64,000 bases of DNA, taken from contig NZ_ARVU01000001.1 of assembly GCF_000384415.1 (NCBI RefSeq), positions 992,001 through 1,056,000 of the forward strand. Direction: 5' to 3'. This DNA is from Cycloclasticus pugetii PS-1. Lineage in GTDB: Bacteria; Pseudomonadota; Gammaproteobacteria; Methylococcales; Cycloclasticaceae. This document shows, piece after piece, positions 1 to 64,000 of this stretch (its first letter is position 1; each line of letters begins with the position of its first letter). Made by a program: the position numbers and the translations under genes. The notes below the pieces were generated by a model. The model was not told where the DNA came from. It did no database searches and saw only the letters and a list, made by a program, of their open reading frames with translations.

Positions 1-1073
1 GGTACCCCGTCATGTTCGGTAAAGAAATAGAAGAGGGCAAGCCTGTTAAGGCGATGTTATGTGGTGAAAACCTATTACTCAACCGAATTGATGGAAAAGT
101 TTATGCCATCAAAGATAGGTGTTTACACCGAGGTGTTGCCTTTTCTAAAAAGCCTGAGTGTTATACAAAAGAGACCATTACCTGTTGGTATCATGCTTGG
201 ACGTATCGATGGGACGATGGCTCGTTATGCGACATTATGACGGACCCTAAAAGCGATATGATTGGTAAGCATCGTCTTAAAACGTATACCGCGCAAGAAG
301 CAAAAGGGCTTGTATTTATTTTTCTCGGCGATATTGAACCTACCCCTCTGATTAATGACGTACCACCTGGGTTTTTAGATGAAGGGCGTGCGATTAGAGG
401 CATTAAACGAGAAGTTGGGTCAAACTGGAGAATCGCTGCTGAAAATGGTTTTGATTCAACACATGTTTTTATTCATAAAGACAGTAAGTTAATACCAAAC
501 AATGAGACCGTTATTCCATTAGGGTTTGCGACAGATCGTGAAGAAGAAGCAAAAGGCACCTTATGGGAAGTAGTTAATAACGAAGACGGACCTAAGGGTG
601 TTTACGATAATATCGGCCAGCATGCGGTTCCCGTCGTTGAGGGTAAAGTAGATGGTGAAACAGTTCTTCGTCCGGTTATTGGTGGTGATAAACGCATAGC
701 CAACCAAATCTCAATATGGATGCCAGGCGCCCTTAAAGTAGACCCCTTTCCAGACCCTTCATTGATTCAATTTGAATGGTATGTGCCAAGAGATGAAAAC
801 TCACATTGGTATATTCAAACGCTTGGTAAAGAAGTGGCTAATGAAGCTGAAGAGCAAGAGTTTGAAAAAGATTTTAATGAAAAGTGGGAAGACTGGGGGC
901 TACGTGGCTTTAATGATGATGATATTTGGGCCCGTGAAGCGATGGAAGAGTTTTACAAGGATGACTGGGGTTGGATTAAAGAACAGTTATTTGAGCCAGA
1001 TGGAAATATAGTCGCGTGGAGACAGTTAGCCAGTGAAGCAAATCGCGGTGTCCAAACACTAGAAGATTTATAA
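1..1073 (+). CDS. CarAa-like Rieske terminal oxygenase, N-terminally cut by window edge
   Basis: The frame stays open to the left edge: bases 1-2 complete a Trp codon and the next codons read Y-P-V before the first Met at base 12, matching the W-Y-P-V of the complete paralogue that starts at 6066. About 36 N-terminal residues are therefore missing and the Met at 12 is not the start. The Rieske site is visible as C-L-H (bases 120-128) followed by C-W-Y-H. The catalytic iron ligands appear in D-S-T-H-V-F-I-H and in the downstream F-N-D-D-D-I-W-A-R. The whole chain resembles the homotrimeric terminal oxygenase of carbazole 1,9a-dioxygenase (CarAa), which adds O2 at an angular or ring position using electrons from a ferredoxin. 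The real substrate is unknown; another polycyclic or heteroaromatic is equally possible. A ring-hydroxylating alpha subunit follows 12 bases after its stop. Confidence 0.93.
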   Translation, partial: YPVMFGKEIEEGKPVKAMLCGENLLLNRIDGKVYAIKDRCLHRGVAFSKKPECYTKETITCWYHAWTYRWDDGSLCDIMTDPKSDMIGKHRLKTYTAQEAKGLVFIFLGDIEPTPLINDVPPGFLDEGRAIRGIKREVGSNWRIAAENGFDSTHVFIHKDSKLIPNNETVIPLGFATDREEEAKGTLWEVVNNEDGPKGVYDNIGQHAVPVVEGKVDGETVLRPVIGGDKRIANQISIWMPGALKVDPFPDPSLIQFEWYVPRDENSHWYIQTLGKEVANEAEEQEFEKDFNEKWEDWGLRGFNDDDIWAREAMEEFYKDDWGWIKEQLFEPDGNIVAWRQLASEANRGVQTLEDL

Positions 1074-1085
1074 CTGGGTGATCAA

Positions 1086-2408
1086 ATGAGCACACTCAAT
1101 AATGATGCTTTAGACGAACTGTTTGATAGGCGCCCCGACGACGGTATCTACAAGGTTAACCGACGTGTATATAACGACCCCGCTCTTTACGAGCGGGAGT
1201 TGGAGAGTATTTTTGAAGGGTCTTGGATATATGTCGCGCATGAAAGCCAACTACCGAATAAAGGGGACTTTGTTACAGTCACCATGGGTAGACAGCCTGT
1301 CATTATTAACCGCGATATGAATGGGCAAATTAATGGTTTCATCAATGCTTGCCCACATCGGGGCGCACGTTTATGTAGAACAGAACGGGGTAATACGAAA
1401 AGCTTTATATGCACCTATCATGGTTGGGCATTTGCTAGTGATGGTGAAGCAAAATGGATTCAGCGAGAAGAAGAGGGCTATCCCGAGCTGCTTGATCATA
1501 AGAATGACGTCGGCCTAAAACATGTTGAGAAAGTAGAAAGTTATCGTGGCTTTATCTTTGCAAGCCTATCTGCAGATGTTCCTACCTTAGATCAGCATTT
1601 ATTGGGGGGTAAGGCTTATATCGATATGTTGGTTGACCAGGCGCCGAACGGGCTAGAAGTGTTAAAGGGCAGTTCGAGTTGTGTTTATAAGGGTAATTGG
1701 AAACTGATGCTTGAAAATGGCGGTGGTGATGGATTACACCCAGATTATGCACACAGCTCGCTATTAAAAGTAGCCGATCGAAAATTGCAAAGAAGCACTG
1801 CAGTTCAGACCATGCAGGTTTCAAAAATGTATGAGCAAGTTGGTGGGCAGTGGGCTTTTGGTAATGGCCATACTGGCATTTGGTTTAATTTTCCAAACCC
1901 TGAAGACAGACCGGCTTATAAGCATTTGGCTGAACTAAGTAAAGCGTACGGAGAAGACAGAGCTCATTGGATGACCGGTGTGTTTCGTAATCTATCTATC
2001 TACCCTAATTTACATTTGCTGGACCAAATGGCGACGCTTATTCGCACCTTTAGACCCTTAGATGTAAACCGTACAGAAATAACTTTTTTCTGCATAGCAC
2101 CAGTCGGTGAGCCAGTTGAAGATAGAAAAAACCGTCTGCGTCAATTTGAAGAGTTTTTTGCCGGTAGCGGAATGGGTACGCCAGATGATAATGCTGAGTT
2201 TGAAGAATGTCAGTCAGGTTCTGAAGGGCGTAATTTAGCCACTAGCTATATTTCTTTTGGCCTACATTCACGCCACGAAGGTACCGATGAAGTTGCTAGT
2301 AACTTAGGTATTGAGCTGTCTCATAGTGGGATCATCGGCTATGAGGGTTGCACAATGACGCAATATGACCGTTGGATAGAGCTGATGACGAAGGAAGACA
2401 AATCATGA
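1086..2408 (+). CDS. Benzoate/anthranilate-type ring-hydroxylating dioxygenase, alpha subunit
   Basis: This 440-residue protein resembles the BenA/XylX/AntA group, whose members cis-dihydroxylate benzoate, toluate or anthranilate. The Rieske ligands are C89, H91, C109 and H112 in C-P-H-R-G and C-T-Y-H-G-W. The mononuclear iron site shows D215, H218 and H223. The segment between E-N-G and D-G-x-H carries one more residue than I recall for BenA (G-G-D-G-L-H instead of A-D-G-Y-H), so the substrate pocket may differ. The stop overlaps the beta-subunit start in an ATGA arrangement, so the two are translationally coupled. The dedicated reductase (BenC-like) of this family is not nearby. Substrate cannot be fixed from sequence. 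Confidence 0.93.
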   Translation: MSTLNNDALDELFDRRPDDGIYKVNRRVYNDPALYERELESIFEGSWIYVAHESQLPNKGDFVTVTMGRQPVIINRDMNGQINGFINACPHRGARLCRTERGNTKSFICTYHGWAFASDGEAKWIQREEEGYPELLDHKNDVGLKHVEKVESYRGFIFASLSADVPTLDQHLLGGKAYIDMLVDQAPNGLEVLKGSSSCVYKGNWKLMLENGGGDGLHPDYAHSSLLKVADRKLQRSTAVQTMQVSKMYEQVGGQWAFGNGHTGIWFNFPNPEDRPAYKHLAELSKAYGEDRAHWMTGVFRNLSIYPNLHLLDQMATLIRTFRPLDVNRTEITFFCIAPVGEPVEDRKNRLRQFEEFFAGSGMGTPDDNAEFEECQSGSEGRNLATSYISFGLHSRHEGTDEVASNLGIELSHSGIIGYEGCTMTQYDRWIELMTKEDKS

Positions 2409-2911
2409 AAACACAAGTTGTAGATTTTGATACGTGGAACTTATTGTCCGGGGTTTTATATGAAGAAGCGGCTGCTTTAGATGAACAGCGTTGGGAAGAT
2501 TGGTTGTCCTTGTATGCAGATAATTGCGTTTATTGGGTGCAAGCTTGGGATAGTGAACATGAGTTGTCATGTAATCCTGAGAATGATGTATCGCTGATCT
2601 ATATGGATAACAAATCCATGCTAGAAGACCGTAAATGGCGTTTTACCAGTGGTACATCACCTGCTTCAGTGCCACTACCAAGGACTAATCACCTCATCGG
2701 AAATGTACAGCTTGTTGAATTCAGTGGTGAAAAGGCCGTATTAAAAAGCCATTGGCAAGTTGCTTCGTATAGGTTCCGAGAGCTTACCCAAATAGCTGGG
2801 CGTAGTCGATATATGCTGACGTTAGACAATGGTCTATGGAAGATCGAACAACGGCAGACAGTTCTTGTGAATGATCAGGTCCAAACAACCTTGGATTTAT
2901 ACCATATATAG
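2405..2911 (+). CDS. Ring-hydroxylating dioxygenase, beta subunit
   Basis: A small beta subunit of 168 residues (BenB/XylY/AntB-like, NTF2-type fold) that packs with the preceding alpha subunit in an alpha3-beta3 enzyme. The open frame reaches back to 2372, but ATG 2405 overlaps the alpha stop and is preceded by a GGAAG element about ten bases upstream, so 2405 is the better start. Visible family features are the N-terminal helix with E-E-A-A-A-L-D-E-Q-R-W-E-D-W-L, and the closing strand that ends in D-L-Y-H-I. The beta subunit is mainly structural. Confidence 0.9.
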   Translation: MKTQVVDFDTWNLLSGVLYEEAAALDEQRWEDWLSLYADNCVYWVQAWDSEHELSCNPENDVSLIYMDNKSMLEDRKWRFTSGTSPASVPLPRTNHLIGNVQLVEFSGEKAVLKSHWQVASYRFRELTQIAGRSRYMLTLDNGLWKIEQRQTVLVNDQVQTTLDLYHI

Positions 2912-3119
2912 ATGTTCAACAGAGGTGTTTAAGCATTGAAGTAGGTTTTGGTAACAAAAAGGCGAAAGAAATATTTATTAAATTAACGAGTGATTTTGTA
3001 CAGATATCTTTTATCCATAAAAAGCTAGAAATTAGTGAATGACAGTTAATGGATATGCAGATATGGGGATAAGGATTTAAATAGTTTTAAATACTTTAAA
3101 TGGGAAATAGGAGCATAAA

Positions 3120-4724
3120 ATGCGCACAACTCAGACTATAAAAAAGCTGATAGCAATCGGCCTGACAACGTTGGTTGTCAGTCCATCGGCACAGGCAATT
3201 GATTATCTAAACGGGGATTTACGTGTATCCGGATTCGTTCGAGCACAAACCGCTATCTCCACCACCAGTGATAAAAATGCGGCCAACACAGCATTAGGCC
3301 AACAAGATAATCCCGACTTTAACTTAAACCGCGTCTGGGGGATTGCAGACTTTGACTACCGTCCATCAAGCTTAAGAAACGGCTTGTTTGATAGCGTTCG
3401 CTTATTTTCACGGGTCAAACTGGCGTATGACCTCACCGAAGATTTAAGCGGCGGCGTCGATAGCTACGATGCCTTCTCTGCCTCCAATAACCTTAAAGAT
3501 CGCGGCACGATGATGAATGCAAGCAACGACACCGCATCAGCCGATATCTGGGAACTCTTTGTCGACATTAAAAAAGGCAAATTATGGACACGGTTAGGTC
3601 GTCAAAACATCGTCTGGGGAGAATCTGATGGGGTAAGACTGTTAGATATTGTTAACCCACTGGACAATGCCTGGCACCCATTTGAAGGCGGCGGTGAGCT
3701 CTTTGATCACCGTCGTATTCCATTGTGGATGGCACGGTTTACCTACCAACTACCCATCAATGATATGAGCGTCGACTTCTTCTATAACCCCGGTGACTTT
3801 GTTCCCACAGTACAGGCGGATATCGGTTCACCTTGGAACGTAAACCCCTTACCACGTGATGGTGTTGGCGATCCGGCTGATGGGTTTTTAGTCGTAGGCA
3901 GCCCATTTGGACCCACCTTAGCACCCGGCACCACCTTCATCGTGGATGACGACACCAATGATTGGCGCGGCGAAGACCAATGGGGAATACGCTTATTAGG
4001 CTCACTAGGTGGGTTTAATTACACCTTAAATTACTTAAGCTTAATTGATCAAGATGGGGTGATTTCAGCGACCAACACACTCCCTGTTTTCACACCAACA
4101 CCGCCAACAGCACCAGGTGCGCCAGTAGCCGTACTGCCCGTGCTACAAAACACCCATGAGCGCTTAGATATAGCAGGGGCTTCATTTAACTGGTATGCCG
4201 ATAGCCTTGCCGCGGTGTTTAGAGGCGAAATGTCCTACACCTTTGATAAGCCGTTTGCAAAATCTGCCTCAAACCTACAGTTTGCTGGGCCTGTCCCGCT
4301 GAACCCGCAAGATGCACTCGGGGTCGCTCATCGAGATGAAATGAAAGTAATGTTAGGTATTGATCGACCTTCCTTTATTTTCTCAAAAACTAGAACGATG
4401 AACATCTCCGCTCAGGTGATCTATATCGAACGTGAAAAAATATCCCTTGATACAGATCTTAACGGATTAGCGGCTCGAAAAGATGAAACACAACTCACAC
4501 TGAACTTAAGTCAGCCCTTCGACAATGATCAGTTTTTCGTTGAATTCTTTGGCTTGTATGACATAGACGGCGGTTATTGGTTACAGCCCCAAGTCAGATG
4601 GCAGCCGGGTAATAACTGGCGTGTATGGGCTTACTACAACGCCTTTGGCGGAGAAGAAGAACGCAGTATCGCCGTGTATGACCACGCTGACGAAATGAAT
4701 ATAGCCGTGTCATACCAGTTCTAA
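3120..4724 (+). CDS. DUF1302 family outer-membrane protein
   Basis: A 534-residue protein with a clear signal peptide (about residues 1-26, ending S-A-Q-A) and a C-terminal S-Y-Q-F, the terminal-Phe pattern of outer-membrane beta barrels. It resembles DUF1302 proteins, which regularly accompany DUF1329 proteins and RND transporters in hydrocarbon and steroid degraders; that link is from general knowledge of the families. Alternating strands rich in aromatic residues (for example W-G-I-R-L-L-G-S-L-G-G-F-N-Y-T) support a barrel. It stands 208 bases after the dioxygenase and 34 bases before the DUF1329 gene. A role as a porin for aromatic or hydrophobic compounds is inference. The family has no settled biochemical function. 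Confidence 0.88.
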   Translation: MRTTQTIKKLIAIGLTTLVVSPSAQAIDYLNGDLRVSGFVRAQTAISTTSDKNAANTALGQQDNPDFNLNRVWGIADFDYRPSSLRNGLFDSVRLFSRVKLAYDLTEDLSGGVDSYDAFSASNNLKDRGTMMNASNDTASADIWELFVDIKKGKLWTRLGRQNIVWGESDGVRLLDIVNPLDNAWHPFEGGGELFDHRRIPLWMARFTYQLPINDMSVDFFYNPGDFVPTVQADIGSPWNVNPLPRDGVGDPADGFLVVGSPFGPTLAPGTTFIVDDDTNDWRGEDQWGIRLLGSLGGFNYTLNYLSLIDQDGVISATNTLPVFTPTPPTAPGAPVAVLPVLQNTHERLDIAGASFNWYADSLAAVFRGEMSYTFDKPFAKSASNLQFAGPVPLNPQDALGVAHRDEMKVMLGIDRPSFIFSKTRTMNISAQVIYIEREKISLDTDLNGLAARKDETQLTLNLSQPFDNDQFFVEFFGLYDIDGGYWLQPQVRWQPGNNWRVWAYYNAFGGEEERSIAVYDHADEMNIAVSYQF

Positions 4725-4758
4725 TCAATCATTCATAAAAATTTAAGAGGTCATGAAA

Positions 4759-5985
4759 ATGAATATAAATGAAATAATGAAACATGCTTTGAGCGCACTC
4801 ATTATCAGCAGTGCATCAACAATGGCATTTGCCAAGGTTCCGCAAGTCGGCGATGTGATTGATGCCAGCAATGTAGACCAATACAGCGAATACTTAATTG
4901 AATCAGCGATTGCACTTGTTAAACAAGGTCAGGTACTCAAAGTCACACCGACTTCTGAAAAAGGCTCATTAAGTAACCCGGAGTTTTTGCAAATCACTGA
5001 GGCAAACAAAGGTAAAGCCAGAATACTGGACGAATACGGGACATTGGGCCTTGAAGATGGCTCGCCATGGATCGGTGGATTGCCCTTCCCGGTTGCTGAA
5101 AAAGGTATCGAGGTGATGGTTAATTATCAGGTCGGTAACCTCGCTTTAGAGGGTGATGACTTTGGTCATGTGAATGGTCCTGATTTTCCGATTAGTCGAT
5201 TAACCTATATCAATAGCGATGGTGATGTTTATAAAGAAGCGACCATGGGGATGACGCAAATCATGATGACAGGTCGAGTGGCCGCTGAACCAAAACCAAG
5301 CATTCCTGGTTATGAAGATGAAACCACAAGAAGGATTATCAAGTTTATTGAACCCTATGATGTGAAAGGTATTATTTCCTTAGATATTCAATACCGAGAC
5401 CAAAGTAAGTTACCAGAATCTTATGTTTACTTACCATCGTTTAGACGGGTTCGCCAAGTGGCTACAGCGAACAGAACTGATTCGCTTGCAGGCTCAGAAT
5501 TAACACAGGCAGATTTAAGTGGCTTTTCAGATCCAATGGGCCTGTGGAAATTCAAAATTATTAAAAAAGGTTTAATGTTGGTAAACACAAGGAGCATAAC
5601 GCCTACGGTTCCTTATCCAGAGCCTATTACACTGCATAATAAGTTTTTCCCACAACCTCAACGTCAAATGGAATTGCGTGAAGCCTATGTAGTAGAAGCG
5701 ATTCCAAGGTATGACACGGTTTATGGTAAGAAAATTATGGTATTTGATGCTGAGGTTTATCGATTGGGTGATGTGGCTATTTATGACAACGCCGGCAAAC
5801 TTTATAAAGCTTTTCAGCAAGATTTTGGTGTAACAGATGGTAATCACCCCATACCAACATGGATGGTGGCACTTAACTTGCAAACAGGAAGCGGGACCGT
5901 ATTTGGTAATTACGATATGGGGCTTAATTTAAACCCATCGGTCACTGTGACAGAAAAATCATCAATGAAAAACTTAGCGAGATAA
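4759..5985 (+). CDS. DUF1329 family periplasmic or outer-membrane lipid-carrier-like protein
   Basis: About 408 residues with a signal peptide ending S-T-M-A-F-A. DUF1329 proteins are related to outer-membrane lipoprotein-sorting (LolB-like) folds and are often found with DUF1302 genes. Two start codons are in frame, 4753 and 4759. The AGAGG at 4746-4750 lies only 2 bases from the first but 8 from the second, so 4759 is preferred. Family-like features are a central I-Q-Y-R-D-Q, a Y-L-P-S-F-R-R-V-R-Q element and a late M-V-A-L-N-L-Q-T-G-S-G. Its likely job is to carry a hydrophobic molecule across the periplasm together with the DUF1302 barrel and the RND transporter at 10186; this is inference. 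Confidence 0.88.
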   Translation: MNINEIMKHALSALIISSASTMAFAKVPQVGDVIDASNVDQYSEYLIESAIALVKQGQVLKVTPTSEKGSLSNPEFLQITEANKGKARILDEYGTLGLEDGSPWIGGLPFPVAEKGIEVMVNYQVGNLALEGDDFGHVNGPDFPISRLTYINSDGDVYKEATMGMTQIMMTGRVAAEPKPSIPGYEDETTRRIIKFIEPYDVKGIISLDIQYRDQSKLPESYVYLPSFRRVRQVATANRTDSLAGSELTQADLSGFSDPMGLWKFKIIKKGLMLVNTRSITPTVPYPEPITLHNKFFPQPQRQMELREAYVVEAIPRYDTVYGKKIMVFDAEVYRLGDVAIYDNAGKLYKAFQQDFGVTDGNHPIPTWMVALNLQTGSGTVFGNYDMGLNLNPSVTVTEKSSMKNLAR

Positions 5986-5990
5986 TCAAA

Positions 5991-6023
5991 ATGCCCCTTG
6001 GGCGATGAATCGCCAAGGGGCAT
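5991..6023 (+). terminator. Strong GC-rich hairpin without a U tract
   Basis: An inverted repeat of 14-15 bases (ATGCCCCTTGG-GCGA against TCGC-CAAGGGGCAT, one bulged G, loop TGAA) begins 5 bases after the DUF1329 stop. No run of T follows, so it may be an mRNA 3'-end stabiliser or processing site, or an inefficient terminator that lowers read-through into the next oxygenase gene. Confidence 0.6.
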
Positions 6024-6065
6024 TAGGTGGCTCTATCCATATTGACTAAATATTAAGGAAAGCAA

Positions 6066-7283
6066 ATGATAAATTTTGATAATGAAAACGATACAGTTGT
6101 AGATCAAGAGGTTGTCAAAAAACTTAAAGGTTGGGGCAATTACATCCAAGCAAAACTTGGTTTCCGTAATCATTGGTATCCGGTTGGGTTTAGTGAAGAT
6201 TTAGAAGAAAACAAGCCCAAGCCAATTCAATTAGGCGGCGAAAAACTATTAATCAACCGCATTGATGGAGAGGTGTTTTGTATTGCCGATACCTGCTTGC
6301 ATCGTGGTGTGTCCTTCTCAGAAAAAATCGAATGTTACAGTAAAGACACTGTAACGTGCTGGTATCACGGATGGACCTATAATTTTAATGATGGCAAACT
6401 TTGCGATATTTTAACCGACCCAAATAGTCAAATGATTGGGACTCGTGCACTACAAACTTATCCTGTAGAAGAAGCAAAAGGGATGATGTTTGTGTTTCTA
6501 GGCGATGTCGCAGAAGGCGATGAACCGCCTGCGTTAGGCTTAGATTTACCACCCTGGTTTTTAGATGAAGACCGATATGTCATGGGGATAGGCCGTGAAA
6601 TTGAATCTAACTGGCGCCTTGGTGCTGAAAACGGTTTCGACACAACACATATTTTTATTCATAAAGACTCATCTTATTTAACAGCACGCGATGCACCTAT
6701 TCCACTTGGTTTTGCAACTGAGCAAAAATTAGAATTAGGCATTCACGACAAAGATGGAGCACCTAAAGGGGTCGTTGACCCATTAATGGGCAATTACCGA
6801 CCTGTATTTGATGCAAATATCAAAGGTGAATCCGTTTTATCAAGTGTTCGCCCTGAAGGTGAGCATTCAACTATTTATCAAGTGTCGTTGTGGATGCCAG
6901 GCATTCTGACGGTAGAAAATCACCCTGAACCCGATATAACACAGGTTGAGTTTTATGTACCTATTGATGAAAAAAGACATATGTATTTTCAAATTCTGAG
7001 TAAAAAAGGGGTCACTGAGCCTGAGCAAATACACCGTTATAAAGAGGAATTCACGTCATTGCATGAACCGTTAGCGCTACGTGGTTTTAATGATGATGAT
7101 ATTTGGGCCAGAAAAGCATCTCAGGCATTTTATGATGATGATTATGGTTGGTTAGAAGAGCAGCTTTTTGAACCGGACCATAATTTAATCGCCTGGAGAA
7201 AACTGGCAAGTGAACATTGCCGTGGAATACAACGAGCACCTCGAACAGGGGCCGCTAGAGTAGTTGCACCAAAAAAAGAGTAA
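6066..7283 (+). CDS. CarAa-like Rieske terminal oxygenase (second copy, complete)
   Basis: The complete paralogue of the gene at base 1, 405 residues long, slightly longer than CarAa of carbazole degraders. Rieske ligands are C77, H79, C98 and H101. The 2-His-1-carboxylate iron is probably bound by H195, H199 and D344 or D345 (F-N-D-D-D-I-W-A-R). Like CarAa it has no beta subunit, and a homotrimer is expected. AAGGAAA about 5 bases upstream gives a good ribosome site. The hydrolase and Rieske ferredoxin genes follow in the same direction, much as carAa, carC and carAc are associated in carbazole loci, although the ring-cleavage genes carBaBb are absent. The C-terminal tail after G-I-Q-R-A is longer than in the first copy. 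The substrate is unknown. Confidence 0.94.
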   Translation: MINFDNENDTVVDQEVVKKLKGWGNYIQAKLGFRNHWYPVGFSEDLEENKPKPIQLGGEKLLINRIDGEVFCIADTCLHRGVSFSEKIECYSKDTVTCWYHGWTYNFNDGKLCDILTDPNSQMIGTRALQTYPVEEAKGMMFVFLGDVAEGDEPPALGLDLPPWFLDEDRYVMGIGREIESNWRLGAENGFDTTHIFIHKDSSYLTARDAPIPLGFATEQKLELGIHDKDGAPKGVVDPLMGNYRPVFDANIKGESVLSSVRPEGEHSTIYQVSLWMPGILTVENHPEPDITQVEFYVPIDEKRHMYFQILSKKGVTEPEQIHRYKEEFTSLHEPLALRGFNDDDIWARKASQAFYDDDYGWLEEQLFEPDHNLIAWRKLASEHCRGIQRAPRTGAARVVAPKKE

Positions 7284-7345
7284 CGGTTTTAAGTAACGTA
7301 CTTAAAAGCTAAGAACGTTTAAATTTTATATGAGAGGGCATAATT

Positions 7346-8182
7346 TTGAATATAGAAAATGAATCACTATATGAAAAGAAATATATTGATGTGGATGGTA
7401 TTAACACTTGTTATATAGAAGCCGGCGAGGGTGAGCCGTTAGTGTTAATACATGGTGGTGGCGCTGGCGCAAATGGCTACGGAAATTGGTTTGCTTGTTT
7501 GCCGTTGTTTGCCAAAAGCTTTAGAACCATCGCTGTTGATATGGTGGGCTTTGGTTTAACAGATAGCCCTGACCCCAGTGATTTTGAATATTCACAAAAA
7601 GCACGTTATGAACATATTGCTAACTTTATTAAAAAAATGGGGTTAGAGAAAGTCAACCTTGTTGGTAATTCAATGGGTGGAGCAACAGCCATGGGGGTTG
7701 CCGTTGAGTACCCAGAACTGTGTGAGAGGCTTATCTTAATGGGCAGTGCTGGGCTAAATACAGAGTTGGATATAGCAGCGCTTAAGCCTGTTTTAGGGTA
7801 TGACTATACAAAAGAAGGGATGATAAGGCTGATAAAGGTTCTCACTAATGATTCGTTTCAAATTACCTCAGAAATGATTGATTACCGACACGCAAACTCA
7901 GTAGACCCAAAAAATGAAGCCTCTTATGCGGCGACTATGGACTGGGTTAGAAAAGCAGGGGGCTTGTTTTATGAAGAAGACTATATTGCCAGCGTGCAAC
8001 AAAAAACACTGGTTGTGAATGGTAAAGACGACCAAGTGGTTCCTTTATCGAGTGCACATAAATTTTTAGAGTTAATGGATAACTCATGGGGTTATATCAT
8101 GCCGCACTGTGGTCATTGGGCGATGATTGAGTACCCCGACGACTTTTCTAGTGCCGTGTCGGCTTTTATAAAATCGCACTAG
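7346..8182 (+). CDS. Alpha/beta hydrolase, meta-cleavage product (C-C bond) hydrolase
   Basis: A 278-residue alpha/beta hydrolase of the BphD/CarC/XylF type, which splits the C-C bond of the 2-hydroxy-6-oxo dienoate made by extradiol ring cleavage. The oxyanion segment H-G-G-G-A-G-A-N-G-Y-G-N-W (from residue 36) is typical of this subfamily. The triad is S109 (G-N-S-M-G-G), D228 or D229 (G-K-D-D-Q-V-V-P) and H257 (C-G-H-W). The start is TTG at 7346, with AGAGGG about 8 bases upstream and no upstream in-frame ATG that fits better. Its presence implies a meta-cleavage route for the product of the neighbouring oxygenases, but no extradiol dioxygenase gene is in the window. Confidence 0.9.
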   Translation: MNIENESLYEKKYIDVDGINTCYIEAGEGEPLVLIHGGGAGANGYGNWFACLPLFAKSFRTIAVDMVGFGLTDSPDPSDFEYSQKARYEHIANFIKKMGLEKVNLVGNSMGGATAMGVAVEYPELCERLILMGSAGLNTELDIAALKPVLGYDYTKEGMIRLIKVLTNDSFQITSEMIDYRHANSVDPKNEASYAATMDWVRKAGGLFYEEDYIASVQQKTLVVNGKDDQVVPLSSAHKFLELMDNSWGYIMPHCGHWAMIEYPDDFSSAVSAFIKSH

Positions 8183-8258
8183 TATGTTGAAGTGCTAATG
8201 AATTTTTTAACTAACCATATTATAGATGCCCTGAAAGCTAAGGGATAAAAGGAGTCTT

Positions 8259-8585
8259 ATGTCTGAATTAATGATGCTTTGTAAAACAGCCGAGGTGACC
8301 GAAGATGCACCAATTCAAGTGGTGGTAGATGGTTTGCCCCCACTAGCGGTTTATGAGTTTAATAAAAGTTATTACGTTACCAGTGATATTTGCACACACG
8401 GAATGGCGTTTATGACAGAGGGTGAACAAGATGGAAATGAAATTGAGTGCCCTTTTCATGGTGGTGCATTTAATTTTGTCACAGGGGAAGTGGTGTCTAT
8501 GCCCTGTCATATTCCATTAGAGACTTTTCCAGTCGTCATAAATGATGAATACGTGTGTATTGAAAAACCAGTGCTTGAGAAATGA
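8259..8585 (+). CDS. Rieske [2Fe-2S] ferredoxin of an oxygenase system
   Basis: A 108-residue soluble Rieske ferredoxin (CarAc/BphF/NahAb-like). The cluster ligands are C45, H47, C64 and H67 in C-T-H-G and C-P-F-H-G-G. It would pass electrons from a ferredoxin reductase to a terminal oxygenase, most likely one or both CarAa-like proteins. GGAG lies 7 bases before the ATG. No reductase is encoded nearby, so it must use one encoded elsewhere. It is the only ferredoxin in the window, although four oxygenase alpha/terminal components are present. Confidence 0.92.
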   Translation: MSELMMLCKTAEVTEDAPIQVVVDGLPPLAVYEFNKSYYVTSDICTHGMAFMTEGEQDGNEIECPFHGGAFNFVTGEVVSMPCHIPLETFPVVINDEYVCIEKPVLEK

Positions 8586-9074
8586 TTTATTACTCTTAAC
8601 GGCGAGAGTAATTGTCTGCACGAATACTGGATAAAAGTTTATATGAGCGGGAAGTTTTTAAAAAGTACGATGGATAATACGCAAGCAGTGCTTAGTGTTA
8701 TTTGAGGGTGAAAAATCCTTAATGAAAAAGCAATGGTATTAAAACCAAATAGGTTTAATCAGATAATAATTTTATTGTGAGGGATTAGAAAACAGTTGTG
8801 TTTGTGTAAGTGAGGTGAGAATGGCAGTTTACTGCGAATCGGTTTGATAGATAACACTGGTTAAGTAGTAGGGTGAAGACTCTAACCTTTATTGAAAAAC
8901 AGTTTAATGAAGAACACCACTCCAATGTCGGGGATACGGATACTTATCTTTTTAGGGTTTGCATAGTGTTTAGGCAATCCCTCATTCGATAAGTTTTAAA
9001 CAAGTTAAATATCAAATTATTCAGTTGGTATGAATAGTTGATGGGCATTTAAATATCGTTTAAGGAGTGGTTAA
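8586..9074. other. 489-base intergenic region between ferredoxin and YCF48 genes
   Basis: No convincing gene is seen. It starts with a perfect 8-base stem (ATTACTCT/AGAGTAAT, 8589-8612, 8-base loop) just after the ferredoxin stop, without a T run. The rest is AT-rich, and TAAGGAG at 9061-9067 is the ribosome site of the next gene. A promoter for the YCF48-RND pair probably lies here, but no confident -35/-10 pair was found. Confidence 0.5.
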
Positions 9075-10193
9075 GTGAAGAAACGTATTTGTACAAGAAG
9101 GGTTATTGCTAGCCTATTGGTTTTTGCTGGGTTCAGCCAGGCATCAGGCGTTTTGTGGGCAGTAGAAGCGCAACAAAAAGTGGACATCAGAAACGGTTCC
9201 ATGGGGTTAGCCCATATAAAATCGAATCAATTGGATGATCTTGAAAACCCAGTCTTAAAGCCCAGAGATAGCTTATTTGATATCACTCAACTGGCTGATC
9301 AATCTTACCTAATGGTTGGAAATGATGGCTTGATCATCAAAGCATCAAAGAAGCAGGCGGCAGAAAGGCTAGATTCCAATATTAACCACGACCTGTTTAG
9401 TACGCACGCCACCAAGCAAGGTGACGTGTTTTTAGGTGGTGCAAATGGGTCATTGTATAAGTCTAATGATCATTTGACTAACTGGTCAAAACAAATAATA
9501 GCACCCAATGAATCGATCTTTAACTTTATTGAGTTGAGCACCGCTGAAGTTCTTTTATCGGGTAGTTATGGGCTGCTGATGTCAAGTAGGCCACCTTATC
9601 AGCAGTGGGAAGCCGTCAATATACCTTGGGCAGACTTTCTAAAAGAAGCGTGGAATGAGTTTGGCGAAGCAGCCCCTCATTTATATGCTGGTTGCACTAA
9701 CCAACGCGATGAATTACTGGTAGTTGGTGAGTTCGGCTTAGCACTTAAACGTGATACTGACGGGCAGTGGAGCAAAATACATGGGGGGGCTATAGAACCG
9801 GCTATTTATGGCTGTCAGCTATCCAATAACGGCAAAAATATCATTTTGGTCGGGCAACAAGGCATGGTTTACCAAACCAGTAATGGCGGCGATTCATGGG
9901 TTGAAAAGAGTATTTCAAAAGGAAGTGACCTATATAAGGTGGAAAAGATCAAAGACCTTTTCATTATTCTGGGCGATAAAAAGAAAATATACACCTCATT
10001 AACTTCATCAGACTGGGTGTGCCAGCGATTTATTGGTGACAGGCCTTTGGGTTGGTTTGTTGATATGGCAGTGCAAGGGGAAGACATCGCCATTATCGGC
10101 AGTAATGGTGGTTTTAAAGTGACAAGCTATGCGTCATTTGTAACCGCAATAAATCAATTGAATAACTCAAAGGAGCTTGTTAGCTGTGAATAA
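9075..10193 (+). CDS. YCF48-like (photosystem II assembly factor-like) beta-propeller protein, exported
   Basis: A 372-residue exported protein. It starts at GTG 9075 with TAAGGAG eight bases upstream and has a signal peptide of about 29 residues. Repeated blade motifs of the form G-x-x-G-x-x-x-x-S are seen (G-A-N-G-S-L-Y-K-S, G-S-Y-G-L-L-M-S-S, G-E-F-G-L-A-L, G-Q-Q-G-M-V-Y-Q-T-S-N-G-G-D-S-W), as in YCF48/BNR-type propellers. In non-photosynthetic bacteria such proteins are frequently encoded directly before MMPL/RND genes and with DUF1302/DUF1329 genes, as here. The stop overlaps the RND start, implying coupled expression. A periplasmic partner or assembly factor of the transporter is the likely role; this is inference. 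Confidence 0.85.
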   Translation: MKKRICTRRVIASLLVFAGFSQASGVLWAVEAQQKVDIRNGSMGLAHIKSNQLDDLENPVLKPRDSLFDITQLADQSYLMVGNDGLIIKASKKQAAERLDSNINHDLFSTHATKQGDVFLGGANGSLYKSNDHLTNWSKQIIAPNESIFNFIELSTAEVLLSGSYGLLMSSRPPYQQWEAVNIPWADFLKEAWNEFGEAAPHLYAGCTNQRDELLVVGEFGLALKRDTDGQWSKIHGGAIEPAIYGCQLSNNGKNIILVGQQGMVYQTSNGGDSWVEKSISKGSDLYKVEKIKDLFIILGDKKKIYTSLTSSDWVCQRFIGDRPLGWFVDMAVQGEDIAIIGSNGGFKVTSYASFVTAINQLNNSKELVSCE

Positions 10194-12561
10194 TTGGGCT
10201 GAAAAAATACTATCATTACGGATCATATTATTGGTAATAGCTGGCATCATTACGGTTATTGCTGGGTTTTATGCATCCACCATTTCATTTAAAACGGTGT
10301 ACGAGGAGATTTTGCCTCAACACCATCCATACATTGATACACACCTTGCCTACGAAGGGCAATATGGTGGTCCTTTAACAATCAAGCTTATTTTCGAGTC
10401 TAAAGAAGGCTCCATTTATCAGGCTGATGCGCTAAAAAAGATTAAAGCCATTACCGAAGGACTTGATGCAACGCCTTATGTCAATCATGATCAAGTGTTT
10501 TCAATCGCTTCTCGCAAAGTAAGGCGGGTAAAAATTGATGAGTTTGGTGCCAGCAGCATTCCGCTATTGCCGGGTGATGAACCACTACCAAAAACTGAAG
10601 GGCAGTTAAAAGCGTTTTCAGAACTGGTTGATAGCACGCCTGGGGTTCTTGGAACGTATGTCTCATTTGATAAAAGCTCTGCTTATTTTCAAGCCAGCTT
10701 AATTCCAGGTGAAATAGATTATACAAAGGTATTTAATTATTTAAACGCATTGTCAGAGCAATATAGCAATGAGACGTTCACCTTGCATATGTTTGGTCAA
10801 CCCGTGTTAACAGGGTGGATCTATATGTACAACGCAGAAGTCATACAAATTTTATGTCTTTCTTTTCTGGTGATGTTAGTGATGCTTTTTTACTTCTCTA
10901 AAAACACAAGAATGGTTGTTTTAGCAGGTGTAACCTCTTTAATTAGTGCGGTATGGGGCTTGGGCTTTGTAGGCTTATTAGGTTGGTCTTTAGACCCCCT
11001 AATACTAGTGATTCCAATGCTAGTTATGGCACGTACCTTAAGTCATTCGGTACAAATGGGGATGCGTTATTTAGAAATAGCGCATGATCAGTTAAGTAAA
11101 ATTGATGCCTGCGTTATCTTACTAAAAAAGCAATTTAAACCAGGTGTTTTGGGGATCGTAACCGATGCAGCAGGTATCTTCTTAATTGCGGTAGCCGATA
11201 TTCCTGTGATGCAAAAACTAGCCACATTTGCAGGTATTTGGTCGCTTAGCGTGATTGTGACAGTACTTATCTTAATACCGTTAATGTTCAGCTGTGTAAA
11301 GCAAGTTGGTAAGGTCAATCTGTCAGTCGAAGATGAGAGTTATTGTCTTACAAAGAAAATATTAAGCGGTATATTCTATCTGTCAGATCATAAAACAAGC
11401 CGTGTCATCGTTTGGGTTGTTTTTATTACGGTATCAGCCAGTTCATTTTGGATTTCAAAAGATCTAAAAGTAGGTGAGGTTGAACCTGGCACCAGTTTAT
11501 TATGGCCTGATTCGCCGTATAACCAAGCGGTGTCACTTCATACCAAAAAATTTATTGGTCCAGATCAATTGCTGGTGGTTGTTGAAGCCACACCAGCAGA
11601 AGAAAACAATGGTGCTAAGAAGGCTGACCGTGTGGATATCCGTGAATTGAGTGTTATAAAGAAAATTCAAACCTTTCAATATATGATGCAAAACACACCT
11701 GATATTAAAGGGAGTCTATCATTTGTAGATTTATTACCCAGTGTAAAACGCAGTTTATCGGGTAACTATCCTAAATTTGAAACGCTTCCCGTGGACGGCC
11801 GTGAATCGGGGCAGTTGGTCAATTTACTGCAGGCAAATGCTTCACCAGGCGATTTTAGTTACTTATTTGATAATGAATATAAAAATGCCAGTGTGCGCTT
11901 TTTTGTTTCAGACCATAAATCAGAAACGGTTAATAATGTTATTGAAAAGACTAAAAAAGTTATCTCTGAAATAGAAGCCACTGATAGTAGCCCCGGCAAA
12001 TTACGCATGGCCGCAGGCAGTATTGGGATTGCATCAGCAACAAATAGTGAGGTGTCAAAAGCTCAAGGTTTAAACTTTATCTTAACGACAATGGTTATTA
12101 TTGTTGCGATATGGTTTGGTTATCGATCCTTGTCAGCGGTATTGATTTTAATTACCCCATTATTATTTACTGATGTGGTTGTCGCAGCCATTATGGTGAA
12201 ACTCGGGATGAGTATTAATGTAAATACCTTGCCCATTTTGTCGGTTGGCATGGGTATCGGGATTGACTATGGTATTTATTTGCTAAGTCGCTCAATAGAA
12301 GAGGGTAAACGCGGAGTACATAGTAGCTTGAACGAGGCTGTGCATCATGCAATTTTAACCAGTGGTCGAGCTATCTTTATTACCGCTATTACGATGGTCT
12401 TTGCGGTTGGTATTTGGTATTTCATGTCTAACTTACGCTTTCAAGCTGATATGGGCCTTTTACTTGCATTAGTGATGATTATCAATTGCTTAGGTGCACT
12501 TATTTTGATTCCTTTGGCGATACATACGTTTAAACCAAATTTATTAAAGGCCGATGCGTAA
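10186..12561 (+). CDS. RND superfamily (MMPL-type) transporter
   Basis: About 791 residues with the two-fold RND layout: one N-terminal helix, a periplasmic loop, a helix bundle (about residues 215-385), a second isolated helix near 410-430, a second loop and a C-terminal bundle (about 615-785). The second half contains G-M-G-I-G-I-D-Y-G-I-Y-L-L-S-R, with an Asp in a membrane helix as expected of proton-driven RND pumps. The frame opens at TTG 10177, but AAAGGAG at 10169-10175 is one base from that codon and ten from GTG 10186, so GTG 10186 is chosen. It overlaps the YCF48 stop. MMPL-type RNDs move lipids or hydrophobic compounds, so a role with the DUF1302/DUF1329 proteins in handling hydrophobic aromatics is plausible but untested. 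Confidence 0.88.
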   Translation: MNNWAEKILSLRIILLVIAGIITVIAGFYASTISFKTVYEEILPQHHPYIDTHLAYEGQYGGPLTIKLIFESKEGSIYQADALKKIKAITEGLDATPYVNHDQVFSIASRKVRRVKIDEFGASSIPLLPGDEPLPKTEGQLKAFSELVDSTPGVLGTYVSFDKSSAYFQASLIPGEIDYTKVFNYLNALSEQYSNETFTLHMFGQPVLTGWIYMYNAEVIQILCLSFLVMLVMLFYFSKNTRMVVLAGVTSLISAVWGLGFVGLLGWSLDPLILVIPMLVMARTLSHSVQMGMRYLEIAHDQLSKIDACVILLKKQFKPGVLGIVTDAAGIFLIAVADIPVMQKLATFAGIWSLSVIVTVLILIPLMFSCVKQVGKVNLSVEDESYCLTKKILSGIFYLSDHKTSRVIVWVVFITVSASSFWISKDLKVGEVEPGTSLLWPDSPYNQAVSLHTKKFIGPDQLLVVVEATPAEENNGAKKADRVDIRELSVIKKIQTFQYMMQNTPDIKGSLSFVDLLPSVKRSLSGNYPKFETLPVDGRESGQLVNLLQANASPGDFSYLFDNEYKNASVRFFVSDHKSETVNNVIEKTKKVISEIEATDSSPGKLRMAAGSIGIASATNSEVSKAQGLNFILTTMVIIVAIWFGYRSLSAVLILITPLLFTDVVVAAIMVKLGMSINVNTLPILSVGMGIGIDYGIYLLSRSIEEGKRGVHSSLNEAVHHAILTSGRAIFITAITMVFAVGIWYFMSNLRFQADMGLLLALVMIINCLGALILIPLAIHTFKPNLLKADA

Positions 12562-12629
12562 TGTTTTGGTTAATAGATCGCACAATTAGTAATGCTTGTT
12601 AATATGAATATTATAGGTATGGTTATATT

Positions 12630-13397
12630 ATGAGAATGAGTGGAAAAGTAGCCCTCATAACGGGGGGTGGTTCAGGGATTGGTGAAGCAAGTTGTCAGCG
12701 TTTAGCGCAAGAAGGTGCAACGGTTATCGTGACTGATATTAATTTAGACAGTGCCGAACGTGTTGCGGATGCGATAAATAATGAAGGAGGGCATGCTTGT
12801 CCTAAGTATCACGATGTAACCAAGGAAAAAGCTTGGGTAGCTTTGATCGATGAGGTTATCGATCAATTTGCTAGTTTAGATGTATTAGTAAACAACGCGG
12901 CTATTGCACCAACAGGGTCGGTAGAAGACACCTCTTTGGACGACTGGCGAAGTGTTCAGCAGGTCAATGTAGAAGGCGTTTTTATGGGTACACGTGAAGC
13001 CGTAAAAGCAATGAAAGAGAAAGGAGGCTCAATCATTAATATTTCTTCTGATTTAGGTATTATTGGTGAACCTACAATGGCTGCGTACAGTACGAGTAAA
13101 GGGGCTATTAGAGTTTTTACGAAAGCAGCTGCCTTACATTGTGCCAGGGAAGGCTACGCTATTCGGATAAACTCTGTACACCCTGGTTTTATTGATACAC
13201 CCGCTGTAACCAGCACGGTAGCGGAAATGAGCGAAGATATGGCGAAGGCATTTAGAGAACGAATTTTAGCTGGAATTCCAATGGGGCGAATGGGTAGGCC
13301 TTTAGATGTAGCGAACGGCATTCTTTTCCTTTCTTCAGATGAATCTAGTTATATGACCGGTTCTGAGTTGGTGATTGATGGTGGTTTTATCGCTTAA
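12630..13397 (+). CDS. Short-chain dehydrogenase/reductase (SDR)
   Basis: A classical SDR of 255 residues. The cofactor motif T-G-G-G-S-G-I-G is at residues 11-18, N-N-A-A replaces the usual N-N-A-G near 88-91, and the catalytic residues are S140, Y153 and K157 (Y-S-T-S-K). An acidic residue at the end of strand 2 (T-D-I, D36) favours NAD(H). Such enzymes oxidise cis-dihydrodiols or alcohols. The place at the end of the aromatic cluster fits a dehydrogenase acting on an oxygenase product, but the exact reaction is not readable. A second in-frame ATG at 12636 is possible; no strong ribosome site separates the two. Confidence 0.88.
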   Translation: MRMSGKVALITGGGSGIGEASCQRLAQEGATVIVTDINLDSAERVADAINNEGGHACPKYHDVTKEKAWVALIDEVIDQFASLDVLVNNAAIAPTGSVEDTSLDDWRSVQQVNVEGVFMGTREAVKAMKEKGGSIINISSDLGIIGEPTMAAYSTSKGAIRVFTKAAALHCAREGYAIRINSVHPGFIDTPAVTSTVAEMSEDMAKAFRERILAGIPMGRMGRPLDVANGILFLSSDESSYMTGSELVIDGGFIA

Positions 13398-13602
13398 TGT
13401 TAAGTTTGCCAAACTGCTAGGTTAATCTGTATGAGGCAAGGCAAGCACTGACAGTTCGCCGAATATAATGCTTTTATTTAATTGCTTCCTTGATTAAAAG
13501 TTCATAAGGGATAAATCCCTAAGAATGATGCTGAGCAGTTACATTTATTTGTTATGTTAGACTTCTTTTTCCGTTATTAAAGACTGTGAAGAGGTTAACG
13601 AA

Positions 13603-14499
13603 TTGACATTTAAAATTGCTTTTATCGGGCTTGGTGCAATGGGGCAAGCTATTGTTTCTAGAATTATACAAGCTGGCCATAGCGTTACGGTACATGACCT
13701 ATCCGCTCAAGCTGTTAACGCGATGGTGGAGAAAGGAGCAACAGCACTTGAACAAGGTGTGCCGTTAGGCAGCGATAAAAACCTCGTGTTTGTCAGTGTG
13801 TCTCATGCCGATATCATGGAAAAGTTGATCTGTGAAGAAGGTGGTTTGTTAGATGGCATGGATGAGGGAGGCATTATTGTTGATTTAGGCACAACGCCCA
13901 GCGGGCAGTGTCGGCAGTTAGCAAAACTGGCCAGTGCTAAAGGTAAAGTTTTTTTAGATGCTCCTGTAAGTGGTTCAACGCCTTGGGCTGATGCTGGTAC
14001 CTTGGCCATGATGGTCGGTGGAGAAGAGCAAAGCTATCAGCGAGTGCGGCCGATCCTCTCCTCATTTGCAAATAAAATTCACTATTTAGGTGGGTCGGGT
14101 AATGGGCAATTACTAAAATTGTGTCACCAGTTGACCTTTGTTTCTACCATAACAGGCATATCGGAAGCCATTGCTTTGGCCGAAGCGCACGGGCTTAAGG
14201 CTAAAATGGTTCTTGATGTATTGGCAGATTGCGTTGCGCCGAGGCATGTTATTGACTTTATGCTGCCGATGGCTGAAAACGAGCGTTTTGACCAAGGGCG
14301 TGGAACCTTAAAACTAGGCCATAAAGACCTACAAGCAGTTAAGCAAAGTGCCGAAGATGTCAGTTTAAAACTACCGCTCGCTGAAGAACTGTTGGGTTAT
14401 ATGGATAAGGCAATGAAAGAGGGTTGGCAAGATGCTGACTTGTTTGCTTTGGTTGATATGGCAAGAGATGAGTTTTATGCAACGATGAAAAGCCGTTAA
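13603..14499 (+). CDS. NAD(P)-dependent beta-hydroxyacid dehydrogenase (3-hydroxyisobutyrate dehydrogenase family)
   Basis: A 298-residue protein with the family fingerprint: N-terminal Rossmann G-L-G-A-M-G (residues 9-14), substrate-binding D-A-P-V-S-G-S (119-125) and catalytic K172 in G-N-G-Q-L-L-K. The pair following the catalytic Lys is H175-Q176, where most members carry N-N or N-x, so substrate preference may differ or the enzyme may belong to a divergent branch. The start is TTG 13603, preceded by GAAGAGG. It stands 205 bases after the SDR and converges on the regulator at 14525. A role in degrading a short-chain acid is likely, but a specific substrate cannot be named. Confidence 0.85.
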   Translation: MTFKIAFIGLGAMGQAIVSRIIQAGHSVTVHDLSAQAVNAMVEKGATALEQGVPLGSDKNLVFVSVSHADIMEKLICEEGGLLDGMDEGGIIVDLGTTPSGQCRQLAKLASAKGKVFLDAPVSGSTPWADAGTLAMMVGGEEQSYQRVRPILSSFANKIHYLGGSGNGQLLKLCHQLTFVSTITGISEAIALAEAHGLKAKMVLDVLADCVAPRHVIDFMLPMAENERFDQGRGTLKLGHKDLQAVKQSAEDVSLKLPLAEELLGYMDKAMKEGWQDADLFALVDMARDEFYATMKSR

Positions 14500-14524
14500 G
14501 AAAAGACTTTTTTATATAAACAGG

Positions 14525-15193
14525 TTAAATGTTTATATGCTGACGTAAAGCCTCTAAATTTAGAATAGTAATCGTTTTGCCTTGTACCTCAATCAGGCCA
14601 TCGCGTGTTAATTGTTTTAAAATTCTAGAAAAGGTTTCAGGCCGTACGGATAGGCGTGACGCTAGGGTTGCCTTTGGTGCTGTCCATTGTATTTTATAAG
14701 GCGATAGGGCATCGTTAGTGATGCCTTGGAGCATAAATTGAACAACACGCATGGTAGCATTTTGTAGGGTTAGCTGATCAATCTCCTGAATACTTCCATG
14801 TAAGCGTTGGCTCATTTTAGCCAGTATTTTTAAACAAGTGGCGGGTGACTGATCGAGTAGTTTAAGAAACGTACTCATTTTAATTTGTATCAGTTGGCAG
14901 TCACTAATCGCTTGCGCATGCACTGGATAGTGTTGAAAGTTCATAAACATTACTGCTTCAGCAAATGTTTGTCCTGGACGAATTAATTCGATCACTTTTT
15001 CCTCACCATTGGCAGAGAGGCGATACAGTTTAATCTCGCCGGCCTGTAAATAATAAAAGTACTTGGCCGGGTCTTGCTGGTGAAATAAATGGTTCCCATC
15101 GTTGAGTGAAAGCGTGCTAGTCGCCGTTTCAATTTGACTAAATTGTTGCTCATTAAAGCTGGCAAATAATAAATGTTGGCGTAATGAAGTCAT
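14525..15193 (-). CDS. Crp/Fnr family regulator, DNR/HcpR-like, probably controls hcp
   Basis: A 222-residue protein with an N-terminal cyclic-nucleotide-binding-like domain, a dimer helix and a C-terminal winged helix. It lacks the N-terminal cysteine cluster of FNR, so it is not an O2-sensing iron-sulfur FNR. The recognition helix contains E-T-F-S-R, the E-xx-S-R arrangement that in FNR and DNR reads the TTGAT half site. It is divergent from hcp across an 89-base gap that contains such a site (15208-15221). By analogy with DNR/NnrR/HcpR proteins it probably senses NO or nitrosative stress and activates hcp. That role is inferred from neighbour and motif. Confidence 0.85.
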   Translation of the reverse strand: MTSLRQHLLFASFNEQQFSQIETATSTLSLNDGNHLFHQQDPAKYFYYLQAGEIKLYRLSANGEEKVIELIRPGQTFAEAVMFMNFQHYPVHAQAISDCQLIQIKMSTFLKLLDQSPATCLKILAKMSQRLHGSIQEIDQLTLQNATMRVVQFMLQGITNDALSPYKIQWTAPKATLASRLSVRPETFSRILKQLTRDGLIEVQGKTITILNLEALRQHINI

Positions 15194-15207
15194 GTTTTTT
15201 AGGTTTC

Positions 15208-15249
15208 TTGATGTAGGTCAATTACAACGGAAGGAGCGCTGCCTAGAAT
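15208..15249 (+). promoter_or_regulatory. FNR/DNR-type box and -10 element of the hcp promoter
   Basis: TTGATGTAGGTCAA (15208-15221) is a near-perfect FNR/DNR palindrome. TAGAAT at 15244-15249 is a good -10 hexamer. A start around 15256 would place the box centre at -41.5, the classical class II activation position. The box also lies just upstream of the divergent regulator, which may therefore autoregulate. Confidence 0.75.
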
Positions 15250-15282
15250 TCGCCACACATGTAAAAGACAAAGGAGACTAAC

Positions 15283-16953
15283 ATGTTTTGTTATCAATGC
15301 GAACAAACAGCACATTCAAAGAAAAATGGTATTGGCTGCCAAACAGCGCAAGGGGTTTGCGGTAAAGATGCCACCACCGCTGATTTACAGGATTTAATGA
15401 CTTATAGCGTTAAAGGCATTGCGCAATATGCAAAGTTGGCTCGTGAGTTAGGCCACACAGACAATGAAGCAGATGTTTTTATTTTATATGGGTTATTTAC
15501 GACCTTAACCAATGTTAACTTTAATGCAGATCGTTTTGTTGAGCTCATTGCTGAAGCTAAACAAATACGAGATCGTCTTAGGGAAGCGTATGAACATGCC
15601 GCCGTAGAACAAAATGTACCTATTGAAACGCCAGAAGGGCCAGCAGTGTGGGAGCCAGCGACGGTTAAAGCAGGTTTGTTGTTGCAGGTTGAACACGCAG
15701 CGATTGATAAAGACTTAGACATTGTTGGAGAAGATATTGTTGGTTTACGTGCCATGATGCTTTATGGCCTTAAAGGTGTAGCGGCATATTGCTACCATGC
15801 GCATGTTTTAGGTTACCAAAATGAAGAAGTTTTTGAGCGCATTGAAAAAGCGTTAGATTTGTTAGCGAACGAACCAACTGATGCAGAGCTTCTACTCGGA
15901 GGTTGTCTAGAAGTAGGGGCTATTAACCTAAAAGTAATGGAATTACTGGATGCGGCTAATACCGGTCAATTTGGTGCTCAAGAAGCGGGTGCAGCAAGAA
16001 CAACGGCGGTTAAAGGGAAAGCCATTTTAGTCAGTGGGCATGATATGCAAGACCTTTATGACTTGCTTGAACAAACCAAAGATACGGGTATTAATATTTA
16101 CACTCATGGAGAAATGTTGCCTGCTCATGCTTACCCAAAGCTAAAAGCATATCCTCACTTAATTGGTAATTATGGCACGGCTTGGCAGAACCAACATGTG
16201 GAATTTGCGGCCTTTCCAGGTGCCATCATCATGACATCAAACTGTTTAATTGAGCCGCAAGACTCTTATAAAGATAGAATTTTTACTGCTGGACCGGTCG
16301 GTTGGCCTGGAGTTCCTCATCTAGAACATGGTGATTTTACGTTGGCGATTGAAGCGGCTAAAGCAGCCGAAGGTTTTACCGAAGATGAAGAAGAAAAATC
16401 AGTGATGGTTGGCTTTGGTCGTCATACCGTATTGAGTGTTGCAGACAAAGTAGTTGAAGCGGTTAAAAGCGGCGATATTAGTCATTTCTTTGTAGTCGGT
16501 GGTTGTGACGGTGCGGCACCCGGTCGTAATTACTACACAGAGCTGGTTGAGCAAACACCCGATGATACCGTTGTTTTAACATTAGGCTGTGGTAAATACC
16601 GTTTCAATGATCAAGATTTAGGTGATATTGGCGGCATCCCGCGTTTATTAGATGTTGGCCAATGTAATGACACATACTCGGCTATTCAAATTGCCTTGGC
16701 ATTGGCTAAAGAGTTTGACTGTGGCGTTAATGATTTACCACTATCTTATATGGTTTCATGGTTTGAACAAAAAGCGGTTGCGGTTTTACTGAGCTTGTTA
16801 TCATTGGGTATAAAAGGCATTCACCTAGGGCCAACATTGCCCGGTTTTATCACCCCCAATCTTCTTAATATTCTTGTAGAAACGTTTGATATTAAACCGA
16901 ATGGTGTGGCCTCAGAAGATTTAGCAAAAGCATTGGCTCAACAAGCCGCTTAA
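15283..16953 (+). CDS. hcp: Hydroxylamine reductase / hybrid-cluster protein
   Basis: A 556-residue hybrid-cluster protein that handles nitric oxide and hydroxylamine under low oxygen. The N-terminal cysteines C3, C6, C19 and C26 follow the C-x2-C-x12-C-x6-C spacing of the enterobacterial-type (class II) [2Fe-2S] subgroup rather than the tight [4Fe-4S] spacing of clostridial forms. Later segments carry the hybrid-cluster ligands, for example G-G-C-L-E-V-G, V-V-G-G-C-D-G and [16 protein letters not shown] precedes the ATG by 7 bases. The usual partner reductase gene hcr is not adjacent. The gene ends in a strong terminator. Confidence 0.97.
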
Positions 16954-16977
16954 TATTTAATTAATAACATTCTGATT

Positions 16978-17008
16978 AAAAAAGAGCGCCTAGAGCGCTC
17001 TTTTTTAT
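16978..17008 (+). terminator. Rho-independent terminator after hcp
   Basis: An A tract, then the stem AGAGCGC (16983-16989), loop CTAGA, GCGCTCT (16995-17001), followed by T6. It closes the hcp transcript. Confidence 0.9.
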
Positions 17009-17076
17009 ATTAATAACCATTGATGTCACTGATGAATCGAGATGGCTTGTATAAGAAAAAATCACCAGCGGTGAAT

Positions 17077-17090
17077 CTGATCTAGATCAT
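17077..17090 (+). promoter_or_regulatory. FNR-type palindrome upstream of the PAH-type dioxygenase
   Basis: CTGATCTAGATCAT contains the full TGAT-N4-ATCA core of an FNR/DNR site and is itself palindromic. It lies about 150 bases before the dioxygenase ATG. TAAAAC at 17111-17116 is a possible weak -10, which would put the box near -40. An FNR gene is encoded about 2 kb downstream. Confidence 0.55.
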
Positions 17091-17238
17091 TTAATAAGAA
17101 AATAGTGCTCTAAAACAAGGCTTGGCGAGAAAGCCAAAATAAAAAATTGATTAGGGTCAGTTTAATTAATAGGCGTAGCAGATAGAGTCACGTTTTTCGA
17201 CATGATAATAAAAGTTAGATCATTTCACAGGAGATAAG

Positions 17239-18567
17239 ATGAAGCCAGTTAATAAATTAATCCAACAAGACGGTGCGATTCAAGATCGTGCGATATTTTG
17301 GGATGAGGACATTTACCAAAAAGAGATGGAAGAAATTTTTGCTCGATGTTGGTTGTTTTTAACACATGAATCAATCATTCCCGATGAGGGTGATTATCAG
17401 TCGACAATGATGGGTGAGGACTCTGTTGTTGTTGCACGCCAGAAAGACGGCAGTATTAAAGCATTTGTAAACTCATGTACACATCGTGGTAATGCCGTTT
17501 GTTTTTCAGATGGTGGTAATGCTAAATCATTTACCTGCCCATACCATGGCTGGGTGTTTGGTATGGATGGTAACCTTGTTGATGTACCTTTAGAAAAACA
17601 GGCCTATCATAATGAAATTGATAAGAGTGCCTTACACCTTAAGAAAATAAGGGTAGAGAGTTATAAAGGCTTTGTCTTTGGTACATTTGATGATGAAGCG
17701 CCATCACTAAAAGATTACTTAGGTGGAATGGCTTGGTATATGGATTCATTTATGGACGTGCCCGGTGGCTGTGAGCTAATCGGCCCTCCGATGAAATCTA
17801 TTCTAGATTGCAACTGGAAAAACCCAACAGAGAACTTTATTGGGGATGGCTACCATGTCGGTTGGGCACATGCGTCCGCGTTAGAAATAGCAGGTGGCCC
17901 ATTAGCCATTGCCAAAGGTAATGCCGTTTATGATGCTGAAACATCCGGGTTGCAAGTTACCGTACCTGAAGGTCATGGGTTCGGTGTTATTTGGGAAGGC
18001 GCGGCTGCGCTTCATGGCGGCCCTGTTTTTGAAGCCTATCAAAAATGGTTGGATGACAGATCGCCACTGATTAGAGAAAAAATGGGTGAGCACCGTGAGA
18101 AGTTTTACCGTGGGCACTGGGATGCTGCAATTTTTCCTAATTGTTCATTTTTATACGGCACAAATACTTTCAAAATGTGGCAACCACGTGGCCCGCATAG
18201 TATTGAGGTGCTGACATGGACCTTAGTTGAAAAAGAAATGCCCGATCAGCTTAAACAAATGATACATACCGATAATATGCTGACCTTTGGTACAGCGGGT
18301 ATTCTTGAAAGTGATGATGGTGAGAATATGGAGCAATGCACACAAACTAATCGTGGCTATTCTACACGTCAAGGGACGCTTTATCTTGGTATGGGAAAAG
18401 GGCATGAATACCTTGATCCTGAGTTACCCGGTTTGGTTAGTAAAGGATGGGTTAACGAAGCACCTCAACGAGGCATGTATCGTCGATGGGCAGAGTTTAT
18501 GGAAGGTAAACCTTGGAGTGAATTGTCAACGACGGCTCAATTAGAGCAAAAAAAAGTAGGGGGCTAA
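17239..18567 (+). CDS. Biphenyl/PAH-type ring-hydroxylating dioxygenase, alpha subunit
   Basis: A 442-residue alpha subunit of the naphthalene/biphenyl/toluene group. The Rieske ligands are C80, H82, C100 and H103. The catalytic site reads E-N-F-I-G-D-G-Y-H-V-G-W-A-H with D203, H206 and H211, very close to the E-N-F-V-G-D-x-Y-H-V-G-W-x-H of known PAH and biphenyl dioxygenases. It cis-dihydroxylates an aromatic ring with electrons from a ferredoxin. AGGAG is positioned 9 bases before the ATG. The beta subunit starts 1 base after its stop. No ferredoxin or reductase follows, so electrons come from proteins encoded elsewhere, perhaps including the ferredoxin at 8259. Confidence 0.94.
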   Translation: MKPVNKLIQQDGAIQDRAIFWDEDIYQKEMEEIFARCWLFLTHESIIPDEGDYQSTMMGEDSVVVARQKDGSIKAFVNSCTHRGNAVCFSDGGNAKSFTCPYHGWVFGMDGNLVDVPLEKQAYHNEIDKSALHLKKIRVESYKGFVFGTFDDEAPSLKDYLGGMAWYMDSFMDVPGGCELIGPPMKSILDCNWKNPTENFIGDGYHVGWAHASALEIAGGPLAIAKGNAVYDAETSGLQVTVPEGHGFGVIWEGAAALHGGPVFEAYQKWLDDRSPLIREKMGEHREKFYRGHWDAAIFPNCSFLYGTNTFKMWQPRGPHSIEVLTWTLVEKEMPDQLKQMIHTDNMLTFGTAGILESDDGENMEQCTQTNRGYSTRQGTLYLGMGKGHEYLDPELPGLVSKGWVNEAPQRGMYRRWAEFMEGKPWSELSTTAQLEQKKVGG

Positions 18568-18568
18568 A

Positions 18569-19105
18569 ATGAGCAATAAACAACAAGCAGGACAAAGCGT
18601 TGATCAATCTACTCACTTTGAAGTTGAGCGTTTTTTAGTACAAGAAGCAAGAGCCTTGGATGAAGAGCGATTTGATGATTGGCTTGGAAATATGCTATGT
18701 AAAGATATTAGCTACCAGCTACCAACTCAAGAAGTGCGCTATCGCCGTGACAACAAGGTATTGGGCAATTCCCAAACAACATATTTATATAATGATGACT
18801 ACGGCATGTTGAGTATGCGTGTGGCAAGAATGGCGACAGGCATTGTATGGGCTGAGGACCCTAGGGTTCGTAATCGTCGTATTATCAGTAATATAGATGC
18901 TCAATGGTCTGAGGCCGACGACGAAATTGATGTGCGTTCTGCCTTTATTTTATTTCGTAGTCGTATGCAAAGGGACCAAGCAACACATTACGGTATTCGG
19001 ATGGATAAATTAAGAAAAGAAAAGGGTAACTGGAAACTAGCATCAAGGGTGATTACCTTAGATCAACGTGTTGTGCTAGACAAAAATATTCACTGTTTCT
19101 TTTAG
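18569..19105 (+). CDS. PAH-type ring-hydroxylating dioxygenase, beta subunit
   Basis: A 178-residue beta subunit of the naphthalene/biphenyl dioxygenase type, partner of the alpha subunit directly upstream. Family marks are V-E-x-F-L-x-x-E-A-R-A-L-D near residue 19, the D-D-Y-G-M-L-S-M-R segment, R-V-R-N-R-R-I-I-S-N, and the closing N-I-H-C-F-F. The pair ends in a strong terminator shared with the convergent fnr gene. Confidence 0.92.
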   Translation: MSNKQQAGQSVDQSTHFEVERFLVQEARALDEERFDDWLGNMLCKDISYQLPTQEVRYRRDNKVLGNSQTTYLYNDDYGMLSMRVARMATGIVWAEDPRVRNRRIISNIDAQWSEADDEIDVRSAFILFRSRMQRDQATHYGIRMDKLRKEKGNWKLASRVITLDQRVVLDKNIHCFF

Positions 19106-19133
19106 CAAGCAGCCCGTTTAGTTCAACTTTACC

Positions 19134-19171
19134 AACCACCAGCCTAGCTAAGATAGGCTGGTGGTTTTTTT
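19134..19171. terminator. Bidirectional terminator between dioxygenase and fnr
   Basis: A perfect 13-base stem (AACCACCAGCCTA, 19134-19146; loop of 7; TAGGCTGGTGGTT, 19154-19166) is followed by a T run to 19171. It sits between convergent genes and touches the fnr stop codon. Confidence 0.9.
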
Positions 19172-19949
19172 AATAACTTTCTTTGGAATGCTCAATAGTA
19201 AGGTTAGAACATTCTTGCAAGGCCTCTAAGTCCACAATGTGAATCTCTTTATTCATTTTATGAATACAGTTTTTATCAACCAGCCTAGTAAAGGCACGGC
19301 TGGTTGTTTCGTTGGCAAGTCCCAAGTAGCTTCCAATATCTTGACGAGACATCGGTAATTGAAAGTCTAATTGGTACTGATCAGATCGGCTGGTACGTTT
19401 GGATAAGGTTAATAGAAAAGTCGCTAATCTCGCAACAGCAGTGTGTTGAGACAGGCAATTAAAAAAGTCTTGGCCAGAAGCCAACGACAAACTAAATAGG
19501 TTGATAGCCCAGTCAGACAAAGCGGGTGTATATTTTCTTAATTCGGCCAGCTCCTGATAATTTACCCTGCAAAGTCTACTGTCTGTGAGTGTTTTAGCGG
19601 TGTTTAGGTAGCGCCTTTTTGAAATACTCTCAAGACCCACGATATCTCCAGGCATGTAAAAACCCGTAATATTTTCATCCCCCTTAGAGTTAGTAATATA
19701 GGTTTTTAACGCACCCGATTTAACAATATATAAGGCCTGAAAGTTGCTACCTTGATGGTATATATTTCGATGCCGAGGGTATTGCTTAGTGGGCGATACA
19801 ATTTTATCGAGTTTATGAATATTATGCTCAGCAAAGGCGCTGGGTATACAGGTGTTTGCTAATGAGCAATCCTTACAATCTTCAGGCATAAAAGTATACT
19901 GTTTTACAATTTGACGGTGAATTTCATCACACTCTTGATCTATTAGCAA
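19170..19949 (-). CDS. fnr: FNR-type oxygen-sensing transcriptional regulator
   Basis: A 259-residue Crp/Fnr protein with the complete FNR iron-sulfur signature: C25, C28 and C34 (C-x2-C-x5-C) plus a central Cys at C127. These hold an O2-labile [4Fe-4S] cluster in FNR/ANR proteins. The winged helix near the C-terminus contains S-R-Q-D-I-G-S-Y-L-G-L-A-N-E-T-T-S-R, almost the same as in E. coli FNR, so it should bind TTGAT-N4-ATCAA sites. Such sites are seen upstream of hcp and of the dioxygenase at 17239. It should be the main regulator of the switch to low oxygen. It converges on the dioxygenase genes and is divergent from the DUF411 gene. Confidence 0.92.
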   Translation of the reverse strand: MLIDQECDEIHRQIVKQYTFMPEDCKDCSLANTCIPSAFAEHNIHKLDKIVSPTKQYPRHRNIYHQGSNFQALYIVKSGALKTYITNSKGDENITGFYMPGDIVGLESISKRRYLNTAKTLTDSRLCRVNYQELAELRKYTPALSDWAINLFSLSLASGQDFFNCLSQHTAVARLATFLLTLSKRTSRSDQYQLDFQLPMSRQDIGSYLGLANETTSRAFTRLVDKNCIHKMNKEIHIVDLEALQECSNLTIEHSKESY

Positions 19950-20058
19950 TTGATAATATAGCTTGCTTATCTTTTAATCTCTATCTATTAACAATTTGTT
20001 TACAATAAGGTTATAACGTACATCAAAAATACTTCAGGTTAGAACAAGGAATGAAAAT

Positions 20059-20562
20059 ATGTTTAATATAGTAAGGCTACTTTTGCCGTTAGCATTTTTA
20101 TTGGGGCTAACAGCTTGCTTAGAAACCGAGCAGCAAACACAAAAAAATAATGCCAATGAAGAGCTATCGTCCTTGGTTCAATTAGATGTTTTTAAAAGTC
20201 CCACCTGTCAATGTTGTGATGGTTGGGTAAGCCACGCAAAGCAACATGGTTTTATATCGACAACGCATCATCCGCTAGATTTAAATGAACTTAAATCAAA
20301 ATGGGGAGTTGCCCCGCAGTACCAGTCTTGTCATACGGCGGTATCAAAAGAAGGTTATGTTTTTGAAGGGCATATTCCAGCGCAGGTAATACAACGTTTT
20401 TTAGCTGAAAAACCTGCTAATGCATTAGGTCTTGCTGTTCCTGGAATGCCGATTGGAAGTCCGGGAATGGAAATGGGTGACCGACGTGACGATTATGATG
20501 TTTTATTGCTGAAAAAAGATGGTGGCTCACAAGTTTATGCACGTATTCGTGCAAATAGTTAG
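20059..20562 (+). CDS. DUF411 metal-binding lipoprotein
   Basis: A 167-residue DUF411 protein. The N-terminal hydrophobic stretch ends in the lipobox L-T-A-C (C20), so it is probably membrane-anchored. The DUF411 core begins V-F-K-S-P-T-C-Q-C-C-D-G-W (C50, C52, C53), with a later S-C-H-T and P-G-M-P-x-G-S-P-G-M-E-M-G. The Cys and Met content fits copper binding, and DUF411 genes are often next to copper resistance genes. A possible copB remnant lies just downstream. Copper handling is the likely role, but no experiment on the family can be cited from here. Confidence 0.88.
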   Translation: MFNIVRLLLPLAFLLGLTACLETEQQTQKNNANEELSSLVQLDVFKSPTCQCCDGWVSHAKQHGFISTTHHPLDLNELKSKWGVAPQYQSCHTAVSKEGYVFEGHIPAQVIQRFLAEKPANALGLAVPGMPIGSPGMEMGDRRDDYDVLLLKKDGGSQVYARIRANS

Positions 20563-20620
20563 TTTCAATGTATTCACGTCCATTAGGTGCTGCTGTGCTT
20601 ATTTGTTGCCTTATGCTCAC

Positions 20621-20704
20621 CTAGCGCCATACATGGGCGTTAATTGGACACAGGTGTATGGTAAAAGAGCATATCATGCAAAAGAAGTTGGCTATCAGTT
20701 TTAA
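20621..20704 (+). pseudogene. Possible C-terminal remnant of a CopB-like outer-membrane protein
   Basis: The last 27 codons of a short open frame read L-A-P-Y-M-G-V-N-W-T-Q-V-Y-G-K-R-A, then A-K-E-V-G-Y-Q-F and stop. This resembles the C-terminus of the copper resistance protein CopB (F-A-P-Y-I-G-V-x-W, then G-x-T-A-x-x-A). The residues upstream in this frame do not look like CopB, so only a short tail survives. It follows the DUF411 gene, a family often linked to copper loci. The resemblance is from memory and short. Confidence 0.4.
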
Positions 20705-20748
20705 TTGAATGATTAACGCAGTACAGATATATAGCTTAAATTAAAACT

Positions 20749-21090
20749 TTAGCCAGCAGACATTGATGAGAGTAATGCATTCACCTGCGCAGTAGACGTT
20801 GGGCGAACCACGCGAGCTAATTCCACACCATCTTTTAATAAAATTAACGTAGGCCAGCGTCTAACTTTAAAGGCGCGGCCTAAAGCCAAACCTTTACCGT
20901 CATAAACCTTAACGTGCGCAAATTGAAGCGGTTTTAAGGTTTGCTCAATGGCAGATTGTGCCGCTTTGCAATGCTCGCACCATGGGGCTCCAAATTCTAA
21001 AAAGGCATAGCCGGTCAGTTGGCTAATGTCTTCTAAAATCGGGTTATCTTCAGCGTATAGAGGGTTAAACCCTATTTGACTAGCTTGCAT
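20749..21090 (-). CDS. Thioredoxin-fold protein
   Basis: A 113-residue thioredoxin-like protein with active site W-C-E-H-C-K (C38, C41) and the cis-Pro region R-R-W-P-T-L. No signal peptide is seen, so it is cytoplasmic. It probably reduces or oxidises protein disulfides. The C-E-H-C dipeptide differs from the C-G-P-C of canonical thioredoxin, so it is unlikely to be trxA itself. Confidence 0.88.
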   Translation of the reverse strand: MQASQIGFNPLYAEDNPILEDISQLTGYAFLEFGAPWCEHCKAAQSAIEQTLKPLQFAHVKVYDGKGLALGRAFKVRRWPTLILLKDGVELARVVRPTSTAQVNALLSSMSAG

Positions 21091-21138
21091 AATGATGGCC
21101 TTTTTTAACGAGTTAGTCGAAAAGTTTAATTCTACACC

Positions 21139-21564
21139 TTATGCCAAAACATGCGCGGCATAAGCGGTGGTAAAGGCGGTTTCTTGAAACACTTTTAATC
21201 CAGTATCAGAAAAACTTATTGGTAAACGGTTTTCAGATAGAGCTAACTTAATTTCTTTTTGAGATAGCATTATTACATCAAGTGTATCAATCAACTGAAT
21301 AGTTGCTTCTAATTTAAAACCAATGGGGCCACCGGCAAATTTGCCTTTTAAAGCACGCTCTTTAATGGCCACCTTGTTAATGCCATAGTCGGCCATCAAT
21401 TTAGCAAAAGTTTTTTGGAAGTGTCGTAAGTCATCAGTAGAATGCCCCTTTGGCAAACTTACTTTACGGACTCGACAATCGGGTAAATTAAACGTTTGCT
21501 GTTCAAATTGAAGGAAACAAATAACAGCATCATTAGCAGAGAGTTCTACACCACAAATTTTCAT
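21139..21564 (-). CDS. DUF3010 family protein
   Basis: A 141-residue protein starting M-K-I-C-G-V-E-L and containing K-E-R-x-x-K-G-K-F-A-G-G-P-I-G-F-K-L-E, which I associate with DUF3010. The opening strand (G-V-E-L-S-A-N-D-A) and the Lys-rich loop suggest an RNase-H-like fold, but the function is unknown. It lies between the thioredoxin-like and DUF481 genes without apparent coupling. Confidence 0.75.
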   Translation of the reverse strand: MKICGVELSANDAVICFLQFEQQTFNLPDCRVRKVSLPKGHSTDDLRHFQKTFAKLMADYGINKVAIKERALKGKFAGGPIGFKLEATIQLIDTLDVIMLSQKEIKLALSENRLPISFSDTGLKVFQETAFTTAYAAHVLA

Positions 21565-21692
21565 AAATAATTTTTAGTTGTTTGAAATAATGTGTGACAG
21601 ATTAGCATTTTTAGCTTGTATGATCTTGTTAGATACATACGTTGCAGGCGATTCATATCACGTTGATTGGCGTTATAGGTAAGGTGGTATGT

Positions 21693-22592
21693 TTAGATAT
21701 CAAAGGCTAATAAAAGACGATATTGAAAATCATTTTCTTGACTCTCACCGTTCGCTAATGAGTCATAGTCATTAACAAACCCTACTTTTAGATTCAAATT
21801 ATTAATATCTGCTAGGCCAATTTTCCAATTGAGTTCTGTTAAATTTCTAAACTCGCCTAATTTATCCAAATTTGGGTATAGGCTGTTTTTAAACTCTACC
21901 GAATGATGTTTACTAATAGCCCAAAAACTTTCAAGCCCCAAAAGTGCTTCTGGTGTCCAGTCATCATTGTCACCACCAAACTCTTTACTCACACCTAGAC
22001 CTGTTCTACCGATAAGTGACCAAGCGTCTTTTTTTATTAATTGGCTACCTACACCGGCCGATAGGTCAATTTGGTGATCCCAATCTTCGAACTCATCCCA
22101 GTCATATCGACCCTTTATAAAAGAAAAGTGGGGTGTTGATGGGTTAAGAAAATCTCTTGTAAATTGAGCAAAAAAATCACTTTTTGTCGTTTCATTATCA
22201 TCGCTACCATTGTTATATCCACTGGATATCGACCAACGTCTTGTTGTGTTTGAAAAATCCCCATTCACACCAATATGAATATCCATATCTTGTGTATTAC
22301 CTTCATTGCCATTAATCCCTAGTTCAGCGGATCTTTTCCAGTCTTTAAAAAAGCCGGTACCTAATAGGCCGTTATCTTTTTTATCGACTATTTTTTCTTC
22401 GCTCACTACAGCTGGTTTAATGTTGGACGAAGGGATAGTTACTAAGCCTAAAATAGGGTGAGAAAGGGTGACTTGTCCATTTTCTGTTTTAATAACATCA
22501 CCGTTCAAGGTGTCTCCATTGAGTAATTTAATTTCAGTAGCGATTGCGGATTGGAAAAAAGCTAAGCTCAGCAGAAAGATAAAAGGCTTCAT
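21693..22592 (-). CDS. DUF481 outer-membrane protein (YdiY-like)
   Basis: A 299-residue protein with signal peptide M-K-P-F-I-F-L-L-S-L-A-F-F-Q-S-A-I-A, a short N-terminal domain (L-N-G-D-T-L-N-G-D-V-I), and a DUF481 beta-barrel region from about residue 80 (G-N-E-G-N-T-Q-D). It ends in alternating strands (L-L-L-A-F-D-I). DUF481 includes the salt-induced outer-membrane protein YdiY. No substrate is known. Confidence 0.85.
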   Translation of the reverse strand: MKPFIFLLSLAFFQSAIATEIKLLNGDTLNGDVIKTENGQVTLSHPILGLVTIPSSNIKPAVVSEEKIVDKKDNGLLGTGFFKDWKRSAELGINGNEGNTQDMDIHIGVNGDFSNTTRRWSISSGYNNGSDDNETTKSDFFAQFTRDFLNPSTPHFSFIKGRYDWDEFEDWDHQIDLSAGVGSQLIKKDAWSLIGRTGLGVSKEFGGDNDDWTPEALLGLESFWAISKHHSVEFKNSLYPNLDKLGEFRNLTELNWKIGLADINNLNLKVGFVNDYDSLANGESQENDFQYRLLLAFDI

Positions 22593-22691
22593 AAAATAAT
22601 AATTAGATAGGGCAGAAAAACAGGTTAAACAAGAATAGTTTTGCTTGATAGGGGGGCGCTATGGCCACGTGTGTTTATTACAAACCGATCA

Positions 22692-23273
22692 TTATAAACA
22701 AAGTTGATTTAGTTTTGCGTATTGGAGAAGCATAATAGTTTTGGCATCAACGATATCGCCTGTTGCGATCATTTGATATGCCGCTTCAAAATTAAGCTCT
22801 AAGACTTCAATGTTTTCTTGTTCATGCGCGAGTCCTCCGCCTTCACTTATTTTCATTTGCGGTGTGTATTCAGCAATAAAAAAATGCAGTATTTCAGTCA
22901 CTACGCCTGGGGACATATAGGCTTGAAAAACTTTCTTAACCGTTTTAACGCTGTATCCAGTTTCTTCCTCAATTTCTTTTTTTATACATATTTCTGGTTC
23001 GTCGCCGTCTAACAAACCTGCACAGGTTTCAATGAGAAGGCCGTCATTATTGCCATTTAAATAGCTGGGTAAACGAAACTGTCTAGTAAGAATAACGCTC
23101 TGCTTTGCTGCACTATAGAGCAGTACCGTAGCACCATTGCCTCGGTCATAAACCTCACGTTGATGTTGCTCCCATTGACCGTTTTCTTTTTGGAAATCGA
23201 AGGTATATTTATTCAATGTATACCAGTTATCGGATAGTACTTTTTTACTTAAATTTTTAATACTCTGAATCAT
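22692..23273 (-). CDS. NudK-like Nudix hydrolase (GDP-mannose or nucleoside-diphosphate-sugar pyrophosphatase)
   Basis: A 193-residue Nudix protein most like NudK, which splits GDP-mannose or related sugar nucleotides. The Nudix box runs from G86 to Y107 (G-x5-E-x7-K-E-I-E-E-E-T-G-Y), with Lys at position 99 where Arg is standard. N-terminal R-E-V-Y-D-R-G-N-G-A-T-V and Q-F-R-L-P-S-Y are also NudK-like. The conserved Arg-to-Lys change is mild and the catalytic glutamates remain, so it should be active. Confidence 0.85.
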   Translation of the reverse strand: MIQSIKNLSKKVLSDNWYTLNKYTFDFQKENGQWEQHQREVYDRGNGATVLLYSAAKQSVILTRQFRLPSYLNGNNDGLLIETCAGLLDGDEPEICIKKEIEEETGYSVKTVKKVFQAYMSPGVVTEILHFFIAEYTPQMKISEGGGLAHEQENIEVLELNFEAAYQMIATGDIVDAKTIMLLQYAKLNQLCL

Positions 23274-23362
23274 AATATCGAGGGGTATAGATATTTATTT
23301 GGCTGTTACTCATTATATTGCAATGTCGCAAGGTGTTCTTGCCGAGTAGGTAAGCTGTGGGT

Positions 23363-24787
23363 TTATAAATAAGGGGTAAAAAGCCACCAAAAGGCATCCC
23401 AAGCTTTTATTACAAAAGAGCGTTTATTGAGTTTTTGGGGCGTTATTTCAATGGCTTGTTGTTTATCGTTGTTTATAATTTTGGCCATTGATTGAGCAAA
23501 ATTAGCATCAAATATTTCGACATTAAGTTCAAAATTTAATCGCAAACTACGAGAGTCAATATTAGCCGATCCAATTTGGCAATAATGATCGTCTATTAGT
23601 AACAGTTTTGAATGTACAAAAGGGCTGGGCTGATAATAAATTTTTACGCCATAGGCTAGAAAATGGCGCATGTTATTTCGCATCGCCCAATGAATATAAG
23701 GTTGGTTATTATGGACCGGCAATAATATTGAAACATCTACACCTCTCAGTGCGGCAGACTGTAAAGCAATAATCAGCCCATTAGGCGGTAAAAAATAGGG
23801 TGTCACCAGTGTAATACTCGATTGAGCACTGTTAAGAGCGCTAATCATTACTTTTGTTAATACATTTATATTAATGCCCGGACCATCACTGATAGCGCGA
23901 CAGGATGATTGTCCGTATGTGTTAATGTCATAGCACTTGCTTGGTAGCTTTTCACCACAGGCGTAAAACCAGTCATTCTCAAATATTTGACCGATTTGTT
24001 GTACAACAGGGCCTTTCAAGCTAAACATAAAATCTTTAGTTGCCCTGTTAGGCTGACACGTTTGTACTAAATGACATTGGCGAATATTCATTCCGCCCGT
24101 AAACGCATGTTTTCCGTCACATAATAAAATTTTGCGGTGGTTACGCAGGTTAAGTGTAAAGCGCGGTAACATTTTTCCTATGGGTAAAAAGGTAAGTGTC
24201 GTTACACCACGAGCAACTAGAGCCTTTCTAGTTTGACCGAGACTGTACCAAGAACCTACACCATCAAGTAACACACGAACATCAACACCACGTTCCACAG
24301 CATCAGCCAGCGCATCGATAAACTGTTCACCAACACCGTTAGACTCAAAAATGTACATGGATAAATAAACCCACTCAGTTGCTTCATGAATAGTTTTTAA
24401 CATCGCTGGGTAAGCATTCTCACCCTGACTAAGTATCTGTATTTGGTTGCCTTCGCTTAAGGGTAGTCCGGTAACAGCCAAACTAAGACGTTGATGAGGT
24501 GATAAAGGTCTGCTTTTTTTATCAACAAAGGTAATAGGTTTGGGAATAGTGCTAAGTGAGGTATCAGCAACTGCGCCTAGTGATAAAACTTTATTGTGAG
24601 CGCGGTTTATTCCTAAAACAAGGTAGAGAATAGGACCAACAAATGGAAGAGAAAAGCAGGTAATAATCCAAAGTAGTGATGACCTAGGATCGTTTTTATT
24701 CATCAGTGCATGTAAAGCGGTTGAAACCGACAACATAATTAGTAGCAGTTGGATCAGCCAGTTTAGAGTTAGCCAAAAAGTAATCAT
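23363..24787 (-). CDS. cls: Cardiolipin synthase
   Basis: A 474-residue phospholipase-D-family enzyme that joins two phosphatidylglycerols, or PG and another donor, into cardiolipin at the inner membrane. Two N-terminal transmembrane segments (about residues 8-28 and 38-60) are followed by two HKD motifs: H-R-K-I-L-L-C-D-G-K and H-S-K-L-L-L-I-D-D-H, each with a following G-G-M-N or G-S-A-N. Length and layout match ClsA. It ends in an aromatic tail W-W-L-F-T-P-Y-L. Confidence 0.93.
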   Translation of the reverse strand: MITFWLTLNWLIQLLLIMLSVSTALHALMNKNDPRSSLLWIITCFSLPFVGPILYLVLGINRAHNKVLSLGAVADTSLSTIPKPITFVDKKSRPLSPHQRLSLAVTGLPLSEGNQIQILSQGENAYPAMLKTIHEATEWVYLSMYIFESNGVGEQFIDALADAVERGVDVRVLLDGVGSWYSLGQTRKALVARGVTTLTFLPIGKMLPRFTLNLRNHRKILLCDGKHAFTGGMNIRQCHLVQTCQPNRATKDFMFSLKGPVVQQIGQIFENDWFYACGEKLPSKCYDINTYGQSSCRAISDGPGININVLTKVMISALNSAQSSITLVTPYFLPPNGLIIALQSAALRGVDVSILLPVHNNQPYIHWAMRNNMRHFLAYGVKIYYQPSPFVHSKLLLIDDHYCQIGSANIDSRSLRLNFELNVEIFDANFAQSMAKIINNDKQQAIEITPQKLNKRSFVIKAWDAFWWLFTPYL

Positions 24788-24877
24788 ATTTTTCTTAACG
24801 AGAGGCGATGAAAATTAGCCGAGACTGATTAGTCTACGCTGATTTTTTAAAGTCACAAATCAACTTGCCGATGCTTA

Positions 24878-25498
24878 CTAAGCTTTAAAAATTAGGTAGC
24901 CCCCAGCGGCTAACATAAAACTACCGGCTGTTTTTCTAACCACGTTATCAAACTTATTAGCGGATGCAACAGCAACTATTTTAGCGGCTGAAAACGCATA
25001 TAGAATTTTTACACTAGCTAGGCTAATAACCATAATAGAAATTAAAATTAGAATATCTGGGGTTTGAACGGTAGACAGATTAACGAATACAGGTAAGAAA
25101 CTAGCGTAAAAAATAATGGCTTTAATATCGCCCAAAGTTAATATTAAGCCTGCAGCGAAACTAGCGAATAAATTTTGTTGTTTTACGCTTTTATCAACTG
25201 ATATTGAGCTAGCACCGTTGGACGTGATGAGCGTATAACCTAACCAAAGTAGGTAAGCGGCTCCGAGGTGTTTAATAACCATAAATAAGCTACCCAAGGT
25301 GTCAGCCACAACCGACAAACCAACAATAGCCAGTAGAATAAAGATCAAATCACCCAGAATGATGCCGGCAGTTACAGCAACACCGTTGGCTACACCAAAT
25401 GTGGCTGAGCGCGTAACAACTAAAGCAACACTAGCACTGGGTAAAGCTGCCAGCGCAACCATCATGCCGAATAGAGTAATAATCTCAATAATGCTCAT
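24878..25498 (-). CDS. LysE/RhtB family exporter
   Basis: A 206-residue membrane protein with six hydrophobic segments typical of LysE/RhtB amino-acid exporters. Family marks are the early L-P-S-A-S-V-A-L-V-V-T-R and G-V-A-V-T-A-G-I-I-L-G-D, followed by G-A-A-Y-L-L-W-L-G-Y. The usual P-G-P near the N-terminus is replaced by L-P-S-A-S, so it is slightly atypical. The exported metabolite is unknown. Confidence 0.88.
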   Translation of the reverse strand: MSIIEIITLFGMMVALAALPSASVALVVTRSATFGVANGVAVTAGIILGDLIFILLAIVGLSVVADTLGSLFMVIKHLGAAYLLWLGYTLITSNGASSISVDKSVKQQNLFASFAAGLILTLGDIKAIIFYASFLPVFVNLSTVQTPDILILISIMVISLASVKILYAFSAAKIVAVASANKFDNVVRKTAGSFMLAAGGYLIFKA

Positions 25499-25523
25499 TC
25501 TTTTTGCCTATTGATTGTGCTGG

Positions 25524-26210
25524 TTATTTATTAGCCGCCAACTGACTAATAAAGATGATAGAAACGGCTTCTTTTATGTGTGAGTTTACAGGCTCAAGTA
25601 TTTCAATAAGCTCAAGCTTATTAAGATTAAACAGGGCTTTCCATGTTTCTAATGTTCTAAAGTACCAAGGTGGTGGGTTTGTAAACTGCTGATTAAAGCC
25701 AGCCCAAGTGCCTTTTCGCCACCCATCCTGGTATTTAACATGTCCGCAGCCGTTAATAGGGTGGATAGTTTGAATAATAAAATAACCTTGCTCATTTAGA
25801 ACATGTGGTATGCAGTTAAAAACATGATTAACAGATTCATTACCTAATAATGAAAAGTTACAAACAGCTACATCAAATTTTTCTTTAATAACACGTTGGC
25901 TTAACTGCTCATAAGGTATTAGCTTAAAGATACCGCCGCCCAGTCTGTTAGCCTCATCAACAAGGCCGGGCACAACATCTATACCAAATGTAGTAATACC
26001 CGAATCGCTTAATTTTCTAGCTAACCAACCCTCGCCACAGCCTATGTCTAATACGGTTTGAGGTTTTTTTTGTAAAATTGTGTCGGTGATTGCCTTATTT
26101 GTAAGCAGCGTTCTGCTTGCTATTTCATTATCACGAATAGCAACAACCCATGGTTTTGCATTTTGTAACCACGAATCAATGATATGTTTGTCAGAAAAGT
26201 TATCATCCAT
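25524..26210 (-). CDS. SAM-dependent class I methyltransferase
   Basis: A 228-residue protein with the SAM-binding motif V-L-D-I-G-C-G-E-G-W and the acidic loop G-I-D-V-V-P. It also has V-C-N-F-S-L-L-G-N-E, Q-T-I-H-P and W-Y-F-R-T-L-E, as in ubiquinone/menaquinone-type small-molecule methyltransferases. It lacks the conserved Cys set expected of an arsenite methyltransferase. The substrate is unknown. It stands just upstream of the LysE-type gene on the same strand, with a gap of 25 bases. Confidence 0.85.
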   Translation of the reverse strand: MDDNFSDKHIIDSWLQNAKPWVVAIRDNEIASRTLLTNKAITDTILQKKPQTVLDIGCGEGWLARKLSDSGITTFGIDVVPGLVDEANRLGGGIFKLIPYEQLSQRVIKEKFDVAVCNFSLLGNESVNHVFNCIPHVLNEQGYFIIQTIHPINGCGHVKYQDGWRKGTWAGFNQQFTNPPPWYFRTLETWKALFNLNKLELIEILEPVNSHIKEAVSIIFISQLAANK

Positions 26211-26741
26211 ATTGAAAAGGGGTGGGTTTTATCTCATTTATATTCTCATAGGAGAGCTAACATTGTGCTGTGTTACACAACACTGTCAATAGGTATTAGA
26301 AGCAGGGTGGTTTGAACGGGGGAATAATTGAAGAATTTGCTATACGTTGATTCCCGCATATTAACTAGAAGGACTAATTAGATACCTTCTTTCTAGCTAA
26401 GCTGTAATTTCACCCCACTTAGAATGACGCGCACGCTGCTGATGAAAGTCAAATACTTTGAATCAATAGGGTAGACTAGAGCAATTTAAACCTTTATCGT
26501 TTGTTTAAAATAAACTCTATGCCCTGTTTGTTGTCTTGTATATTTCTTCAGGTGTTCTTTACAGAGCCTTTAATCAATCGAGCCTGACTCTACTGATTAT
26601 TTACAAGGGTGCTCTTTTATAATTCTTTTACCCACGTTTTCATGAGTCTCTATAACATGCTAACGAAGCGTTCGTTCATCATATGTTCAGCTTGGAGTCC
26701 ATAAAGTTATAATCCAACTTCATATATATAAAGGAATCAAT
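26211..26741. other. 531-base divergent intergenic region
   Basis: It separates the methyltransferase and the repetitive lipoprotein gene. No coding frame looks real. Small palindromes are present, such as AACGAA-GCG-TTCGTT (near 26662-26676), and CTAACGAAGC there is also found in the attC-like site at 28473. AAGGAAT close to the lipoprotein ATG is its ribosome site. No confident promoter was identified. Confidence 0.45.
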
Positions 26742-28271
26742 ATGAGCATACGGAAAATAACTACCAATATAGCCATGGCAAGCGCTATCGTTATGGCAGT
26801 CGGTTGCGCTAGTACAGAACAAGGAAGTACTAGTGTTTTAGAGTCTCAACTTAAGGGTCGCGCAGCCGCATTAGATAGTCGGGAATCAGCCATTGCACAA
26901 AGAGAAGCGGAACTAGCTGCTTCAGCTTCTAGCCAATCTTCAATGAAAAGCGACCTATTGCCACCTAATGCAAAGAGTGGTGAGTGTTATGCCCGAGTAT
27001 GGGTGCCTGAAAAATTCAAAACAGTCAGTGAACAAATGCTGGCAACCGAAGCATCAGAACGTGTTGAAATTATCCCTGCTACATATGAGTGGGCCACAGA
27101 GACCGTTGAAGTCAGTCCAGCTTCAAGCAAACTTGTTGCTGTACCTGCCGTATACGGTACAGAGTCTGAGACAATAAAAATGAGCGATGAACAGCTTGTT
27201 TGGCGATTAGACCGCAGTAAAAATTCAACGCCTGCTAGTAGCGAGCTTTTAGCATTAGCAAAAAAATACGGTGCTGATCTTGACTCCGCAACGCCCGGTA
27301 TGTGCTTTCATGAGCACGCACTTCCAGCTAAGTTTGAAAATGTAACAGAGCAAGTTTTAACAGCTGAGGCATCTGAAACAGTTAAAACAATTCCAACAAC
27401 CTACCGTACCGTTGAAAAAACCGTTCTTGTTAGTGAAGCGTCAAGCAAAATCATTCAAGTACCTGCTACCTTTAAAACTGTATCAGAAAAAGTACTTGTT
27501 AAGCCTGCACACACCATCTGGAAGAAAGGCACTGGCCCAATCCAGCGTATTGATTCTGCCACCGGTGAGATTATGTGCTTAGTTGAAGTGCCTGCAGAAT
27601 ATAAAACAGTAAGCAAGAGTGTACTTGCAACACCAGCCACCACTAAAACGGTTGAGATTCCTGCTCAGTATAAAACTGTCTCGGTCCAAGAAGTGGTTAA
27701 ACCAGCATCAGAATTACGCACAGCAATACCTGCAAAATACGATACGTTAACAAAAACAAATCAAGTGACTGCTGCAACGTTTACTTGGCATGAGATTCAT
27801 AATAAAGAGCATCCTACTTCTTCACGAACAGGACAAAAGGTATGTTTAACAAAAACGCCTGCTACGTTTAAAACAGTAACTAGACAAGTTGTTAAAACAC
27901 CTGCAACAACTCGTGAAGTTACCATTCCTGCACAGTTTAAAACGATTAAAGTACGTAAACTAGCTTCACCAGCAACTGAAAAACGAATCGCCATTCCAGC
28001 GACATATAAAACAGTTACTCACCAAGAGTTAGTTAGCGATGGCTTTATGCAATGGCGCTCTATCTTATGTGAAACCAACATGACTCAAGGGCGTATTTCA
28101 AAAATTCAATCTGCGTTAAAAGCAAAAGGCTTCAACCCTGGCAGAATTGATGGCGTGATTGGTGCAGAAACAATCGCTGCAGTTAATGCATTTCAATCAG
28201 CTAATAAACTACCCGTCGATAAGTATCTGAATGTTGAAACAGTAAAGGCGTTAGGTGTATCTGTAAAATAA
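26742..28271 (+). CDS. Repetitive lipoprotein with C-terminal peptidoglycan-binding domain
   Basis: A 509-residue predicted lipoprotein: signal with lipobox A-V-G-C (C22), a short coiled-coil-like segment (residues 30-62), a long repeat region (about 80-440), and a C-terminal PG_binding_1 domain (about 449-505, I-S-K-I-Q-S-A-L-K-A-K-G-F-N-P-G). The repeat region consists of four modules. Each begins with a Cys (C82, C188, C279, C368; C443 starts the tail) and ends with a Trp (W154, W260, W349, W437). Within each module a unit of about 22 residues, P-A-x-[YF]-K-T-V plus a P-A-x step, recurs about three times. The protein would sit on the outer membrane and bind the cell wall. The function of the modules is unknown; the regular Cys/Trp spacing suggests a folded repeat. 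Confidence 0.85.
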   Translation: MSIRKITTNIAMASAIVMAVGCASTEQGSTSVLESQLKGRAAALDSRESAIAQREAELAASASSQSSMKSDLLPPNAKSGECYARVWVPEKFKTVSEQMLATEASERVEIIPATYEWATETVEVSPASSKLVAVPAVYGTESETIKMSDEQLVWRLDRSKNSTPASSELLALAKKYGADLDSATPGMCFHEHALPAKFENVTEQVLTAEASETVKTIPTTYRTVEKTVLVSEASSKIIQVPATFKTVSEKVLVKPAHTIWKKGTGPIQRIDSATGEIMCLVEVPAEYKTVSKSVLATPATTKTVEIPAQYKTVSVQEVVKPASELRTAIPAKYDTLTKTNQVTAATFTWHEIHNKEHPTSSRTGQKVCLTKTPATFKTVTRQVVKTPATTREVTIPAQFKTIKVRKLASPATEKRIAIPATYKTVTHQELVSDGFMQWRSILCETNMTQGRISKIQSALKAKGFNPGRIDGVIGAETIAAVNAFQSANKLPVDKYLNVETVKALGVSVK

Positions 28272-28289
28272 CAACGTAATATTAACGAT

Positions 28290-28319
28290 AAAAAAAACCC
28301 GCTACGGCGGGTTTTTTTT
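28290..28319 (+). terminator. Rho-independent terminator after lipoprotein gene
   Basis: An A run, the stem ACCCGC (28297-28302), loop TACG and GCGGGT (28307-28312), then a T run. The flanking A and T tracts could also serve the opposite strand. Confidence 0.9.
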
Positions 28320-28472
28320 ATACCTTTCTAAAATCAATGGATCAGGCTAGATGGGGTTTGTCTGTAAACGTTTATATCTTCCTTATTAATACTGTAGTTA
28401 TAGCTATAAGTGATGCAAAGAGCTTAATATTTCCACAGTACATTTAAAGTTACTCATAACTCTCCTGAAAAG

Positions 28473-28543
28473 CTAACGAAGCCAATAAGCAGATGCCAAA
28501 AGTTGCAGAGCGAAGCGGCGCAGCTTTTGGCAGCCCGAGTTAA
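28473..28543 (-). repeat. attC-like recombination site (site A) overlapping a gene stop
   Basis: Read on the minus strand, this follows the small membrane gene. It begins in TTAAC, which contains the gene's TAA stop, contains a hairpin with 13-base arms (28494-28506 and 28520-28532, one mismatch) and ends in CGTTAG. The plus strand carries CTAAC, 6 bases, AATAAGCA (28473-28491), the same arrangement as at 28871-28889. The layout resembles an integron attC site, but the symmetry outside the hairpin is imperfect. Confidence 0.4.
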
Positions 28544-28848
28544 TTTTCCTTGTTAAGTGATTGCTCTGCTGGGTTGGTTTGTAAGAGCACCAACCTAAAC
28601 TCCCCATAATCTTTAGCCAAAATCATCTTGACTGGTACGATAGAAATTAGTAGTCCTATTATCATGCCGATTGGTGCTGTAATAAATTGTATGGTTTGAC
28701 TAGAAACTCCCACAATTGCTAGTATGAATCCAATAATAAAGCCGATGACACCCCCAATTATCATTGCAACTATGATTGCAATGATATTTCTCCAGAGATA
28801 CGCCCACCATACTTTTGCTGCTCGTTTCCAAGTTACTTCGAGTTCCAT
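28540..28848 (-). CDS. Small membrane protein of unknown function
   Basis: A 102-residue hypothetical protein with an amphipathic N-terminus (M-E-L-E-V-T-W-K-R-A-A-K-V-W-W-A-Y-L-W-R), two Gly/Ile-rich membrane segments (about 21-46 and 54-75) and a charged tail. The GGAG ribosome site is 7 bases upstream. Its stop lies inside an attC-like sequence, and GTTAGGT occurs 22 bases before its start, so it may be an integron gene cassette. I recognise no family. Confidence 0.7.
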   Translation of the reverse strand: MELEVTWKRAAKVWWAYLWRNIIAIIVAMIIGGVIGFIIGFILAIVGVSSQTIQFITAPIGMIIGLLISIVPVKMILAKDYGEFRLVLLQTNPAEQSLNKEN

Positions 28849-28870
28849 TCTTTTCTCCTTTTTGATTCAC

Positions 28871-28927
28871 CTAACAGTGTTAATAAGCAAAACCAATTAT
28901 CCGCGTATTACTTGCTCTATGCGGATA
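28871..28927 (-). repeat. attC-like half (site B) upstream of the small membrane gene
   Basis: On the minus strand this ends in GTTAGGT, a perfect GTTRRRY core, just before the gene. The plus strand shows CTAAC, 6 bases, AATAAGCA (28871-28889), as in site A, and an inverted repeat TATCCGC/GCGGATA (28898-28904, 28921-28927). No clear partner core closes the site on its far side. Confidence 0.3.
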
Positions 28928-29064
28928 GTACTTCCATGTATTTTGATATTAAAGACATAAATATGGGTATTACCATGCGCACCAAATACCCTTAACTCAG
29001 AGTTTAGAGTGTTTACTCAAAGGGATCAATGTTTAAAATAAACTAATCAAAATAAGAAGTGGTT

Positions 29065-30246
29065 TTAAACCACTTGCCCTGCACACCAACCTGAAGACCA
29101 AGCCCACTGAAAGTTATAACCACCCAGCCAGCCGGTAACATCGACTACTTCGCCCACAAAATATAACCCTGTTGAGTAATTTGATTCCATGGTTTTTGAT
29201 GATAGCTCATCACAGTTAACACCGCCAAGGGTGACCTCTGCAGTTCTATAGCCTTCGGTGCTGTTGGGTTTTATTTGCCATTGGTGTAGTTGCTTGCTGA
29301 TGTTTTTAAAGCGATCGTGCGAAAGGGATTGCAGCGGTTGGTTTAGGAGTTGTTCATCAAGTAAGGCGACGATAAATCGTTTGGGTAGATGTTCAGCTAA
29401 TATGGTTTTTAAATGTGCTTTGGGCTGCTCTTGTTGCTTTGTTTTTAGAAGTGTTTCTATGTCTACATCGGGCAATAGGTTAATGCTGAGCGTTTCGCCA
29501 GCGTGCCAGTACGATGATATTTGCAAAATGGCTGGGCCGCTTAAACCACGATGGGTTAGCAAGATATTTTCTCTAAAGCTGTTGCGCTCATTACTCACCA
29601 CGCACTCTATGGCAATGCCAGAAAGCTCGGCTAGCCATGCTTTATCGTCCGGTTGTAGGGTAAACGGTACTAGCCCTGCAGTCGTTGGGTGAACGGTATG
29701 CCCAAAACGTTTGGCTATGTTATAACCAAAGCCTGTTGCGCCCATTTTAGGAATGGATAAGCCACCGCTAGCAATCACGACCGATTCTGCACTGTAATCG
29801 TCTAGGGATGTGTTGATGATATAGCGGTCATTTTCTTTGTGAATGTTTTCTATACTGCAATTAAGGCGAATGTCTACCCCTGCATGAGCACATTCTGATA
29901 GCAACATATTGAGAATGTCTTTAGCGCTATCATCGCAAAATAATTGCCCGTGGCTACGTTCGTGATAGGGGATGTTGTAGTCGCACACCAGCGCAATAAA
30001 ATCCCATTGTGTGTATCGACTAAGTGCTGATTTACAAAAGTGCGGGTTATGGGAAATATAATTATCTGCACTGATATCCATATTGGTGAAGTTACAGCGC
30101 CCACCACCGGACATGAGTATTTTTTTACCCGCCTTATTTGCATGGTCTAATACCACCACATTGCGGCCACGTTTGCCGGCTTCTATTGCACACATTAAAC
30201 CAGAAGCGCTAGCACCAATAATAAGAACATCGATGGGTTTATTCAT
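29065..30246 (-). CDS. BaiN/HI0933-type FAD-dependent oxidoreductase
   Basis: A 393-residue flavoprotein of the HI0933/YhiN/BaiN group. The N-terminal FAD motif is I-I-G-A-S-A-S-G-L-M-C-A, then K-A-G-K-K-I-L-M-S-G-G-G-R-C-N-F-T-N, which is diagnostic for the family. It ends W-L-G-G-Y-N-F-Q-W-A-W-S-S-G. The physiological substrate is not established for most members. Confidence 0.9.
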   Translation of the reverse strand: MNKPIDVLIIGASASGLMCAIEAGKRGRNVVVLDHANKAGKKILMSGGGRCNFTNMDISADNYISHNPHFCKSALSRYTQWDFIALVCDYNIPYHERSHGQLFCDDSAKDILNMLLSECAHAGVDIRLNCSIENIHKENDRYIINTSLDDYSAESVVIASGGLSIPKMGATGFGYNIAKRFGHTVHPTTAGLVPFTLQPDDKAWLAELSGIAIECVVSNERNSFRENILLTHRGLSGPAILQISSYWHAGETLSINLLPDVDIETLLKTKQQEQPKAHLKTILAEHLPKRFIVALLDEQLLNQPLQSLSHDRFKNISKQLHQWQIKPNSTEGYRTAEVTLGGVNCDELSSKTMESNYSTGLYFVGEVVDVTGWLGGYNFQWAWSSGWCAGQVV

Positions 30247-30408
30247 GATGCGAATAGAAAGGTTTAGTTAGAATGGAGAACATTTGTAATGTTGGTGGTT
30301 GAATCATGAGATGGTTGCCCCCAATGTTTATAACGGATTAGAAATAAATATTGGGTCCGGTAAACGCACTATTGTATAAAACTCAGCATTAAAAAGGATA
30401 AATAAACC

Positions 30409-31392
30409 ATGGTAGAAAGTAGTTTACGCGATTCTAAAGCGGCTATTCAGCAACTTAAAGAGACGATCAGCAAGCAGATTATTGGCCAAGACGTATTAGT
30501 AGAAAGAATGTTAGTTGCCTTGTTAGCAGATGGCCATATTTTAGTTGAAGGTGCGCCGGGCTTGGCTAAAACGCGTGCCATTAATGTGTTGAGTAAAGGG
30601 ATTGAGGCAGACTTTCACCGGGTTCAGTTTACACCAGATTTATTGCCCTCAGATTTAACCGGTACGGATATTTATCGACCACAGCAGGGTACGTTTGAGT
30701 TTCAAAAAGGGCCTTTATTTCATAATCTAGTATTAGCGGATGAAATAAACCGTGCGCCTGCAAAAGTTCAAGCCGCTTTATTAGAAGCTATGGCAGAACG
30801 ACAAATTACTGTTGGTGGTGCCAGTTATCAGTTGCCCAGTTTATTTATGGTAATGGCTACGCAAAACCCATTGGAACAAGAAGGCACTTATCCTTTGCCT
30901 GAGGCACAACTAGACCGGTTTTTACTGCATGTAAAAATAGATTACCCTAAGGCAGCACATGAAAAAGAGATTTTACATTTAGCCCGTCGCGAGGAAAAAG
31001 GCGGTGATACTAAAAAAGCAACAAGCGAGCCGATAACACAGCAACAGTTATTTGCAGCACGTCAGGAAATATTAAACGTGTATATGAGTGACGAACTGGA
31101 AGATTATCTGTTGCAATTGATATTAGCAACACGTGAACCGGCTGCTTATGGTGATGATCTAGCTGCTTGGGTTCAATACGGGGCTAGTCCAAGAGCGAGC
31201 ATTGCGCTTGACCGTTGTTCTAGAGCCAAAGCGTGGTTGAATCAACGTGATTTTGTTACCCCGGAAGATATTCAAAATATTGCCTACGATGTATTACGAC
31301 ATCGTTTAATTATGTCTTATGAAGCCGAAGCAGAGGGCATTACAGCCGATAGGTTTATTAAAGAATTAATTAATAGAGTTGCTGTGCCTTAA
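30409..31392 (+). CDS. MoxR-type AAA+ ATPase
   Basis: A 327-residue MoxR ATPase. Walker A is G-A-P-G-L-A-K-T (48-55), Walker B L-V-L-A-D-E (107-112), and N-x-x-E-x-x-G-T-Y-P-L-P-E-A-Q-L-D-R is present. MoxR proteins are thought to act as chaperones that mature partner VWA proteins. The five genes that follow without gaps are exactly such partners. A conventional Shine-Dalgarno (AAAGGAT) precedes the ATG. Confidence 0.93.
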   Translation: MVESSLRDSKAAIQQLKETISKQIIGQDVLVERMLVALLADGHILVEGAPGLAKTRAINVLSKGIEADFHRVQFTPDLLPSDLTGTDIYRPQQGTFEFQKGPLFHNLVLADEINRAPAKVQAALLEAMAERQITVGGASYQLPSLFMVMATQNPLEQEGTYPLPEAQLDRFLLHVKIDYPKAAHEKEILHLARREEKGGDTKKATSEPITQQQLFAARQEILNVYMSDELEDYLLQLILATREPAAYGDDLAAWVQYGASPRASIALDRCSRAKAWLNQRDFVTPEDIQNIAYDVLRHRLIMSYEAEAEGITADRFIKELINRVAVP

Positions 31393-32283
31393 ATGAAGCA
31401 GGCTGTTTTACAAAACGAACGGGTTTCTGTTCAGTTAAAACCCATGGTCGATTTAGCGAAAAAGGCGGGGCTGTTAAAAACTCGTCGGCATCGTATACAG
31501 TCGGCCCAAAATGGCGGGTATGTGTCACGTTTTAAAGGCCGTGGAATGGAGTTTGATGAAGTTCGTTTGTATCAAGCAGGGGATGATATCCGTAGTATTG
31601 ACTGGCGGGTGACTGCTCGTACGAATAAAACACACAGCAAAATATTTCGTGAAGAACGTGAACGACCCATTTTTATTTCTGTTGATTTACGACCCACTAT
31701 GAATTTTGCAACACGCGGTGTGTTCAAATCGGTACAAGCGTCTAAAGTGGCTGCCTTAGTAGCGTGGGCTGCTCAGTTAAATGGCGATAGAGTAGGCGGT
31801 CAGGTTTTTAATCAGCACGGTTGCCAAGAGTTAAAGCCAGCCAATGGCCGCTCAGCTGTTTTACATTTTTTAAATGCGTTGGTTAAACCTACGTTATCGA
31901 TAACAGAGTATTTCTCGTTAGAGCAAATTCTTAACCGCTTAATGCAACATGCCAGACCTGGTAGCTTGGTATATATTGTTAGTGATTTTCGTGGCTTAAA
32001 TAATCATGTTGAAAAACAGTTATCTAAATTAGCTAAACACTGCGAACTTCAATTAGTACATATTTATGATCCGCTAGAAAGCCATTTGCCAAGCAGAGGG
32101 CGCTATCGTTTTACTAATGGTAAACAGGAAACAGTACTGGATACTGGCGATAACCAGCGGGTATTAGCCTATCAACAACATTTTAAAAACAGGCAACAAC
32201 AGTTAACAACATTGTGTAAAAAATGGCGAATTTCACTGCTTGAATGTAGCACCGTTGATGATCCATATGAGGTGTTAAGTTAA
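31393..32283 (+). CDS. DUF58 domain protein
   Basis: A 296-residue protein whose ATG directly follows the moxR stop. The DUF58 signature is seen as G-M-E-F-D-E-V-R-L-Y-Q-A-G-D-D-I-R-S-I-D-W (residues 52-72). The core has a VWA-like fold. It is regularly encoded between moxR and bat genes. Its function is probably scaffold-like in the MoxR/VWA complex. Confidence 0.9.
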   Translation: MKQAVLQNERVSVQLKPMVDLAKKAGLLKTRRHRIQSAQNGGYVSRFKGRGMEFDEVRLYQAGDDIRSIDWRVTARTNKTHSKIFREERERPIFISVDLRPTMNFATRGVFKSVQASKVAALVAWAAQLNGDRVGGQVFNQHGCQELKPANGRSAVLHFLNALVKPTLSITEYFSLEQILNRLMQHARPGSLVYIVSDFRGLNNHVEKQLSKLAKHCELQLVHIYDPLESHLPSRGRYRFTNGKQETVLDTGDNQRVLAYQQHFKNRQQQLTTLCKKWRISLLECSTVDDPYEVLS

Positions 32284-32747
32284 TGAATGAAACATTGCCC
32301 TTAAAAGACATTCATTTACCAGCTGAGGTTAGCTGGTGGCCACCTGCTTTAGGTTGGTGGCTTGTTTTACTGGTTGTTGTTGTGGCTTTGGTTTGTGCTT
32401 GGTGGTTGTATAAAAAATTAACACGTCGTACGGCGATTAAAGCAGCATCAGCCTTATTGGTTGATATAAAGCAATCCAAAAACAACGATGAATTAAACAC
32501 ACTTAAACAGTTATCTATGTGTCTGCGTCGTGTTTCTATCAGTGTGAATCCGCGCAATAAGACGGCAGGTTTAACGGGTAAAGACTGGTTGGAGTATCTA
32601 GATCAATCGGTAGACGGTACGCCATTTAGTACCGGTATAGGACGTTATTTATCTGAAGCGCCTTATCGGCAAACAGCGCCAGAAGACATAGAAATAGATG
32701 ACTTAATTGAATTGTGTGAATGTTGGTTAAAGAGGCAACACCAATGA
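32283..32747 (+). CDS. DUF4381 membrane protein
   Basis: A 154-residue protein with one N-terminal membrane helix (about 22-45) flanked by a Pro/Trp-rich segment (L-P-A-E-V-S-W-W-P-P-A-L-G-W-W), the DUF4381 hallmark. The cytoplasmic part is helical. Start and stop overlap both neighbours by 1-4 bases, so translation is coupled within the operon. Confidence 0.87.
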   Translation: MNETLPLKDIHLPAEVSWWPPALGWWLVLLVVVVALVCAWWLYKKLTRRTAIKAASALLVDIKQSKNNDELNTLKQLSMCLRRVSISVNPRNKTAGLTGKDWLEYLDQSVDGTPFSTGIGRYLSEAPYRQTAPEDIEIDDLIELCECWLKRQHQ

Positions 32748-33730
32748 TTCATATCGAGTGGCCTCAATTATTTTTATTATTACCGTTGCCATTGCTATAC
32801 CGCTGGCTTTTGCCGGCTTATGCAGCAGATACACAAGCGGCCCTAAAAGTCCCTTTTATAGAAGATTTTGGTGAGGCTAAGGCACGGTATAGCTCAGCAA
32901 AACAGCCTTGGCTTTTGTGGTTGGCTGTTATTGCGTGGGTGTTATTAGTGTTGGCGTCTGCTCGACCACAATGGCTGGGTGAGCCTATTGAACAAGCAGT
33001 GAGTGGACGTGACTTAATGCTGGCGGTAGATGTATCTGGCAGTATGAAAGAGGAAGATTTTGTTATTGAAAACACCCGTGTGGATCGCTTAACAGCTACT
33101 AAATATGTGGCAACAGACTTTATTGAGCGACGCATCGGCGATCGGTTAGGGCTGATATTGTTTGGCACTACAGCCTATTTGCAAACGCCTTTAACCTTTG
33201 ACCGTAAGACGGTTGCAACGTTATTAGACGAAGCATTTATTGGTATTACTGATGATGAGCCGGCAACCTCTATTGGGGATGCAATTGGTTTAGCTGTTAA
33301 ACATTTGAAGGATGAGCAAGCAAACAGTCGAGTGCTAGTTCTGCTAACAGATGGAGCGAATACAGCGGGTGAAATTAGCCCCCTTCAAGCTGCAAAATTG
33401 GCAGCTGACCAGCAACTTAAAATTTATACCATTGGGATTGGTGCAGATGAAATGCTGGTACGCAGTTTTTTTGGTAACCGTAAAGTTAATCCATCACGTG
33501 ATCTTGATGAAAAAACCCTTAAGGCCATTGCAGAGGCAACAAATGGTCAATATTTTCGTGCGCGCAGCAAAGAAGAGCTAGAGCAGATATATGAGCTGTT
33601 AGATCAACTAGAACCAGTTGAGAAAAATAAGCAATTTTATCGCCCCATGAGTGAACTATACCCTTGGCCATTAGCGCTAAGTTTATTGTTATTGGGCATT
33701 ATTACTGTGATTCGTTTGAGGCTTATATGA
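32744..33730 (+). CDS. VWA domain membrane protein, BatA-like
   Basis: About 328 residues, with N-terminal and C-terminal membrane helices around a VWA domain. The MIDAS motif D-V-S-G-S-M is intact, with downstream T-D-G-A-N-T. The frame opens at 32720, but ATG 32744 overlaps the preceding stop as ATGA and has an upstream AAAGAGG. Bat proteins form an inner-membrane complex connected with stress tolerance. Confidence 0.9.
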   Translation: MIHIEWPQLFLLLPLPLLYRWLLPAYAADTQAALKVPFIEDFGEAKARYSSAKQPWLLWLAVIAWVLLVLASARPQWLGEPIEQAVSGRDLMLAVDVSGSMKEEDFVIENTRVDRLTATKYVATDFIERRIGDRLGLILFGTTAYLQTPLTFDRKTVATLLDEAFIGITDDEPATSIGDAIGLAVKHLKDEQANSRVLVLLTDGANTAGEISPLQAAKLAADQQLKIYTIGIGADEMLVRSFFGNRKVNPSRDLDEKTLKAIAEATNGQYFRARSKEELEQIYELLDQLEPVEKNKQFYRPMSELYPWPLALSLLLLGIITVIRLRLI

Positions 33731-35472
33731 ACTGGGCAGATTTTCATTTTATAAGACCTTATTTTTTATTGGCGCTGATTCCGGCGCTGGCTTTAATGTT
33801 TGTATCGGTTAAAAACACACTGGCTAAAGGTGAATGGGCCGATGTGTGTGATGCAGCCTTATTGCCGTTTATTTTAGAAGATAAACAATCGTCTAAAAGT
33901 TATTGGGTAGTTGGGGCTTTATCAATGGCCGTTTTATTATCAATTGTTGCACTGGCAGGCCCAACATGGGAACGCTTAGAAACACCTGCATTTCGTAATG
34001 ATGCGGCGTTGGTTATTGCCTTAGATCTTTCGCAAACCATGAATGCGACTGATATAAAACCCAGCCGTTTAGTGCGTGCTCGCTATAAAATTGCAGATAT
34101 TTTAAGACAAAGAAAAGACGGACTGACGGCCTTGGTGGTGTATTCAGCAGATGCGTTTACCGTTACGCCATTAACCAGCGATGTGGCAACGATTGAGAAC
34201 CAGCTGAATGCCTTAGAAAGCAGTTTAATGCCACGGCAAGGTAAAGATACACAAGCGGCTTTAACGTTGGCCGTTAATCTTTTACAACAAGCCGGTCAAA
34301 AGCAGGGTAATATTTTTCTTATAACCGATGGTATTAAGCAACCGGCAAAAACATTAGAAAAAGAGCTGGGGGATTATGTTGTCTCTATTTTGGGGGTTGG
34401 AACAGCTGCTGGTGGTCCGGTTAAACAAGCTGGTGGTGGTTTCTTAAAAGATAATCAAGGGAATATTATTATTGCCAAATTAAACGCTAAAGAACTTGCA
34501 TCGTTAGCGAGCCGTTCAGGCGGGCACTACGGCACAATGACGGCGGATGATAGTGATATTAAAGCAATGTTATCTAGCCTAGAACGGCCGGTGTTAGATG
34601 AAATTGCTAATGATAATAATGGACTGATTGAGCAATGGAATGATAGGGGCGTTTGGTTGCTATTGTTGATCTTGCCATTGGCCGCCTTTGGTTTTAGGAA
34701 AGGGCTACTAATAGGGTTGGTTTTTATTATTATGCCACTGGCCGAAAACAGTTATGCGGTGGAATGGGACGCGCTTTGGTTGAATAAAAATCAGCAAGCA
34801 AAACAGCTATTTGAAGAAAAAAAGTTTCAGCAAGCAGCAGAAAAATTCACCTCACCAGAGTGGAAAGCAGCGGCTCAATATAAAGCAGGTGAGTACCAAC
34901 AAGCTGTAGAGCAACTTGAAGGGATTGAAACAGCAGAGAGTCTGTATAACAAAGGCAATAGCCTAGCAAAATCGGGTCAATTAGATGAAGCAAAACAGGC
35001 GTATGAGCAATCGTTAAAATTAAACCCTGATAATGAAGATGCACTACATAATTTGAAACTGATTGAAGAGGCTCAAAACAAATCACAGCCTAAAGGTGAT
35101 CAAGGGCAAGACAAACAGCAAGAGGGAGAGGATAACTCTAAAAACGCCGAACAAGCAGAGCAGCCATCCAATACACAACCAGCCGATAATAAGGACGATT
35201 CGTCCAACGAGTCTAAAGAGGCAGCGCAAGATCAGGCTGCTGAGTCATCAACGTCAGCTAATCAGGAATCGTTAGCAGAAAATACCGAGGCGCAAAGCAG
35301 TCCGAACGACAGTAAAGAGGTGGGTGAGCAGCAGCAAGCGGCAACGGCAGAGCTTTCTGATGAAGAACAACAAGCGGCTGAGCAATGGTTAAAACGTATT
35401 CAAGATGACCCTGCGGCATTATTAAAACGAAAATTTAAGTATCAATATGGTCAACGACAGCTACAACGTTAA
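33727..35472 (+). CDS. VWA-TPR membrane protein, fused BatB/BatC-like
   Basis: About 581 residues. N-terminal helices and a VWA domain (D-L-S-Q-T-M, a DxSxT MIDAS) are followed by a second membrane segment (about 305-340), TPR repeats (about 390-460) and an acidic, Gln/Ser-rich low-complexity tail. BatB and BatC functions thus appear joined. ATG 33727 overlaps the previous stop (ATGA) and is preferred to 33664, which lies inside the upstream gene. The basic K-R-K-F-K-Y-Q-Y end follows the disordered tail. Confidence 0.88.
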   Translation: MNWADFHFIRPYFLLALIPALALMFVSVKNTLAKGEWADVCDAALLPFILEDKQSSKSYWVVGALSMAVLLSIVALAGPTWERLETPAFRNDAALVIALDLSQTMNATDIKPSRLVRARYKIADILRQRKDGLTALVVYSADAFTVTPLTSDVATIENQLNALESSLMPRQGKDTQAALTLAVNLLQQAGQKQGNIFLITDGIKQPAKTLEKELGDYVVSILGVGTAAGGPVKQAGGGFLKDNQGNIIIAKLNAKELASLASRSGGHYGTMTADDSDIKAMLSSLERPVLDEIANDNNGLIEQWNDRGVWLLLLILPLAAFGFRKGLLIGLVFIIMPLAENSYAVEWDALWLNKNQQAKQLFEEKKFQQAAEKFTSPEWKAAAQYKAGEYQQAVEQLEGIETAESLYNKGNSLAKSGQLDEAKQAYEQSLKLNPDNEDALHNLKLIEEAQNKSQPKGDQGQDKQQEGEDNSKNAEQAEQPSNTQPADNKDDSSNESKEAAQDQAAESSTSANQESLAENTEAQSSPNDSKEVGEQQQAATAELSDEEQQAAEQWLKRIQDDPAALLKRKFKYQYGQRQLQR

Positions 35473-35485
35473 GAAAAAGGCAGCA

Positions 35486-37180
35486 ATGATGAAAAATAAC
35501 CTGTTGAAATACTTTGTTTTAATATCAGTTTTTCTAGTTAGCACGCATAGTATTGCGCTTGATATAAATGTCTCTGTTGATAGAAATCCAGTCAGTATTA
35601 ACGAATCTTTTAAGTTATTTTTTAGTATGGAGGAGTCGCCTGATGATGATCCGGACTTTAGCCCATTGGATAATAAGTTTGAGGTATTAAATCAACAAAA
35701 AAGCAGTCAATCTTCATGGGTTAATGGCCGATCAACAAAGTCTATTTCTTGGACCTTAGATGTCATGGCAAAACAGACCGGTCCACAACAAATTCCGGCT
35801 ATTTCATTTGGTGATGATGTATCAAAAGCGCTGAGCATTACTGTTTTAGCAAACAGCACAAGCGATAAAATGGACATTGATGATGACCTATATTTACAAG
35901 TAGAGGTTTCGCCAGAGCAGCCTTATGTTCAGTCTCAATTATTGTATACCGTACGTTTATTCCAGCGTGTGCAAATTTCAAAAGCATCACTTTCTGAACC
36001 AACAATCGACAATGCCATCGTTGAAAAAATAGGTGAAGATAAGCAGTATAATAAGCAGTTAAATGGGGTTAATTATTCGGTTTTCGAACGTAAATATGCC
36101 ATTTTTCCTCAACAAAGCGGGCCATTAACAATTCCACCCACGGTATTAACCGCACAAGTGGTTACCGGTGCAGGTCGGTCATGGAATGGCAGCCTGTTTA
36201 ATACTCAACGTACAAAAACTAAACGGGTTCAATCAACAGCAGTTAATGTTGATGTGCAACCTGCGCCAGCAAGTTTTACAGGTGAGCATTGGTTGGCTGC
36301 TAAAAGTGTTCATTTACAACAAACTTGGTCAAACGACGAGTTAAGCGTAACAGTAGGGGAGCCGTTAACTAGAACGTTAACAATGTTGGCGAGAGGTGTA
36401 ACGGCCAGTCAACTACCAGAGTTAAATACTGATACAGCGTCTTCGCAGCTTAAAGTGTATCCAGATCAGCCCTTGTTAAGAATCCAAAGCGAAGAAGACG
36501 GCGTTATAGCGTTGAGAGAACAAAAAGCGGCTATTATTCCTTCTAAGGCTGGGGACTATACATTACCCGCTATAGAGGTGCCTTGGTTCAATACAATAAC
36601 AGGGCGTATTGAAACAGCCGTTATTCCAGAAATGACCATTACTGCCGTTGCGCTTGAATCGGTCGAAATACCGCAGGTTATAGCCACGGAGCCTAATCAA
36701 AAATTGGTTACAGAGATAGACAGGCTTGATCAGGCAGCAACGGTTAACACCACAGAGTATTATTGGAAATGGTTAGCTATTATATTTGCAATAGCTTGGT
36801 TAATTACTCTTGTGTGGGTGGTTATAAAGGGACGGTTTAGACGTTCTTCAAGCTCTTCAATAGACGAAGAAAATAGCTCAGTGAAAAAAGCGATTAAAGA
36901 CCTGCAACAAGCCTGTAAAGCGAATGATCCTAAAGAGACAAAAAAGGCGTTAATAACTTGGGGCTTTGTACAATTTAACAGCAAAGAACTGGATCAAATA
37001 AGCCGGTATTGCAGCAAAGAATTACAAGCAGAAATTGAACAGCTTAATCAGGCGCTGTATTCAAACAATGATATTGAATGGAAAGGTGAGGATTTGGCAG
37101 GCTTGGTTAATGAACATAGTCAGCGCTTGCAAAAAAGAGATAAAAGAGCCGAGGGTTTGGAACCGCTTTATAAACTATAG
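35486..37180 (+). CDS. BatD-like oxygen-tolerance protein
   Basis: About 564 residues with a signal peptide (ending S-T-H-S-I-A), Ig-like repeats over most of the length, one membrane helix (about 430-450) and a cytoplasmic tail. This is the BatD layout. The starts ATG 35486 and ATG 35489 are both served by AAAAAGG at 35474-35480; 35447 lies inside the upstream gene and is unlikely. It is the last gene of the moxR-bat operon. Confidence 0.87.
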   Translation: MMKNNLLKYFVLISVFLVSTHSIALDINVSVDRNPVSINESFKLFFSMEESPDDDPDFSPLDNKFEVLNQQKSSQSSWVNGRSTKSISWTLDVMAKQTGPQQIPAISFGDDVSKALSITVLANSTSDKMDIDDDLYLQVEVSPEQPYVQSQLLYTVRLFQRVQISKASLSEPTIDNAIVEKIGEDKQYNKQLNGVNYSVFERKYAIFPQQSGPLTIPPTVLTAQVVTGAGRSWNGSLFNTQRTKTKRVQSTAVNVDVQPAPASFTGEHWLAAKSVHLQQTWSNDELSVTVGEPLTRTLTMLARGVTASQLPELNTDTASSQLKVYPDQPLLRIQSEEDGVIALREQKAAIIPSKAGDYTLPAIEVPWFNTITGRIETAVIPEMTITAVALESVEIPQVIATEPNQKLVTEIDRLDQAATVNTTEYYWKWLAIIFAIAWLITLVWVVIKGRFRRSSSSSIDEENSSVKKAIKDLQQACKANDPKETKKALITWGFVQFNSKELDQISRYCSKELQAEIEQLNQALYSNNDIEWKGEDLAGLVNEHSQRLQKRDKRAEGLEPLYKL

Positions 37181-37387
37181 GTCTAATAAATTAAATATCT
37201 ATCATATAGTTAAAAGACTTTTATAATGTAATATATTATATTTATTTATTGTTAAAATTTAGAAAATTTGTTGACTGAATTAAGGCAAGGCTAAAGTTTA
37301 AATGAGCTTGTATAAAGTTAAATTACTACAACTTAACCACAGTTTCAGCTTAACCAGACTGCGGCTCTAATTAAATTATCTGCTATA

Positions 37388-37411
37388 AAAAAGGCCCCAG
37401 ACGGGGCCTTT
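37388..37411. terminator. Terminator between bat operon and flavin monooxygenase gene
   Basis: AAGGCCCC, loop AGAC, GGGGCCTT, flanked by A6 and a short T run. It lies between convergent genes and may act in both directions. Confidence 0.85.
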
Positions 37412-37474
37412 ATATTGCTGACTCATTAGTCTAAATTTAACGGCTTAACAAGGTATTAACGTTGGATGAAAGAT

Positions 37475-38803
37475 TCAATCACAGTACTGATTTTTGGGCC
37501 TTGGTAAGCCAAGGTTTTCACGTAAGGTATTACCTTCGTAGCTGGTTCGATAGACGCCCCGTCTTTGTAGTTCTGGGACTAGTTTTTCAACAAAATCATC
37601 TATGCCCTGAGGTAGGTAAGGAAACATGATATTAAAACCATCACAGGCATTAGAATTTAGCCACTCTTCCATTTGGTCCGCTATCATTGAGACGGTTCCT
37701 AACATTTCTAAACAGCCATAAGAGCCGCCAACATATTGGGCTAATTCGCGTACAGTCATATTGTCTTCTTTTGCCATATCAACAAGTTTTTGACGACCAG
37801 ATTTAACTGCGTTGGTTTCGGGTATTTCAGGAAGAGGGCCATCAAGATCAAACTTGCTAGCATCACACCCTAACAAAATGGATAAAGAGCCCATGCCTGT
37901 GCTAGGGTCAACCATGCTATCTAGTTGACGTTTTTTATTTTTTGCTTCCTCTAAGGTATCACCAATAATAACAAAGCAACCAGGAAAAACTTTAAGATGA
38001 TCTGGGTTTCTTCCGTAGGCTTTAGCGCGTGATTTTATATCGGCATAATATTCTTGTGCGGTACTTAGTGTACTAGCGGCTGAAAAGACCATTTCTGCTA
38101 CTTCTGAGGCAAACTGGCGTCCTGCCTCAGAGGCACCAGCTTGGACTATAAGAGGCCAGCCCTGAACCGGGCGTGCTACATTTAAAGCACCTTCAACAGC
38201 ATAAAACTCACCTTTATGTTTAGGTGGGTGCAATTTATCAAGGTCTGCAAATATGCCCGTTTCAGTGTTTCTAAGAATAGCGTCATCTTCCCAGCTATCC
38301 CATAGTTTGGTTACCACCTCATAACACTCTCGTCCGCGTTTATAGCGCTCGTCGTGTTCTACTGCTTCTGGTAAACCAAAATTAAGGGCTTCTAACGGGT
38401 TAGAAGAGGTCACAACATTCCAGCCAGCTCGCCCTTCACTGATGTGGTCTAGCGAGGCAAATTTTCGTGCAATATGGTAAGGCTGGTTGTAGGTTGTGGA
38501 TGCGGTAGCAATTAGGCCTATATGTTCTGTAACGGCAGCAAGCGCAGGCAGTAGGGTTAGAGGTTCAAGGGATACAACAGTTGCACTTCGTTTTAATGCC
38601 TCATCGGGCATGTTTAACAATGAAACGTGGTCCGCCATAAAGATGGCATCAAAAAGCCCTTTCTCTAAGGTTTGCGCAAAACGAATATGGTGTTTAAAGT
38701 TAAAGTTTGCATCTGAAAATGCATCAGGGTAGCGCCAACTGCAACTATGGATGCTGGCTGGGCGCATAAAAGCCCCAAAGTGTAACTGTTTTTTTGTACT
38801 CAT
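37475..38803 (-). CDS. LLM-class FMN-dependent monooxygenase (NtaA/SnaA/DszA family)
   Basis: A 442-residue flavin-dependent monooxygenase of the bacterial luciferase-like group, NtaA/SnaA/DszA branch. Telling segments are G-A-F-M-R-P-A-S-I-H, F-M-A-D-H-V, S-T-T-Y-N-Q-P-Y-H-I-A-R-K-F-A-S-L-D-H-I-S, and G-R-A-G-W-N-V-V-T-S. It needs reduced FMN from a separate reductase, which is not in the window. Members cleave C-N or C-S bonds (nitrilotriacetate, dibenzothiophene sulfone) or hydroxylate other substrates. Activity on a sulfur heterocycle would fit this organism but is not shown by the sequence. Confidence 0.9.
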   Translation of the reverse strand: MSTKKQLHFGAFMRPASIHSCSWRYPDAFSDANFNFKHHIRFAQTLEKGLFDAIFMADHVSLLNMPDEALKRSATVVSLEPLTLLPALAAVTEHIGLIATASTTYNQPYHIARKFASLDHISEGRAGWNVVTSSNPLEALNFGLPEAVEHDERYKRGRECYEVVTKLWDSWEDDAILRNTETGIFADLDKLHPPKHKGEFYAVEGALNVARPVQGWPLIVQAGASEAGRQFASEVAEMVFSAASTLSTAQEYYADIKSRAKAYGRNPDHLKVFPGCFVIIGDTLEEAKNKKRQLDSMVDPSTGMGSLSILLGCDASKFDLDGPLPEIPETNAVKSGRQKLVDMAKEDNMTVRELAQYVGGSYGCLEMLGTVSMIADQMEEWLNSNACDGFNIMFPYLPQGIDDFVEKLVPELQRRGVYRTSYEGNTLRENLGLPRPKNQYCD

Positions 38804-39087
38804 CGTTGCCTCATTCTTTGTAGTATTAAGTTTTTATTTTAGGTTTGGAGGTTCTTTCCAATTAAGCTACTTCGAGCTTTTATTGCTGTTCTGAGAAAAT
38901 TTTTTATTGTTATTATATTTTTATATGCGTTGAATCTAACGTTTGAACTGCCCTATATATAAACCATAAAAGTGGGAATAGTCCATACAAAAGCTATATA
39001 AATGTCTGTCATTAATTACTCGTAGCTCGTTTAAATGGCACATAGTTGAGTCGTTTTATTAATGACGTTACGTTAATAATTAGCCCT

Positions 39088-39984
39088 TTAATCATCTATA
39101 TGGGTTTTGATAAAAGTCCCTATCGAATGAATGGCTTGGTGCGCTTCTGGAATCAATCTGGACATTAACTGCCAGACATGAACTTGGCCATGCCAAACTT
39201 CAAGCGTTGTATCGACACCTGCTTTTTTTGCAAATTTGTTCAAACGGACGGCATCGTCCAGTAATACCTCATCACTGCCCACTTGAATTAATAGGGGAGG
39301 GAGTCCGTTTAGCTCGGCAAAAAGAGGTGAAACTCGTCGGTCATCCGCGGCTACATCACCAAGGTATTGATCAGCTAACCATGTTAAGGATTCCTTACAT
39401 AAAATTGCATCTGCCTTGGCATTCGTTTGCATCGAGTCCCCAGAAAAGCTTAAGTCGACCCAAGGGGACAGGCAGATACCTGTAGCCGGTAACGGGATGG
39501 ACTGCTCTTTTAAGGCAAGCATCAGTGAAAGAGTCAGTCCTCCACCGGCTGAATCACCTGCAATAACAATTTTTTTCGGATCTTGGCCGTCATCTAACAA
39601 GGCTTTATATGCAGACACTGCATCGTCCAGTGCAGCTGGGAAGGGGGCTTCTGGCGCTAAACGGTAATCTAAAACAAATACCCTTGCTTGAGCTAAATTA
39701 GCTAACATGGCTGCCAAGCCTCTATGGCTGGTAGGTGATCCAACCACATAGCCACCACCATGCAAATATAAAATAGTCGTTTCTTTACTGCCTAATTGCG
39801 CTTCATGCCATTCGCCGGGAACACCCCCTAAGGTAGTCACTCGCCCTCGTGCCGGTTTGACGCTCATGACTGCTAACTTGTCCATGTTATCGCGTTCTTG
39901 AACCAAATTACGACTGGCTGTGAATTTCCTTTTAATGGTCATTCGCAGAACCTTCGCTAATAACTGACTTCGTATGCTTGCCAT
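39088..39984 (-). CDS. Alpha/beta hydrolase, hormone-sensitive-lipase family esterase
   Basis: A 298-residue esterase. The oxyanion motif is H-G-G-G-Y-V-V-G (75-82), the nucleophile is S145 in G-D-S-A-G-G, and later G-S-D-E-V-L and H-G-Q-V-H-V-W supply Asp and His. It is divergent from a Baeyer-Villiger-type monooxygenase 184 bases away, so hydrolysis of the ester that enzyme makes is a reasonable guess. Confidence 0.9.
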   Translation of the reverse strand: MASIRSQLLAKVLRMTIKRKFTASRNLVQERDNMDKLAVMSVKPARGRVTTLGGVPGEWHEAQLGSKETTILYLHGGGYVVGSPTSHRGLAAMLANLAQARVFVLDYRLAPEAPFPAALDDAVSAYKALLDDGQDPKKIVIAGDSAGGGLTLSLMLALKEQSIPLPATGICLSPWVDLSFSGDSMQTNAKADAILCKESLTWLADQYLGDVAADDRRVSPLFAELNGLPPLLIQVGSDEVLLDDAVRLNKFAKKAGVDTTLEVWHGQVHVWQLMSRLIPEAHQAIHSIGTFIKTHIDD

Positions 39985-40168
39985 TACTGCCTCCTTTATT
40001 TATTGATAGTAAACCATAAACCACTACGTAGTATTCATCAGATATTCTTCATCATTTTAGTAAGCGTATAACTTTTTGCTAATATTTAATATCATTAGCT
40101 AAAAAAGTTTTTATAATGAGTGTTAGAATTTGTAATATAAGAATTAAAACAATAACTAAGGGCTAGGC

Positions 40169-41659
40169 ATGTCAACGATAAAAACAATTAAAGCGTTAAA
40201 GGATGGAGGCGTTAAGGAACCACGGGTGATTATTATGGGTGCCGGTATGTCGGGTATCTTAATGGGCATTAACTTACTAAAGGCGGGGCTAACAAATTTT
40301 AGTATTTATGAAAAACGTAGCACTATAGGTGGCACCTGGCGTGAAAACACCTATCCTGGAATTGCATGTGATATACCATCTTATTTTTATACGTACAGCT
40401 TCGAGCCTAACCCACATTGGACGCGGCGTTTTCCCCCGGGGTCAGAAATTCAAGCCTATTTTGAGCGAGTTTTTGAAAAGTACCAATTGGCAAGTTACAC
40501 AACCTTTAATGAAGAAATAACCAATACCCAGCACAAAGATGGGCAATGGCATGTTGAAACGGCCAGTGGAAAAACAGATACCGCTGACTTTATTGTGGCG
40601 GCAACTGGGGTGTTACATAAGATCAACGAACCTAAATTTGAAGGTATTGAGGACTTCGAAGGCGATGTTTTTCATACGGCACGCTGGAATCATGACGTTG
40701 AGTTATCAGGTAAAAGGATTGGTGTGATTGGCGGGGGGTCAACAGGCACCCAAATGATTGATCCTTTATCTAAGGTTGCTAAAAAGTTGACTTTATTTCA
40801 ACGTACGCCGCAATGGATTTTCCCGATTCCTGATAAGGCTTATTCTAAATTGTGGATTCGTTCGGTTAAACGGTTTCCTGTTCTTGGGAAGTCTCTTTAC
40901 CGGCTTTATAAGTTTATGCAAGAAAGAACAGTCGGTGTTGCAACGGTTAAGCCTGGTTGGAATCGTTCAATACTCAATAAGTTGTGTGAATGGAATTTAA
41001 ATCATGTGAAAGACCCTGTATTGCGCGCTAAGTTAACGCCTAATTATGAACCTGGCTGTAAGCGCCTAGTGATGTCCACCAGCTTTTATCCAGCCATTCA
41101 AAAACCGAACGTTGACTTAGTGACAGAAGGCATCGATAAAATTGAAGCAAAAGGTATCCGTACTAAAGATGGCGTCTTGCATGAGCTTGATCTTATCGTA
41201 CAAGCGACAGGGTTTGATGGTTTTGCTTTTATGCGCCCGATGACCATGCAAGGCACGAATAACACAACATTATCCGAGGCATGGGAAAGCGGCCCGCGTG
41301 CTTTTCGTGCGATTACTATTCCAAATTTCCCCAATTTTTTTATGTTAAATGGCCCCAATAGCCCTATAGGGAACTATTCATTAATTGCCATTGCCGAGAC
41401 GCAAAGCAGCTATATCATGAAATGTATTCAAAAATATATGGAAGGTGTTTTTGATTATATTGAGCCTAAACAAGAAGCTGTTGATGATTTTTATAAAACA
41501 GTTCATGAAGCGCTCCCGGGCACCATTTGGACGACAGGTTGCCAAAGTTGGTATTTAGATGATAACGGTGTGCCATTATTGTGGCCGTGGTCACCACAAC
41601 GTTATGCAAAAGAAATGAGTCAACCAGACTTTAATAATTATCATTTGAAAAAAGCGTAG
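40169..41659 (+). CDS. Flavin monooxygenase, Baeyer-Villiger type
   Basis: A 496-residue FAD/NADPH monooxygenase. It has two dinucleotide motifs (G-A-G-M-S-G at 24-29 and G-G-G-S-T-G near 188-193). Between them lies the segment F-E-G-D-V-F-H-T-A-R-W-N (163-174), which fits the FxGxxxHxxxW Baeyer-Villiger fingerprint. G-G-T-W-R-E-N-x-Y-P-G is also typical. It would insert oxygen next to a ketone, forming an ester or lactone. Confidence 0.9.
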   Translation: MSTIKTIKALKDGGVKEPRVIIMGAGMSGILMGINLLKAGLTNFSIYEKRSTIGGTWRENTYPGIACDIPSYFYTYSFEPNPHWTRRFPPGSEIQAYFERVFEKYQLASYTTFNEEITNTQHKDGQWHVETASGKTDTADFIVAATGVLHKINEPKFEGIEDFEGDVFHTARWNHDVELSGKRIGVIGGGSTGTQMIDPLSKVAKKLTLFQRTPQWIFPIPDKAYSKLWIRSVKRFPVLGKSLYRLYKFMQERTVGVATVKPGWNRSILNKLCEWNLNHVKDPVLRAKLTPNYEPGCKRLVMSTSFYPAIQKPNVDLVTEGIDKIEAKGIRTKDGVLHELDLIVQATGFDGFAFMRPMTMQGTNNTTLSEAWESGPRAFRAITIPNFPNFFMLNGPNSPIGNYSLIAIAETQSSYIMKCIQKYMEGVFDYIEPKQEAVDDFYKTVHEALPGTIWTTGCQSWYLDDNGVPLLWPWSPQRYAKEMSQPDFNNYHLKKA

Positions 41660-41741
41660 CTATTAAGTGGAGACAGCTGTCTGTTCTATAAGGTTTCACA
41701 ACCTTTAGCCGATACTTAAATAATACTTGTTAAACTGTTTT

Positions 41742-41773
41742 GAGCCTTAGTCGTTGAGATGAGGCTCTTTTTT
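41742..41773 (+). terminator. Terminator downstream of the flavin monooxygenase
   Basis: GAGCCT (41742-41747) pairs with AGGCTC (41762-41767), loop 14 bases, followed by T6. The stem is short, so confidence is moderate. Confidence 0.65.
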
Positions 41774-41834
41774 GAGGGCTAGACTTTAGGGACGGTTAGC
41801 TATTTTTGTATAAATAGGCCAGTTAAAACAACCT

Positions 41835-42449
41835 TTATGTGGGGTTTGATAATTCAGCCAAGGCACCTTTTATAACATGTGCAGACGATCTTAATAAAAT
41901 AATGGCCAAGAAAGAGGCAATGATAATATCGGGAATCCCAGAATTAAAAAACCACACGCCAAGGGCTGCTAAAAGAACAGATAAGTTAGATGCGATATCA
42001 TTTCGTGAGCACTCAAACACAGAGCTCATATTTATATCCTCGTGCCGATGTTGCCAAAGTAGTAAAAGGCATAAGCCATTGGCCAGTAAGCCGGCAATAC
42101 TAAAAATACTCATTACTTCGTAAACTGGCAGGGTGGGCGTTACTAGTCGATATATTATCTGGGCGATAACAACACTCGCGGCAATAAAGATTAGCCCACC
42201 TTTGAAAAGTGCAATGCGGGCTTTTAGTTCGGGTCCTTTAGATACTGCAAATAAACTCAGAGCATAGGTTAGTGCGTCGCCTAGGTTATCTAAACTGTCA
42301 GACATTAACGCTGTAGATTGACCATAAAAGGCAGCAGCTACTATTACCACGAACATAATGGCATTTATCCAGAGCACCTTAATTAGCGTGCTACGCTGTC
42401 TACCTTCTTTTGCATCTAGTGTGCAGCTATTGTCGCAACATGATCCCAT
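41835..42449 (-). CDS. Cation diffusion facilitator-like metal transporter
   Basis: A 204-residue membrane protein with about six membrane helices, related to the CDF (CzcD-like) family but without the usual cytoplasmic C-terminal domain. The Cys-rich N-terminus (C4, C5, C9) may bind metal. The helix-2 metal motif reads D-N-L-G-D, where most zinc CDFs have H-x3-D, and the helix-5 motif has C-S-R-N-D in place of H-x3-D. These changes suggest a different metal specificity. Substrate is unknown. Confidence 0.8.
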   Translation of the reverse strand: MGSCCDNSCTLDAKEGRQRSTLIKVLWINAIMFVVIVAAAFYGQSTALMSDSLDNLGDALTYALSLFAVSKGPELKARIALFKGGLIFIAASVVIAQIIYRLVTPTLPVYEVMSIFSIAGLLANGLCLLLLWQHRHEDINMSSVFECSRNDIASNLSVLLAALGVWFFNSGIPDIIIASFLAIILLRSSAHVIKGALAELSNPT

Positions 42450-42529
42450 ATGGTTACCTTAAAGAGCGAATGTCATGGGTAGAATTGAATTATGAACATT
42501 GAGTGTGGGCATAAAGTCACCGGTATTAT

Positions 42530-42775
42530 TTATGCTCTTTTTTTGATTGAGCCGACAATAAAAAGCAGTAATACAGCGCCCACAGTTGCGGTGATGATTG
42601 AACCAATCAAACCACCCGCAGAAATACCTAACAAACCAAAGACAAACCCACCAAAGACAGCGCCAATAACACCAACGACAATATTGCCTAATAAACCAAA
42701 ACCGTTACCTTTCATCAGTGTGCCCGCCAACCAACCAGCAATGCCACCAATGGCTAAAAAAATTAAAATGTCCAT
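42530..42775 (-). CDS. GlsB/YeaQ/YmgE family small membrane protein
   Basis: An 81-residue Gly-rich membrane protein, with I-G-G-I-A-G-W-L-A-G near the N-terminus and G-N-I-V-V-G-V-I-G-A-V-F-G-G as in the transglycosylase-associated (GlsB/YeaQ) family. It has three short hydrophobic segments. It is linked with envelope or acid stress in some bacteria, with no known mechanism. Confidence 0.87.
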   Translation of the reverse strand: MDILIFLAIGGIAGWLAGTLMKGNGFGLLGNIVVGVIGAVFGGFVFGLLGISAGGLIGSIITATVGAVLLLFIVGSIKKRA

Positions 42776-42944
42776 TGTTTTATCTCTTAATATATAACGT
42801 TTATATAAGTTTACCCTAGCATACGGGATATTAGTTGGCGAATGAAAATATCAATCCGTCACCGGCTTTATTTGGTAGGTAGACATTCTTTAGGCCATGT
42901 CGTTATTTAAAATAAGCAAGTTCATTATATTTATTTGAACGAGT

Positions 42945-43298
42945 TTAAAACAACCATGTTGTTGGGTTTGGGTACTCTTGTTGTTGCTCTATTAATTTTA
43001 GGCCTTTTATGCAGCGAATAATCAGCCATACCACAGAAAACATTAGTACTAAGTAACCGATTAGAACGGAGGCTAGTAGAGTGCCGACTAGGATAAAGAG
43101 AATACCAATCCAAAAGGTCCTAATCTGGAACCGATAATGGCTTTTTAACCATTCCGGTGAGTCGTTTTGGTTAAGGTAGGCCATGACGATGCCAATGATG
43201 CTAGTGATACCAAAAACAAGCCCTACCAGATACAGAATGTAGATAGTTTTAGCGGTTCGATCTGTGCTTGGCCCTAGTTGTGCGATTGGTTTATTCAT
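42945..43298 (-). CDS. DUF4870-like membrane protein
   Basis: A 117-residue protein with three hydrophobic segments. The segment Y-L-N-Q-N-D-S-P-E-W-L-K-S-H-Y-R-F-Q-I-R-T-F-W is typical of short bacterial membrane proteins around DUF4870. The function is unknown. Confidence 0.78.
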   Translation of the reverse strand: MNKPIAQLGPSTDRTAKTIYILYLVGLVFGITSIIGIVMAYLNQNDSPEWLKSHYRFQIRTFWIGILFILVGTLLASVLIGYLVLMFSVVWLIIRCIKGLKLIEQQQEYPNPTTWLF

Positions 43299-43353
43299 AA
43301 CTTTTGTCCATATTAGTTTTGTGGCTCACAGGTTCAACTTAGTTACCCTTATA

Positions 43354-44772
43354 CTAAGGTGAGGGTGGTGCAATCATTACGCGATCTCGACCTTGTTGTT
43401 TGGCGTTGTACATAGCCTCGTCAGCGCGAGCTAAGAGGCTTTCAATGGACTCGTTGTTGTCAAACATGGCAACGCCGGCACTGATAGTTATCGTAATAAA
43501 CTCTTCGCTGTTTAGCTTGACGGGGTGTAAAGCTAAAGTGTGTCTTAGCTTGTTACCAAATTCCTCTGCACGTTCTATGTTTGCACCAGTTAGCACAAAG
43601 ATAAATTCTTCTCCCCCGATTCGTCCACAAAAATCAGTTTTTCGGCCTATACCTGACGCTATTTGTGCAAATTCTACCAATGCTTGATCGCCTGCGGCAT
43701 GTCCGTATTTGTCATTAATGCTTTTAAAATGATCAAGGTCTATTGACAGTACACAGAGTTTTTTGAAAAACCTATTGGATTGATCAATGAGTTGATGCAG
43801 ACGCTCAAAGGTGGCTCGTCGGTTAGGTAGGCTGGTTAACTCATCAATTCTTGCTAAGGTTTCTAATTCTTCTTCTGATACTTTTTTGTATAACAGGTAG
43901 CTGAAGGTATCAGAGAGTAACTGCATCAAGATGTAGTCGTCCTTACAAAAAGGGTCTACAGGAGAGGAGCTGGTGAAATTTACGGTTCCATAGAGTTTGC
44001 CATCCAGTTTTAATGGCGTGCCTATGTATGATTCTAATTGGAAGTTCTTGTAGCAAGGGTGGTTTTGAATTTGACTCTTACCCACAAAATGAAAGCCAAC
44101 AGTTTTATTTTCTTTTAATGTGTGAACACAGTAAGTTCCCTCTAGGTCAAATTGTGTTTTTGGCTTTAATTGACCATTAAAATCGACGCAGTTTTCAACC
44201 GTATACTCATTGCCTTCAATATGAGACATTATGGCTGTTTCCAGACCAAAATGATTAAGGCCAATGGTCAATAATGATTCTATTTTTTGCTCATAACTTA
44301 AGCTAAGGTCAGAGGTTACATTGTGAATTTTTTGCAGGGCATCTAAAGATTGGTCGGCTGAGCGTGCAGGGCGGATAAGGCCTAAAAATCCAATGACCGC
44401 TCCATCAGAAGAATGCATAATGGTCCCTGTTGTTACGCCAAGGAAAATTTCTCCGTCCGAACGGCGATATAAAATCCTATAGTTTTCTGTAGGCTTTTCG
44501 CTTGCTAGGTTATAGCGATGCCGACCTTGTTCTGAAAAATCATTTTCATCTGCATACAGTATTTTTGATTCTTTTCCATACAGCTGCTGTTTCGAGTAAC
44601 CAAATAAATATTCTGCTGCCAAGTTCATATACACTAGGCGTCGATTGGTATCGGCAACTAAAATAGCTTCTTCAAAACCATCGAATATTTCGGAAAGCAG
44701 TGTTGATGAAATTTCACTTATTTCGTCAGCCGCTTTCACTGACTGCATAGTGTCCAAATTAGGTTCATTCAT
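43354..44772 (-). CDS. PAS-GAF-GGDEF diguanylate cyclase
   Basis: A 472-residue signalling protein: N-terminal PAS (about 20-135), GAF (about 150-290), C-terminal GGDEF domain (about 305-468). The active loop is G-G-E-E-F, so it should make cyclic di-GMP. Five residues upstream stands R-K-T-D, a product-inhibition I-site (R-x-x-D). No membrane helix is seen, so a soluble cue is sensed by the PAS or GAF domain. Confidence 0.93.
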   Translation of the reverse strand: MNEPNLDTMQSVKAADEISEISSTLLSEIFDGFEEAILVADTNRRLVYMNLAAEYLFGYSKQQLYGKESKILYADENDFSEQGRHRYNLASEKPTENYRILYRRSDGEIFLGVTTGTIMHSSDGAVIGFLGLIRPARSADQSLDALQKIHNVTSDLSLSYEQKIESLLTIGLNHFGLETAIMSHIEGNEYTVENCVDFNGQLKPKTQFDLEGTYCVHTLKENKTVGFHFVGKSQIQNHPCYKNFQLESYIGTPLKLDGKLYGTVNFTSSSPVDPFCKDDYILMQLLSDTFSYLLYKKVSEEELETLARIDELTSLPNRRATFERLHQLIDQSNRFFKKLCVLSIDLDHFKSINDKYGHAAGDQALVEFAQIASGIGRKTDFCGRIGGEEFIFVLTGANIERAEEFGNKLRHTLALHPVKLNSEEFITITISAGVAMFDNNESIESLLARADEAMYNAKQQGRDRVMIAPPSP

Positions 44773-45230
44773 AATTTACCTCAGTAAAATCTATTGCGAT
44801 AGTGCTGGCAATTAGTGGATCCACAATAGAGAACGAAGAGATGTGGCGTATTGTAGGTCAGTTATTTTGAACAGTTGTGTACTGTAAGTGTTGGTGTTTA
44901 TTGAGACTTCCATAAGAGTAACCTGATATAGAGTCCAATAGCCAAACCTAAACTTGCCAATAAATAATCATGGAAAACATCAAATAAGAGATCAACCAAG
45001 GGCTTCTTTAAGGGGCACAATACTGCTGAGAACCCACACTACTACAAGGATTAAGACGGTTGCAAATAGAAAATATAAATACTTGTGGTTTTTTTAATAT
45101 GGATCATTTTTAAGGCAGTTTTTAGGCGTATTAAGGGAGAATTAGAATTCAATGATAATGGACTCATTAAGTAGCCTCATAATGAGGCTGTTGTTCTGAT
45201 TTAATAGATGGATTTTGATACGCTAGTTAA
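44773..45230. other. 458-base intergenic region with a possible decayed gene
   Basis: It lies between the divergent GGDEF and nuclease genes. The only coding-like signal is a broken membrane-protein frame on the minus strand (44898-45107, listed separately). The rest is AT-rich without a recognised motif. Confidence 0.45.
44898..45107 (-). pseudogene. Possible frameshifted small membrane protein
   Basis: On the minus strand, ATG at 45107 opens a short frame. After a run of seven A, a second frame encodes Y-L-Y-F-L-F-A-T-V-L-I-L-V-V-V-W-V-L-S-S, and a third gives D-L-L-F-D-V-F-H-D-Y-L-L-A-S-L-G-L-A-I-G-L. Joined, these make a plausible protein of about 70 residues with two membrane helices. 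Two shifts would be needed, so it is either decayed or chance. Confidence 0.3.
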
Positions 45231-47927
45231 ATGAATTTTTCAGATTTTTTTAAAGCAATAAAACAGGGCGCAGTCGTGATTACCGTGAATCAGCGTTTAT
45301 CACGACACTTAACAAGTCGGGTTGAACAAGCGCTAGTGGATGAAGGTGCGGCTGTCTGGGATTCGCCTATGATTATGTCGTTTGATGTTTGGTTATTACA
45401 GTGCTGGCAACGACGGTTTGATCTGCAAAGCAATGAGGCATCGGCTTCGTTAGTGAATAAAACTCTATTAACACAGGAACAAGCGCTAGTTATTTGGGAA
45501 CGTGTTATACGACAGACCTTGGGTGCTGAGTTATTAAACGTACCAGCAACGGCCAAAGCAGCCAGTAAAGCCAGACAACTAAGCCTGCAATGGATGATCG
45601 CTGAAAACGCGGTGAATGATATTTCTACCGGTGTTGATATGGCCTCGTTTAACCAATGGCATGATGCGTATAAAGATGAATTAAATAAATCAGCTTGGAT
45701 AGATCGTGCGCAGTTAATAAAGACGGTTAGTGAATTGGTAGATCAAGATTGTTTGCTATTGCCAAATCAGATTATTTTTTCAGGGTTTGAAATTTATACG
45801 CCGACACAACAGTCATTGCATGCATTGTTAATAGAGAAAGGGCATCAACTTAGCGAGTTTTCTGCAGAGGCCGCTACAAACCAGACGCATGTGCTTAAAG
45901 CGATTGATCGTAAAGAAGAAGTGAAGCTAATGGCGCAATGGGCAAGAGAACGTTTGGATGAAAACCCTGACAATAAGATCGGTATAGTCGTGCCAGATTT
46001 GGAAGTCATGCGAGAATCGATTGAGTCAGCCTTTAAAACGGTTTTTTATCCCAGTGTTGTTTACCCAGTAGATGTACCTTTTGAAAAACCATATAACGTG
46101 TCGTTGGGCCAGTCTCTATTAAGCTATTCTCCCATTCAACAAAGCCTTCGGTTGTTACAATTTTGTAGCCAACCAATAACTTTTAGTGAACTGTGTCTAT
46201 TGCTTCGTTCTTCTTTTATTACGGCGGGGCAAAAGGAATGGGGTCAGCGCGCACGATTGGAAGTTGTTCTACGTAAAAAAGGCATCTTGTCCTGCTCGGT
46301 CAAGCAGTTACGCAATAGTCTTCAGGCACCTAAAGACGATGAGTCTTTATGCCCGTTACTGCTTAAGTGTTTAAATCAGGTAATAGAGCTGCTAGAGGCA
46401 AAACCAAACCGTGTGCTGCCGTCAGACTGGGTACAGCTGTTTAGGTCTTTTTTAGCCACCATGGGGGTGCAAGGCGATCGAGTATTAAGCTCCACAGAAT
46501 ACCAAGTATTCCAAGTGTGGGACGATGTGTTGAAAAGTTTTTCAACCTTGGATGAGGTGTATAGTGTAATCACCTTTGAAACGGCACTAAATGCATTACG
46601 AAAAATACTACTTGAACGTGTTTTTCAACCTGAAACCCCAACAGCAGCGATTCAAATAATGGGTTTAATGGAGGCATCAGGACATACGTTTGATGCGTTA
46701 TGGGTGTGTGGTTTAGATGATAAAACATGGCCACAATCGCCAAACCCTAGCCCTTTTTTACCGCTTGCCGAACAGCGCAATAAAGGTTTGGTTCAATCAT
46801 CTGCTGAACACCAATATCAACATGCGAAAATAATCACAAAAAACTGGGCTCGCTCAGCAAAAACAGTGGTGTTTAGTTTTTCTCATGTTAAGGATGAAAC
46901 ACTACAAGCAAAGAGCTCACTGATAGAAGGTTACCCTGTGATAACAAAGGAGCAGTTATTACAACAACTACCCGTGAATCCAATTGAACACCGAGTAGGT
47001 AATAAGAATTTTAAATGGATTGAAGATGTTTCCGGGCCATTGCTAGAAAAAAGCGAAACAGTGCGCGGTGGTGTCAGCATATTGAAAGATCAAGCCGCGT
47101 GTCCATTTAAAGCTTATGTGCATTTTCGTTTGCAAACGAACGCTTTACAAGAGCCTGAGCCAGGAATAGATGCACGCTTACGCGGTAGTCTTGTACATCG
47201 AAGTTTAGAAGAACTATGGACGAAGATTAAAACGCATAAAGCCTTATGTGATTTATCAGTTGATGAACAATATGAGCTGGTCAAAGCGATTGTGACGGCT
47301 GTCGTTCAAACTGAAAGTAAACGGACCGCTATTTTAAAGAAAGCACTGGGTCAGCTAGAAACCGAAAGAATCACGCAATTATTAATGGCATGGCTGAACA
47401 TAGATCGCCAACGAGAGCCGTTTGAGGTTATTGCAACGGAATTAAAGCAGTTGTTAAGCGTTGGAGAATTACAACTTAACACCATTATTGATCGTGTGGA
47501 TAAGCTACCAGATGGTTCATTAGCGATTATTGATTATAAAACAGGTGATTGCAGTATTAATAGTTGGTTTGGTCTGCGGCCTGAAGAGCCACAATTACCA
47601 CTGTATAGTGTATTTAGTGAAGGTAATGTAGGTAGCATCAGTTTTGCACAACTTAAAAAAGGCCAAACTCAGTATCAAGGTTTAACGGATAGTGACGATC
47701 ACTTTTCTACATTAAAAAACTTAGCGGATAAAAAAGTAAAAGCAGACTATGATCAATGGAATAGTCAAATGGGTCATTGGCGTACAGTGTTGGGTGGTTT
47801 GTCCGATGAGTTTGTTACAGCTAATGCACGTGTGAGCCCAACGGCCAAGGCTTGCCAATATTGTGATTTGACTAGTCTATGCCGTATTAATGAACAAATA
47901 ACGCAAAGGGCTGCTGAAGATGAGTAA
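45231..47927 (+). CDS. PD-(D/E)XK nuclease, AddB-like repair protein
   Basis: An 898-residue protein resembling the family annotated as probable DNA repair protein, an AddB-like partner of the helicase downstream. The inactivated helicase-like body is followed by a C-terminal PD-(D/E)XK nuclease (I-I-D-Y-K-T-G-D) and a likely Fe-S staple: C-P-F-K-A-Y upstream and C-x2-C-x5-C (C-Q-Y-C-D-L-T-S-L-C) near the end. Its stop overlaps the next start by 8 bases. Together they would process double-strand ends for recombination. Confidence 0.87.
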   Translation: MNFSDFFKAIKQGAVVITVNQRLSRHLTSRVEQALVDEGAAVWDSPMIMSFDVWLLQCWQRRFDLQSNEASASLVNKTLLTQEQALVIWERVIRQTLGAELLNVPATAKAASKARQLSLQWMIAENAVNDISTGVDMASFNQWHDAYKDELNKSAWIDRAQLIKTVSELVDQDCLLLPNQIIFSGFEIYTPTQQSLHALLIEKGHQLSEFSAEAATNQTHVLKAIDRKEEVKLMAQWARERLDENPDNKIGIVVPDLEVMRESIESAFKTVFYPSVVYPVDVPFEKPYNVSLGQSLLSYSPIQQSLRLLQFCSQPITFSELCLLLRSSFITAGQKEWGQRARLEVVLRKKGILSCSVKQLRNSLQAPKDDESLCPLLLKCLNQVIELLEAKPNRVLPSDWVQLFRSFLATMGVQGDRVLSSTEYQVFQVWDDVLKSFSTLDEVYSVITFETALNALRKILLERVFQPETPTAAIQIMGLMEASGHTFDALWVCGLDDKTWPQSPNPSPFLPLAEQRNKGLVQSSAEHQYQHAKIITKNWARSAKTVVFSFSHVKDETLQAKSSLIEGYPVITKEQLLQQLPVNPIEHRVGNKNFKWIEDVSGPLLEKSETVRGGVSILKDQAACPFKAYVHFRLQTNALQEPEPGIDARLRGSLVHRSLEELWTKIKTHKALCDLSVDEQYELVKAIVTAVVQTESKRTAILKKALGQLETERITQLLMAWLNIDRQREPFEVIATELKQLLSVGELQLNTIIDRVDKLPDGSLAIIDYKTGDCSINSWFGLRPEEPQLPLYSVFSEGNVGSISFAQLKKGQTQYQGLTDSDDHFSTLKNLADKKVKADYDQWNSQMGHWRTVLGGLSDEFVTANARVSPTAKACQYCDLTSLCRINEQITQRAAEDE

Positions 47928-50900
47928 ACCGCATGATATTGCTCAACGACAAGAGGTGCTGGATGTTAACCAATCGTTTATCGTTCAAGCGCCTGCCGGT
48001 TCGGGAAAAACCAGTTTATTAACGCTAAGGTTTTTGCATTTACTAAGTATTGTTAATAACCCTGAAGAAATTTTAGCGATTACCTTCACGAAAAAAGCAG
48101 CGGCTGAAATGCACCTGCGTATCATAGAGTCGATTAAGCTAGCGACCAAGCCTTGTCCTGAGAATGAGTTTGAAGCACAAACATGGTTAGTTGCTGCAAA
48201 AGTGCTCGAGCGTGATGAAGCCTTACAATGGCATCTGTTACAAAACCCAAACCGTTTACGAGTGCAAACCATTGATTCATTGTGTGCGCACTTAGTGAAG
48301 CAAATGCCAATTACTGCACAGTTTGGTTCTTTGCCCAACATTCAACAAGATGCCAGTTCTCTATACACTCAAGCAGCTAGCAACTGTTTAAAAGAACTTG
48401 ACAGTAATGACCGTGTTGGCGAAGCGATAAGGTTACTGTTAACTCATGTGGATAACCATTTGTCACGAGCTGAAGATTTAATTTCATCGATGTTAGCTTC
48501 AAGAGACCAATGGCTACGCCACGTCTTAATGAGTGACTCTGATGCAGCTAAACGTGAAGCATTAGAAAACGTTTTAACGCAAACGGTCGAGTCAACACTG
48601 GCTGATATTGTGCGGCATCTGAGTCAACAGCAAGCAGATGTTCTAAAAGATTTACTACAGTTTGCGGCAACTAATTTAAGTGATAAAGCGTCACCTGTGT
48701 GTTACTTGGCTGAACACCTTGATGAGTTGGACACCTCGGCTGATTCATTAAATGATTGGTTAATCTTGAGGGACTTTTTGCTCACCGGTGCGGGAACTTG
48801 GCGTAAACAAGCAGATGCAAAAATGGGTTTTCCACCCGTCAGTCAAGCCAGTAATAAAGATCAAAAGGCTCTGTACACAGATAAAAAGAATGACTACAAA
48901 GCGTTGTTGTTGGCCTTACAAGAAAATGATGAATTAACCGAAGCGATGGCTTGGTTGCGTTACCTGCCAAGTCCAGGATATAGCGATCAACAGTGGCAAA
49001 TTATTCAAGCTTTATTATTGATCTTGCCGCAAGCCGTTGCTCATTTACGATTGGTGTTTCAACAGATGGGTTGTGTTGATTTTTGTGAAGTGTCATTAAG
49101 TGCCAGTCGAGCGATTCATGATGCGAGCGGAATGACCGATGTTGGTTTAAAGCTAGATTACCAACTGCAACACATGCTTGTTGATGAGTTTCAAGACACG
49201 TCTGAAACTCAATTTATGTTATTAAAAGATTTAGTGGCAGGTTGGCAAGAAGGCGATGGGCGAACATTATTTTTGGTGGGTGACCCGATGCAATCTATTT
49301 ATCGGTTTCGTCAGGCTGAGGTTGGCTTGTTTTTAAAAACTCAGCAAGATGGTTTGGGTGAAGTTAAGAATATTAAACCGGTTAATATTGCGGTTAATTT
49401 TCGCTCGCAAGAAGGGGTTATTAACTGGGTAAATGAGGCGTTTAGCCGGATTATGCCGCCAAGTGATAATATATTCAGTGGTGCTATTTCTTATAAAGCT
49501 TCAATAGCATTTAAAACAGCACAAGCTGCAACTAATGGCGTTCAATATTACCCGTATGAAAGCAGAGTTCAAGAGGGTAAAGGCTTATTAGCCTTAATTC
49601 AGCAGATTCAACAAACATCGCCTAATGAGTCAATCGGTGTGTTGGTTCGAGGGCGTAAGAGCTTAAGTGAGTTGGTTATCGCGTTAAATGAGGCATCTGT
49701 GGCTTATCAAGCCAGTGATATTGACCCACTTAATACACGACAAACAGTGATTGATTTAATGTCCCTGACACGAGCCTATTTACACCCGGCAGATCGGTTG
49801 GCGTGGTTATCCGTATTACGTGCGCCATGGTGTGTTCTAAGTTTGGTAGATATGCATTTGTTACTAGAAGGCGAAACGAATGAAACGGTCTGGCAGTTAA
49901 TACAACACAGTGAACGGATACAGGAATTATCGCAAGACGGGCAAAGGAGTATTGCCCATGTGGTATCACATTTTAAGGTTGCACTCTCGTATCGAGAACA
50001 GATGAGTGTGACCGACTCAATACTTGGTTTATGGTCTGAGTTGTTAGGCCCTGAGGGTTTATCGTCTGCTGCTGATTTAGCCGATTGCGAACGGTTTTTT
50101 GAGTGTTTGCAAATGTTAGAGCTTGATAAAGGCAGTGTTGATATCACAGAGCTTGAAGAGCAGATTGATAAACTGTACGCAGCTCCAAACACACAAGCGC
50201 CTGATACATTACAGATAATGACGATACATAAAGCTAAAGGTTTGGAGTTTGATCATGTAATTTTGCCGGGCTTAGATAGACGCTCAGGGCGAGATGAGTC
50301 ACGTTTATTGTCTTGGCTAGAACGCCCTTCGGAGATAGCGGGAGGTAGTGAGTTAATGATTGCACCCCTTAAGGAAGTGGGGGCGAACGAGGATGATGCC
50401 ATTGTTAATTATTTAAATAGGGTAGAGCAGGAAAAGGCCATTCATGAAAGTCAGCGATTGTTATATGTGGCGGCGACCCGTGCTAAAAAACAATTACATT
50501 TAAGTTTTTGCTTAACGCTTAACGAAAAAACACAAGAGGCTAAAACGCCTGCGAGTAATACCTTACTTGGTTTGCTTTGGCCGACAATTAAAGATGAGGT
50601 TGTTATTAAATTTTCAGATAACAAACTAGATGATAATAAGGCTCTAACAAATTGTTATTTAAAGAAAATAAATATATACGATATTGATAAAAAAGATTAT
50701 TCAATGCTGGATTATCAGCATGGTTTAGATAATAGGATACGGCTACAAACAAATATCATTGAATATGATTGGGCCTCAGATTTAGCCGCATCGGTCGGGA
50801 CTGTTTGTCATCAATGGATGCAAATAATGGGTGAGCAAGGCTGTTTAAAAGTTGATGATGGAATGATGCGAGTAAAGGTTCAACAGCAACTTGTAGAGCT

Positions 50901-51300
50901 TGGCGTCTTACCTCGGCACCTTGATGAAGCTACTAAGCGTGTTTTACACGTTCTTGATGTTTGTGTGAAAGATTCGCGTGGTCAATGGGTTCTTAATAAT
51001 CAGCATGAAGATAGTCAGTTTGAATTATCGCTGTCAGGAGTAGTGGATGAAGCGATCATTCATTACCGATTAGACAGAACCTTTGTTGATGAGGGTAAAC
51101 GTTGGATTATTGATTTTAAAACAAGCCGCCATGATGACGATGATAAGGAGCAGTTTTTGGACGCTGAAGTGACACGATATAAGGCTCAACTTGAACGTTA
51201 TGCCCAATTGATGAGCAAAAAGGAGTCGCGACCTATTATGTTAGGGCTTTATTATCCAGAATTTGCTGGGTGGCGAAGCTGGGAATATATGGATGTTTAA
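47920..51300 (+). CDS. UvrD/AddA-like helicase-nuclease
   Basis: A 1126-residue superfamily 1 helicase. Walker A is A-P-A-G-S-G-K-T (24-31), motif II is V-D-E-F-Q-D-T-S, motif VI is L-L-Y-V-A-A-T-R-A-K-K. The C-terminal nuclease block contains W-I-I-D-F-K-T-S. The layout is that of AddA or a RecB-like subunit. It overlaps the AddB-like gene and is probably the motor of the same complex. Confidence 0.9.
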   Translation: MSKPHDIAQRQEVLDVNQSFIVQAPAGSGKTSLLTLRFLHLLSIVNNPEEILAITFTKKAAAEMHLRIIESIKLATKPCPENEFEAQTWLVAAKVLERDEALQWHLLQNPNRLRVQTIDSLCAHLVKQMPITAQFGSLPNIQQDASSLYTQAASNCLKELDSNDRVGEAIRLLLTHVDNHLSRAEDLISSMLASRDQWLRHVLMSDSDAAKREALENVLTQTVESTLADIVRHLSQQQADVLKDLLQFAATNLSDKASPVCYLAEHLDELDTSADSLNDWLILRDFLLTGAGTWRKQADAKMGFPPVSQASNKDQKALYTDKKNDYKALLLALQENDELTEAMAWLRYLPSPGYSDQQWQIIQALLLILPQAVAHLRLVFQQMGCVDFCEVSLSASRAIHDASGMTDVGLKLDYQLQHMLVDEFQDTSETQFMLLKDLVAGWQEGDGRTLFLVGDPMQSIYRFRQAEVGLFLKTQQDGLGEVKNIKPVNIAVNFRSQEGVINWVNEAFSRIMPPSDNIFSGAISYKASIAFKTAQAATNGVQYYPYESRVQEGKGLLALIQQIQQTSPNESIGVLVRGRKSLSELVIALNEASVAYQASDIDPLNTRQTVIDLMSLTRAYLHPADRLAWLSVLRAPWCVLSLVDMHLLLEGETNETVWQLIQHSERIQELSQDGQRSIAHVVSHFKVALSYREQMSVTDSILGLWSELLGPEGLSSAADLADCERFFECLQMLELDKGSVDITELEEQIDKLYAAPNTQAPDTLQIMTIHKAKGLEFDHVILPGLDRRSGRDESRLLSWLERPSEIAGGSELMIAPLKEVGANEDDAIVNYLNRVEQEKAIHESQRLLYVAATRAKKQLHLSFCLTLNEKTQEAKTPASNTLLGLLWPTIKDEVVIKFSDNKLDDNKALTNCYLKKINIYDIDKKDYSMLDYQHGLDNRIRLQTNIIEYDWASDLAASVGTVCHQWMQIMGEQGCLKVDDGMMRVKVQQQLVELGVLPRHLDEATKRVLHVLDVCVKDSRGQWVLNNQHEDSQFELSLSGVVDEAIIHYRLDRTFVDEGKRWIIDFKTSRHDDDDKEQFLDAEVTRYKAQLERYAQLMSKKESRPIMLGLYYPEFAGWRSWEYMDV

Positions 51301-53434
51301 ATCGCGAAAAGTTTGCTTAATAGGCCTTGTAGCGTTGTTGTTTGTAGGTTTTTATTGGTTAGGTTTTGATCAATATATCGATTTAACTGTTTTAAAAGAA
51401 AAAAACGATGAATTAGCCGCTTATTACATTGCAAACCCCTGGCAAACTTCCGCTTGGTTTTTTGTTTTTTATATTATTTCAACGGCTATTTCTATACCGG
51501 GAGCTAGTATTCTGACCTTGGCGGCGGGTGCAATTTTTGGTTTGTTTTGGGGCGTTATATTAGTTTCATTTGCATCAACAATAGGGGCGAGTTTAGCTTT
51601 TTTATTGTCTCGTTATATTTTGAAGGAGACAGTGCAGCTAAAATTTTCCGATAAACTTACCGATGTAAATGCCGGGATCAAAAAAGAAGGGGCTTTTTAC
51701 CTTTTTACATTACGTTTAATTGTGCTGTTTCCATTTTGGCTTGTTAACCTGTTAATGGGGCTGACACCTATTAAATTAAGGAGCTATTTTTGGGTTAGTC
51801 AAATAGGTATGTTGCCAGCCACAATACTGTTTGTTAATGCAGGTACGCAATTAACTAAGGTTGAACAGGTGTCAGATGTTTTATCGCCAGCAGTCGCTAT
51901 TTCATTTGCGTTACTGGGGCTATTTCCCTTATTCGCCAAAACCGTGCCGACTATTATTCGACGTTATAAAATTTTAACGTCCTATAAAAAACCTAAGGTT
52001 TTTGATTATAACTTAGTTGTAATCGGTGGTGGTTCTGCGGGGTTAGTAAGCGCTTATCTTGCAGCAGCAGTAAACGCTAAAGTCTTGTTAATTGAAAAAA
52101 ATAAAATGGGGGGCGATTGCCTCTATAGTGGTTGTGTGCCCTCAAAATCACTGATTAAGTCTAGCCGTTTTTTAGCAGAATTAAGCAGAAGTAAGCACTA
52201 TGGTATAAACAGTGCTTCGGTAGAATTTGATTTTGCTGAGGTTATGGAGCGTGTATCGTCGGTTATCAAGCAAATTGAACCGCATGATTCTGTAGAACGT
52301 TACACTCAATTGGGTGTTGAGTGTATGCAAGCTGAAGCGCGTGTGTTATCACCTTGGGAAATAGCCGTTGGCGATCGAATCATTAGCAGCCGACATATTA
52401 TTGTTGCGACCGGTGCTAAACCACGGATACCAACGATTGAAGGGGTTGATCAAGTTCCTTATTACACATCGGACACAATATGGTCATTGCGTGAACAACC
52501 GAAACACCTTCTTGTTGTTGGGGCTGGGCCTATTGGTTGTGAATTGGGTCAGAGTTTTAGTAGATTAGGCAGCAAGGTAACCCTTATTGATAACGCCGAT
52601 CGCATTATGCCGTCTGAGGATGAAGAGTCAGTCGGTGTGTTAATGACTCATTTGGAACACGATGGTGTTGAATTAAAACTACAATATTCGGTTGATTCCT
52701 TCGCAATGGACAATAATCAATGTGTCGCCACGCTTAAATCGGCACAAGGTAAGCCGTTAAAACTTATTTTTGATGCGGTACTCTTTGCTGTTGGACGAGA
52801 GGCCAATGTTGCTGATTTAGGTTTGCAAGAGCTTGGGGTTCAATTAACACAATCGGGTACGATAAAGGTCGATAAATACATGAGAACCCATGTGCCCACC
52901 ATATACGCTTGTGGAGATGTCGCTGGGCCTTACCAATTTACCCATACCGCTGCACATTTTGCTTGGTATAGCGTTGTGAATAGTTTATTTGGTGATTTTT
53001 GGCGTTTTAAAGCAGACCGACGGGTGATCCCAAGGGTGACCTTTACAGAGCCAGAAATAGCCAGTGTGGGTTATAACGAGCAATCAGCAAAAGCGGCGGG
53101 CTTGCAAATAGAGACAACAAAATTTGAGTTTAATGAACTTGATAGAGCCATTGTAGAGGGTAAAACAGAAGGGTTTGTTAAAGTGCTAACTGCAGCAGGA
53201 AAAGATCATATTTTAGGCGTTACCATTGTTGGAGAACATGCTGGTGAAATACTGCCTGAGTTTGTTTTAGCCATGAAGCATGGGTTGGGCTTAAATAAAA
53301 TATTAGCAACGATTCATGTGTACCCAACATGGGCTGAAGCAAGTAAATATACAGCGGGGGTCTGGAAAAAGAACCATCAGCCTACAAAATTGCTAAAAAT
53401 TTTAAAACGCTACCATTTAGCTAGGCGGAGTTAA
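51293..53434 (+). CDS. VTT-domain/pyridine nucleotide-disulfide oxidoreductase fusion
   Basis: About 713 residues. The N-terminal half (about 1-225) is a membrane VTT/DedA (TVP38/TMEM64-like) domain. The C-terminal half (from about 239) is a MerA/lipoamide-dehydrogenase-like flavoenzyme with FAD motif G-G-G-S-A-G, redox pair C276-C281 in G-G-D-C-L-Y-S-G-C-V-P-S-K, and a C-terminal H-V-Y-P-T-W. It lacks the C-terminal Cys pair of mercuric reductase, so mercury reduction is unlikely. The ATG at 51293 is used; the frame opens with a TTG at 51263 inside the upstream gene. The two genes that follow point to a link with arsenosugar synthesis. Confidence 0.88.
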   Translation: MFKSRKVCLIGLVALLFVGFYWLGFDQYIDLTVLKEKNDELAAYYIANPWQTSAWFFVFYIISTAISIPGASILTLAAGAIFGLFWGVILVSFASTIGASLAFLLSRYILKETVQLKFSDKLTDVNAGIKKEGAFYLFTLRLIVLFPFWLVNLLMGLTPIKLRSYFWVSQIGMLPATILFVNAGTQLTKVEQVSDVLSPAVAISFALLGLFPLFAKTVPTIIRRYKILTSYKKPKVFDYNLVVIGGGSAGLVSAYLAAAVNAKVLLIEKNKMGGDCLYSGCVPSKSLIKSSRFLAELSRSKHYGINSASVEFDFAEVMERVSSVIKQIEPHDSVERYTQLGVECMQAEARVLSPWEIAVGDRIISSRHIIVATGAKPRIPTIEGVDQVPYYTSDTIWSLREQPKHLLVVGAGPIGCELGQSFSRLGSKVTLIDNADRIMPSEDEESVGVLMTHLEHDGVELKLQYSVDSFAMDNNQCVATLKSAQGKPLKLIFDAVLFAVGREANVADLGLQELGVQLTQSGTIKVDKYMRTHVPTIYACGDVAGPYQFTHTAAHFAWYSVVNSLFGDFWRFKADRRVIPRVTFTEPEIASVGYNEQSAKAAGLQIETTKFEFNELDRAIVEGKTEGFVKVLTAAGKDHILGVTIVGEHAGEILPEFVLAMKHGLGLNKILATIHVYPTWAEASKYTAGVWKKNHQPTKLLKILKRYHLARRS

Positions 53435-53436
53435 CT

Positions 53437-54390
53437 ATGCACCCAACGTTAGCTAAGCTAGTGGATACAAACTTCCCTGCGATAACACGAACTAAACTTC
53501 ACACGTTACAAGTAAACATGGGGTATTTGTGTAACCAGTCCTGCTTACACTGTCATGTTAATGCTGGTCCGACACGTAAAGAAATAATGGCGAAAGAAAC
53601 TATCGATCAAGTCTTTAATTTTATAGATCAGCAGGCTATTAAAACACTCGATTTGACCGGCGGTGCGCCAGAAATGAACCCTTGTTTTCAATATGTCGTT
53701 ATAGAAGCGAGAAATAGAGGAGTGGAGGTCATTGATCGCTGCAATTTAACGATTCTTGAAGAACCGGGTTATGAATATTTGGCTGATTTTTTAGCATCTA
53801 ATAAAGTACAAATTGTTGCCTCCCTACCATGCTACTCCAGTGATAATGTAGATGCACAACGTGGTAAGGGGGTCTTTGAAAAGAGTATCACTGCGTTAAA
53901 AAAACTAAATACCCTCGGTTATGGGGAAGCATTAGAACTAAACCTTGTATATAACCCACAGGGTACTCAATTGCCGCCAGATCAGTCGGCTCTTGAAGCG
54001 GATTATAAAGACCATTTATTTGAACACTTCGGCATTGTGTTTACGCGTTTGTTCACGATAACAAATATGCCCATTAAGCGGTTTGGTAGTTGGCTGATTT
54101 CAACAGGTCAGTTTGACGAATATATGAACGTACTTAAAACGGCGCACCAAGCGGTTAACCTTGATCAAGTGATGTGTAAAAGTACTTTAAGTGTTGATTG
54201 GGCAGGTTATGTGTACGATTGCGATTTTAATCAAATGCTAGGCTTGCCTGCTGGCCAGCTTAAATCAAAGAGGCATATTAGCGAGTGTTTAGGGCTTGAT
54301 TTTGAATCACAAGCCATTACGGTAGCCGATCATTGTTATGGTTGCACGGCGGGTAGTGGTTCAAGCTGTGGTGGCGCCTTGAAGCAGTGA
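53437..54390 (+). CDS. arsS: ArsS-like radical SAM protein of arsenosugar biosynthesis
   Basis: A 317-residue radical SAM enzyme with cluster motif C-N-Q-S-C-L-H-C (C32, C36, C39) and C-terminal Cys-rich G-C-T-A-G-S-G-S-S-C-G-G. This layout is that of ArsS, which transfers a 5'-deoxyadenosyl group to dimethylarsenite. It starts 2 bases after the oxidoreductase stop and is followed 33 bases later by a glycosyltransferase of the arsenosugar type. Confidence 0.88.
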   Translation: MHPTLAKLVDTNFPAITRTKLHTLQVNMGYLCNQSCLHCHVNAGPTRKEIMAKETIDQVFNFIDQQAIKTLDLTGGAPEMNPCFQYVVIEARNRGVEVIDRCNLTILEEPGYEYLADFLASNKVQIVASLPCYSSDNVDAQRGKGVFEKSITALKKLNTLGYGEALELNLVYNPQGTQLPPDQSALEADYKDHLFEHFGIVFTRLFTITNMPIKRFGSWLISTGQFDEYMNVLKTAHQAVNLDQVMCKSTLSVDWAGYVYDCDFNQMLGLPAGQLKSKRHISECLGLDFESQAITVADHCYGCTAGSGSSCGGALKQ

Positions 54391-54423
54391 TTATAAAATA
54401 TCCTATAGAAGGGGCTGTTATTA

Positions 54424-55116
54424 ATGCCTGAGCTATCTATTATTATTCCCACGCTGAATGAGGAGACGGCCTTACCGGTAACGCTGGCATCGTTACAATC
54501 GCTTAGAAGGGAAGGTGTCGAAATTATAGTGGTAGATGGCGGCAGCACCGATAAGACGGTCTGCTGCACAGAAGGCCTTGTTGAACAGCTGGTGGTCTCT
54601 TCAGCAGGACGTGCGGTGCAACTTAATAAAGGTGCACAAGTAGCACGTGGAAAGGTATTGCTTTTTTTACATGCAGATACCCTGCTAGCAGACAGGGCCA
54701 TTAAAAAACTATTAAAGCAACCGAAACAGCCAACTCTTTGTTGGGGACGTTTTAAGGTCAAGTTGGACGATACAGCAATTGTTTTTCGAATAATTGAAAC
54801 GATGATGAATTGGCGCTCTTGTTTGACCGGTATCGTAACAGGGGACCATGCAATGTTTGTTTCAAAGCACTTGTTTGAACAGGTAGGCGGCTACCCGTGC
54901 ATTGAGCTTATGGAAGATATTGCAATAAGCAAAAAACTAAAAAAAGTTTCAAAGCCGATATGCCTTAAAGAAACTGTTACCACATCCTGCCGGCGTTGGC
55001 AGGTTAATGGGGTCGTGAAAACAGTCCTGTTAATGTGGTCTTTAAGGTGGGCATATTTTTTTAATGCGGAACCTAAAGTATTGGCGCAGAAGTACCGCCA
55101 AATTAGAATCAAGTAG
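54424..55116 (+). CDS. Glycosyltransferase family 2, arsenosugar-associated (TIGR04283-like)
   Basis: A 230-residue GT-A glycosyltransferase. The nucleotide-sugar site has S-I-I-I-P-T-L-N-E-E, V-V-D-G-G-S-T-D and H-A-D-T-L-L, with a later G-D-H-A-M-F-V and E-L-M-E-D-I-A-I-S-K-K-L-K. It has no long membrane anchor. The preceding ArsS-like gene suggests it attaches a sugar in the same pathway. It converges on glnD and overlaps its end by about 8 bases. Confidence 0.85.
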   Translation: MPELSIIIPTLNEETALPVTLASLQSLRREGVEIIVVDGGSTDKTVCCTEGLVEQLVVSSAGRAVQLNKGAQVARGKVLLFLHADTLLADRAIKKLLKQPKQPTLCWGRFKVKLDDTAIVFRIIETMMNWRSCLTGIVTGDHAMFVSKHLFEQVGGYPCIELMEDIAISKKLKKVSKPICLKETVTTSCRRWQVNGVVKTVLLMWSLRWAYFFNAEPKVLAQKYRQIRIK

Positions 55117-57745
55117 TACTGTTTTGCGACGAAGTCAGTTTTTCAATTAAGCTTTCTTTTAGCTGATCGATGATCTCGGAATCTTCAATCATTTTGTTAT
55201 CGCTATCGGTAATATAGAAAATATCTTCAGCGGTTGAACCTAAGGTGGTAATTTTTGCATTTCGCACGTTAACTTTACAGGCACTAAAGCATTGCCCAAT
55301 GGTGGATAAAACACCGGGTTGGTCTTGTGTGCGTATTTCTAAAATGGTGTAGCGTTTTTGATAATCACTTTTAAAGCTGATAGTCGTTTTAATGTTGAAG
55401 TGTTGAGATTGGCGAGGCCTATGCCTATCAACCGATAAAACTGATTGGTCTGGCGCTATTAAATTAGCACGTAAGACGTTGACGATAGATTGTTCACGAG
55501 TAAGGTCGGGAATAGGGCTGCCGTTATCCTCTAAAACATGGAAACTAATCAATGCGAGGTCTTCATTAGTGGTAATGATTCGAGCATCTAAAATATTAAG
55601 GCCAAGCTGATCGAGCGTTGCTGTGCAGATAGCAAATGTGCCAGCGCGATCATCTACGTAAATAAAAATTTCTGCGCCACCGCGATGTGTTTGTGGGCGT
55701 AGTAAGACCAGTGGCATCTCTTCTTGACGACAAGATGATATGGCCAATGTGTGCCAAATACTATCTTCAACAGAAAACCGTGAAAAATAATCCTTACTGA
55801 TCGTTCGCCATACTCGATCAATTTTATCATCACTTAAGCCACGGATATTAAGGCCTTGTCTAGCCTGATACTGCATGTCTTTGATTTCGTCACTTAATTC
55901 ATCAGTGACCGTTTGTAATCCGCGACGTAAAAGTTGCTGAGTGTTGTTGTAGAGTTCTTTTAATAACGAGCCTTTCCAGTCGTTCCACAGCGTTGGGTTT
56001 GTTGCTCTAATATCTGCAACGGTTAGTAGGTAGAGGTAATCAAGGTACTCAAGACTGCCAATTTTAGAGGCAAATTTATGAATAACAGCGGGGTCATTAA
56101 TATCCTTACGCTGCGCGGTCATTGACATGATTAGGTGGTTTTGAACCAGCCAACCGACAAGGTTGGTGTCATAAGAATTGTAGCCATGCTGGCGGCAAAA
56201 TTCGATGGCATCATGCATGCCAAGTTCTGCATGGTTGCCGCCGCGGCCTTTAGCAATATCATGAAATAAGCCAGCTAAATAAAGTAACTCAGGTTTGCGA
56301 ATTTCTTGAAAGACATCGAAACAATGCGGCAGGTCGTCACGGTGCTTTTCTAAGGCAAACCGTCTTAGGTTTCTAACAATAAATAGGGTGTGCTGATCAA
56401 CGGTATAGGCATGAAATAAGTCATACTGCATACGCCCGATAATATCGTCAAAGGCTGGAATATAAGCCGCTAATAAACCGTAGCGATTCATCCGACGAAA
56501 TTGATGGGTGATGCCATGCGGTTGGCGAAGAATATCTAAAAATAAACGTTTAGCTCGAGGGTTTGCCCTGAACTCATCATCAACCAGGTGTAAAGACTCG
56601 CGTATTAAGCGGATAGTTGCTGATCTGATCCCCTTTACATCTTCATGTTTTTGTAATTGAAGGATAATATCGAGTAGAGCAGTAGGTGTTGTTTTAAAGG
56701 TATCTGGATGCGTCACCTCGATATAATCATTAATGATCCTAAAAGATTCATTGATAGGGGTCACATCCATGACTTTATTTTCTAAAGCCTCATTAAATAT
56801 TTGCAAGACCAGTTCATTAATGCGCTCAAGGTCCATCACAGTACGGTAGTACAACTGCATAAATGATTCGACAGCAAGGTTGTTATCGCCATCTTCAAAA
56901 CCAAAGGCTAAGGCAAGGTTTTTTTGATAATCAAATAGCAGGCGGTTTTCAGGTCGATTCGCTAAAAGGTGTAATTCGAAACGGACTTTCCAAAGAAAGC
57001 GTTGCCCTTTTACCAGTGAGCGATACTCATTTTTAGTAAGAAACGCATGATTTACCAATTCACCAAGTGAATTGGAACCAAAATAACGCTGGGTAATCCA
57101 TTGAATCGTTTGAATGTCTCGTAACCCACCTGGCCCTTCTTTCATATCAGGTTCTAGGTTGTATGCGGTATTGCCAAACTTCAAGTGTCTGTTGTGTTGT
57201 TCTGCTACTTTTTCGCGAAAAAATGCAACCGGCGACCAAAGATTATCGATACTGATCTGATCTTGCATGTCAGAAAAGAAAGCCTCTGAACCTGTGATGA
57301 GGCGAGCTTCCATAAGGTTTGTAATAACCGTAATATCTAACTTAGATTGTTCTAGGCAGTCTGAAATTGTTCGTACACTTAGACCCGGCTTAAGACCAAT
57401 ATCCCATAGGAATGTCGAGAACGATTCGAGTTCTGTTTTGTAATTGTCGAGCTCGGATTCATCAAAGATAATGAGTAAATCAATATCGGAAAAAGGGTGC
57501 AGTTCCGCGCGGCCATAACCACCGGTGGCAATTAAGGCCAGTTGGTTAGAATAGGGACCTAATATTTCATTCCAATAGTTGGTAAGTAATTGATCGATAA
57601 AATCACTACGAGCTTTTAGAAGTGTTTCTACCGTTTCACCAGACTTAGCGCGTGTATGTAATTCATTATTAAAGGCTTGAATTAGCGCTTTAATATCAGC
57701 AATTTTATGCGCGGCTGGTTCATTTTCAGTAGGAAGAGATGTCAT
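55109..57745 (-). CDS. glnD: Bifunctional uridylyltransferase/uridylyl-removing enzyme
   Basis: An 878-residue nitrogen sensor that uridylylates PII proteins when glutamine is low and removes the group when it is high. Nucleotidyltransferase motif G-G-Y-G-R-A-E-L-H-P-F-S-D-I-D; HD motif H-D-I-A-K-G-R-G-G-N-H; two C-terminal ACT domains (about 685-765 and 790-870). Its start overlaps the map stop by 4 bases. Confidence 0.95.
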   Translation of the reverse strand: MTSLPTENEPAAHKIADIKALIQAFNNELHTRAKSGETVETLLKARSDFIDQLLTNYWNEILGPYSNQLALIATGGYGRAELHPFSDIDLLIIFDESELDNYKTELESFSTFLWDIGLKPGLSVRTISDCLEQSKLDITVITNLMEARLITGSEAFFSDMQDQISIDNLWSPVAFFREKVAEQHNRHLKFGNTAYNLEPDMKEGPGGLRDIQTIQWITQRYFGSNSLGELVNHAFLTKNEYRSLVKGQRFLWKVRFELHLLANRPENRLLFDYQKNLALAFGFEDGDNNLAVESFMQLYYRTVMDLERINELVLQIFNEALENKVMDVTPINESFRIINDYIEVTHPDTFKTTPTALLDIILQLQKHEDVKGIRSATIRLIRESLHLVDDEFRANPRAKRLFLDILRQPHGITHQFRRMNRYGLLAAYIPAFDDIIGRMQYDLFHAYTVDQHTLFIVRNLRRFALEKHRDDLPHCFDVFQEIRKPELLYLAGLFHDIAKGRGGNHAELGMHDAIEFCRQHGYNSYDTNLVGWLVQNHLIMSMTAQRKDINDPAVIHKFASKIGSLEYLDYLYLLTVADIRATNPTLWNDWKGSLLKELYNNTQQLLRRGLQTVTDELSDEIKDMQYQARQGLNIRGLSDDKIDRVWRTISKDYFSRFSVEDSIWHTLAISSCRQEEMPLVLLRPQTHRGGAEIFIYVDDRAGTFAICTATLDQLGLNILDARIITTNEDLALISFHVLEDNGSPIPDLTREQSIVNVLRANLIAPDQSVLSVDRHRPRQSQHFNIKTTISFKSDYQKRYTILEIRTQDQPGVLSTIGQCFSACKVNVRNAKITTLGSTAEDIFYITDSDNKMIEDSEIIDQLKESLIEKLTSSQNSTT

Positions 57746-58545
57746 GATTTATATAACTCTGGTGGAATATGGGTTGCTTCAATGGCCTCGTTATCTCGAA
57801 CGGTAAAAATTTCAAACCCATTGGATGTGACCGTTAAGGTGTGTTCAAACTGTGCGGATAGGCTGCGGTCTTTAGTAACCACGGTCCAATCATCTGCCAG
57901 TGTTTTTACATTCCTTTTGCCAGCATTAATCATCGGTTCTATAGTAAAGGTCATGCCCTCTTCTAGTGTGGTACCGGTATTAGGTTCGCCGTAATGTAAA
58001 ACTTGGGGCTCTTCATGAAAAACGCGCCCAATACCATGACCACAATACTCTCGAACAATAGAGTAACGCCTGCTTTCTGCAAATTTTTGAATAGCATGGC
58101 CAATATCACCAAGTCTTGCGCCGGGCTTAACCATGCTAATCCCTAGGTATAAAGCTTTTTGTGTGGTATCGATAAGACGCTTGGCTAAAATGCTTGGTTC
58201 ACCAACAACGAACATTTCACTGGTATCACCATGGAACTCATCTTTAATAACGGTGATATCAATATTGACGATATCTCCTTTTTTAAGTTTTTTATGGTTG
58301 GGGATACCGTGGCAAACAGTTTGGTTAACCGAGGTGCAGATTGATTTTGGAAAGCCATGGTAATTTAGCGGGGCGGGGATTGTTTTTTGGGTGTTAACCA
58401 TGAAGTCGTGACAACGTTGGTTAAGCTCCTCTGTAGTGACACCTGGAACAACATATTCCCTGATCATCTCGAGAACTTCAGCAGCTAAACGGCCAGCGAC
58501 ACGCATTTTTTCAATTTCAGGGGGTGTTTTTAAAGTAATACTCAT
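57742..58545 (-). CDS. map: Methionine aminopeptidase, type I
   Basis: A 267-residue metalloprotease that removes the initiator Met. Metal ligands and signatures include N-I-D-I-T-V (Asp), H-G-D-T-S (Asp), C-G-H-G-I-G-R-V-F-H-E-E-P (His/Glu) and T-I-E-P-M. It is divergent from rpsB, the usual gammaproteobacterial arrangement. Confidence 0.95.
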   Translation of the reverse strand: MSITLKTPPEIEKMRVAGRLAAEVLEMIREYVVPGVTTEELNQRCHDFMVNTQKTIPAPLNYHGFPKSICTSVNQTVCHGIPNHKKLKKGDIVNIDITVIKDEFHGDTSEMFVVGEPSILAKRLIDTTQKALYLGISMVKPGARLGDIGHAIQKFAESRRYSIVREYCGHGIGRVFHEEPQVLHYGEPNTGTTLEEGMTFTIEPMINAGKRNVKTLADDWTVVTKDRSLSAQFEHTLTVTSNGFEIFTVRDNEAIEATHIPPELYKS

Positions 58546-58661
58546 ATTTTAATAAATAAAGTGGTTTCAGAATGTCAAACAAGTGACAGATTATAACGCT
58601 TAATAGATGAATTTAAGGTTTTTTTACAGCTTAGGCATAACACTAATATTTTAGGTTTAAA

Positions 58662-58690
58662 TTGCTGTTTAGCTCTAGATATGGTATAAA
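58662..58690 (+). promoter_or_regulatory. Sigma-70 promoter of rpsB
   Basis: TTGCTG (58662-58667), a 17-base spacer and TATAAA (58685-58690) form a strong promoter. Start would be near 58697, leaving a 5' leader of about 146 bases before the rpsB ATG. The leader contains complementary segments and may carry the known S2 feedback control; no exact structure is asserted. Confidence 0.75.
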
Positions 58691-58842
58691 GCGTCGCCAC
58701 TTTTGGCAACAACGATCACATGCATCAACACATCCGGTAGGGTGCTTGAATTAAATCAGGTTACCGTTTGGGATGCGTGGTAGTTATCAACCCGAGTCAT
58801 GTCAGATTATCTGGCTGGCTATAACATAAGGAATTAAAAGAA

Positions 58843-59640
58843 ATGTCTAAAATCACAATGCGTGAAATGCTCGAAGCTGGTGTCCATTTTGGTCACCAAA
58901 CGAGGTACTGGAACCCTAAAATGGCCCCTTACATCTTTGGTGAGCGTGGCAAAATTCATATCATTAACTTAGAGAAAACCTTACCTCTTTTTAATGATGC
59001 ATTAAATTTCATCAACAAACTAGCAGCAAACAAAGGCACTATCATGTTTGTTGGAACAAAAAAAGCCGCTCGTAAAACAGTTGCAGAAGAAGCAAAACGT
59101 TGCAGCATGCCATATGTTGATCACCGTTGGTTAGGTGGTATGTTGACAAACTTCGGTACCATCAAAAAATCAATTAATCGTTTAAAAGAACTTGAAACGA
59201 TGCGTGAAGACGGTAGCTTGAATCGTTTTAGCAAAAAAGAAGGTTTAAAGTTCATGCGCCAGCTGGAAAAACTAGAGCGCAGTGTTGGCGGTATTAAAGA
59301 CCTTAAAGGCCCACCCGATGCTATTGTAGTAATGGATGTAGGCTATGAAAAAATCGCAGTTAAAGAAGCGGCTAAATTAGGTATTCCAGTGATTGGTATT
59401 GTTGATTCAAACAATAAACCTAATGATGTGGATTATGTAATACCAGGTAACGATGACTCAATCAGAGCCTTAACACTATATTGCCAAAGTTTTGCCGGTG
59501 CGATTCTTGAAGGTAAAGCCAGCGTAATTAAAGAATTAGTTGATAATAAAGAAGTGGCTAAATCAGTTTCTAAAAAACCGGCTGTGAAAAAAACAGCGGT
59601 AAAAAAAGCAGCAACTGAAGAAGTAAGCAAAGAAGGTTAA
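58843..59640 (+). CDS. rpsB: 30S ribosomal protein S2
   Basis: A 265-residue ribosomal protein S2: [22 protein letters not shown] near the N-terminus and [12 protein letters not shown] in the middle. It ends in a Lys/Ala-rich tail ([13 protein letters not shown]) longer than in E. coli. Confidence 0.98.
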
Positions 59641-59663
59641 TCGCTACAGCTTAGAAGACAATG

Positions 59664-59688
59664 AACGCCTCCTGTTGGGGGCGTTTTT
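59664..59688 (+). terminator. Intrinsic terminator or attenuator between rpsB and tsf
   Basis: Nine-base stem AACGCCTCC/GGGGGCGTT (one T-G pair) with loop TGTT and a T run. Partial termination here would lower tsf relative to rpsB, as in other gammaproteobacteria. Confidence 0.85.
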
Positions 59689-59718
59689 ATGATTAATTAA
59701 TATAGACAGAGGTTTAGA

Positions 59719-60603
59719 ATGAGTGTAACAGCTGCAATGGTCAAAGAATTACGTGAAAGAACGGGTTCTGGCATGATGGAGTGCAAAAAAGCATTAGTAG
59801 AAACAGGTGGTGATTTAGAAGTTGCGATTGAAAACATGCGTAAATCAGGCATGGCAAAAGCAGATAAAAAAGCAGGGCGTATTGCTGCTGAAGGTGTTTT
59901 AAAGGTTGCAACGTCCGGTGATGGATCAGCAACAACGATTGTTGAAATTAACAGTGAAACTGACTTTGTTTCAAAAGGTGATGATTTTGTTGAGTTTGCT
60001 ACAGTGGTTGCAAACACGATTGTTAATAATGACGTCGCTGATGTTGAAGCATTAAATAATGCAACGATTGACGGTGAATCTGTGACAGTTGATGAAAAAC
60101 GACGTGCATTGATTGCTAAAGTTGGTGAAAACATTAATGTTCGACGTTTTCAAACCATTAAGCCTGAATCAGGCGTTGTCGGTTCATATTTGCACGGTAT
60201 CCGTATTGGGGTGTTGGTTGAATTGGAAGGTGGGTCTGTTGAATTAGCAAAAGATATTGCTATGCATGTTGCTGCGACCAATCCTTTATGTATTTCTGAA
60301 GCAGAAGTACCTGCAGAGGCTATTGAAAAGGAAAAAGAAATTTTTAAAGGGCAAGCTGCTGAAAGTGGTAAGCCACCTGAGATTGTTGAAAAAATGATCG
60401 TTGGTAAAGTTAAAAAATTCTTAAAAGAAGTCACCTTATTGGGTCAACCATTCGTTAAAGATGGTGATGTTACGGTTGAGCAATTATTAAAATCTAATAA
60501 TGCTAAAGTCGTATCTTTCGTACGCTTTGAAGTAGGTGAAGGTATCGAGAAGAAAGAAGAAGATTTTGCATCTGAAGTAATGGCTCAAGTACGAGGCGAT
60601 TAA
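59719..60603 (+). CDS. tsf: Elongation factor Ts
   Basis: A 294-residue EF-Ts, the nucleotide exchange factor of EF-Tu. N-terminal [20 protein letters not shown] and internal I-E-I/V-N-S-E-T-D-F-V are diagnostic. AGAGG is upstream of the start. Confidence 0.98.
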
Positions 60604-60607
60604 TTTA

Positions 60608-61321
60608 ATGAGCGAGTTGACATATAAACGAATATTGCTAAAACTCAGCGGGGAAGCCTTTATGGGCGACTCCGCTGGTGGTATTGATGGTAATACAGTT
60701 TTAAGGCTAGCAGAAGAAGTTAAGCAGCTATGTGACATTGGTGTTCAAGTTGGTCTTGTTATAGGTGGTGGAAATATTTTACGTGGTTCTGAAGTAGCTT
60801 CAGATGTTATGAATCGTGTGACCAGTGATCATATGGGTATGTTGGCGACAGTCATTAATGCCTTAGCGATGCAAGATTCATTAGAGTCTCTTGGTCAGGA
60901 TGTTCGCGTTATGTCAGCGCTTCAAATTAACCAAGTATGCGAAAGCTTTAAACGTAGAAGAGCAGTTAGACATTTTGAGAAAGGCCGCGTGGTTATTTTT
61001 GCAGCAGGGACCGGTAATCCATTTTTTACCACTGATTCGGCAGCGAGCCTCAGAGGTATTGAGGTTGAGGCTGAATTGCTGATTAAAGCAACAAAAGTGG
61101 ATGGCATTTATTCTGATGATCCGGTTAAAAACCCTGATGCCACGCTGTATTCACGTATTAGTTTTGATGAAGCCATTGATCAACGTTTAAATGTTATGGA
61201 CGCAACAGCATTGGTACTTTGTAGGGATCATAAGTTACCATTAAGGGTCGTTAATATTTTTGATAAAGGTGCTATTAAACGTCTTGTGATGGGTGATGAT
61301 ATTGGCACACTTGTAGAATAA
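60608..61321 (+). CDS. pyrH: UMP kinase
   Basis: A 237-residue bacterial-type UMP kinase (amino-acid kinase fold): L-K-L-S-G-E-A-F at the start, [10 protein letters not shown], and [13 protein letters not shown]. It starts 4 bases after tsf. Confidence 0.97.
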
Positions 61322-61335
61322 CGGTAGAGATAATT

Positions 61336-61893
61336 ATGATTGAAGATATTGTTAAAGATGGAAACCTAAGAATGGGTAAATCCGTTGAGTCTTTTCAAAA
61401 AGCATTGACAAAAATTCGTACAGGTCGTGCGCACCCAAGTTTGCTAGAGCATATTGTTGTGTCTTACTACGATGTTGATACACCCTTAAATCAAGTAGCA
61501 ACAGTTAATATTGAAGACGCTAGAACATTGTCTATTATGCCGTGGGAAGCAGGTATGATTGGCCCAGTTGAAAAGGCTATTATGAAGGCAGATCTCGGGC
61601 TTAATCCAGTGACTGCTGGTAATGTCATTCGTGTACCAATGCCACCATTAACAGAAGAAAGGCGTCGCGATCTTGTTAAAGTGGTTCGTGGTGAGGCAGA
61701 AGCTGCGAAAGTTGCGATTAGAAACATTCGTCGTGACGCAAACTCTGAGTTTAAAGAGGCGTTAAAAGAAAAGATGATTACTGAAGATGAACTTCGCTCT
61801 GGTGAAGAAAAAATTCAGAAAATCACCGATCAGCATGTAAAAGATATTGATAAGCACCTTGAGGTAAAAGAAGCTGACTTGATGTCAATGTAG
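61336..61893 (+). CDS. frr: Ribosome recycling factor
   Basis: A 185-residue [17 protein letters not shown], then [22 protein letters not shown], and a C-terminal helix. It recycles ribosomes with EF-G. It stands in the pyrH-frr-uppS order usual for proteobacteria. Confidence 0.97.
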
Positions 61894-61978
61894 GCAATGA
61901 ACCTAACATCGTGTGCTGTCGTGTTTAACCTTGATCTAAGTTTTTACGACGTTGTCAAAAGAGATAAAAAGGATTCTT

Positions 61979-62722
61979 GTGACTGACAACCAAGTTAAAA
62001 AAAATATAAAAAAAAGCCCTAAGCACATTGCCATCATAATGGATGGCAATGGGCGTTGGGCTACCGCTCAGGGTAAACCTCGTACAGCAGGCCATAAAGC
62101 GGGCGTTGATGCATTAAGAACCACTATCGAAACGTGCGCTAGCTACGGTGTAGAAGTGTTAACAGTGTTTGCATTTAGCAGCGAAAATTGGCGTCGTCCA
62201 GCGAAAGAAGTTAATGTACTGATGGACTTGTTTATGTTGACGCTAAAAACACAAGCAAAACGATTACATAACAATAATATTCGTTTGAAAATAATTGGTG
62301 ATAAAACCAAACTGTCCCAGTCGTTACAACAAAAAATTATAGATGTTGAGTTATTAACAGCTAAAAATACTGGTTTATTGCTGGTCATTGCAGCAAATTA
62401 TGGTGGCCAATGGGATATTACGCAGGCAAGCCAATGTATGATGGCACATGCCGTCAGTCAAGACATTCCTTTAACAGACCTGAACATAGAAGACTTTTTA
62501 TCCACTGCAGCTATACCAGACCCTGATTTATTCATAAGAACAGGTGGTGAACAGCGAATTAGTAATTTTTTACTTTGGCAAATAGCTTATAGTGAACTTT
62601 ATTTTACAGACACACTTTGGCCAGATTTTGATAAGAATGCTCTTGATGTGGCCATTCAGTATTTCTCTTCTCGTGAGCGTCGGTTCGGACAGACAGGTGA
62701 GCAACTTGATGAAGATGGTTAA
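61979..62722 (+). CDS. uppS: Undecaprenyl diphosphate synthase
   Basis: About 247 residues of cis-prenyltransferase: [18 protein letters not shown] and [17 protein letters not shown]. It makes the C55 carrier for cell-wall synthesis. The frame reaches TTG 61952, but AAAAGG at 61967-61972 is well placed for GTG 61979, which is chosen. Confidence 0.95.
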
Positions 62723-62725
62723 GGA

Positions 62726-63547
62726 ATGACTAGTCTCGCTAAGAGGCTTCTAACAGCCATAGTATTGATTCCAGCTGTGGTCTGGATTGTAATGTATTCT
62801 TCTGAACCATTTTTTATAGGGGTTCTAAGTCTAATTGTTTTGATAGCTGGCTATGAATGGGCTGCTTTAAGTGCTGTAAAAAGCAAGCTATATAAATCTA
62901 TATTTGCGATAACTGGCTTGCTGTTTTCGTTTGGTTTAACGCTTTTAAATGAACCTTTTTTAAGTGGTTTTTTTTACGCTAGTTTAATATTTTGGTTATT
63001 GGCGATCGTGTTGCTGATAACTAAAGCGCAAGATTTACTGGCAAATAAAGTAGCGCGCCCTGTGATGCTTTTAATTGGCTATTTATTGCTTGGTTTAATA
63101 TTCATATCGCTTTACCAGTTGAGGCTCAATTTTGAACAAGGCCCTGAGCTTTTAATGTACCTATTATTGTTGATGTGGGTTGCTGATAGTGGAGCTTATT
63201 TTGCTGGCCGTTCATTTGGGCGTCATAAATTATCACCTCTTATTAGTCCTGGAAAATCTATAGAAGGCGTCATTGGTGGTGCATTAGCTTGTTTATTGTT
63301 GGCTTTTTTTGCAGATCAATATTTTGAAATTAACAACGGTACCATGTTTATAAGTGTGTCGGTGTTTGTTGCCTTTGTCTCGGTTTTTGGGGATCTATTT
63401 GAAAGCCTTATGAAGCGACGTGTAAACGTTAAAGATAGTGGGGCAATTTTACCGGGTCATGGTGGCGTTCTTGATCGTATTGATAGCCTTATTGCGGCGG
63501 CTCCTGTTTATGTTGCTTGTCTGTTAATGACAAAACTGTTCACATGA
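62726..63547 (+). CDS. cdsA: Phosphatidate cytidylyltransferase
   Basis: A 273-residue integral membrane enzyme that makes CDP-diacylglycerol. The C-terminal signature S-V-F-G-D-L-F-E-S-L-M-K-R, K-D-S-G and L-P-G-H-G-G-V-L-D-R-I-D-S is complete. About eight hydrophobic helices are visible. It starts 3 bases after uppS and overlaps dxr. Confidence 0.96.
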   Translation: MTSLAKRLLTAIVLIPAVVWIVMYSSEPFFIGVLSLIVLIAGYEWAALSAVKSKLYKSIFAITGLLFSFGLTLLNEPFLSGFFYASLIFWLLAIVLLITKAQDLLANKVARPVMLLIGYLLLGLIFISLYQLRLNFEQGPELLMYLLLLMWVADSGAYFAGRSFGRHKLSPLISPGKSIEGVIGGALACLLLAFFADQYFEINNGTMFISVSVFVAFVSVFGDLFESLMKRRVNVKDSGAILPGHGGVLDRIDSLIAAAPVYVACLLMTKLFT

Positions 63548-64000
63548 AAAATGTTTGCTTGCTTGGCTCAACTGGCTCAATTGGAGTTAGTACGCTTGAT
63601 GTTATAAGACTCAATAAGAATGCTTACAGAGTAGTTGCACTGACAGCTAATAAAAACATTGGGCGGTTATTAGAGCAATGTATAGAATTTAAGCCAACTT
63701 ATGCAGTGGTTCCAGATGCTGAGCTTGCAGATGCGTTTAGAGGGAAATTGGAACGCTCTGACGCATGTGAAACCCAAGTGTTATCTGGCATGGATTCTTT
63801 AGAGTTTGTTGCTAAACATTCAATGACTGATATTGTGGTGGCAGCCATTGTTGGAGCGGTTGGTTTATTGTCAACTTTAGCAGGTGCTAAGGCAGGTAAA
63901 ACAATTTTACTGGCGAATAAAGAATCTTTAGTTGTATCGGGTGATTTATTGATGTCTGTAGTGAAACAAAATGGTGCCACCTTGCTACCGTTAGACAGCG
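63544..64000 (+). CDS. dxr: 1-deoxy-D-xylulose 5-phosphate reductoisomerase, cut by right edge
   Basis: ATG 63544 overlaps the cdsA stop (ATGA) and the frame stays open to the end, giving about 152 residues. The NADPH motif L-G-S-T-G-S-I-G is at residues 7-14, followed by V-A-A-I-V-G-A-V-G-L and L-A-N-K-E-S-L-V-V-S-G, all typical of DXR of the MEP isoprenoid pathway. The C-terminal part lies outside the window. Confidence 0.95.
   Translation, partial: MKNVCLLGSTGSIGVSTLDVIRLNKNAYRVVALTANKNIGRLLEQCIEFKPTYAVVPDAELADAFRGKLERSDACETQVLSGMDSLEFVAKHSMTDIVVAAIVGAVGLLSTLAGAKAGKTILLANKESLVVSGDLLMSVVKQNGATLLPLDS

Follow-up and report, generated by a model that had tools for sequence, protein, structure and literature searches.

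An Ame-type set of envelope genes parted by catabolic genes in an aromatic-degradation cluster of Cycloclasticus pugetii PS-1

Background

AmeABCD of Castellaniella defragrans 65Phen is a tetrapartite RND system that consists of a DUF1302 protein (AmeA), a DUF1329/LolA protein (AmeB), a COG4447 protein (AmeC) and an HAE3 RND transporter (AmeD). Its deletion lowered the tolerance of apolar monoterpenes and left slightly more Nile Red in CCCP-treated cells, growth being wild-type-like on limonene (up to 5 mM) with acetate and on oxygenated terpenoids; an ameB::Tn5 mutant showed reduced growth on several monoterpenes, and in real-time Nile Red efflux the ame mutant was almost identical to the wild type (PMC6394551). 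In Pseudomonas putida a DUF1302 protein, a DUF1329 protein, a periplasmic protein and an efflux transporter, encoded by PP_0765/PP_0766 and PP_2018/PP_2019, are required for growth on Tween 20, and mutant fitness is correlated among the four genes though their locus numbers form two separate pairs; co-folding gave a strong propeller-RND contact and perhaps weak DUF1329-barrel and DUF1329-RND contacts (PMC10866462). The "Nanopod" cluster of ORM2a, an anaerobic member of the Desulfobacterota, encodes a porin-like protein, a DUF1329 protein, a YCF48-related protein and an MMPL transporter and was highly detected with benzene, and its authors hold that the direction of transport cannot be told (PMC13101534). 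A Delftia DUF1329 deletion mutant with impaired growth on phenanthrene is cited within the same paper (PMC13101534).

The passage of polycyclic and heterocyclic aromatics through the Gram-negative envelope is, in our judgement, poorly settled, and the Pfam entries for DUF1302 and DUF1329 both still read "unknown function". Such sets are widespread, since 61 of 369 gammaproteobacterial genomes match DUF1329 strongly (E at most 1e-47). Cycloclasticus pugetii PS-1 carries three of them, one of which lies inside an oxygenase cluster; as a Cycloclasticus available in culture, for which RNA data have been published, it is a convenient organism for the question of export versus import. Here we describe that set, which lies in a stretch of 64,000 nucleotides (hereafter the window).

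Results

An earlier note on the window had placed four envelope genes on the plus strand among oxygenase, hydrolase and ferredoxin genes, and the corresponding open frames were found there (Table 1). The DUF1302 protein scores 179.8 bits with Pfam (cut-off 23.2) and its last residue is Phe. The DUF1329 protein matches PF07044 (150.3 bits, cut-off 23.1), LolA_like PF17131 (69.5 bits) and structure 3bk5 (E 4e-6), its own predicted structure being too poor for fold reading (pLDDT 31). YCF48/PSII_BNR reaches 30.2 bits over the whole of the third protein (cut-off 27), no single stretch attaining the cut-off, and Foldseek matches its structure model (pLDDT 77) with YCF48 5oj3 and seven-bladed propellers. 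The RND protein matches MMPL of Pfam with 49.9 bits (cut-off 20.5); its best model is HAE3 with 127.6 bits, which lies under the model cut-off of 351.9. Its start was placed at GTG 10186, behind AAGGAG, rather than at TTG 10177 as in the list of open reading frames, and from this start the YCF48 and RND frames share 8 bases, in agreement with the translational overlap described before.

Table 1. Features of the window around the two envelope gene pairs
Feature	Position	Strand	Evidence or remark
RHO alpha subunit, benzoate/anthranilate-dioxygenase-like	1086..2408	+	BenA model 459 bits, cut-off 781
RHO beta subunit, BenB-like	2405..2911	+	ATG start 2405
AmeA-like outer-membrane barrel, DUF1302	3120..4724	+	signal-peptide-like start (by eye), C-terminal ...VSYQF
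AmeB-like periplasmic DUF1329 protein, LolA-related	4753..5985	+	PF07044; start 4759 possible too
Hairpin 3' of the DUF1329 stop	5990..6024	+	12-bp perfect arms, without T-run
CarAa-like Rieske oxygenase, second copy of the cluster	6066..7283	+	PF11723
CarC-like meta-cleavage-compound hydrolase (alpha/beta hydrolase), second copy	7346..8182	+	1j1i E 1.5e-96
Rieske ferredoxin, dioxygenase type	8259..8585	+	2i7f E 6e-32; 1vck CarAc E 2e-23
AmeC-like exported YCF48 beta-propeller	9075..10193	+	Pfam, structure model, Foldseek
AmeD-like RND transporter, probably of HAE3 type	10186..12561	+	TM4 S286-H287..Q290, TM10 D694-Y695
Short-chain dehydrogenase directly downstream of the RND gene	12630..13397	+	

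By the published family descriptions these are the four families of AmeABCD, with the RND protein a probable HAE3 member, and both sets lie beside hydrocarbon-degradation genes. The ame genes form an unbroken row and their phenotype concerns monoterpenes, whereas a CarAa/CarC/ferredoxin cassette divides the window's set, which is part of an aromatic cluster. The view of the earlier note that no transport reaction is established for these families passes over AmeABCD, for which deletion data exist (PMC6394551).

The interleaving with catabolic genes is real, as three of them part the two envelope pairs according to Pfam. CarAa and CarC each occur twice in the cluster, with 53% identity between the CarAa copies and 67% between this CarC and the copy upstream. 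The CarAa-like protein matches the terminal oxygenase of carbazole 1,9a-dioxygenase (E 3e-132) and has both the PF11723 catalytic domain and the Rieske domain that CarAa requires; angular dioxygenation of carbazole is a candidate activity. In comparison with the carbazole genes carAa, carC and carAc, the interleaved trio corresponds to CarAa, to the hydrolase 1j1i (CarC) and to dioxygenase ferredoxins including CarAc, but among the scanned neighbouring genes there is neither a ferredoxin reductase nor a LigB-type extradiol enzyme. The 66 nt around the hairpin behind the DUF1329 gene fold with -27.7 kcal/mol (z -3.6). Promoter-like sites (27 versus 25.7 expected) and terminator-like sites (3 versus 7.8 expected) gave no signal.

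Conservation of the set was determined in a class sample of 59 gammaproteobacterial loci, picked by DUF1329 alone, and a genus sample of 32 Cycloclasticus RND loci. All four families are found in 44 class loci and 26 Cycloclasticus loci, and 43 of the class loci hold them in one tight same-strand cluster. Since the same set is conserved across class loci chosen by DUF1329 alone, a chance grouping of the four genes is ruled out. The 15 class loci that are short of a part comprise ten cut by contig ends and five intact ones, a count for which L120, with a weak RND match at its edge, was moved from the cut to the intact loci.

DUF1302 adjoins DUF1329 and YCF48 adjoins RND in all 70 complete sets. 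In the window's set alone are the two pairs parted by catabolic genes; they do not abut there, as three such genes lie in the 3,090 bp from the end of DUF1329 to the start of YCF48. The other 69 comprise 68 sets contiguous on one strand and one (L130) of convergent pairs. The window's set is thus an Ame-type set of known kind in an unusual split arrangement, outside the single contiguous cassette usual for the type, and the two-locus set of P. putida suggests that contiguity is usual rather than essential. In the ORM2a cluster, too, DUF1329 and YCF48 are separated by two genes, which are listed as a universal stress protein and a hypothetical protein and are not catabolic. With a profile for which most of the proteins came from Cycloclasticus, an RHO-alpha-like frame was found in one of the 59 class stretches versus 18 of the 32 Cycloclasticus stretches, so that the interleaving with oxygenase genes, real in the window, is atypical of the set.

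The idea of close relatives outside the genus was rejected. The window's YCF48 protein has a match at E 1e-10 in one genome beyond its own among the 369, and a scan of genome contigs with its RND protein gave two loci, both of NORP271, another Cycloclasticus. There, the oxygenase cluster of the window recurs on contig L157 and again runs into DUF1302, with the order TetR-like, extradiol, RHO, CarC, beta, CarAa, BenA, BenB and DUF1302 start preserved at 73-94%, including relatives of the window's RHO alpha (88% identical) and RHO beta (79%); an uninterrupted set lies elsewhere, on L072, with a DUF1302 protein 84% identical to that of the window.

Ame-type RND proteins carry SH..Q in TM4 and Asp-Tyr in TM10 in 72 of 73 aligned proteins, and the window's RND protein, which is outside those 73, has both motifs. 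L114, which belongs to the 72, carries Glu in TM4, and this rules out that all Ame-type RND proteins are without an acidic TM4 residue; this acid is also missing in an unrelated RND protein (L112, 772-3063) and in a pair on L020. Therefore the Ame branch is recognised by its motifs rather than by the absence of the acid. The nearest solved RND relative by sequence is HpnN (5khn, E 9e-16), whose acidic residue lies, in the alignment of the two, in the first repeat (TM4 by position) with none in the matching second-repeat stretch (TM10), whereas the window's protein shows the opposite pattern; HpnN, a hopanoid transporter, needs no partner proteins, unlike the four-part set (PMC6394551). An HAE1 tripartite pump of the AcrAB-TolC type was rejected, as a scan of 17 proteins at 12-19949 found neither a membrane fusion protein nor a TolC-like channel, and the RND protein scores 20.5 bits with PRK09579, a model for HAE1-type pumps whose cut-off is 1763.

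Discussion

We consider it somewhat probable that the products of the four genes make up a tetrapartite RND system of Ame type which exports a hydrophobic aromatic and was split by a duplicated cassette. In the inner membrane the RND protein would use the proton gradient, a drive suggested by the TM10 Asp-Tyr, to collect the aromatic from the membrane or the periplasm; this cargo would be either the parent (hetero)arene or an intermediate formed by ring opening. The YCF48 propeller would dock on the RND protein, and the LolA-like DUF1329 protein would ferry the cargo over the periplasm and deliver it to the DUF1302 barrel for release outside. Membrane loading may thus be relieved during consumption of the compound by the enzymes encoded nearby, namely CarAa/CarC/ferredoxin and the BenAB-like and extradiol enzymes. 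As for the order of events, the window's copy would have been split when the duplicated CarAa-CarC-ferredoxin cassette came between DUF1302-DUF1329 and YCF48-RND. We infer the assembly of the complex, its substrate, its outward direction and this order of events, and both efflux of apolar compounds and induction by substrate are putative for the window's set. The earlier note had proposed a four-part envelope pathway, either for uptake of the substrate or for removal of toxic intermediates; a system for hydrophobic compounds is backed by the conserved set and by AmeABCD, and of the two directions the outward one is favoured.

AcrB, HpnN and MmpL3, well-studied RND pumps, carry cargo away from the cytoplasmic membrane, and together with the published efflux data this favours export over the tentative, rather improbable alternative that the same complex imports the aromatic, with the barrel and the LolA-like carrier passing it on to the oxygenase at the inner membrane. 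Such import would suit the position of the set within a catabolic cluster and the weaker growth of ameB::Tn5 on several monoterpenes, against which stand the wild-type-like growth of the ameABCD deletion on limonene with acetate and on oxygenated terpenoids and the fact that its de-energised cells took up slightly more Nile Red, not less (PMC6394551). The outward direction leans on one published system, AmeABCD, and against it stands the almost unchanged real-time Nile Red efflux of the ame mutant (PMC6394551); the Tween 20 requirement in P. putida (PMC10866462) and the Delftia phenanthrene defect fit uptake as well, and the ORM2a authors left the direction untold (PMC13101534). A transposon screen of Cycloclasticus P1, which bears on the window's set only if P1 carries such a set, has none of these family names among the 22 genes of its Table 1, although generic names such as permease or outer membrane receptor occur there (PMC8547461).

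That the cargo is an endogenous lipid or surfactant, carried to the outer membrane in envelope remodelling under hydrocarbon, appears unlikely. LolA-like relatives carry lipoproteins and HpnN-like ones hopanoids, and 58 of the 59 class stretches are without an RHO-alpha-like frame, from which it follows that most sets need not serve ring oxygenases; yet such a frame is present in 18 of the 32 Cycloclasticus stretches, and the C. defragrans phenotype tracked hydrocarbon, not acetate or oxygenated terpenoids (PMC6394551). Still less likely is that the window's pairs are independent acquisitions, neighbours by chance and no longer one complex. Apart from the gap between them, this would account for their differing nearest relatives, both in NORP271: DUF1302-DUF1329 is closest to L072 (84/54%), YCF48-RND to the separate contig L073 (58/84%). 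However, the NORP271 contigs are short, so that L157 and L073 may be one locus, the four genes are kept together in the other 69 complete sets, once as convergent pairs, and fitness in P. putida is correlated across separate pairs (PMC10866462). A further idea, which we regard as quite doubtful, is that a proton relay mirrored with respect to HpnN and a LolA-like carrier replacing the fusion protein would form an inter-membrane shuttle for loading or unloading hydrocarbon for the oxygenases, possibly inward, with the cassette timing the two pairs separately.

Farther downstream in the window, the RHO at 17239-19105 was considered as the rhd1/dpr-1 locus of strain P1 and dropped, as the published gene order mismatches the scanned genes. 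The position of rhd7 is estimated at about 19-22 kb of the window, by interpolation of locus tags between the hydratase-aldolase and PdxA candidates.

Collection and alignment of loci

Every place matching the RND at an E-value of 1e-60 was collected from 18 Cycloclasticus genomes, which gave 32 places in 16 genomes. For the class, 369 genomes were sampled, of which 59 outside Cycloclasticus had a DUF1329 match at 1e-47 or better; the single best place in each was used. Up to 20 kb around each place was taken, and profiles were made from the Cycloclasticus members and the strong class matches. From the fetched loci 73 full-length RND proteins were aligned; the window's own RND, cut in that set, is outside the 73.

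A split tetrapartite set in a catabolic cluster

The gene group is real and had been correctly described: the four genes named by the earlier note are all present on the plus strand and in their places, the YCF48 and RND genes share 8 bases, as expected from the translational overlap claimed for the last pair, and the interleaving with oxygenase, ferredoxin and hydrolase genes takes the form of three such genes parting the two pairs. The group belongs to a known kind, the tetrapartite RND system (AmeABCD type), with an unusual split. DUF1302 and DUF1329 genes are spaced by 28 bp. The sequence match of the YCF48 protein is weak (30.2 bits against a cut-off of 27); its predicted structure is a propeller (pLDDT 77, below 50 for residues 1-58), with Foldseek matches that include seven-bladed designs and YCF48 structures. 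The relation of the DUF1329 protein to LolA is one of sequence.

The solved relative of the first interleaved gene is the carbazole 1,9a-dioxygenase oxygenase (E = 3e-132) and that of the second the meta-cleavage-compound hydrolase 1j1i (CarC; E = 1.5e-96); the third has dioxygenase ferredoxins as solved relatives, 2i7f best and CarAc next. Upstream lie first copies of the CarAa-like and CarC-like genes (53% and 67% identical to the interleaved ones), an extradiol dioxygenase, another ring-hydroxylating oxygenase (RHO), a further beta-subunit-like gene and a BenAB-like pair; the set therefore lies within a cluster for breaking down aromatic, perhaps heteroaromatic, compounds. The gap between ferredoxin and YCF48 genes is 489 bp, and promoter and terminator scans gave nothing exceeding chance.

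Coordinates of the features, in the window unless another sequence is named
Feature	Position	Strand	Remarks
Window	992,001-1,056,000 of the contig		single-contig genome, 2,383,924 bases
DUF1302 gene	3120-4724	+	protein ends in Phe; N-terminus signal-peptide-like by eye
DUF1329 gene	4753 (or 4759)-5985	+	N-terminus signal-peptide-like by eye
Hairpin 3' of DUF1329	5990-6024		12-bp arms, no T-run; 66 nt folded, -27.7 kcal/mol, z -3.6
YCF48-type gene	9075-10193	+	N-terminus signal-peptide-like by eye
RND gene	10186-12561	+	12 segments by simple hydropathy scan
Crp/FNR-type gene	14525-15193	-
Prismane/hybrid-cluster-protein family gene	15283-16953
Second RHO alpha/beta pair	17239-19105
Crp/FNR-type gene	19170-19949	-
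PAS-GAF-GGDEF protein	43354-44772	-
Set B	2.320-2.327 Mb of the genome		contiguous
Set C	2.360-2.369 Mb of the genome		660-aa protein without Pfam match at barrel position
660-aa protein of set C	L019 10032-12014	-	28% identical to the window's DUF1302
Two RND genes, then LolA-like gene and 395-aa unknown	L020 6673-13417	-
DUF1302 frame on NORP271 contig L157, then another short frame	L157 8280-9011		122 aa matched, then up to contig end

Conservation of the set and its RND

The earlier note had proposed counting the co-occurrence of the four families in genomes, and by profile search they stand together in 44 of the 59 class loci and 26 of the 32 from Cycloclasticus. Contig ends cut 10 of the 15 incomplete class loci (L120 is better placed among the five uncut) and all six incomplete Cycloclasticus loci. 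With A to D for DUF1302, DUF1329, YCF48 and RND, the order in the 70 complete sets is ABCD in 49, CDAB in 17 and BADC in two, the remaining two being CDAB with a broken D and CDAB on mixed strands. In all 70, A and B are neighbours, as are C and D. Two sets are non-contiguous, L130 with convergent pairs and the window, and the window alone has catabolic genes inside; outside this sample, in the published ORM2a cluster, two non-catabolic genes occupy the same point as the window's cassette.

The PS-1 genome carries sets B and C besides that of the window, and parts of the three sets are mutually 18-31% identical. Given its identity to the window's DUF1302, the 660-aa protein of set C probably belongs to that family as a divergent barrel.

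Of the 73 aligned RNDs, 72 carry Ser-His..Gln in TM4 together with Asp-Tyr in TM10, and so does the window's RND; the exception (L112 772-3063) is another kind of RND. The two RNDs on L020, the other RND pair of the PS-1 genome and part of a different RND/LolA arrangement, have neither motif. The TM4 stretch (reference 274-295) is without an acidic residue in 71/72, L114 having Glu; this is not special to the Ame branch, because the L112 exception and the L020 RNDs likewise lack one. In the alignment with HpnN, the acidic residue falls in the first repeat of HpnN and not in the second. If the TM10 Asp-Tyr relays protons, the Ame relay would be mirrored relative to HpnN.

History of the split

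Among the 17 other Cycloclasticus genomes, RND relatives above 35% were found only in the MAG NORP271, at 84% on one contig (L073) and 58-60% on another (L072). On the latter contig, which ends within the RND gene, the set is uninterrupted and lies beside a divergent TetR gene (identity to the window: DUF1302 84%, DUF1329 54%, YCF48 35%, RND 58%). A third contig (L157) has the window's upstream cluster in the same order (73-94%) and near its end runs into a DUF1302 start (79% over 122 aa); the interruption of the frame there could reflect misassembly or a damaged copy. In the stretch fetched from the same neighbourhood of another genome (G009), CarAa1 (95%) and part of BenA are present and all four set genes are absent. 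For the interleaved CarAa copy, relatives in the 18 genomes reach 54% identity at most. In the simplest reading, catabolic cluster and Ame set would have been joined first, a second CarAa-CarC cassette later separating the pairs. The two pairs differ in their nearest relatives, which also allows for their separate arrival.

Direction of transport

Of the systems that have been studied, AmeABCD of Castellaniella comes nearest. Its deletion was reported to impair growth on limonene and on further terpenes without functional groups and to leave growth on acetate and oxygenated terpenoids unimpaired, acetate rescuing growth up to 5 mM limonene (PMC6394551). Nile Red uptake by de-energised deletion cells was slightly higher; in the real-time efflux assay the deletion made no difference (PMC6394551). 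We lean slightly towards a set that would move a hydrophobic aromatic outward; import, the alternative, seems doubtful. Growth on Tween 20 requires the set of P. putida, for which co-folding gave strong propeller-pump contact and a possible weak contact of the DUF1329 protein to barrel and pump (PMC10866462). A similar cluster was highly detected in a benzene-degrading culture, the authors leaving direction open (PMC13101534).

Class sets are mostly away from ring oxygenases (an RHO-alpha-like frame in 1/59 class stretches against 18/32 in Cycloclasticus, with a profile mostly from Cycloclasticus proteins), which counts against outward movement of an aromatic, our own reading. So may the transposon screen of Cycloclasticus P1, whose 22 listed genes, some generically named, include none with these family names (PMC8547461); paralogous sets may mask a phenotype. 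The words RND, transporter, efflux, MMPL, porin and outer membrane do not occur in the main text of PMC11099662, so expression of the four genes is not to be seen there.

Neighbouring genes

The second RHO pair is flanked on both sides by Crp/FNR-type genes, with the prismane-family gene between one of them and the pair. By an estimate from locus-tag interpolation it may be rhd7, which is reported to respond to naphthalene in PS-1 (PMC11099662). Further along the window a PAS-GAF-GGDEF protein is encoded; strain P1 has a PAH-binding diguanylate cyclase, PdgC (445 aa), whose output goes to Crp/FNR regulators (PMC8547461).
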